In this document: positions 1 to 27,623 of the stretch, piece by piece
Position numbering within the stretch: the first letter of the stretch is position 1
Layout of the letters: every line of letters begins with the position of its first letter
IMG/VR virus record: IMGVR_UViG_3300037088_001224
Location: 1 to 27,623 of that record
Reading direction: 5' to 3' (one strand)
Length of the DNA stretch: 27,623 nt
Source: a virus
The notes under the pieces: model-generated
Seen by the model: only the letters and a program-made list of their open reading frames with translations
Told to the model about the DNA's origin: nothing
Database searches by the model: none
Position numbers and translations under genes: made by a program

Positions 1-17
1 TCATAATGCCTCCTTTT
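1..17 (-). promoter_or_regulatory. RBS and start codon of the next gene, at the window edge
   Basis: On the minus strand a strong Shine-Dalgarno AAAGGAGG stands 5 bases before an ATG at 4-2, and the sequence then leaves the window. The ATG overlaps the TGA stop of the upstream gene (ATGA), so the two are likely translationally coupled. From known gene order a methionine-cycle gene such as ahcY would be a reasonable guess downstream of metK, but only ATGA of the gene is visible, so its identity cannot be read here. Confidence 0.55.
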
Positions 18-813
18 TTACTTCAATCCGGCTGCTTCCAGAAGAGCGTCCACCCTGTCTGTCTTTTCCCAGGGAATCCTTTACGGTCGAATATGAGCAT
101 TGATGATAATCGCTCAGCACTGAAAAACTAGGAGCGTGCCATATTTTTCCGTCCTCTGGATTGTAACGATTGGCATTTGCCTTCCTTTTATTGAGTTGTC
201 CGCCGCAATAAGCGCAAAGATTGTCATTCTCGCAATAGCAGGATACTCTGACTATAAGAAAATCATCCATTATCTTATTTAGATCAAGACACTTTCCTTT
301 GTAATCTCCACATACCGGACAGATCACAAGCCCCTTAGGAAGTCCGTTTTCCTGAAAACCCTGAAGGCATATTATTTCTTCATGTGTCGCTTTCCGGCCT
401 CCCTTTGAGAGGTTTCCTACAATATAACCTGACGTTCCGTTTCTTTGGATAAAGTCTTTAAGTTCTTTCTCTCTCAGCAAAAGATCAGCATCAGCTGGCT
501 GTTCCTCGGAGAGCAGCAGCCGGCCCGTTACAAAATGCCCCCCACCCTTGGGGCTTTGTTCTAAAAAACGCGGTTTATTCTCCGGTAAAAAATACACACC
601 CTTATTCTCATTCAGCACAAGGAAGACCCCTAATTTGTTAGCGTCCGTTTGAGCTTGCGCAAGTCGAAAGAGATCTTCAGGATTGTTTTGTTTGGAGAGA
701 AGGTTGATGTGAAAAAACCAGTCTTTGATAACAATCATCAAATAAGGATACCCCTTGAAAAAAGGTTTTTGCTCCCTGCAATCATTTTCATTCTTTGAAT
801 TATTTTTGTTCAT
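1..813 (-). CDS. Zinc-binding hypothetical protein with metK-derived C-terminal tail
   Basis: 270 residues. The start at 813 is supported by AAAAAGGAGG 5 bases upstream. The C-terminal half carries clustered cysteines: CPVCGDYKGKC, then SCYCENDNLCAYCGGQL, then a final HQC. This pattern suggests one or two zinc sites; I know similar cysteine-rich hypothetical proteins from Deltaproteobacteria but no function for them. The natural end of such proteins is near the HQC. Here the frame runs on for about 25 more residues through a metK 3' remnant read out of frame, so the tail is probably accidental. The gene is led by a second SAM-II-like riboswitch and terminator (923-1031), which predicts repression by S-adenosylmethionine. 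The role is unknown. Confidence 0.7.
   Translation of the reverse strand: MNKNNSKNENDCREQKPFFKGYPYLMIVIKDWFFHINLLSKQNNPEDLFRLAQAQTDANKLGVFLVLNENKGVYFLPENKPRFLEQSPKGGGHFVTGRLLLSEEQPADADLLLREKELKDFIQRNGTSGYIVGNLSKGGRKATHEEIICLQGFQENGLPKGLVICPVCGDYKGKCLDLNKIMDDFLIVRVSCYCENDNLCAYCGGQLNKRKANANRYNPEDGKIWHAPSFSVLSDYHQCSYSTVKDSLGKDRQGGRSSGSSRIEVKKEAL
18..89 (-). pseudogene. metK: 3' remnant of a second metK copy
   Basis: Reading the minus strand with TAA at 20-18 gives IPWEKTDRVDALLEAAGLK, the canonical MetK C-terminus. The intact metK of this window ends FPWEKTDRVKDLRETAGLK. The DNA of the two tails aligns from about 89 to the stop with two small compensating indels near 70-90, and the bases just after both stops (TAAAAAAGGA) also agree. 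No further MetK sequence is seen upstream. The remnant lies inside the 3' end of the 270-residue ORF but in a different frame. Confidence 0.8.
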
Positions 814-922
814 AATGCCTCCTTTTTCTGTTAAATTTGTTAATGTCAGTTCCGGACATCATTTCCTATTTCCCGGAGCTGAAAAACCATAACCACCAAT
901 GACAAGGCGGTCATACCTGTCC

Positions 923-958
923 CAAAAACAAAAAACCCGCGCCAAGAGGCAACGGGTT
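923..958 (-). terminator. Intrinsic terminator of the second SAM-II-like riboswitch
   Basis: The minus-strand hairpin has arms AACCCG (958-953) and CGGGTT (939-934) with an inner GCC/GGC pairing (950-948 with 943-941), and is followed by a T-rich run TTTTGTTTTT. It lies between the aptamer and the 270-residue gene. That position fits a transcription-attenuating expression platform like the one in front of metK. Confidence 0.75.
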
Positions 959-974
959 CATTAATAAAAACACA

Positions 975-1031
975 TTGGCCTTTAGCACATTTTTATAGCG
1001 GAGCAAGTAACCTGTTTAAATCGCCGCTGTT
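975..1031 (-). ncRNA. SAM-II-like riboswitch aptamer, second copy
   Basis: Minus-strand RNA: P1 is AGCGG (1027-1023) with CCGCU (1002-998). The loop holds GAUUU and CUUGC, and the 3' strand holds AUAAAAAUGUGCUAAAG followed by GGCC. GAUUU, CUUGC and GCUAAAG are the hallmark conserved blocks of SAM-II (SAM_alpha) aptamers. Loop GGUU can pair with tail GGCC to close the pseudoknot. The copy is nearly identical to the one before metK across the core. No strong promoter is evident just upstream, so it may be transcribed by readthrough from metK. Confidence 0.72.
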
Positions 1032-1092
1032 ATTTATTTAGTCATGCTATGTTTCTCATCTCATGTTCATCGTCCAAATATTGTTTCCTTTT

Positions 1093-2277
1093 TTACTTCA
1101 GTCCAGCAGTTTCCCGAAGATCTTTCACACGGTCTGTTTTTTCCCACGGGAAACCATTGCGGCCAAAGTGGCCATAGTTGCAACTCTTGCGATAAATCCA
1201 CCCTTTTGGCGCGGTGAGTCCCAGGTCCTTGATCATCATAGCCGGACGGAAATCAAATATTTTGCCATCCATAAGAATCCGGGCAATCTTATCGTCATCA
1301 ATTTTCCCCGTGTCATAGGTACTGACATTGATACTGAGCGGTTTGGCTACACCAATCGCATAGGCAATCTGAATCTCGCATTTGTCGGCCAGTTTCGCGG
1401 CAACAATATTCTTGGCGGCGTAACGGGCATAATAAGCAGCGGAACGATCCACTTTTGACGGGTCTTTACCTGAAAAAGCACCGCCGCCATGTGATCCCAC
1501 GCCTCCATAGGAATCCACGATAATCTTACGACCTGTAACACCAGCATCGCCGCATGGACCGCCAATAACAAACTTGCCCGTCGGGTTGATGAAAAACTCT
1601 GTCCGGTTGGTCAGAAGTCCCGTTTTATCGAGAACGTTATGCGCAACATCTATCAAATCTTTACGTATTCGTTTTAGTGGTACATCGCGGGTCTGATGGG
1701 AAATTACGACTGTTGTAATTTTAACAGCTTTTCCATCCTCGTGTAACACGCTAACCTGCGCCTTGGAATCCGGGCGGAGATATTCAATAACCTTCTCCTT
1801 GCGAATCCGGGTTAGTTCCTCCAATAAGCTGTGTGCAAACATGATTGGGGCAGGCATTAATTGAGGTGTTGCGTTGGATGCATAGCCGAACATCATGCCC
1901 TGATCGCCTGCGCCCTGATTTTCAATGGGCCCACGGTCTACTCCTCTCTCGATATTCTCCGACTGCTTATGAATAGCGCAGACGTAGTTAAAAGTGTCGT
2001 AACTGAATCCCTCGGAGGGATCATCGTAACCGATGTCCTCCACGACATTACGTGCTATCATCTGCGGATTGATCTTTTTCCAATTCTTGCAGGAAATTTC
2101 TCCAAGATTAACTACGAGATTTGGCCCCACAGCGGTCTCGCAACCCACATGGGCATGTTCATCCTGTTCCAGACATGCGTCCAGAATTGCGTCGGAAATC
2201 TGATCACATACTTTGTCCGGATGTCCTTCCGAAACCGATTCCGATGTGTAAATATGGCGTGTCTTCAATTTACTCAT
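1093..2277 (-). CDS. metK: S-adenosylmethionine synthetase
   Basis: MetK makes S-adenosylmethionine from methionine and ATP in the cytoplasm. This is a full-length protein of 394 residues. Family motifs are intact: YTSESVSEGHPDKVCDQ near the N-terminus, GAGDQGMMFGYA in the middle (the GxGDQG site), FVIGGPCGDAGVTGRKI, and the glycine-rich GGVGSHGGGAFSGKDPSKVD loop followed by RSAAYYARY. The C-terminus is FPWEKTDRVKDLRETAGLK. I place the start at ATG 2277, preceded by AAAGGAAAA. An in-frame extension to 2349 runs through the attenuator hairpin and is not coding. Expression is probably switched off by SAM through the SAM-II-like aptamer and terminator at 2321-2430. Confidence 0.97.
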   Translation of the reverse strand: MSKLKTRHIYTSESVSEGHPDKVCDQISDAILDACLEQDEHAHVGCETAVGPNLVVNLGEISCKNWKKINPQMIARNVVEDIGYDDPSEGFSYDTFNYVCAIHKQSENIERGVDRGPIENQGAGDQGMMFGYASNATPQLMPAPIMFAHSLLEELTRIRKEKVIEYLRPDSKAQVSVLHEDGKAVKITTVVISHQTRDVPLKRIRKDLIDVAHNVLDKTGLLTNRTEFFINPTGKFVIGGPCGDAGVTGRKIIVDSYGGVGSHGGGAFSGKDPSKVDRSAAYYARYAAKNIVAAKLADKCEIQIAYAIGVAKPLSINVSTYDTGKIDDDKIARILMDGKIFDFRPAMMIKDLGLTAPKGWIYRKSCNYGHFGRNGFPWEKTDRVKDLRETAGLK

Positions 2278-2320
2278 GTGATTTTCCTTTCTTTTGTAAA
2301 TGGTTGTTTTAAAGCCCTTA

Positions 2321-2353
2321 AAAACAAAAAACCCGTGCCAAAAGGACACGGGT
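2321..2353 (-). terminator. Attenuator terminator in the metK leader
   Basis: On the minus strand ACCCGTGTCC (2353-2344) pairs with GGCACGGGT (2339-2331) across a TTTT loop and runs into TTTTTGTTTTT. It stands between the SAM-II-like aptamer and metK and ends about 44 bases before the metK start codon, so it is the likely expression platform. Confidence 0.85.
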
Positions 2354-2371
2354 CATAAAATCAATTATGTT

Positions 2372-2430
2372 GCCAGCCTTTAGCACATTTTTATAGCGGA
2401 GCAAGTAACCTATCTAACTCACCGCTGTTA
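2372..2430 (-). ncRNA. SAM-II-like riboswitch aptamer of metK
   Basis: Minus-strand RNA: P1 is AGCGG (2426-2422) with CCGCU (2399-2395). The loop contains CUUGC immediately before CCGCU, and the 3' strand contains AUAAAAAUGUGCUAAAG. These match the conserved blocks of SAM-II (SAM_alpha) riboswitches, in which loop CUU pairs with the AAG of GCUAAAG in an H-type pseudoknot. Its place directly in front of metK supports SAM as ligand. Binding would be expected to favour the terminator just downstream. The assignment is by eye; a covariance-model search would settle it. Confidence 0.8.
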
Positions 2431-2435
2431 ATTAT

Positions 2436-2463
2436 ATGATACGCCTTTCTCAGATTTTGTCAA
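2436..2463 (-). promoter_or_regulatory. Likely sigma-70 promoter of the metK riboswitch transcript
   Basis: Minus strand: -35 box TTGACA at 2463-2458, 16-base spacer, -10 box TATCAT at 2441-2436. An overlapping TATAAT a few bases on gives an alternative. Transcription would start within a few bases of the 5' side of aptamer stem P1. Confidence 0.6.
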
Positions 2464-2520
2464 GACATATTACCTACTCCCGGGAAAACAATAATAGGAA
2501 GAAATGCTTGTTGCTTTCAC

Positions 2521-2556
2521 ATAGCGTTAGCGATCCGTTGGAACGCCTTGTTAACT
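2521..2556 (-). repeat. attC-like remnant at the end of the 232-residue gene
   Basis: Minus strand: the stop codon TAA (2553-2551) begins a run TAACAAGGCGTTCCAACGG, followed by ATCGCTAACGC. This closely resembles the 5' half of integron attC sites, and a cassette stop codon often lies inside that half. The complementary 3' half with a final GTTRRRY core is not seen; the sequence runs directly into the metK promoter region. It may be a truncated attC or a coincidental resemblance. Confidence 0.35.
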
Positions 2557-3249
2557 GGTTAACTTCCAAACCGACTCCGGATATGAAAGATAATAAATAG
2601 AATTGAAACCATAGGTATTACATATAATATTATCCTTTAAGCGAGCTTTGCCTGAATTGAACAGTCCGTCACTCACAAGGAGCAACCTTACGTCTGATAT
2701 ATTCTTTGAATACTTTTGAAGATTCTTTGCTTTCTCAAATATGACTCTTTCAATAATATCTTTATTAATAGGAGGCACAAAACCGACTTGATCAGACACA
2801 TAATTCCATCTTTTGTATTCGCCTAATTGATCTGAAAGTCTCAAAACATAAATTACACAGCCGTTATAGGGCTCAATCCGTTTTTGTTCAAACTCCGATA
2901 GTTGCGATGCCTCCTTTGTAATCGAGCTCAATAACTTATCGTGATGACCGATATAACCCAATAAATTAACTCTGATGGCGGAACCATTTGACTTGTAATA
3001 AACATCGGCCAATTTTTGAATATTCTTCAGGTTATTCTTTTCATTAGCTTTTTTTGTAGATCCCTTGCTTGACTCGTCGAGATATATTTCTCTGACCTCT
3101 AACCCAAATTTCCCTAATTCTGTTGTCACTATCAGGTCAGGCCAACTGACTTCATCAGGAGAAGGTGCTACGGCCCAAGACTCTTTAAGCAACTCACCTG
3201 TTCTTTTGGCATAAGTCAATTCAAGACTTTTCTGATTTTGCGAGGTCAT
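2551..3249 (-). CDS. Hypothetical protein, possible nuclease-like fold
   Basis: 232 residues, not recognised. The start at ATG 3249 opens MTSQNQKSLELTYAKRTGEL. No signal peptide or membrane segment is visible. The stretch WPDLIVTTELGKFGLEVREI (about residues 35-55) has a PD followed by a beta strand and an E-V-x-E step. This is loosely like PD-(D/E)XK nucleases, but the usual lysine is missing, so I do not assign that function. The remainder alternates lysine-rich helices and strands. It lies upstream of the metK promoter in the same direction. Its stop codon falls in an attC-like sequence, which suggests a mobile cassette or acquired gene. Confidence 0.65.
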   Translation of the reverse strand: MTSQNQKSLELTYAKRTGELLKESWAVAPSPDEVSWPDLIVTTELGKFGLEVREIYLDESSKGSTKKANEKNNLKNIQKLADVYYKSNGSAIRVNLLGYIGHHDKLLSSITKEASQLSEFEQKRIEPYNGCVIYVLRLSDQLGEYKRWNYVSDQVGFVPPINKDIIERVIFEKAKNLQKYSKNISDVRLLLVSDGLFNSGKARLKDNIICNTYGFNSIYYLSYPESVWKLTS

Positions 3250-3407
3250 GATTTATCTTTATACACAACTTTTTAATGAAGATGGATTTTTAACGATTAC
3301 TGGTTATAACATAGCATAAAAATAATATTTTGAAAAATAAGACTTACAGGAAGGAAGCATCACTCGGATGAATCGAATTAACTCTGATAATGAGCATTAA
3401 TTAAAGA

Positions 3408-3749
3408 TTAAAATTCCGGCACTTTGACGGATAGATGCTTTTCAAACCATTCCGCGACCAGGCGGCGGTGACAGTCTTCGCCGGGTTTTTCCCAACACAA
3501 CAAGATTACATCTTCGCCCAGATCGTCCAGGACTTTGGCTGGGTCTAGTTTACCAAGCACGTCGCGCTGATACTCTTTGACATATGCCGGCCAGGATAAA
3601 CCTGCCCTGAAGCGATTGAGTAAGTCTATCGACGGCGCTAATAAAATATACCGGCGGCGGCCAGCCCACCAGCGCGGCGGCCAGCGTGCAATGCTAACGG
3701 CGTTTGGATTGTCTGCTATTGTTTTATTTCCGAAATTTGATGTTTTCAC
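3408..3749 (-). CDS. DUF488 family protein
   Basis: 113 residues, starting at GTG 3749 behind AAGGGG. The C-terminal part LCWEKPGEDCHRRLVAEW matches the signature of DUF488, where a strand ending in C-x-E is followed by CHR and a helix. The N-terminal IARWPPRWW and the RYILLAPSIDLL region fit the family's small alpha/beta domain. The length is usual for a short DUF488 member. The biochemical role of the family is not established. It is a single gene with gaps on both sides, and its GC is higher than the flanking AT-rich DNA. Confidence 0.85.
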   Translation of the reverse strand: MKTSNFGNKTIADNPNAVSIARWPPRWWAGRRRYILLAPSIDLLNRFRAGLSWPAYVKEYQRDVLGKLDPAKVLDDLGEDVILLCWEKPGEDCHRRLVAEWFEKHLSVKVPEF

Positions 3750-3849
3750 TATTTACCCCTTAATTATATTATACTTTTTTTATTTGTGTTTATCAAGAGA
3801 AATATAAAATAATATCGCTTACTTATCATTATTTTTTCATTCTCAATTT

Positions 3850-4174
3850 TGGCATGTATTTTGTCCAATTCAATACGCGGCATTTAAAGGCTTCTCTTTT
3901 TTTTGTTGTTTTTTATCCCCGCCAACATAGTGGTGGTAAGGGTTTACGGTCGCTCTCTAACCCTTTATGGATATGGGTTTACTCTTACAATCGCCAACAT
4001 AGTGATAGTAAGGGTTTCTTTTTTTATCCCCCGCCAGCCCAGTGTGGTATTGAGCTAGACGTCGCTTTAAAATGGTCGCCACTCAATTATTTTAAAGTTC
4101 CCCTTGTGAGTATATGCATGTCATTTTTAAAGTATTTTTTGTCGTTTCTGATCTTGTGGCATGGTTTTTGTCCA
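3850..4174. repeat. 18-base imperfect direct repeat pair
   Basis: TGGCATGTATTTTGTCCA at 3850-3867 and TGGCATGGTTTTTGTCCA at 4157-4174 match at 16 of 18 positions and enclose the iteron-like repeats. The function is unknown. The pair could be att-like ends or protein-binding sites. A sigma-54 reading (TGGCA-N6-TTG) fails because the invariant GC at -12 is missing. Confidence 0.5.
3909..4060 (-). repeat. Iteron-like direct repeats
   Basis: On the minus strand CCTTACCACCACTATGTTGG (ending about 3922) and CCTTACTATCACTATGTTGG (ending about 3994) are near-identical and lie 63 bases apart, both followed by CG. A third, weaker unit TACCACACTGGGCTGGCG lies near 4032-4050. The first and third units are both followed by GGGGATAAAAAA. 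The uneven spacing argues against CRISPR; initiator- or regulator-binding sites are more likely. Confidence 0.6.
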
Positions 4175-4176
4175 CG

Positions 4177-4461
4177 TCATTTTGTCAAAAACTTTGATCG
4201 AGCAACAGGCCAAGTAGAAGGTGACCTCGGCGTTGCGGCCGATTTTGGTTCTATATCCGGATCAAAAAAATCTTCCGGGTTGACTTTCCTTTTTTCTATA
4301 AAATCTTTCAACGATTGTTCCGATACGCGAACGGAGCGACTACCGACCTTTATGGCCGTCAGAGATCCTTCAGCGATCAGGTCGTAAATATGCCGTTCTG
4401 TGCAGCTGAGCAAATCAGCTACAACATGCAGTGTCAAATATTTATCTTGGATCGATGTCAT
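4177..4461 (-). CDS. Excisionase/MerR-type helix-turn-helix DNA-binding protein
   Basis: 94 residues, starting at ATG 4461 with AAAGGAA upstream. Residues 8-60, running from YLTLHVVADLLSCTERHIYD through AIKVGSRSVRVSEQSLKDFI, form the typical winged HTH of the excisionase family (helix_turn_helix_17), in which a recognition helix is followed by an 'IKVGxRxxRxxxxxLxxFI' wing. The tail is short and disordered. It is the last gene of the leftward element 1 operon, 37 bases after the large terminase. It may act as excisionase or as a regulator; the sequence does not decide between them. Confidence 0.8.
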   Translation of the reverse strand: MTSIQDKYLTLHVVADLLSCTERHIYDLIAEGSLTAIKVGSRSVRVSEQSLKDFIEKRKVNPEDFFDPDIEPKSAATPRSPSTWPVARSKFLTK

Positions 4462-4498
4462 TCAATTCCTTTATTCACCTATCTCATAATGTGGAGCA

Positions 4499-6520
4499 TT
4501 ATCGCCGTCTCATCCATGATGATTTCGCAACCACCGGTTTTTCACTTTTCGATTTATTGTCCGCCGCGGATAAGGTTTGTTGTCTGAGACGCTCAGCTAA
4601 CAGCCGCAGACCGCCGCCGGGAAATTCCATCTCGACGCAAACCGACGCCAGGATTTCCGCATCGAACAAATGATTAGGACGTTGGTGAGGGTTAACCCAT
4701 TCCTCCGCGCCTTTATCGACAATTTGTTTTTCTTCGGCCAGGATTTGCTCAGCATAATCCGCTCCGGTACCGGCGTGCAGAAATGCAGCGCCAGGCAAAT
4801 TACGCGTGTCTTCCTGAGCGGCAAGTTGCAAACGATAATGGAACTGATCTTTGGCCTTTTGGGTATCGACATGCAAAAGCCTGAGCGCTGCGGGTAATTT
4901 TTTGCCCGAAGGAGTGGACATTATTGGTTCGCCAATTTTTAACATTCCCGGAAGTGAATTTGTTGCGCCCTTAGTTCCCCAAAGAGCGACGCCGCCGCGT
5001 CCGCGGTTTTTTATAAGCCAATAATACGCTTCTTCTGTCATGCTCATGCCCTCATATTTCTCGCCGCCGCCCGTATCCTTACAGGCGCGAAAGATACGCA
5101 TTTTGCGGTCTGTATCGCCGACCGGATAACTGGATTCGTAAATTAGTTTTTCGACTTCATCTTCCGTCTCCAGAAAGCCATAATGGATCAGCCAACTGGT
5201 GAGTTCCGCCGTCCATGCCCTCACAACAAACCAGAAGCCGTGTTTTTGCTTGTCAATGCCGCATGTCAGCGCAATCGCGGATTCGGGAACGGTCTGCGGA
5301 GCCAGGTCGCAGCGGGCCGCTAATATCTGCGCTTCGTTTTTACTGATGATGGTAAGTTTCCACGGTTCGGCCAAATGTTTATTGCAAAAGTCTTTCAATT
5401 TATTGATGTCGCTTTGGCCTTTTAGGAATGCTGCGGCAATGGTCGAAAAGGAAATAAATGGCGATATCCAACTGGGAATGTGGAAGCCGATCTTTGCCGG
5501 ACGGTTTATCCGCAGGTATTCCATGAGTTCAACTTCGCTTTTTCTGTCGCGCCATCGGCCATGACGAACAGCGCGGTCTCGGTCATAATCATTCCAATGC
5601 GCAGAACACTGAGGGCACTCATACCAGGCGAGTTTTTCGGATTCGATTGTTTCGGCGGGAAGGGAATGATAATCGCCTTTTTCATCCGGTTCCTTTTCGT
5701 GTTCCCATTTGATATTCTTAAAAATCATTTTGTGATGATGGTCGCAAAACGGGCAATTAACGTGATAATCGAAAATGACCTGGGCTTCTTTGGTTAATGC
5801 TTGCCAGATGTTTCCTGATTCGATTGTCGGCGTGCTGATTTTCCACTTTTTACAGTTGTGACGATATGTGATTGCACGAGCTTCTCCCAGGGATATCGGA
5901 TCGGTTTCACGCTTTCCGGCTGTGTCGGGGTATTTATCGATTTCATCAAATACCAGATACCTGATCGGTTTATTAGCCAGCCGGGAGGCGGAACGTGCCC
6001 ACGCCATGTAAAGTTGCATATGCTGGAGGCTAATGCGCAACATGCCCGCGTCATCGTCGATACCGGTCATGTAGGATGCCAGGCGCCGGCTGGATTTAAT
6101 CATGGGCTGGATTCGGTCCTGACAGTTTTCTTTGGCCGTCAATTCGTCGGGGTAGATAAAGAGCACGGGGCCAGGATCGCGGTCTATGGCATATCCGATG
6201 CAATTTAGGGTTGATTCCGAGGCGCCCACTTGAGGGGCTTTGCATAAGATAGTGGTTTGCACGGACGGGAAAAAAGAGGCATCCATGATTCCGGCCAAGT
6301 AGGGTGTAACTTCATTTTTCCATCGGCCGGGCAGCACCGACATTGTAACATTACGATGCAATTCAGCCCACTTTGATACTAATATTTTTTTATGCTTGCG
6401 GAAGATGCGCCGTTCACTTTCGGAAAATTTAATTCGGTGCCGGATTTCGCCTTCTTGCTTAAGCATTGCAGGAGGCAGCCAGGGGGAGTTGCGGGGTATG
6501 TGGATAGTGTTTACGTTCAT
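4499..6520 (-). CDS. Phage terminase large subunit, GpA family
   Basis: 673 residues, full length for the lambda GpA/PF05876 family. This is the packaging motor ATPase and the nuclease that cuts concatemeric phage DNA. The N-terminal ATPase shows a degenerate Walker A (CKAPQVGASEST, about residues 93-104) and Walker B YLVFDEIDKYP (about 188-198). A zinc-binding insert CPFCDHHHKM and CPQCSAHW follows. The C-terminal nuclease domain opens with TCGIDKQKHGFWFVV and continues through FRACKDTGGG. The start codon overlaps the stop of the small subunit (ATGA), so the two are co-translated. No portal or capsid gene follows, although these usually come directly after. Confidence 0.93.
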   Translation of the reverse strand: MNVNTIHIPRNSPWLPPAMLKQEGEIRHRIKFSESERRIFRKHKKILVSKWAELHRNVTMSVLPGRWKNEVTPYLAGIMDASFFPSVQTTILCKAPQVGASESTLNCIGYAIDRDPGPVLFIYPDELTAKENCQDRIQPMIKSSRRLASYMTGIDDDAGMLRISLQHMQLYMAWARSASRLANKPIRYLVFDEIDKYPDTAGKRETDPISLGEARAITYRHNCKKWKISTPTIESGNIWQALTKEAQVIFDYHVNCPFCDHHHKMIFKNIKWEHEKEPDEKGDYHSLPAETIESEKLAWYECPQCSAHWNDYDRDRAVRHGRWRDRKSEVELMEYLRINRPAKIGFHIPSWISPFISFSTIAAAFLKGQSDINKLKDFCNKHLAEPWKLTIISKNEAQILAARCDLAPQTVPESAIALTCGIDKQKHGFWFVVRAWTAELTSWLIHYGFLETEDEVEKLIYESSYPVGDTDRKMRIFRACKDTGGGEKYEGMSMTEEAYYWLIKNRGRGGVALWGTKGATNSLPGMLKIGEPIMSTPSGKKLPAALRLLHVDTQKAKDQFHYRLQLAAQEDTRNLPGAAFLHAGTGADYAEQILAEEKQIVDKGAEEWVNPHQRPNHLFDAEILASVCVEMEFPGGGLRLLAERLRQQTLSAADNKSKSEKPVVAKSSWMRRR

Positions 6521-7317
6521 AATATTTCTTCTACCGAGTCGCTTCGCTCCGGGGATCGTTCTCTGGGATTATTTTCATGATCCACAGGCTCACTATCAAT
6601 TACGACTTCATATTCCCTACTGCTCGCATAATGGTTGATGTGTTCATCAATATCGTTGCTCATCTTATTGATTAGCTCTCCCACTTTCCGCGTGTCGCCG
6701 CCGGACAACTCTATCCAATCGGAGACGTTAGTTTGCACCCAATGCTTTAATCCGGCAATTAATATCCCGGCGCGCGTGGCTAGTTCGATTTCCATCTGCT
6801 CACGGGGAATATATAGGCCGCGGTCTTTTTCGTAATTAAATGTTTCTCGGTCATTTTTGAGTGTGAGGTTTCTTAATTCGGCTTCGAGTTTTTGCCTTTG
6901 TAATTCATCGAGGCCCTCCTGAAGACGTTTGCCGGTCGCCTTTTTTTTGAGCCAGGTTTCTGCGTACTTCTCTATAGATTTTTGCGTAAAAGTTCCGTCA
7001 ACCTGTCTTAGCAATTTACGCTCAATCTTTATGTGCCGATTTAAGGTAGCTTTGGATGTTTTCCATCCATTTTCTTCAAGATATTTTAAAATGGATTTTT
7101 CCGTAGAATATTTTTCATCGGATTTTTCGCCGCCCTGAGCCAATCTGAATTTTTCCAGAGCTTCCTGCGCAGAGTTCATATTCCGATAATTTTGAGAAGA
7201 CGGGTCTTCCTTAACATTTATTTGTGTCTTCAAATAGGCATTAAACAGTAATATACCTTTACTCTTTATATCATCGGGTTTGCCGTCGATTAATTTTTCG
7301 AGTTCTTCTTTTTGCAT
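6517..7317 (-). CDS. Terminase small subunit-like protein (Nu1-type)
   Basis: 266 residues. It lies directly before the GpA-type large terminase and overlaps it by ATGA, which is the position of the small subunit that recognises the packaging site. Residues ~60-115 (SILKYLEENGWKTSKATLNR) look like a Nu1-type winged HTH. A long lysine/glutamate-rich helix (about 115-160) then leads to a globular segment REQMEIELATRAGILIAGLK that resembles oligomerisation regions of small terminases. The C-terminus is acidic and charged. The assignment rests on context plus the HTH; sequence identity to a named family was not tested. Confidence 0.7.
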   Translation of the reverse strand: MQKEELEKLIDGKPDDIKSKGILLFNAYLKTQINVKEDPSSQNYRNMNSAQEALEKFRLAQGGEKSDEKYSTEKSILKYLEENGWKTSKATLNRHIKIERKLLRQVDGTFTQKSIEKYAETWLKKKATGKRLQEGLDELQRQKLEAELRNLTLKNDRETFNYEKDRGLYIPREQMEIELATRAGILIAGLKHWVQTNVSDWIELSGGDTRKVGELINKMSNDIDEHINHYASSREYEVVIDSEPVDHENNPRERSPERSDSVEEIL

Positions 7318-7328
7318 AGTTTAATTTT

Positions 7329-8738
7329 TTATTTTACTTTTTTTTCGCCAATTGGCGAAATTACTTTTATTAGGTTCTTCCAAGTAATTTCCTGATCAGG
7401 ATGATTTAAAATATATTCCCGGACTTCTTTTTCGTGAAACACTAAATGGTTAATCCGGCCCGCGCCGCCGTATTTGCCATTACGCAAGAGGGTAAAACGT
7501 CCCGGTTCATTGATAATTTTAACGCCGGGATTGTCGCGCAGGAGCTTCCAAAGCTCAGCTAAAAGCGGTGGTGTGCCTTCTGGTGGCGACTGGATATTCC
7601 GGATACCGGCCTGCGCCGGTATGACGGCGGAGATCGTCAATACTGGCGGCAGCCCTGCTCTTATCCACTGTCCGAGGTCTATCCCCATTTGATACGCTTC
7701 GCCCGGATCCTTGCCTCTGGGTACGGGCCACCGATCGCAATTATCCGGAAATTGTTCCGCCCACCATTTAATGGCTCTCTGTGCCGCTGTCTTTCCGCCT
7801 CCCACATCACCATAATCAAGGGCGTTGAGTATCTGTACAGCCCCTTTTAAAATGGCGTAGGCGGCAGCGTCAGGTTTTCCTTCGAGTGTTCCCAAGGCGA
7901 CGGTTCCGGCCAGATCGGTGGACGCGGCGCAGGCGATGGCATCGAGTTCGGATTCGACAAGGATAAATGCCTTGCGTTCGGCGCCGATGACCATTGTGGC
8001 TTTAGATGAACCCCAAATAAAAATATAAGGATCGGGATATTCCTCGGTACGATGTTCTTCCGGTCGGCGGATTTTGATGCGAATAATTATTTGTTTTTGT
8101 TCCTGGATTCCCGCCTGCGCGGGAATGACACATAGAAGTGGAATTACTAATCCTCTGGGTATCCACAATTTGCGCGACTTCCCATTTTCTTTTTTCTGAT
8201 CAGGCAATCCCCACGCGGTATGGTGACGGAATATGTCCTTGCCGTCTTCGCCGGGATTCCAGCCGAGGCGCGCTTGTTCTGCGGCTTCGGCGCTAATGCC
8301 GCGGGAGGCCAGCCAGGACAAGGCAGATTTGTTTTCTTTAAGATTACCTTGTGCCCAGGTGATAAATTTCTGCGCCCTTTCCTGCCACAAATCGGTTGGG
8401 TTTTTATATTGTGTCGGTTCGAATTCTCTTTTTTCCGGTGGCGGGGTAAAGTCCGTCGGGCGATCCGCCATAGTTATATCAAGATAGGCGCAAGCATCTT
8501 TAAAATTCATTCCTTCAAAATCAATAAGGAACTGGATATTGTCACCCGCTTTCAGGCAAGACCGGCACCAATAACTCCCCTTACCATCGTTCTGGTTCGG
8601 CCAAATATGAAAGCGATCACTCTCCTTTGGTCGTCCCCCATCACCACATCCCGGGCACGGACCGTGCCATTCGCCGCCGTGCGTTGACGAAACTTTCTTA
8701 AGATTCACTTTTTTTACTGCCAGGTCGTAGGTATTCAT
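7329..8738 (-). CDS. Phage DNA primase with zinc-binding and TOPRIM domains
   Basis: 469 residues. The N-terminal zinc-binding primase domain has CPGCGDGG (about 28-35) and YWCRSCLKAGDNIQFL (about 57-71), a CHC2-like zinc finger. A TOPRIM domain follows with FILVESELDAIACA (about 258-271; catalytic Glu) and NALDYGDVGGGKTA (about 305-318; acidic pair). It would make primers for the SF3 helicase encoded upstream. Two palindromic repeats are inserted in frame, each coding VIPAQAGI: residues 204-211 between the domains and residues 372-379 after TOPRIM. Both sit in probable surface loops and keep the reading frame open. It starts 2 bases after the BRO-N gene ends. Confidence 0.88.
   Translation of the reverse strand: MNTYDLAVKKVNLKKVSSTHGGEWHGPCPGCGDGGRPKESDRFHIWPNQNDGKGSYWCRSCLKAGDNIQFLIDFEGMNFKDACAYLDITMADRPTDFTPPPEKREFEPTQYKNPTDLWQERAQKFITWAQGNLKENKSALSWLASRGISAEAAEQARLGWNPGEDGKDIFRHHTAWGLPDQKKENGKSRKLWIPRGLVIPLLCVIPAQAGIQEQKQIIIRIKIRRPEEHRTEEYPDPYIFIWGSSKATMVIGAERKAFILVESELDAIACAASTDLAGTVALGTLEGKPDAAAYAILKGAVQILNALDYGDVGGGKTAAQRAIKWWAEQFPDNCDRWPVPRGKDPGEAYQMGIDLGQWIRAGLPPVLTISAVIPAQAGIRNIQSPPEGTPPLLAELWKLLRDNPGVKIINEPGRFTLLRNGKYGGAGRINHLVFHEKEVREYILNHPDQEITWKNLIKVISPIGEKKVK
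7598..7628. repeat. In-frame palindromic 'VIPAQAGI' repeat, copy 2
   Basis: The palindrome is ATACCGGC (7603-7610), loop CTGC, GCCGGTAT (7615-7622), followed by GACG. On the minus strand it encodes AVIPAQAGIR inside the primase. It belongs to the widespread dispersed repeat class whose arms vary while the CTGC loop and the flanking ATGAC-like edge stay constant. Confidence 0.85.
8102..8132. repeat. In-frame palindromic 'VIPAQAGI' repeat, copy 1
   Basis: The palindrome is ATTCCCGC (8107-8114), loop CTGC, GCGGGAAT (8119-8126), with CTGG and GACAC edges. On the minus strand it encodes CVIPAQAGIQ in the primase between the zinc and TOPRIM domains. Relative to the other copy both arms differ but remain complementary, so this is a true paired repeat and not a conserved peptide. 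Confidence 0.9.
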
Positions 8739-8740
8739 AA

Positions 8741-9025
8741 TTATTTATGTGGCGGGTCAAATTGTTTGGGCCGCCACAGTTTTTTATTATTCGGATTGCC
8801 TCTTTTTACAGGAATACCTTCAATCAGATTTAGGGCAGCCGGCAAAATAGGGAGGATTTTCTTTTCATCATCATCTAATGCTTTCAAAGCCATTGTTGTG
8901 TTTGCGAGACCCAAGATACTACAGACATCTTTAGCAACCCACCATGGATCGTTCTGCTCGTCCAAAATGACACGTACGGGTCTGTCTTCGTAAATAAAGG
9001 GAATAATATTGGTGTTTTCGTTCAT
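8741..9025 (-). CDS. BRO-N domain protein, short
   Basis: 94 residues, starting at ATG 9025 behind AAAAGGAGAAAA. IIPFIYEDRPVRVILDEQND, then PWWVAKDVCSILGLANTTMALKALDDDEK is the BRO-N/phage antirepressor N-terminal domain, a DNA-binding fold common in phages. After about residue 60 the usual remainder of the domain and any C-terminal domain are missing. The protein instead ends in a basic tail KRGNPNNKKLWRPKQFDPPHK. This may be a truncated or naturally short form. It sits between the helicase and primase genes, so a role in replication control is possible but unproven. Confidence 0.8.
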   Translation of the reverse strand: MNENTNIIPFIYEDRPVRVILDEQNDPWWVAKDVCSILGLANTTMALKALDDDEKKILPILPAALNLIEGIPVKRGNPNNKKLWRPKQFDPPHK

Positions 9026-9040
9026 GATCTTTTCTCCTTT

Positions 9041-9145
9041 TTTATTATATGTAGATGGTTTATTTTTTAAAAATCTTCCTTTTCTTCTTCTTTTTTTTAT
9101 ATCTATTTATTATTATTATATATTTATATATATATTTAATATATA
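9041..9145. other. Very AT-rich tract within the replication genes
   Basis: About 100 bases made almost only of A and T, with repeated TATATTTATATATATATTTA-like runs, lie in the gap between the 78-residue ORF and BRO-N. It could be a DNA-unwinding element or replication origin of element 1, given the helicase and primase on either side. No clear iterons are seen beside it. Confidence 0.35.
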
Positions 9146-9191
9146 CCCCACCCCTTAGGGACAGTTATCGATATTTGCAGGGAATCTCTAA

Positions 9192-9428
9192 TCATTGATA
9201 ATTAATAAAACCGCTCTGGCGTTCATATAGCGAAAACGCTCCCCGCCTCCCTAGAAAAAATCCACAAATCAGACTATCTACTCCGATCACTGAATGATTA
9301 CGAATATTTATATGCTTTGAGCGGAAATGACGCAATTTTCTCATCTGTCCCTTGATTATAGGGACGAAGGGAGGCTTTGTTGACTTTTCCTTGTTTGTTT
9401 TAATAAATTTTAATAGATTTGCTTTCAT
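9192..9428 (-). CDS. Small hypothetical protein after the helicase gene
   Basis: 78 residues. ATG 9428 overlaps the helicase stop codon (ATGA), which favours translation by coupling. The N-terminal part is lysine/arginine-rich with no known domain. A 14-base sequence CTCCCCGCCTCCCT occurs both inside this ORF (9239-9252) and at the end of the helicase gene (9440-9453), so part of the ORF may be a local duplication rather than an evolved protein. I do not recognise it. Confidence 0.35.
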   Translation of the reverse strand: MKANLLKFIKTNKEKSTKPPFVPIIKGQMRKLRHFRSKHINIRNHSVIGVDSLICGFFLGRRGAFSLYERQSGFINYQ

Positions 9429-11080
9429 ACGTTTATAGCCTCCCCGCCTCCCTGATTAATGTCGCAAGTATCGCAAGGCGGTTCTGTGGGGGTTTTCTTT
9501 CCGAAGTGCAGATTCCGGCATTCAACACATTGAGTCGGCCATAAGGCAATGCCGTGATAAATGTTGCAGCCGTTGGATTTGGTTTTGCTGAATTTCATGG
9601 AGAGGTTTTTGCCGAATTTTGTGCCTGACCATTCTTTCTTTCCAATGTTTGAATTATACCAGGTGATGAATCGCGCATAGAGTATAGATGCTTTTTCATG
9701 AGCGCCCGGCTCAAGGAAGCAACATTCATCGATGAAGTCGGCTAGTAGATCCTCACGCCGGCGATATTCTTCGGACGCTTCCAGTATTGTACGAGGTGGA
9801 TTTAGTCCAACCCGCTGCCATTCCAAACATCCCTTGACCAGCCAAGCTAATATCCCTGACGCTTCTTTGCGGAGCTGATCACCAAGATCAAGTATGGCCC
9901 GGCGCTCGTATTCGTTTTGAGGTTCCCGATTAACAAAACTGATATCATGCGGGATTAAATGAAAGCGTTCCCAGAATGCTTTATCATTGGGAGGGGCTTC
10001 GGGCTGTGTGTTAGTCTGCAAAAATAGTTTGTGCGTTGGCTTAAATCTGATTGGGCGCTTGTCGTTCGGCCAACGGCCCTGCAGTTCGTCGCCGCCGGTC
10101 AACCATTTTATCTTTGCGGCGCTGAATCGCTGGTCGTCATCAACCTCAGCGGCAAAAGCGAAGCGTAAACCTTTGAGGCTCATGGTGTCGGGCGATGGCC
10201 CGGCGGAGGATCGGGAAAACTTCTGGGATAGAAGCATTTCTGATGGGATCGATCCAGCCAGGGAACCCATCGCGTGACTGATCGCCTCTACGATTTTGGT
10301 GCGGCCGTTCCATCCCGACTTTCCGAATAATACCGGAAACACTTTCTCCTGCGTCAACCCGGTCATGGCATATCCAAAAAGCCGCTGGAGGTATTCGACC
10401 ATTGATCTATCTGAATTTTCCTTGTCGCAGTTATGTATCTGCAACAGGGTTCTGTCCCAAAGGGGCGCTGGTTCGTCTATGTCTTTAAATTCAACAGGGC
10501 TGGCCAACGATAAGTAGTCAGACGGGCGGCCGGGCTTGATCTTTCCGGTGGTTAAGTCAATAACGCCATTGGCGCAGGGGAAAAGCATGGGCTTCTCGTC
10601 GAACTCTTCCCCGGCGATGGCTATCAGATTGTCTATGGTATGCGCGAATTTAAGAGTTGCGGTCCGGCGATTGTCGCCGCGTAACTGGCGCGCACGCTCC
10701 AGGAGTTTGTCACATTTTTTGCGGAGTTTATTTGATTCGTCCTTGTCATCGGTATTGGCACGCAGATCCGCTGTTGTTTTATATTCTTCAAGATATTTCT
10801 TGGCGACTTCATCAACCGCGGCTAAGGCTTCATCCAAAACGTCCAACGTCCAGAAATGTCCCTGCCATTTATACCATTCTCGTTGACTTTTACAGTAAAG
10901 GAATTTGTCCCGGAAAAGCGCAGCGTATAACATGCCGTCGCCCAGGGAATTGGAAAAAAGGCACTGCTGGATAAATTTACTATCTATCTGCGGTTTGTCA
11001 TCCACCGCCGGGATTCCGGCGGCTTCCAGCTCAACGCGATTTTCAACCAGCCTATGGATGTTGTCATCTTTGTCGCTCAT
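9425..11080 (-). CDS. Phage/plasmid SF3 helicase, P4 alpha/D5 type
   Basis: 551 residues. The N-terminal part contains the D5-N style region FPCANGVIDLTTGKIKPGRP and DYLSLASPVEF (about 167-196). The AAA+ SF3 helicase follows with P-loop FGKSGWNGRTK (about 252-262), a Walker B-like AFAAEVDDDQRFS, the sensor region FKPTHKLFLQTNTQPEAPPN, and AFWERFHLIPH. It would unwind DNA at the element's origin. The P-loop has R-T where the usual motif has K-S/T. The C-terminus has two CxxC pairs (CVEC, CDTC), suggesting a small zinc finger. Gene overlaps by ATGA link it to both neighbours. No primase catalytic domain is evident, which fits the separate TOPRIM primase downstream. Confidence 0.9.
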   Translation of the reverse strand: MSDKDDNIHRLVENRVELEAAGIPAVDDKPQIDSKFIQQCLFSNSLGDGMLYAALFRDKFLYCKSQREWYKWQGHFWTLDVLDEALAAVDEVAKKYLEEYKTTADLRANTDDKDESNKLRKKCDKLLERARQLRGDNRRTATLKFAHTIDNLIAIAGEEFDEKPMLFPCANGVIDLTTGKIKPGRPSDYLSLASPVEFKDIDEPAPLWDRTLLQIHNCDKENSDRSMVEYLQRLFGYAMTGLTQEKVFPVLFGKSGWNGRTKIVEAISHAMGSLAGSIPSEMLLSQKFSRSSAGPSPDTMSLKGLRFAFAAEVDDDQRFSAAKIKWLTGGDELQGRWPNDKRPIRFKPTHKLFLQTNTQPEAPPNDKAFWERFHLIPHDISFVNREPQNEYERRAILDLGDQLRKEASGILAWLVKGCLEWQRVGLNPPRTILEASEEYRRREDLLADFIDECCFLEPGAHEKASILYARFITWYNSNIGKKEWSGTKFGKNLSMKFSKTKSNGCNIYHGIALWPTQCVECRNLHFGKKTPTEPPCDTCDINQGGGEAINV

Positions 11081-11394
11081 ACTTTAATTTTTTCCTTTGC
11101 CCCGGTTCGTAAATACTCCGCAATTATTCCTGAAATCCCAAAGGCCCGATCAAAACCATAGTTATGTGGAGTTGGATTTTGGGGTTTCGCTACCCGTGTG
11201 CCGATCAGCTCCTGCCAAGGACCCACGGCCATTTTATCGGCGGCGACACCAGCTGGCCTACTCGCTGCGCTCTGTAGATACTGAAAAGGATTTTTTGCAC
11301 AGGGGGTGCGGGGTTGGGTACAACGCGGAAACTCTACGTCTACTCCCGTGATATTTACATTATAAAATTTTATGAGTTGATTAATTGAGAACAC
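11077..11394 (-). CDS. Hypothetical protein coupled to the helicase
   Basis: 105 residues, probably starting at GTG 11394 behind GGCGGGG. Its stop overlaps the helicase ATG (ATGA). No domain is recognised. It contains a moderately basic middle (ASRPAGVAADKMAVGPWQEL) and ends in a charged helix. Position and overlap argue that it is expressed, but the true start could lie further in. Confidence 0.5.
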   Translation of the reverse strand: MFSINQLIKFYNVNITGVDVEFPRCTQPRTPCAKNPFQYLQSAASRPAGVAADKMAVGPWQELIGTRVAKPQNPTPHNYGFDRAFGISGIIAEYLRTGAKEKIKV

Positions 11395-11530
11395 TTAACC
11401 CCGCCTAATCTATCGTACTGTAATTTATTTCATGATATTATTATCTCATTCGTTAAATGGGAAGCCTGCGGCGTCTCATTTCGGATTGAAAATTTAATAC
11501 CCGCCAATCTTTGAGGGATATTACTGCGCG

Positions 11531-12553
11531 TCATTTTATTTTTGGTGTATTCCTAACGCGCTCAATCAAGGCCTTTTTTTGCAAATCTGAAAGCAACCGG
11601 TGATAGGGAATAACATCATCCGCCAACCCCGTATCCACGGCGTTCTTACCAAACAACAGTCTGGCTTGTGTGTCCATGACAACTTTCTGATCAATCCCAC
11701 GATTTCGAGATATTGTTTTCACTAACAGTTCATAAATTCTTTCGGTTTCATTTTGCGCAGCAATCTGCGCAGTTGTTGATAGGGGAGCGTGCGGGTTAAA
11801 ATCGATCTTCCGAGTCCCAGAAAAAATAGGCGTATAATTTACCCCAAGATTTTTATCATATTGACTCTGGTCCACGTGCATGCAAATGACGCCGATTGAA
11901 CCGACGCCTCCGGTGCGCGGAAGAAATATTTTGTCCGCTGCGGAGGCGATGGCATAGGCGCCGGAATAAGCCATTTCGTTGACAACGGCGTAAATAGGCT
12001 TAGCACCCCGGGCATTGAAGATTTCATCAACTAAATCAAATACACCGGCTACTTCACCGCCAGGGCTGTCGATATCAAAAACGATGGCGCCAATGCTAGG
12101 ATCGGAAAGCGCGGCAAGGAATTGTTCCCTGATTGAATCGTAGGACGTGCCGCCGAAAATACAATCAATAATTAAGTCAATGAAATTTGCGTGATAATGC
12201 AAAATGCCCAGGATGGAAATGACGGAAATGGACCCATAGCGGATTGATCTATTATTTTGTTTTGCTTGTTGTATTGTTTTTAATTCCTCGTCAGGCACAG
12301 AGAGATGGGAGCTAGGTGGGCCATTAAGTGAAGCCAAAATCGTGGTTAAATTTTGTGGGCAAATCAGCGTTGGAATATTAGTTAGCCGTTTTGTAATAAG
12401 TTCCGCGGTGACATTTGCTTTATTTTTTTTAAAGTGCATTTTTATCATCCTCTTTAGTTTTACCAGACCGGCAACGATGATGGCAAATCCGACCGCGAGC
12501 ACGACGCGGCAACGACGTCGCCTGAACCTGTAAATATTTTTAAATTCAAACAA
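11531..12553 (-). CDS. Membrane-anchored S49 (SppA-like) serine peptidase
   Basis: 340 residues from TTG 12553 (AAGGAGAG 11 bases upstream). A shorter start at ATG 12439 has AGAGG 9 bases upstream and would remove the N-terminal anchor. The long form begins with a basic stretch RFRRRRCR and a hydrophobic helix VVLAVGFAIIVAGLV (about 17-31). The S49 core is clear: ISVISILGIL, IGAIVFDIDSPGGEVAGVFD (oxyanion/glycine loop, about 154-173), YAVVNEMAYSGAYAIASAAD with catalytic Ser197, and GGVGSIGV. S49 enzymes serve as prohead proteases in phages or as signal-peptide peptidases in cells. Here no scaffold or capsid gene adjoins it, so neither role is assured. Confidence 0.85.
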   Translation of the reverse strand: MFEFKNIYRFRRRRCRVVLAVGFAIIVAGLVKLKRMIKMHFKKNKANVTAELITKRLTNIPTLICPQNLTTILASLNGPPSSHLSVPDEELKTIQQAKQNNRSIRYGSISVISILGILHYHANFIDLIIDCIFGGTSYDSIREQFLAALSDPSIGAIVFDIDSPGGEVAGVFDLVDEIFNARGAKPIYAVVNEMAYSGAYAIASAADKIFLPRTGGVGSIGVICMHVDQSQYDKNLGVNYTPIFSGTRKIDFNPHAPLSTTAQIAAQNETERIYELLVKTISRNRGIDQKVVMDTQARLLFGKNAVDTGLADDVIPYHRLLSDLQKKALIERVRNTPKIK

Positions 12554-12568
12554 GGTATTGCGCTCTCC

Positions 12569-13156
12569 TTATTTTCTGTAAACCTCAGTATTCAAACCTG
12601 TCATCCGGTCAAAGATCCCGCGCGGCGAATTCGCGAGATTGAATTCACGCAGAACCTGAAGCGTCTCTATACTAAGGGTGACATAAAAACGCGGATCTGT
12701 TCGAACAATATCGAAGGCTTTATCAAAGCAGTCTATTATTTCATGAGACTTTAATAACAACGAGTCCAACTGTTCTTGCAAACCTTTCTTCACTTTAAAA
12801 ATCGCCGGCGATATAACATAATAAATTTTTTCCTTTGCGATTCTTACCATTTCCTCTTGCTGTGGGAGATACCTCACATCAATATCAACGATAATATCTT
12901 CCAAAATTTTTATCTCATCCAGCAGATCTTTCTGCATTTTATAATGAGATTCCATGTCATCAACAGTAGAAGGTAAATTTTTGAGTTTCATTTTCTTTTC
13001 AGAAATAGAAGTTACTGTTTTTCCCCGAAAATCTTTAGTTTCATTAACTTTGTTCAGGGCATTAATCAAAATATCAGTGTCTTCTTTAGATTGTGTCTTC
13101 TCGATGTGGTCAAAGATTTCTTTTGCGGTTCCTTGAGGCGTTGGTTCATTTTTCAT
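12569..13156 (-). CDS. Helical hypothetical protein
   Basis: 195 residues, starting at ATG 13156 behind AAGGAGAAA. It is rich in charged residues with long heptad-like stretches (EKKMKLKNLPSTVDDMESHY and the DEIKILEDIIVDIDV region), so a mostly helical and partly coiled-coil protein is likely. No signal peptide, membrane segment or catalytic motif is seen. It lies 15 bases before the S49 peptidase start region and is probably co-transcribed with it. Not recognised. Confidence 0.7.
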   Translation of the reverse strand: MKNEPTPQGTAKEIFDHIEKTQSKEDTDILINALNKVNETKDFRGKTVTSISEKKMKLKNLPSTVDDMESHYKMQKDLLDEIKILEDIIVDIDVRYLPQQEEMVRIAKEKIYYVISPAIFKVKKGLQEQLDSLLLKSHEIIDCFDKAFDIVRTDPRFYVTLSIETLQVLREFNLANSPRGIFDRMTGLNTEVYRK

Positions 13157-13193
13157 GTTGTATTTCTCCTTAAATTTTTTATTTTATCTAATA

Positions 13194-13244
13194 TTAAGAT
13201 ATTTCATCGATTCTAATTTCCTTCGAGTTTAATTTGTTTTCCAT
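13194..13244 (-). CDS. Micro-ORF, 16 residues
   Basis: MENKLNSKEIRIDEIS, with AGAGGAG 6-7 bases before ATG 13244. It lies just upstream of the 195-residue gene. The good ribosome site suggests that it is translated, as a leader peptide or a remnant. No function is known. Confidence 0.4.
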   Translation of the reverse strand: MENKLNSKEIRIDEIS

Positions 13245-13268
13245 GTTGTTCTCCTCTTATTATTTAAT

Positions 13269-13349
13269 TTATTTTTCGGCAGAGCCGGCGGTCGAAAAAA
13301 TCCGCGCGTTGGACCGACACGCGGCAAAATCTCCGCCGACCTCTGCCAT
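13269..13349 (-). CDS. Micro-ORF, 26 residues
   Basis: MAEVGGDFAACRSNARIF and STAGSAEK, from ATG 13349 to TAA 13271-13269. It starts 10 bases after the stop of the 20-residue ORF upstream. The ribosome site is weak (GTAGGTG). It could be coupled translation or decayed coding sequence. Confidence 0.25.
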   Translation of the reverse strand: MAEVGGDFAACRSNARIFSTAGSAEK

Positions 13350-13359
13350 TGGATGACAC

Positions 13360-13422
13360 CTACTCCGCGGTAAGCCGCGCAGCAAAACAGCGGGGCCAGC
13401 CGATTGATCGATCGTTTTCCAT
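13360..13422 (-). CDS. Micro-ORF, 20 residues
   Basis: MENDRSIGWPRCFAARLTAE, with AAAAGGAGA 7 bases before ATG 13422. It has the same MEN start and a similar ribosome site to the 16-residue ORF downstream. The DNA is GC-rich compared with the flanks. It may be a leader peptide or the truncated front of a lost gene. Confidence 0.35.
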   Translation of the reverse strand: MENDRSIGWPRCFAARLTAE

Positions 13423-13554
13423 TCTATTTTCTCCTTTTAGCGAGAGCGAGACGGTGACACCGCCGAATGCCACCGCCCCGCTTAACGACTGACAATGCCG
13501 GAAAAAGGCAAAGGATGAAAACCAAAACCGGCGTCGGCAGTTCGTGATTAATTA

Positions 13555-13848
13555 TCACTTCTCATCACCGTTTATTTTATCGCGGGAGCCAAGTTCTCTC
13601 GCAAGCCGTAAAATATCGGAATTGCGCCAAACCGCCACTCTTGGGGAAATGTGGATGGGTGGAGGGTATAAGCCTACCTTAATTCCATGAAACCACCCGC
13701 TCCGGCTGAACGGCAATATTTCAAGAACTTTGCCTATACGCATAAAACCGGCCTCAAGCATTTCATTGCCTAGATCGCCGCGTTGACATGCGAATTTTAG
13801 GAATGCGAACATGAATAAATACGATAAAAGTTTTTTTATAGATTTCAT
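13555..13848 (-). CDS. AlpA-like phage/satellite transcriptional regulator
   Basis: 97 residues, starting at ATG 13848 behind AAAAGGAG. Residues ~36-88, running from MRIGKVLEILPFSRSGWFHG through PPPIHISPRVAVWRNSDILR, form the AlpA/MerR-like HTH domain typical of P4-like satellites and prophages, in which it activates integrase or excision genes. The first 35 residues are unusual, with a hydrophobic stretch LLSYLFMFAFLKFAC; the native start may be a later Met (30 or 36). It lies upstream of the micro-ORF cluster and about 1.3 kb downstream of the integrase. Confidence 0.85.
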   Translation of the reverse strand: MKSIKKLLSYLFMFAFLKFACQRGDLGNEMLEAGFMRIGKVLEILPFSRSGWFHGIKVGLYPPPIHISPRVAVWRNSDILRLARELGSRDKINGDEK

Positions 13849-14067
13849 TTTATTCTCCTTTTGATGGTTATCATTGGACTCTAAAATACCTGTTTTATTT
13901 TTTTATGCAAGGAAAAAATCATTATAATATTAAATATTTAGGTTAGTTTCTCTCTTTTTTTATCGAAATAATAACCCAAAGCAATTTAACGTTTGATAAT
14001 TTATATAAAAACAGGCAGGTATTGTATGGTCCTATCAAAGTTCTAATCAGGGGAGGAATGGGAATTA

Positions 14068-14096
14068 AAAAAGGCCGGACGTGCCGGCCTTTTTTA
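14068..14096. terminator. Bidirectional intrinsic terminator
   Basis: AAGGCCGG (14071-14078), a 5-base loop, then CCGGCCTT (14084-14091), with an A-run before and a T-run after. On the minus strand it follows the 191-residue gene and would separate the integrase-side genes from the AlpA operon. Confidence 0.9.
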
Positions 14097-14103
14097 ATGA
14101 TAA

Positions 14104-14679
14104 TTAAATAATTTCTTCTTTACGTAGATCCTTCAGATGGTTGCGAATGGTTTCGGTTTTCTCATCACGTGCACAACCGTGGAACAAAATATATTTTGTC
14201 AATGCAAACCATGCACTATCAACTGTGGTTGTTCGCTCAATTCCGTATTTTTTTAACAATTGTGCCGCCTGTAAGGTGATGATAAGGGGTATTTCTGAAA
14301 TGGTGGGGGTTATTTTGTATGTTTTGGATTTTAGCGAATTATCAACTATCCGATGCATGAGCATAACAATTCCAGGAAATCCAGCAATGGCTTTGCGTTC
14401 GTCATCATTTGCCTTCCACCCTGAAAAAAGATGCCAAAAATGAGGCTGTAGTTTTCTTATTATTTGCTCGATCCTTTTTAAACGTTTCAAAAGACTTTCC
14501 ATTTCTCTGCGGCGAGTATCGTTTGACATCTCCCTTCTTGCATTTTCAAAAGGTATGCCTCGCTTATAATGATTAACAAGTTTTCCTAATTCAATCTGAA
14601 AAGCATCTCGCTGGTCTTTAGTTAAACCTTGTTTACTCATTTTATGATGATGAAATTCTGGTATAGTTCCTTCTGTCAT
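14104..14679 (-). CDS. Hypothetical protein
   Basis: 191 residues, starting at ATG 14679 with AAAAGGAAA upstream. The N-terminal half is very basic (RREMESLLKRLKRIEQIIRK) and helical. The C-terminal half has hydrophobic helices (IPLIITLQAAQLLKKYGIER) but no clear membrane anchor. A terminator follows the stop within 10 bases. It is transcribed after the 131-residue gene with an 11-base gap, so the two form a small operon. Not recognised. Confidence 0.7.
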   Translation of the reverse strand: MTEGTIPEFHHHKMSKQGLTKDQRDAFQIELGKLVNHYKRGIPFENARREMSNDTRRREMESLLKRLKRIEQIIRKLQPHFWHLFSGWKANDDERKAIAGFPGIVMLMHRIVDNSLKSKTYKITPTISEIPLIITLQAAQLLKKYGIERTTTVDSAWFALTKYILFHGCARDEKTETIRNHLKDLRKEEII

Positions 14680-14690
14680 TTGCTTTCCTT

Positions 14691-15086
14691 TTAGATCTTG
14701 CTGATCGAAGATTTACCACCTGAGATAATTTTCAAACCCCGGATTGCCATTGACGAATTGTTGCATCGTGGCAATCTTAATCGCGGACTCTTCGTTTTCT
14801 TCACTTTTTTTTCATCATCAAAAATTACTTCATGATCCTCCGTCGATATTGTCCGAACCCTTAAATTACACGTTATGGATATATCCATTAGAGCTAATTC
14901 CATTGAATCACCAAAATCTCTTGACGGTACTTCCGATATCTCTGCAAGTTTAAAAATATAATTAAGCGCTTTCACAACCTCATTATAATTATAAACTTCA
15001 ATATCTTTGTTGTATTTTTTTCCTTCGGAGCGAAAAAAGTTTTCAATCACAACGACCTTTTCCCCATTAAGGTATCTAATCTTCAT
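14691..15086 (-). CDS. Hypothetical protein
   Basis: 131 residues, starting at ATG 15086 with AAAGGAGG. The N-terminal two thirds looks like a compact alpha/beta domain (YLNGEKVVVIENFFRSEGKK; MELALMDISITCNLRVRTIS). The C-terminus is basic and serine-rich. No known domain or catalytic motif is seen. It lies 43 bases after the integrase stop and is probably co-transcribed with the 191-residue gene. Confidence 0.65.
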   Translation of the reverse strand: MKIRYLNGEKVVVIENFFRSEGKKYNKDIEVYNYNEVVKALNYIFKLAEISEVPSRDFGDSMELALMDISITCNLRVRTISTEDHEVIFDDEKKVKKTKSPRLRLPRCNNSSMAIRGLKIISGGKSSISKI

Positions 15087-15129
15087 CGAGTACCTCCTTT
15101 ATCATTTCTATAATATCCTTACGTTTTAT

Positions 15130-16362
15130 TTACCCTGTTATCTTCTTAAACGGAATAACCTTTGCACCTTGTTTCAATCCGTCCAAATAATCAGCCCATT
15201 TCTGCATCATTTTCTTTCGTTCGATAAGGTGTGATGTTCTGTTGTAAGCGCGGCCAAGGGGGTCTTTGACTGCATGAGAAAGCTGATGCTCAATAAGCTC
15301 AGGCCTTACTTGCAAGACCTCATCAAGAAGTGTTCGCGCTGTTGCTCTGAAGCCATGCGCGGTCGTTTCGCCCTTTTCAAACCCCATGCGCCTCAGCGCC
15401 GCAACAAGGGCATTATCGGACATTGGCCGATCAAAAGAACGGGCTGACGGAAAAATATAGCGGCTTGCACCGGTGAGTTCCTTAATCTCCGTCAATATCT
15501 CTATTGCCTGTTTTGACAGTGGCACCAAGTGCGGTTCTTTCATTTTCATTTTACTGGCGGGAATATTCCATTCGGCATTTTCAAAAGATATTTCTTCCCA
15601 TTCAGCATGACGCAATTCTCCTGGCCTGCAAAAAAGCAAAGGCAAAAGTCTCAACGCACACTTTACAACAAAAGACCCTTGATAGACGTCAATGGCCCGG
15701 AGTAGTTCGCCCACTTTTAGCGGTTCGGTGATTGCCGCCATATGACCTTTGTGGGGCGGTGGAATCGCTCCCTTGAGATCAACTGATGGGTCACGATCAG
15801 CGCGTCCCGTGGCTACTGAATATCGAAAGATTTGGCTACATGTGCTTCTTACGCGATGGGCGGTATCTAGCGTGCCCCTTAATTCGATGCGGCGCAACAC
15901 TACCAACAATTCTAAAGCTTTGATCTCTGCTATCGGCCTTGCCCCCATATACGGAAAAACGTCGTGCTCTAATCGTCTTAAAATTCTTTCAGAATGGCTC
16001 GGTTTCCATGTGTGCGTATATTTAGCAAACCATTCACGAGCTATGATCTCGAAGGTTTCAGTTGATTCAGTATTTGCTTGCTTTTGCGCCTTACGGAAGG
16101 CTCGCGGGTCAATGCCATGTGCTATCTGTGACCTTGCTTCATCGCGTTTTTGCCGCGCGTCAAGAAGGCTTATTTCCGGGTATGCGCCAAAAGCAAGAAG
16201 ACGAGCTCTACCATCAATTGTATATTTGAAACGCCACAATTTTGAACCGGCCGGTGTGACCAAGAGAAAAAGGCCGTTACCGTCAAACAGCGTCATCGGT
16301 TTTGATTGAAGTTTGACTTTCTTAATTTTCGTGTCCGTTAGTGGTACAATTTTTTTAGGCAT
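15130..16362 (-). CDS. int: P4-type tyrosine recombinase integrase
   Basis: 410 residues, full length. The N-terminal DUF4102 arm-binding domain is shown by LTDTKIKKVK, LFDGNGLFLLVTPAGSKLWR and LAFGAYPEISLLDARQKRDE. A SAM-like core-binding domain follows (about 105-190). The catalytic domain has Arg246 in CRPGELRHAEW, His336-x-x-Arg339 in HGFRATARTL, His363 in HQLSHAV, and the nucleophile Tyr373 in GRAYNRTSHL, so it looks active. It is encoded with its start facing the 3' end of tRNA-Ala 180 bases away, the usual arrangement for integration into a tRNA gene. Palindromic sites lie in the promoter region. Confidence 0.95.
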   Translation of the reverse strand: MPKKIVPLTDTKIKKVKLQSKPMTLFDGNGLFLLVTPAGSKLWRFKYTIDGRARLLAFGAYPEISLLDARQKRDEARSQIAHGIDPRAFRKAQKQANTESTETFEIIAREWFAKYTHTWKPSHSERILRRLEHDVFPYMGARPIAEIKALELLVVLRRIELRGTLDTAHRVRSTCSQIFRYSVATGRADRDPSVDLKGAIPPPHKGHMAAITEPLKVGELLRAIDVYQGSFVVKCALRLLPLLFCRPGELRHAEWEEISFENAEWNIPASKMKMKEPHLVPLSKQAIEILTEIKELTGASRYIFPSARSFDRPMSDNALVAALRRMGFEKGETTAHGFRATARTLLDEVLQVRPELIEHQLSHAVKDPLGRAYNRTSHLIERKKMMQKWADYLDGLKQGAKVIPFKKITG

Positions 16363-16374
16363 GCTGATTCCTCC

Positions 16375-16428
16375 TTTTTTGGTATACGCAATTTTTTTGG
16401 GTATACGTTAACCAAAATATATACCAAA
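16375..16428. promoter_or_regulatory. Inverted/direct repeats upstream of the integrase
   Basis: TTTTTGGTATACG at about 16377-16388, TTTTTTTGGGTATACG a few bases on, and the inverted form ATATACCAAAAAA at about 16419-16431. The repeated TTTGGTATA motif in both orientations suggests arm-type integrase sites or an autoregulatory operator in front of int. Confidence 0.55.
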
Positions 16429-16433
16429 AAATC

Positions 16434-16539
16434 TTGGATTATGTGTTAAAGCTTATAACACGTCTTTGGACTAAAAGCAACAAAAAACCAGCTATTTCTA
16501 ACTGGTTTTTGTACTTCTTTGGATTTTGTTGGATTATGT
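16434..16539. repeat. 11-base direct repeat between int and tRNA-Ala
   Basis: TTGGATTATGT occurs at 16434-16444 and 16529-16539, the second just past the 3' end of tRNA-Ala. The pair may mark integrase-binding or attachment sequence. I could not find a copy of the tRNA-Ala 3' end at the left side of the element. Confidence 0.4.
16480..16511 (-). terminator. Terminator of tRNA-Ala
   Basis: On the minus strand AAAACCAG, a loop TTAGAAATAG, then CTGGTTTTTTG forms a hairpin with a T-run, about 35 bases after the tRNA-Ala 3' end. Confidence 0.75.
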
Positions 16540-16541
16540 CT

Positions 16542-16617
16542 TGGTGGAGATGAGCGGGATCGAACCGCTGGCCTCTTGAATGCCATTCAAGCGCTCTCCC
16601 AGCTGAGCTACACCCCC
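16542..16617 (-). tRNA. tRNA-Ala (anticodon GGC)
   Basis: A 76-base cloverleaf with encoded CCA. The acceptor stem is GGGGGTG with CATCTCC, the D-arm is AGCTCAGCTGGGAGAGC, the anticodon stem is CTTGA/TCAAG with loop ATGGCAT (GGC), and the T-arm is GCGGTTCGATCCCGC. The integrase of element 1 faces its 3' end, so it is the likely attachment gene. Confidence 0.97.
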
Positions 16618-16683
16618 AATAATACTTCTTGAATTGAGCAGCCCCTTAACATGTGTATTTATGGCTTGTCAACAGTTTTTAGC

Positions 16684-16711
16684 TTGACTTTTTGCACCCC
16701 GTCTATATAAT
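16684..16711 (+). promoter_or_regulatory. Promoter of tRNA-Leu
   Basis: -35 TTGACT at 16684-16689, 16-base spacer, -10 TATAAT at 16706-16711, eleven bases before the tRNA-Leu gene. Confidence 0.8.
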
Positions 16712-16721
16712 CGCTGACCGT

Positions 16722-16808
16722 GCCGGAGTGGTGAAACTGGTAGACGCAGGGGACTCAAAATCCCCCGTTCGCAAGGACATCTCGGTTCGATTCCGAGCTC
16801 CGGCACCA
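16722..16808 (+). tRNA. tRNA-Leu (anticodon CAA)
   Basis: An 87-base class II tRNA with encoded CCA. The acceptor stem is GCCGGAG/CTCCGGC, the anticodon stem is GGGGA/TCCCC with loop CTCAAAA (CAA), the variable arm is CGTTCGCAAGGACAT, and the T-arm is CTCGGTTCGATTCCGAG. It reads TTG codons. tRNA-Leu 3' ends are common integration sites, and phage-like genes follow. Confidence 0.97.
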
Positions 16809-16821
16809 TAATAAATACAGT

Positions 16822-16857
16822 GGCTTACGTGATTTTAATGATTAGTAAGCCTTTTTT
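16822..16857 (+). terminator. Terminator of tRNA-Leu
   Basis: GGCTTAC (16822-16828) pairs with GTAAGCC (16845-16851) and is followed by TTTTTT. Confidence 0.85.
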
Positions 16858-17090
16858 ATTTTTCCCATAAAGTTCATTTTATCCCAGTTCTATCCCAGTT
16901 TCTAATTTCTACCTCACCATTCCCAAGGCAATAGAAGTCCCCTGCTCTCTCCAGCGGTTCATTGATATTTCATTGACATTCAAGACCGGACTTCGTATAG
17001 TTTCCATATCCATGGGTTTCACTAAGAAAAGCGGCGATCTCCAAACCGAATCATTTATGATGCTAAAATCATAAAGCTGAAAGGTTGACA

Positions 17091-18287
17091 ATGGCGCTTA
17101 TACCATGTCAAAAATGTAAAATTTCAATCAATGACACTGTAGATATATGTCCTTATTGTGGATATAAAGTTAATCCAGATCATGTTAAAAAAACAAAAAT
17201 ACAGAAAAAAGGATTGCTAATTACAATAGTTATTTCACTTATCTTAGCTTGTTTTCTTGCTTATTATTCTTCCGATACCCCAAAAACAGAAACTCCCAAT
17301 TTACCTACGAGAGATCAAGAAGGTACGAACACGCCGGCGGAAACCACCATGCCAGATGATGAAAGGGCCTTTATAAGAGCAGTACAGGAAGCTAGTACCA
17401 TATATGACACACAACCAAATGAGCTCAAAAAATCTGCCGAGAGAACAGCCCGAGGAAACGCTATAAAAGACGCCCTCCATGGTTCTCGAACTATTCACGC
17501 ATGGATTGGAACACTGACCGATATGAGAACAAACAGCGATGGTAATGCTATCATCGAAATTCAACTAGACGGAACGAGCATCAGAATCACGACTTGGAAT
17601 AACGCTCTATCCGACACATTCGATCATACCCTTATCTTCCAGCAGAGCCCCTTGTATTCCTCGATAGCCGGGATGCACAAAGGGCAACGAGTGCTATTCA
17701 GCGGCAATTTTCTTCCCTCTCGTGAAAGTGATTATGTGAAAGAAAAAAGCATGACAGAAGAAGGGAGTATGCATGATCCGGAGTTTATTTTCAGATTCGA
17801 GAGCGTAGGGGCAAATTTGCTAGCCCGACCCCAGAGTGCCATCGAAAACTCTGACGCGGCTATACATCGGCAACAGGACGATGCCGATGCTTTCAAAAAT
17901 AAGGAGAGACTTCCACCACTAGATAAATACGTTGGCCAACATCCGCGTGAAATATTAAAAGAGCCGGCCATTGCCAGCAAGTTTCAGTCGCTTCTTTTAG
18001 ATAAGGAAAGTTATGATATCTTTATGCCCAGGATAGATGTGTCGAGCGGTGTTGAACTCAGAAAAGGGTTTTACGTGGGTGCTGGTTGTTTGCCGCACGC
18101 CTGCGGCATCGATGAAGCTGCGTTTACAATTAACAGGAAGACGGGGGAAGCTTATGCTATAATGATCGTCGATGGTAAACAAATAACATGGTACGGCGTA
18201 AAAGACGCGTCAACTTTACCGGCACCTCTTTTAAAATGGTTTAATGAACGTAATGGGCCATCCGTCGTTGCTGTTGGAGGTCAATAA
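17091..18287 (+). CDS. Zinc-ribbon, single-TM protein with Ivy-like C-terminal domain
   Basis: 398 residues from ATG 17091, chosen because AAAGG lies 6 bases upstream; a TTG six bases earlier has no site. Domains in order: a zinc ribbon (CQKC at 6-9, CPYC at 20-23); one membrane helix LLITIVISLILACFLAYY (about 43-60), which leaves the ribbon inside the cell; a linker and a central beta-rich region; and a C-terminal domain (about 275-398) with YVGQHPREILKEPAIASKFQ and CLPHACGIDEAAFTI. The CLPHAC loop (333-338) resembles the CKPHDC loop of Ivy, the inhibitor of vertebrate-type lysozyme. A periplasmic lysozyme-inhibiting role is therefore possible but is an inference. It is phage-island cargo between tRNA-Leu and a MuF gene. 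Confidence 0.8.
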   Translation: MALIPCQKCKISINDTVDICPYCGYKVNPDHVKKTKIQKKGLLITIVISLILACFLAYYSSDTPKTETPNLPTRDQEGTNTPAETTMPDDERAFIRAVQEASTIYDTQPNELKKSAERTARGNAIKDALHGSRTIHAWIGTLTDMRTNSDGNAIIEIQLDGTSIRITTWNNALSDTFDHTLIFQQSPLYSSIAGMHKGQRVLFSGNFLPSRESDYVKEKSMTEEGSMHDPEFIFRFESVGANLLARPQSAIENSDAAIHRQQDDADAFKNKERLPPLDKYVGQHPREILKEPAIASKFQSLLLDKESYDIFMPRIDVSSGVELRKGFYVGAGCLPHACGIDEAAFTINRKTGEAYAIMIVDGKQITWYGVKDASTLPAPLLKWFNERNGPSVVAVGGQ

Positions 18288-18344
18288 ATGAATACGAAAG
18301 AGCAAGATCGACAATTGGGCCGGTATATTAATGCTCATATGTAA
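18288..18344 (+). CDS. 18-codon ORF coupled to the preceding gene
   Basis: MNTKEQDRQLGRYINAHM, starting directly at the base after the upstream TAA, with GGAGG 7-8 bases before its ATG inside the preceding gene. Such a good ribosome site for so short a frame suggests the front of a longer gene that has been cut off, or a small peptide. No continuation is seen in other frames. Confidence 0.35.
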   Translation: MNTKEQDRQLGRYINAHM

Positions 18345-18419
18345 ATTTTATTATAGCCTAGATTTTGATTCACTAACCCCATTTTACACCTTTTAATAAA
18401 AATAAGGGGGCTCACCCAC

Positions 18420-19043
18420 ATGATCTGGTTTATCGTAGCGATAGCGGTTGCGTATGCGTTTTGGCTATTCAGTAAAACCAAGAAGAACCCCTCCGTTCCT
18501 ACATTTAAAAAAGCTACCGAATCAATGGGAATAGATATCAGTCCGGAGCTTAATGATCCAAAAATCAAACCTATCCTTGTTGCTCATGCAAAGAAAACAT
18601 GCAATGCAATCGAAAACATTCCGCAACAATATAGAGATAAAGTGGCGAAAGCTGTATTGGATAATTTTTATGGCACGCTTCCCGATGGCCGATCATTGCT
18701 GGAACAACTTCAATCTATTTGCCAAATGTCAAAACAAGAAGCAAGGTTAATTGCGACAGATCAAACTAGTAAATTAACAGGCAGATTGAATCAGGCAAGG
18801 CAAGAAGACATTGGTGTTGAAGAATATATTTGGCGTACAGTGGGAGGTCAGCGGGTTAGGCCTTCTACCCCGTCAATGGCAAATAGTAACACTTACTGTG
18901 ATCATTATGAACGGGATGGCAAAAAGTTTAGATGGGATAGACCGCCTCATGGCGGTCATCCCGGCCAGTCGCGTTTGTGTAGATGCCGTGCGGAAGCAGT
19001 AATTGATCCTGAAAAAATAGTCAGTAAAGCAACGCGGACATAA
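18420..19043 (+). CDS. Membrane-anchored MuF-domain protein
   Basis: 207 residues, starting at ATG 18420 behind AAGGGGG. An N-terminal membrane helix IWFIVAIAVAYAFWLF (about 2-17) is followed by a linker and a MuF/SPP1 gp7-like domain (about 65-200). The domain carries VAKAVLDNFYGTLPDGRSLL, EARLIATDQTSKLTGRLNQA, EEYIWRTVGGQRVRPSTP, then HYERDGKKFRWDRPPHGGHP and CRCRAEAVI. It parallels the head protein at 24367-25281 but lacks that protein's long N-terminal helical region and has a membrane anchor instead. A virion role is therefore doubtful; MuF domains also occur in phage-borne polymorphic toxins, but no toxin domain follows here. Confidence 0.82.
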   Translation: MIWFIVAIAVAYAFWLFSKTKKNPSVPTFKKATESMGIDISPELNDPKIKPILVAHAKKTCNAIENIPQQYRDKVAKAVLDNFYGTLPDGRSLLEQLQSICQMSKQEARLIATDQTSKLTGRLNQARQEDIGVEEYIWRTVGGQRVRPSTPSMANSNTYCDHYERDGKKFRWDRPPHGGHPGQSRLCRCRAEAVIDPEKIVSKATRT

Positions 19044-19079
19044 TAGAAGGGTTGCTCTCTCGTTGGGATAACTCAACAG

Positions 19080-19751
19080 TCAGTTTTCCGTGACAAATGG
19101 GATGCCGTTTTTCACATGCTCAAGCGGCACCATAGCCCAGTCGTCAATTGGCAAAGGTTCAACTTTCTGGTGTGGTTTACTGAAAAGGGCACTATGTTTT
19201 TTCATGAAATTGTCCACTCTTTGTCTGAACTGTGGGGAAGCCCATTTTGTAGGCACGCGCTTCTTGGGAAAAAGTTTCTGCCAAGCATATTTATCGGCCC
19301 ATATTTCATGCACAGCAATCGCAATCCTGTATTCCTCCCATGTAATTTCACCCCGGCCGGCCATAATTATAAAATCAACAGGATGCGTGCCACATAGGTT
19401 ATGACCGACTTCATGGTAAATTAAAAATTTGTAAATCAAATCTTCGGGGACTTTCCTCCAATCCATGTTGGGGCGTGGTGTATTATGGAATTGTTCAAGA
19501 TCAATCTTATTTGTGATTTCTATTCTTGCCTTTTCAATTAGGTTCCCTGGTATAAGGCCCAACCTTGAATCTTTGCATACCGGTAAGGACCAAAAATTTA
19601 ATTCTGCAAAAGCTACCTCTCTAAAATCTTCACTTTTTTTGACGTATAAAGGAAGGCCTGCCTCAGTTTTTGAAATGACAGTAAGTTCTCTCAACATGCC
19701 AGGAGTAATGGTGAGTGTCTTAAAGTCTTTCAATTTCTTTTCTCCTTTCAT
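19080..19751 (-). CDS. Putative zinc metalloprotease (HExxH)
   Basis: 223 residues. Residues 113-117 HEVGH form a zincin motif followed by NLCGTHP. A downstream EIWADKYAWQ (Glu149, Asp153) could supply the third zinc ligand, as in gluzincin-like and DUF955-like folds. There is no signal peptide or HTH, so it is probably cytoplasmic. It is the last gene of a three-gene leftward operon in which each start overlaps the previous stop by ATGA. The substrate is unknown. It converges with the MuF gene, which ends 36 bases away. Confidence 0.75.
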   Translation of the reverse strand: MKGEKKLKDFKTLTITPGMLRELTVISKTEAGLPLYVKKSEDFREVAFAELNFWSLPVCKDSRLGLIPGNLIEKARIEITNKIDLEQFHNTPRPNMDWRKVPEDLIYKFLIYHEVGHNLCGTHPVDFIIMAGRGEITWEEYRIAIAVHEIWADKYAWQKLFPKKRVPTKWASPQFRQRVDNFMKKHSALFSKPHQKVEPLPIDDWAMVPLEHVKNGIPFVTEN

Positions 19752-20032
19752 GCGGCCACCTTCTTTATCGGTTCATTAAGGCCATCTATGCCACGCTCTG
19801 CTTTCCCTATAAGGTTCTGAGCGTCGCTAATCGATTCAACTATTTCATAAATGATGGTACTCATACCGGCATAAAGATTACTGATATCTTGCTTCTCGAT
19901 TGTCGTAAAACCTTCTTCCTGTGCTGCAAAATCATTACACGCCTTCAGCACGGTAGCCTTTTCATTGCATTTAAGAAGAATGCCAGACACCTCGGACAGA
20001 GCGCTCTTTATTTTATCTTGAGATTCTTTCAT
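19748..20032 (-). CDS. Small helical hypothetical protein
   Basis: 94 residues, predicted all-helical (KIKSALSEVSGILLKCNEKA; SNLYAGMSTIIYEIVESISD), without membrane or catalytic motifs. It overlaps both neighbours by ATGA in the metalloprotease operon, so it is probably made together with them and may be a partner of one. Not recognised. Confidence 0.65.
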   Translation of the reverse strand: MKESQDKIKSALSEVSGILLKCNEKATVLKACNDFAAQEEGFTTIEKQDISNLYAGMSTIIYEIVESISDAQNLIGKAERGIDGLNEPIKKVAA

Positions 20033-20511
20033 GCTTTCACCCCCGCCTGTTGTTTGACTTTCTTTAATAGTGCTTGTGATTTTTCACGATTCTCTTTATC
20101 TAACATACCCTCAAGGTATGAATCGATTTCATCGCCGGTGATGTGTTCTTTCCAAAAGGCAATTAACTTGAAAGGATCCCATTCATTTAGTATTTCTCGG
20201 AATAGAAAGGAAAACATTGCATATTGACAGATCATTTCACAAAAACCAATCTCTATGTCTGATCTGTCCTCTCTGCGGCGCATATCCAAAACGCAGTCAG
20301 TCAAAAGGGGGATGTAATTATTGTCCCGGCATATGTATCTCAGAAATTGGCCAGCATATTGCTTGCCCGTTTCACAGTCTGCAAACCAGTTATCGGTCGG
20401 CGTTGTATCCCAAAAATTGTAACTTCTTCCTTGCCGCTTGGCTTCCTTTTTGTCTAGTTTCGTAACGAATGATAATTCTTTTTCATATTCTAAATCGTTT
20501 CCAAGTCCCAT
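20029..20511 (-). CDS. Hypothetical protein heading the metalloprotease operon
   Basis: 160 residues from ATG 20511, chosen because GGAGG stands 7 bases upstream; an in-frame GTG six bases earlier is too close to that site. It has a basic N-terminus (KLDKKEAKRQGRSYNFWDTT), then helices containing several cysteines (CETGKQYAG, YICRDNN, DCVLDM, FCEMICQ). No known domain is seen. A structured leader (20537-20603) lies just upstream and could control the operon. Confidence 0.65.
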   Translation of the reverse strand: MGLGNDLEYEKELSFVTKLDKKEAKRQGRSYNFWDTTPTDNWFADCETGKQYAGQFLRYICRDNNYIPLLTDCVLDMRRREDRSDIEIGFCEMICQYAMFSFLFREILNEWDPFKLIAFWKEHITGDEIDSYLEGMLDKENREKSQALLKKVKQQAGVKA

Positions 20512-20536
20512 TTTCACACCTCCATAAAATAAGAAA

Positions 20537-20603
20537 CCCCTGAAGATCTCTCACAGCGCATAAGTGCTGCCTGCAACGTCACCATCACAGGAATCTTCAA
20601 GGG
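20537..20603 (-). ncRNA. Structured leader of the metalloprotease operon
   Basis: An 11-base closing stem on the minus strand, CCCUUGAAGAU (20603-20593) with AUCUUCAGGGG (20547-20537), has only one G-U pair. Two smaller hairpins lie inside: CCTG/CAGG at 20591-20570 and CAGC/GCTG around an 8-base loop at 20569-20554. This is a three-way-junction layout, ending 13 bases before the GGAGG of the first gene. It matches no riboswitch class that I can name. Confidence 0.5.
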
Positions 20604-20653
20604 CTCTATTAAATAAGTTATTATTCATTTTCCTATGCTTTGAGATTGATTGT

Positions 20654-20679
20654 TTGCTTGATAGATAGCTATCATGCAA
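20654..20679. promoter_or_regulatory. Palindromic operator of the ribbon-helix-helix gene
   Basis: TTGCTTGATAG (20654-20664), ATAG spacer, CTATCATGCAA (20669-20679): an inverted repeat with one mismatch per arm, about 45 bases upstream of the RHH start. This is the type of site expected for autoregulation by a dimeric RHH protein. Confidence 0.7.
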
Positions 20680-20708
20680 GGTTTCTATTTGTCAAACCTT
20701 TTTTTTAT
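20678..20708 (+). terminator. Hairpin with T-run before the RHH gene
   Basis: AAGGTTT (20678-20684) pairs with AAACCTT (20694-20700) over a 9-base loop and is followed by TTTTTT. It overlaps the edge of the operator and the likely RHH promoter, so it may end an incoming rightward transcript. Confidence 0.65.
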
Positions 20709-20717
20709 GGTATAAGT
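20689..20717 (+). promoter_or_regulatory. Likely promoter of the RHH gene
   Basis: -35 TTGTCA at 20689-20694 and -10 TATAAG near 20712-20717 with about 17 bases between. The -10 box ends only some 6 bases before ATG 20724, so an mRNA starting there would be almost leaderless, unless translation begins at ATG 20739. Confidence 0.5.
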
Positions 20718-20723
20718 ACCTCG

Positions 20724-20903
20724 ATGAAAGAGAAAAAAATGTTTGCAACCCGAATGGACAAGGACGCATTAAAAAGCTTAAAACTGCTAAGCGTGCACGC
20801 TGAAAGGCCTATCAATTCACTTCTGGAGGAGGCCATTCAAGACCTTCTTAAGAAGTACGAAAAGCAAGAGAAAAAAGCATTCATCAAACAACCCCATACA
20901 TAA
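20724..20903 (+). CDS. Ribbon-helix-helix DNA-binding protein
   Basis: 59 residues, MKEKKMFATRMDKDALKSLK and on to SLLEEAIQDLLKKYEKQEKK. A strand (MFATRMD) followed by two helices is the classic CopG/Arc-type RHH fold used by antitoxins and small repressors. The upstream palindrome is a likely target. No toxin-like ORF follows on the same strand. The 3' end overlaps the convergent baseplate gene by 20 bases. ATG 20739 is an alternative start that keeps the whole fold. Confidence 0.75.
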   Translation: MKEKKMFATRMDKDALKSLKLLSVHAERPINSLLEEAIQDLLKKYEKQEKKAFIKQPHT

Positions 20904-21813
20904 GCGCTTCGACCTGACTTATCCACGCGTCGCTGTGCGTGTCGCAAACGTGTGTTAAATTCAAAATTATGTAGCTTCGATTTAGCTGAGAGTTGAGTTC
21001 GCTTTCCAGTTTGACAGCAAACCCCGGCTGTAGGCGTGGTTCAAACAAAGATGTTATAGTAATTCCAGTCGCCGTACTTCGGTCAGGCGCTAAAGCTAGC
21101 ATCGGTTCCGCTCTCAACAAATTCCCGTTTTTAGAACTTATCGTTACCTCTCCACCCAACAGTGGCCCAGCTAGATCATCAGATGCGTAGAATACGTTCT
21201 GGTTGATCCACCAAGTGAAACGATATATCCTTGCCAATTCGGTAAGTACCTTCGCCACAGATCCAATGGCGGTATAGCCCTGATTTCCCAAAACGTACTC
21301 ATCTGATATGGTTATGTTTTTAGTGTCAATTGTAACTCCGGGTAGTCCAGAGGTGCCCGCTTTATTAGAAAGAAGTGATTTTACTATATCACTTATAAGT
21401 GTTCCGGGCGCGAACGTAATCGAACAGAATACTTGGTGGCTCCCCCAGTTTGAAAGAACAAACAGTGTCGTTACGATATCAGCACCCTCTCGCTGATGCG
21501 TGGCATACAGCATACTTCCGGTAAACACTTCCACAACAGGGGTATTGGCCCAGCCCGCCGATACTCGTACTTTTGCCCCGGATACTTTACTCAACACTCC
21601 CCTCAATTCTTTACTCAGATTGTATATCTGAATCGAAGAAGGAATGGCCGCATCCGGTTCCTGTTTGTGAAGGGTGAATTTTATCCGCAACTGTTTGTCA
21701 GAGCCGTCTCCGAATAGCTTTACAGAGCTTTCTCCTGCTCCGCCGCCACTCATTTGCCATTCAGGAAGAGAGAATATTTCAACATATACCTGACGGATGA
21801 AAGGATTCGTCAT
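20884..21813 (-). CDS. Phage baseplate hub-like tail protein
   Basis: 309 residues from ATG 21813, chosen because it overlaps the upstream stop by ATGA. QLRIKFTLHKQEPDAAIPSS, IQIYNLSKELRGVL, VRVSAGWANTPVVEVFTGSM and DIVTTLFVLSNWG follow the layout of baseplate hub proteins of contractile tails (Mu gp43/T4 gp27-like beta domain), where the phrase 'I-x-IYNLS' and a later 'v-x-AGY…iFtG' pair recur. Later parts (TELARIYRFTWWINQNVFYA) fit the same family. No other tail gene adjoins except a small partner upstream. Confidence 0.7.
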   Translation of the reverse strand: MTNPFIRQVYVEIFSLPEWQMSGGGAGESSVKLFGDGSDKQLRIKFTLHKQEPDAAIPSSIQIYNLSKELRGVLSKVSGAKVRVSAGWANTPVVEVFTGSMLYATHQREGADIVTTLFVLSNWGSHQVFCSITFAPGTLISDIVKSLLSNKAGTSGLPGVTIDTKNITISDEYVLGNQGYTAIGSVAKVLTELARIYRFTWWINQNVFYASDDLAGPLLGGEVTISSKNGNLLRAEPMLALAPDRSTATGITITSLFEPRLQPGFAVKLESELNSQLNRSYIILNLTHVCDTHSDAWISQVEALMYGVV

Positions 21814-22211
21814 GAGATCACCCCCGTAGGCAATACGATATCGACGCCGGGTTGCAACCAATTCACGTGCTGATCTTTGTTCGCATCCACAGGACAAGGC
21901 GTAATGCGATAGATAAACTTCTTTGAGTCGAAGCGTTGAGTAATTTCAATCCGCGCTTTTCTTAGATGGCTACCAACATTTATGCGCGTCGCCGAGACAG
22001 TACAGCTATATGTGTTAACAGGATCCCCGATACTCCAGCCGATATCGGATATCTTGAAGTTTTCATAATAAGGCCATTGAACCTTTAAGTCTTCGACCAC
22101 CACTTTACAATGAGATATTGCGGCTTTTCTGCTCCTATCGGTCGTCCTTTTTTCGGTCTCCTTAGAGACATTCCCCAGGTGCATGTCTACCTTATCCACA
22201 TACTTTTTCAT
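21810..22211 (-). CDS. Small phage protein coupled to the baseplate hub
   Basis: 133 residues, starting at ATG 22211 behind GGAGGGCG. The N-terminal half is basic and helical (KETEKRTTDRSRKAAISHCK). The C-terminal half is beta-rich and ends VNWLQPGVDIVLPTGVIS. The ATGA overlap with the hub gene suggests a tail or baseplate accessory protein, but there is no family match that I can name. Confidence 0.65.
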   Translation of the reverse strand: MKKYVDKVDMHLGNVSKETEKRTTDRSRKAAISHCKVVVEDLKVQWPYYENFKISDIGWSIGDPVNTYSCTVSATRINVGSHLRKARIEITQRFDSKKFIYRITPCPVDANKDQHVNWLQPGVDIVLPTGVIS

Positions 22212-22262
22212 TATTGCGCCCTCCTGATTTGTTATCTTTTTTAATTTTAGGTAAAGACTTAA

Positions 22263-22454
22263 TCATTTCTTCCCGCGTGCATTTTGCCCGTTCAGTGATA
22301 ATTTCTCACTTATCTCTTCCAACATATAAAGACCCGCAAGCGTAATAGTCTCTATAAGATCAGGTTCGTACTTAAATTTTTTATAATATTTTCCCGCCTT
22401 CTTGAATGCCCGACGCATTATCGTATTTTTCTTCTGAGAATTTATTTTAGCCAT
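22263..22454 (-). CDS. Small basic hypothetical protein
   Basis: 63 residues from ATG 22454, chosen for the AAAAAAGGAG 6-7 bases upstream; the frame extends back to a TTG overlapping the previous stop, but that has no ribosome site. It is highly basic in front (KINSQKKNTIMRRAFKKAGK) with a C-terminal helix. It could bind nucleic acid. Not recognised. Confidence 0.6.
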   Translation of the reverse strand: MAKINSQKKNTIMRRAFKKAGKYYKKFKYEPDLIETITLAGLYMLEEISEKLSLNGQNARGKK

Positions 22455-22498
22455 GTTGATTTCTCCTTTTTTAAAATCATTATCCAACTTTTCGATCG

Positions 22499-22987
22499 TC
22501 AATATTTCGTATCTTCATCATCGGGTAACTGCTCCATAAGCTTTTGACGGTTGGCTCGCGCCCGTTCATCTGCCGAAGCCTGTCTCATCTCCAAGGTGAC
22601 TCTTTTTGCTCGCTCATCCCAGCTTTCGCCGGTGAGGGAAGAAGCAAAATTAAGATCCCCGCTAAAACCGATTTCACCTTTTTCCGTCCAACCCTCAAAC
22701 CTTTGGTATGCGAGTTTGATTGCCGCCACATTTTTGTCTTTAATCGCCTCAAAAAGCTTATGATCAGTAAAGGCCAAAAACCGGGCGTACTTTTTGCGCC
22801 TGATCTCCAGCGCCTCTTTTTCGATTTGGTCAAGTTCGTCAACAGTAAAAACCTGATATAAATATTGACTTTTTTTATACTTACATATCCGAGTTGCCAG
22901 CGTCGAACGATTGACAAACTCATGATCAGGATTGGCAAGGTATTCAACGATTTTTACTCGAGCTGCTTTTTTTGCATTTTTAGCCAT
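22499..22987 (-). CDS. Terminase small subunit-like HTH protein (phBC6A51 type)
   Basis: 162 residues. ARVKIVEYLANPDHEFVNRS followed by TLATRICKYKKSQYLYQVFT is an N-terminal HTH of the phBC6A51-like family. AIKDKNVAAIKLAYQRFEGW matches the helix that precedes the C-terminal part of phage small terminases. The tail is charged and disordered. It would bind packaging-site DNA if a partner large subunit existed, but none is next to it in this window. Confidence 0.75.
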   Translation of the reverse strand: MAKNAKKAARVKIVEYLANPDHEFVNRSTLATRICKYKKSQYLYQVFTVDELDQIEKEALEIRRKKYARFLAFTDHKLFEAIKDKNVAAIKLAYQRFEGWTEKGEIGFSGDLNFASSLTGESWDERAKRVTLEMRQASADERARANRQKLMEQLPDDEDTKY

Positions 22988-23065
22988 TTTTTGTCCCCAT
23001 TTTGTAATGAAAACTACTCTGCATTTTTAAAAGTCTGTGTCGCTGCATCAAAGCGAAGTTTAATC

Positions 23066-23605
23066 CTACTGTAATAATTTTGTTTTATTCACAAATCCGA
23101 TTTCCACAATTGCCGGCTCAACTTCATGCCCCGTTCTGAAATTCTCCATTTCATGCGTTCCTGGCAAATATTTAGGATGCTTCCCTTCTCGCGCGGAAAT
23201 AACTTCATAAAGTCTTTCAAACTCTTTTTGCTTCCATTTTTGCTCACTATTTTCCATCATACAGAGTTGAGGCCAGCCGCCCATAACCTGAATTACCGAA
23301 TGAATTACCGGATCATCAAATTTAACACTCTGATAATTTCCGATCCGCGCCACGGAGTTTAATACTTCCAACCAAGCTTCAGTCGCTTTGTTTGCCGCTT
23401 TACCGCAAAGAACTTCGCGGAAGTCTGCTGGTTTCGGAAAAAATCTATTTGAATAAATAATCTCTTTAAATGCCGCTTCGCATTGTTCATCCGTAAACGG
23501 CTCAAGGACTTTCCAGTATAAATCTTTCATCATATTTGACAATGGCCGGTCGTATATTTCACAAAGTATGGTCATATACTCTTTGTATTTAATTTCATTC
23601 TTCAT
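23066..23605 (-). CDS. Phage replisome organiser/helicase-loader-like protein
   Basis: 179 residues from ATG 23605, which overlaps the upstream stop by ATGA. YKEYMTILCEIYDRPLSNMM, then YWKVLEPFTDEQCEAAFKEI and FFPKPADFREVL make the helical N-terminal module often seen in proteins encoded just after phage replication initiators; the phrase 'RFFPKPADFRE' is typical. AWLEVLNSVARIGNYQSVKF follows. It probably helps to load the host replicative helicase, judged by family resemblance and position. Confidence 0.7.
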   Translation of the reverse strand: MKNEIKYKEYMTILCEIYDRPLSNMMKDLYWKVLEPFTDEQCEAAFKEIIYSNRFFPKPADFREVLCGKAANKATEAWLEVLNSVARIGNYQSVKFDDPVIHSVIQVMGGWPQLCMMENSEQKWKQKEFERLYEVISAREGKHPKYLPGTHEMENFRTGHEVEPAIVEIGFVNKTKLLQ

Positions 23606-24351
23606 ACTGGCGGACTCCACGTATTAAAAGATTCTATGTTTTGGATTGTCTTATCCGAAACTTTACCGGCTAATGGATGTAATTCAGTTTCTTCATCAAG
23701 CCATCGCTTGTCATTTAACCATGTTGCAGGCGAAGGTATGTATTTCCCTTTTTCCTTTAGCCACTCTTCGGTTGTTTTTGATTTATCTATTGAGAATATT
23801 ATTATTTGTAAAAGTTGTTCATCCGGATTAATTTTTAGAAATGCTTTTTCTGCTTTAGGTCTTGCCTTCTTTTTTGGGTAGTGTTGCCAAAATGCGTGAA
23901 ACGCACTTTCCTTTTCCTTTTCCTTTTCCTTTTCCTTTTCCCTTTCCCTTTCCTGTGATCTCGGTTGTTTCCCCGTTGTTTCTCGGCCATTTCCCTTTTG
24001 CTTCACAGGTGGTGCCGGGTATCGGTTAGGCGATAACGCTTCCTTCCCTGTTATTCTCTGGTGACTGGTAAAAGTAGGTATTAAACCGTAATATTTACCA
24101 TCAACTTCATACTTCATAATAAATTTGGTTTCTAATAAAAGATTTAAAGTTTCTTCCATATCAAAATTAATAAATGGTAAAATATCAAGTTTGATCTGCC
24201 GGGGCTTCCACTCAAATCGACCCGACTTGTCACAAAGAGTCAAAATTTCAGCATAAACCAACATTGGGTATTTTCCATGGTGTTTATTTTCTAATTCCTG
24301 CAAATCTTCATGTCTGAAAAATTCCGGTTTAATTGTCCTTATTCTCGCCAT
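23602..24351 (-). CDS. Phage replication initiation protein
   Basis: 249 residues. MARIRTIKPEFFRHEDLQEL, VYAEILTLCDKSGRFEWKPR and IKLDILPF form the winged-helix N-terminus of phage replisome organisers. FHAFWQHYPKKKARPKAEKA, then KGKYIPSPATWLNDKRWLDE is the characteristic C-terminal module of the same proteins, which bind the origin and recruit the helicase. The two parts are joined by a linker of alternating Glu and Lys/Arg (about 132-147), encoded by a hexamer repeat. The start follows the MuF gene stop in the operon by 15 bases. The next gene overlaps by ATGA. Confidence 0.85.
   Translation of the reverse strand: MARIRTIKPEFFRHEDLQELENKHHGKYPMLVYAEILTLCDKSGRFEWKPRQIKLDILPFINFDMEETLNLLLETKFIMKYEVDGKYYGLIPTFTSHQRITGKEALSPNRYPAPPVKQKGNGRETTGKQPRSQEREREKEKEKEKEKESAFHAFWQHYPKKKARPKAEKAFLKINPDEQLLQIIIFSIDKSKTTEEWLKEKGKYIPSPATWLNDKRWLDEETELHPLAGKVSDKTIQNIESFNTWSPPV
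23906..23953. repeat. Hexanucleotide tandem repeat in the replication gene
   Basis: About eight tandem copies of TTTTCC with CTTTCC variants at both ends. On the minus strand the unit is two codons (GAA AAG), so changes in copy number keep the frame and only lengthen or shorten the charged linker. Confidence 0.9.
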
Positions 24352-24366
24352 TGTATCTCCCGCTGT

Positions 24367-25281
24367 TTATAACAGTTGTGCGTATTTAAGAATCTTTTGG
24401 ACATTGATAATTCCCTCACCTCTACATCGGTAATTTATCTCAATTCCAGGATGCGTTTGCGGCATTTCATCATCGCGTTTTACCCACTTTTCCTTATTCT
24501 CATCATAAATTACAGTGGGATCATCCCAGCGGCATAAACGCCCTTCCATCATGTAGTGGTTCCCGTGCGCCTTATTTCCCTCCGGATATTTCCCGCCAGG
24601 CTTACCAACCACCCGCTGATCCTTGACGGTGCGCCACTTATATGTTTCTATTCCTATGGACTGCTGCCTTGCCTGGTTGATATTACCCACAAGCTTATTC
24701 GTCTGGTCCCGCGCAATCACACGCGCACGGTTTCTTGAAACTTTGCTCACTGCCTGAATATGATCAAGAAGGCTTCGGCCCTCCGGAAGAGGTTTTCCCA
24801 CATAATTATCCGCGACGGCCTTCGCAACTTCACCCATGTAGTCTCGCGGAATGGACTTTATCAAGCCAGCAGCTTCCAAACTAGATCCCTGTAATACCAG
24901 TTGCATTTCAGGAGTGTCTACCAGCGCCTGAATATCCACGCCCAGGGATTCCTGCAAGCCATGGAACATATTATTTCTGGTTATCTGATCCACTGTGGCC
25001 ATCCAGCGCCTAAGAATATCATCCGAAACGATATTATATTCGGTCTGCGCTTCATCAAGAACCTTTTCAATCAGGTCTGCAATTTCATAGGCCGGCGCCC
25101 CGGCTGCCACCATTTGCTTGATTCTTTCCGTTGCGGGAAACAAAACCTTTTCCCACAATTTATTCATCCGGTTGAGCAGCTCGCGCTCACCACGGGTTTT
25201 TGGTGGGCCCATTTTCAATCTTTTTGCCCGTATGCTTCGGCGCATCCGTCTCAAGGATTGTTCAGATATGATTAAAGGCAT
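24367..25281 (-). CDS. Phage head morphogenesis protein, MuF/SPP1 gp7 family
   Basis: 304 residues. The N-terminal two thirds is helical (RRMRRSIRAKRLKMGPPKTR, then EKVLFPATERIKQMVAAGAP). The MuF domain covers about 165-300: VAKAVADNYVGKPLPEGRSL, RARVIARDQTNKLVGNINQA, ETYKWRTVKDQRV, an H-N-x-x-MEGRLCRW step, then HPGIEINYRCRGEGII. MuF proteins are minor head proteins that link portal and capsid. Here it stands between an HTH gene and a replication gene, an abnormal place for a head gene. The 207-residue protein at 18420 is a paralogue. Confidence 0.88.
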   Translation of the reverse strand: MPLIISEQSLRRMRRSIRAKRLKMGPPKTRGERELLNRMNKLWEKVLFPATERIKQMVAAGAPAYEIADLIEKVLDEAQTEYNIVSDDILRRWMATVDQITRNNMFHGLQESLGVDIQALVDTPEMQLVLQGSSLEAAGLIKSIPRDYMGEVAKAVADNYVGKPLPEGRSLLDHIQAVSKVSRNRARVIARDQTNKLVGNINQARQQSIGIETYKWRTVKDQRVVGKPGGKYPEGNKAHGNHYMMEGRLCRWDDPTVIYDENKEKWVKRDDEMPQTHPGIEINYRCRGEGIINVQKILKYAQLL

Positions 25282-25363
25282 GGCATTCCCTTACCGTCAC
25301 CTGACGTTTGAAAAAAATCTTCCTCTCGATGTCCTCTCTTGTCATTGTTTCTGGGTTGGTCAT
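25262..25363 (-). CDS. Small coupled ORF, 33 residues
   Basis: MTNPETMTREDIERKIFFKR then QVTVRECHAFNHI. Its ATG overlaps the stop of the HTH gene (ATGA) and its stop lies 20 bases inside the MuF gene. Coupling at both ends suggests that it is translated. No function is recognised. Confidence 0.4.
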   Translation of the reverse strand: MTNPETMTREDIERKIFFKRQVTVRECHAFNHI

Positions 25364-25614
25364 TGCGCGGCCTCACTCTTTTGTTTGCGCCCAGGAACAA
25401 CCGCACTTCTTTTTTCAAGCCATTTTACAAATTCAGCCACGGGATAAACAATTTTGCGCCCGCAGCGAATCCTTCCTTCCGGGCCCTTACCCGCGCTATC
25501 TAAATTGGCCAGGTATTTTTCGGAGATTAATCCGCCCGTAAATTTACCCGCTTCCGTCCGCGCCACAAAAGCACAGGGCCATTTCGCTGATAATTCTGAA
25601 AATAAATTTTCCAT
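25360..25614 (-). CDS. Excisionase/AlpA-like HTH protein
   Basis: 84 residues from ATG 25614. The frame extends upstream, but that part crosses AT-rich control DNA and reads as hydrophobic nonsense. GGLISEKYLANLDSAGKGPE, GRIRCGRKIVYPVAEFVKWL has the helix-helix-wing pattern of small excisionase-like regulators ('IRxGRKxxYpxxxFxxWL'). It is probably the first gene of the leftward replication operon and a candidate for binding the CCGAC repeats just upstream. Confidence 0.65.
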   Translation of the reverse strand: MENLFSELSAKWPCAFVARTEAGKFTGGLISEKYLANLDSAGKGPEGRIRCGRKIVYPVAEFVKWLEKRSAVVPGRKQKSEAAQ

Positions 25615-25889
25615 AAAAACCCCCAAAAGATTTTGTTTCCTTTTAGGGGTTATAATTTCACATAAGATAATAGATGTCCCAGCTACATGTATTTTTAGTC
25701 GGTGTTGTCTAAAAAAAATTAAATAGTTGAATATATTGCAGAATAATACTTTAAAACCGACTAAATAAATGGAAGGCACCGACAACTTTATCGATAATAT
25801 TTTAATGGCTTATTTTATTTATATATCCGGAACCACAAATGAATTAAATAGGAAAAATCGACTATTCAAGAAATTGAAGAATAAAAATT
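25615..25889. promoter_or_regulatory. AT-rich control region with CCGAC repeats
   Basis: No gene is supported here. CCGACTAAA occurs inverted at 25694-25702 (minus) and 25757-25765 (plus), and CACCGACAAC at 25777-25786 (plus) matches the minus-strand ACAACACCGAC near 25700-25709. The DNA between them is nearly all A/T. This looks like an operator/promoter array in front of the HTH-led operon. Confidence 0.5.
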
Positions 25890-26918
25890 TTATTTCTGGT
25901 TATGATTTGAAAATATTTTTACGCCGATTTTATATAGCCTTTGATAATTAGTTCTCTTGATGCCATTGTCTTTGACAATTATTTGGAGTAACTGGCCAAT
26001 AAAATCACGCTTCTCTTGTCCGGGATTTAAAGTAAATAATTTTTTACTATTTAAATGTTTGCTTTTTATATAGTCATAGTTAGTATGATTTGTTTTTAAC
26101 TCATTTTTCGCTTGATCCTTCAATTTACTTTCTATATCAAGCCCCCCAAATCCAACTTCCTTTATTTTCTGATAGAGACTTGTCACTTCTCGCCAAACTA
26201 ACTTTACGATAGCTTCTTCTTCCCCTGGTTTTTGTTGCTTATGTTTTTTTATGGGTTCGGTTTCTTGCACTGCCTCGTTTTTCTTCCTGGATTGAATATT
26301 CCTCCAGTTGAGAAGTGCTTCCGGTAACAGCTCGGCCCTTGCAGGAGTAGCGGCAAACCATTCGAGGGCCTCACGGGGACAAAGCATAACGTTCGCAAGA
26401 GATCTACCTATCTCTGGGAATAATCTATATTTCCCCATTAGGTCACTGTTTGTCTTACCGTTTTTTTTAATGTGTGTCATGCCTGATAGAATATTTCGCC
26501 CTCTTCGGAAAAATGACTCTTTTCCTTGTGCTGCCTCCCAAAGAGCAATACGGACTTTTTCCTCTTCAGGATAGACATCATTAAAAAAATATGGTCCCAT
26601 AGTTTTATTCGAGGAAGCACGCGCCGGCGCCGGGTTCTTTTTTTCAGCATCTACATATTCATTTACCTTATGAAATACTAATATTTCCACAAAACAAGGT
26701 ATATCCATAACGGACTTGTCGAACCATCCCCTCCAATACTCACTCCCCGAAGAATCTGCATAGCTATTTTTAAATATTTCATTGCTTGAATAACGATGAC
26801 AGACAAGATTATTTTTGAATATCGATAAGACGCACGTTAGTCGCTCCTCTTTGCTCTTTTCGCATATTGCTGAAAAATCGATATCGATGCTGACTTTGTC
26901 CTTTTTTGGCAGTTCCAT
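25890..26918 (-). CDS. Hypothetical protein
   Basis: 342 residues, not recognised. It starts MELPKKDKVSIDIDFSAICE. Middle region: FNDVYPEEEKVRIALWEAAQ, a Lys-rich stretch, and PREALEWFAATPARAELLPE. A charged linker (KKHKQQKPGEEEAI) leads to a C-terminal basic helical domain. No membrane helices or catalytic motif are seen, and the domain layout would fit a DNA-associated phage protein. It lies between a toxin-antitoxin pair and the control region. Confidence 0.65.
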   Translation of the reverse strand: MELPKKDKVSIDIDFSAICEKSKEERLTCVLSIFKNNLVCHRYSSNEIFKNSYADSSGSEYWRGWFDKSVMDIPCFVEILVFHKVNEYVDAEKKNPAPARASSNKTMGPYFFNDVYPEEEKVRIALWEAAQGKESFFRRGRNILSGMTHIKKNGKTNSDLMGKYRLFPEIGRSLANVMLCPREALEWFAATPARAELLPEALLNWRNIQSRKKNEAVQETEPIKKHKQQKPGEEEAIVKLVWREVTSLYQKIKEVGFGGLDIESKLKDQAKNELKTNHTNYDYIKSKHLNSKKLFTLNPGQEKRDFIGQLLQIIVKDNGIKRTNYQRLYKIGVKIFSNHNQK

Positions 26919-27022
26919 TACTCCCGCCCCCTTTGCGGCCCCTGCTTATTATCGGGGGAAAGCGGCCAGGGTTTGCCGCCGTTCAACGCGGTTAATTACT
27001 CCGCGCCTATCCCCTTAATTTT

Positions 27023-27376
27023 TTATAAAAACACCTTATAACTGATATTTAATGCTTTCCCCAGGCGCTTTGCCATTTCTTTGCCGATGGGCCGCTTGCC
27101 GTTTTCCATCTCGCTGATATGGCGCTGCGGGATTCCGGTCATATCGGAAAGCTGAATCTGCGTCAAACCTTCCCGGTATCTTGCGCCGGCTAGCGACTTG
27201 CCGATTAGCTGTTCTTCGGAACATTCGGGGTAAGCCTCACGCCAGGGGATAGCATCGGACGTATCCAAGAATCCCAGGGGCTTCAAGGTTTCAATGGCCC
27301 GCGCCATGTTCACGATAGGGCCGATGAATTTAAGCTCAATTGTTTCAGTATGGTGCTTTTTCGTGTGTGCCTGCAT
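27023..27376 (-). CDS. XRE-type antitoxin (HigA-like)
   Basis: 117 residues from ATG 27376 behind GAGGTGAT. The C-terminal HTH is a classic Cro/C1 fold: KSLAGARYREGLTQIQLSDM, then TGIPQRHISEMENGKRPIGK and MAKRLGKALNI. An N-terminal extension of about 55 residues probably binds the toxin. The start lies 32 bases inside the toxin gene, so the two are co-translated in toxin-first order, as in higBA. It would neutralise the toxin and repress the promoter. Confidence 0.88.
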   Translation of the reverse strand: MQAHTKKHHTETIELKFIGPIVNMARAIETLKPLGFLDTSDAIPWREAYPECSEEQLIGKSLAGARYREGLTQIQLSDMTGIPQRHISEMENGKRPIGKEMAKRLGKALNISYKVFL

Positions 27377-27623
27377 ATATCACCTCAATCAGTTTTATCT
27401 CTTTGTCCATAACCTCCCATATCGCCACGTAGGTAGGACGGCCCTTTTTCAAGTGGCAATGATAGCGGTTATCTGACAAGGCGCTGAAATTCGGCCAGTC
27501 GCCCCGGATAGGCCCGTTTACTTCCATATCCCTTTCCAAGGTTATGAGAAGATTCTGAACTTTCTCCGGTAATTTCCTGACCTGTTTATTCAGCGTTCTT
27601 TTTTCTGTGACCGTCCATGTCAT
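27345..27623 (-). CDS. RelE/HigB-like type II toxin
   Basis: 92 residues. ATG is the last codon of the window (27623-27621), so the gene is complete but its promoter lies outside. KQVRKLPEKVQNLLITLERD, GPIRGDWPNFSAL, NRYHCHLKKGRPTYVAIWEV and the ending IEVIYAGTHEKAPY fit the ParE/RelE fold of small ribosome-dependent RNases. It is followed in overlap by an XRE antitoxin gene, which supports a type II toxin-antitoxin pair. Confidence 0.88.
   Translation of the reverse strand: MTWTVTEKRTLNKQVRKLPEKVQNLLITLERDMEVNGPIRGDWPNFSALSDNRYHCHLKKGRPTYVAIWEVMDKEIKLIEVIYAGTHEKAPY

Follow-up and report, generated by a model that had tools for sequence, protein, structure and literature searches.

Can an integrated element that carries both subunits of a phage terminase and no portal, capsid or tail genes be a satellite that specifies its own packaging, or is it what remains of a phage after a deletion? 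The question is raised by a locus in the window analysed here, a stretch of 27,623 nucleotides of viral DNA, in which an earlier note had placed a compact satellite of about 12 kb (positions 4177-16541). Positions given below are those of the window unless a contig is named.

Ends and integration site

The ends of the element were located from the empty site in a genome of the same genus (G010; L162), in which a chromosomal PpiD-like gene, tRNA-Ala and tRNA-Leu adjoin each other with no insert between them. Mapping contig C198 of the host genome (G000) on G010 reveals two insertions, one of which is the studied element. It spans C198:4060-23609, equivalent to window positions -2984 to 16565 (19.55 kb), and both of its flanks on C198 match G010. 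The 3' end of the tRNA-Ala is repeated at both ends of the element (24/25 bp, with one base missing from the left copy) and the G010 empty site overlaps exactly the 25 bp of the att core at the integrase end. The boundaries proposed earlier are not upheld by this site. Position 4177 is rejected as an end of the element: by the empty site, the element extends past the HTH gene to include DUF488, metK and further cargo, and its left end lies approximately 3 kb beyond the left edge of the window. A search for a second att copy within the window found none because the partner copy is 3 kb outside it. The P4-type integrase beside tRNA-Ala is as the note described it. Its own integrase and att sites are features that the element shares with satellites in general.

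The host is Syntrophales-like, and the named hosts of related loci include several Syntrophobacterales, Syntrophaceae and Syntrophus MAGs, among others. The host MAG is 89.7% complete with 5.9% contamination, in 218 contigs. The same locus is found at 100% identity in an IMG/VR record (L065).

Other integrated elements are present in this genome. The second insertion on C198, of 12.4 kb, lies in the neighbouring tRNA-Leu(CAA); it occupies window 16750-27623 and extends on to C198:36212. It has a 67-bp att repeat (97%) and an integrase of its own (C198:34709-35950), and also codes for a HigBA-like pair, a replication initiator, a baseplate hub and two head-morphogenesis proteins. No recognised terminase or capsid was found in it. 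Paralogues of the studied integrase (72% and 68%) head two other islands in G000, at tRNA-Cys and tmRNA (L012, G000:C14; L013, G000:C133), one of which is a type I restriction-modification island, and the other carries ParA and relaxase-like genes. The sequence found after the att core at integrase ends also has copies with no adjoining integrase (L018 on C214 and L019 on C138), which are possible island scars.

Gene content

The features of the element are listed in Table 1. All core genes identified by HMMs are on the minus strand, in agreement with the leftward orientation first reported, and the HMMs confirmed the integrase, AlpA, D5-type helicase, primase, TerS, TerL and Xis-like gene that had been recognised from the letters. 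This gene set is far beyond chance. Most core proteins are intact, while the BRO-N antirepressor looks truncated, and the AlpA-like regulator has a homologue in a related locus (L039, 46%).

Table 1. Features of the element and its integration site, in window coordinates unless a contig is named
Feature	Position	Strand	Evidence or remarks
att core at the integrase end; 3' end of tRNA-Ala(GGC)	16541..16565	(-)	G010 empty site
att partner copy, outside the window	C198:4060-4083 (window -2984 to -2961)		24/25 bp
tRNA-Ala(GGC)	16542-16617		
P4-type tyrosine integrase, 410 aa	15130..16362	(-)	HMM; arm-binding, Phage_int_M and Phage_integrase
131-aa protein	14691..15086	(-)	no family match
191-aa protein	14104..14679	(-)	no family match
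AlpA-like regulator, 97 aa	13555..13848	(-)	HMM; PF05930, 1.2e-5
All-helical protein, 195 aa	12569..13156	(-)	32% homologue at the same place in L037
S49 protease, head-maturation protease relative	11531..12553	(-)	phrog_53, 1.3e-80
105-aa protein	11077..11394	(-)	44% homologue in L037
D5_N/SF3-type replicative helicase, 551 aa	9425..11080	(-)	HMM
BRO-N antirepressor, short (94 aa), probably truncated	8741..9025	(-)	HMM
CHC2 primase, 469 aa	7329..8738	(-)	HMM
TerS, terminase small subunit, 266 aa	6517..7317	(-)	HMM; phrog_57, 2e-6
TerL, GpA-type, 673 aa	4499..6520	(-)	HMM; GpA_ATPase 1e-64, GpA_nuclease 3e-43
HTH_17/Xis-like DNA-binding protein, 94 aa	4177..4461	(-)	95% identical in L037
Conserved non-coding region, 427 bp	3750..4176	(-)	motif order A, C, B, B, A
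DUF488 protein	3408..3749	(-)	gene directly before portal in several full phages
50-bp junction sequence	3346..3395	(-)	96% identical in L037
Distal cargo inside the att sites	1..3249	(-)	uncharacterised 2551-3249, metK 1093-2349, uncharacterised 1-813

No portal, capsid or tail families were matched by HMMs in the element, including the cargo beyond the HTH gene, which was also searched with Pfam and PHROGs. A portal profile that was positive in six phage or prophage controls (G142, G073 and four phage records) found no portal in G000, L036, L037 or L039. The complete virion structural module, the absence of which is general among satellites, is therefore missing, as is the head and tail module that follows the terminase in lambda-type prophages. 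The earlier statement that there are no structural genes holds for portal, capsid and tail; it overlooked a homologue of the head protease, the S49 gene.

The cargo continues for 3 kb past the window, with a Sel1-repeat protein and genes without assigned function. The metK gene and the adjoining uncharacterised gene (window 1-2349) lie inside the att sites, and the same pair, 91% identical in nucleotides, is found beside mobile-type genes in G010 (L161, G010:C9). A single metK was found in each of the two genomes (G000 and G010), and therefore an essential gene may ride on islands.

Relatives and loss of the structural module

TerL relatives were searched for in viral contigs and GTDB genomes, and their relationships were estimated in a quick tree with SH-aLRT support. 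The nearest relatives (87-91% identical) all fall in one clade, in which the window sequence groups with L037/L038 and L039/L040 (SH-aLRT 100) and which is nested among full phages. The full phages have TerL sequences 61-75% identical and the gene order helicase, primase, TerS, TerL, in some followed by HTH and DUF488, and then portal and protease/capsid. The comparisons show that the element is descended from phages of this helicase-primase-TerS-TerL type.

The most informative relative is L037 (17.0 kb; TerL 91%), an independent contig that shares the core and the odd S49, likewise has no portal after DUF488 and differs in its integrase. The layout, whose recurrence the note had put forward as a check, recurs in this contig; searches of the taxonomic order for close copies (155 genomes, the same set as at class level) found G000 only. 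The cargo of L037 is different (RadC and a Listeria-Bacteroides/NHL repeat protein). The 50-bp sequence after DUF488 is common to both elements, with the RadC gene between DUF488 and this sequence in L037, and different cargo then follows. An exact 39-bp match of the junction sequence was found in just these two elements in a scan of viral contigs. Because the same S49 variant and a homologous junction are present in two elements with different integrases, the structural loss appears to be ancestral and not local, and the common ancestor of the two very probably already had no structural module. A one-off local deletion is accordingly rejected as a full account. Beyond the studied element the loss is visible in L037 only (and in L038, which is shorter and has an identical TerL), as L039, L040, L047 and L051 end too early after TerL.

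Close relatives with a head and tail module after the terminase had been named as what would reduce the element to a simple deletion. Such relatives exist at 61-75% TerL identity only, and L037 at 91% has the same loss. In named phage and plasmid collections TerL relatives were distant only (<60%, best approximately 31% among the matches listed). Distant GpA-type TerLs (38-41%) were also seen in L060 (G092) and L059 (G086), and no portal was detected near either. In L060, TerL is followed in turn by an HTH gene, a tail-fibre-like gene and chromosomal genes. These loci are possibly other elements without structural genes.

Constraint on the terminase and a candidate packaging site

Both terminase subunits show strong purifying selection (dN/dS approximately 0.06). 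The values for TerL are 0.062 (window and L037) and 0.082 (window and L039), that for TerS is 0.055 (window and L037), and dS in the comparisons with L037 is approximately 0.8-1.0. A terminase without use would not have stayed so conserved since the structural loss.

The HTH gene and DUF488 are separated by 427 bp that share 92% identity with L037, compared with 86% in TerL and 68% at its third positions. A homologous non-coding region follows TerL/HTH in full phages (L093/L106, L086, L080 and L045). It contains motif A (TGGACAAAAACCATGCCA), motif C (GTGGCGACGATTTTAGAGCGTCG), which is a spaced dyad, and repeats B (AAACCCTTACCACCACTATGTTGGCGGGG). Exact motif A was found in three viral contigs, namely the studied element, L045 and a 53.3-kb record carrying a portal. 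We propose this region as a candidate cos/pac packaging site, cos-like and with putative TerS-binding repeats; it could instead be a replication origin or a site of moron insertion.

The S49 protease and its neighbour

The S49 protease has kept Ser197 and Lys249, both of which are invariant in 11 aligned relatives, and is without the C-terminal scaffold region of the longer phage versions. Each of the two satellite proteins carries a hydrophobic helix at its N terminus (mean hydropathy of 2.3 and 2.7, with aligned phage copies at no more than 1.8), and the structural model (mean pLDDT 68) matches the signal peptide peptidase SppA (E 2.8e-13). The window and L037 proteins are 73% identical and are encoded at the same place upstream of the helicase, where no S49 gene was seen in the full phages compared. 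We read the protein as a membrane-anchored derivative of a relocated and reshaped head protease. An ordinary head protease was judged unlikely, with no scaffold region, a membrane helix and a position away from any portal. Interference with a helper or with the cell envelope seems a more likely role than capsid maturation. A structure search with the neighbouring 195-aa helical protein gave no significant fold match. In the adjacent tRNA-Leu element, a protein with a head-morphogenesis domain (phrog_324; 18420-19043) also has an N-terminal membrane helix, and is the second membrane-anchored head protein besides S49.

Comparison with known satellites

The element resembles the cfPICIs, which are likewise integrated satellites and have a TerS and a TerL of their own, but these also encode a major capsid protein, head protease, portal and connectors (PMC10690885), whereas the element has only the altered S49 homologue: the portal profile found no portal in it, and it has no capsid or connector families. 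With the Gram-negative PICIs it shares an integrase, an AlpA regulator, primase and replication genes, an att site and the lack of structural genes (PMC6092414). These PICIs, however, carry at most TerS or use a helper terminase, and the element has TerL too. P4-like satellites have a P4-type integrase, AlpA and their own replication, but P4 DNA is packaged by the helper terminase (PMC10690885), and the primase and helicase of the element are separate genes and not fused. No P4 capsid-size (Sid) or transactivation genes were recognised in the element among HMM families, some of its genes being without a family. The Pseudomonas satellite prophage AH14b (16.8 kb) likewise has an integrase, an AlpA-like gene and a primase and no structural genes, but no terminase was identified in it (PMC4936722). 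In Streptomyces satellites TerS and TerL occur together with capsid genes (among PMC4936722, PMC10690885, PMC6092414, PMC11389934). The lambda-type phages of the same TerL family (L045, L086, L093 and the G142 and G073 prophages) have the same helicase-primase-TerS-TerL order, and some have HTH, DUF488 and the non-coding motif region, but portal, protease and/or capsid and tail genes follow DUF488 or TerL. In the literature covered, which does not extend to the primary descriptions of cfPICIs, tycheposons and VEIMEs, no satellite was found that combines a complete terminase with the lack of both portal and capsid.

Origin and proposed mode of transfer

The element is real and bounded, and comes from a small lineage that persists without structural genes and has kept the packaging motor. 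We think it probable that the element is a satellite that arose from a phage by structural loss and uses its own terminase to package itself. Much of the satellite reading in the earlier note thus stands (a bounded integrated element, a full terminase pair, no structural module and a layout that recurs in L037), while its boundaries and the total lack of head genes do not, and redirected packaging by the terminase has no support from a helper in this genome. On this proposal, infection by a helper, or induction, would lead AlpA and the HTH protein to switch on integrase-driven excision, and the helicase and primase would replicate the excised circle. TerS and TerL would then recognise the element's own packaging site and cut the concatemer, and the motor would dock on the portal of procapsids from a related phage, which would also supply the tail and lysis.

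Several other explanations were weighed. A defective lambda-type prophage, in decay after the loss of its structural genes and not transferred in particles, is an unlikely alternative. The portal lies directly after DUF488 in full phages of the same type and BRO-N looks truncated. No helper was found either: the co-resident helper prophage that the note would have looked for did not appear, as no lambda-type portal is present in the host MAG, which is 89.7% complete. This lack has a parallel in a cfPICI that was mobilised by none of the 17 prophages resident in its native strain (PMC11389934). However, a decaying prophage is difficult to reconcile with a loss held in common with L037 at a homologous junction, with the low dN/dS of both terminase subunits over a dS of 0.8-1.0, with mostly intact core genes, or with clean att repeats and an empty site.

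An integrative island mobilised in another way, its terminase having a non-packaging role or serving generalised packaging of host DNA, seems to us improbable. Integrases of the same family do drive non-phage islands in G000, and metK and other cargo are aboard; yet TerS and TerL are equally constrained and the non-coding region has its match at the same position in full phages, and therefore sequence-specific packaging is indicated. That an assembly or binning artefact locally removed the structural genes is scarcely credible: the MAG is fragmented and partly contaminated, but the IMG/VR record is identical at this locus, the layout recurs in L037 and G010 matches on both flanks.

We further propose, tentatively and as possible rather than likely, that a satellite of this kind would form a distinct class, of direct phage origin by structural loss, in which the ancestral terminase and packaging site are kept, the motor docks on foreign procapsids and the head protease has become membrane-anchored and, with its helical neighbour, blocks or reshapes the helper. 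The known satellites compared here use a helper large terminase, sometimes with their own TerS, or have their own terminase together with their own capsid. With a whole motor but neither portal nor shell, the lineage would be a test of whether packaging can be specified by a terminase at a portal interface with which it has not co-evolved; it would also be a concrete example of how a phage can give rise to a satellite by losing its structural genes.
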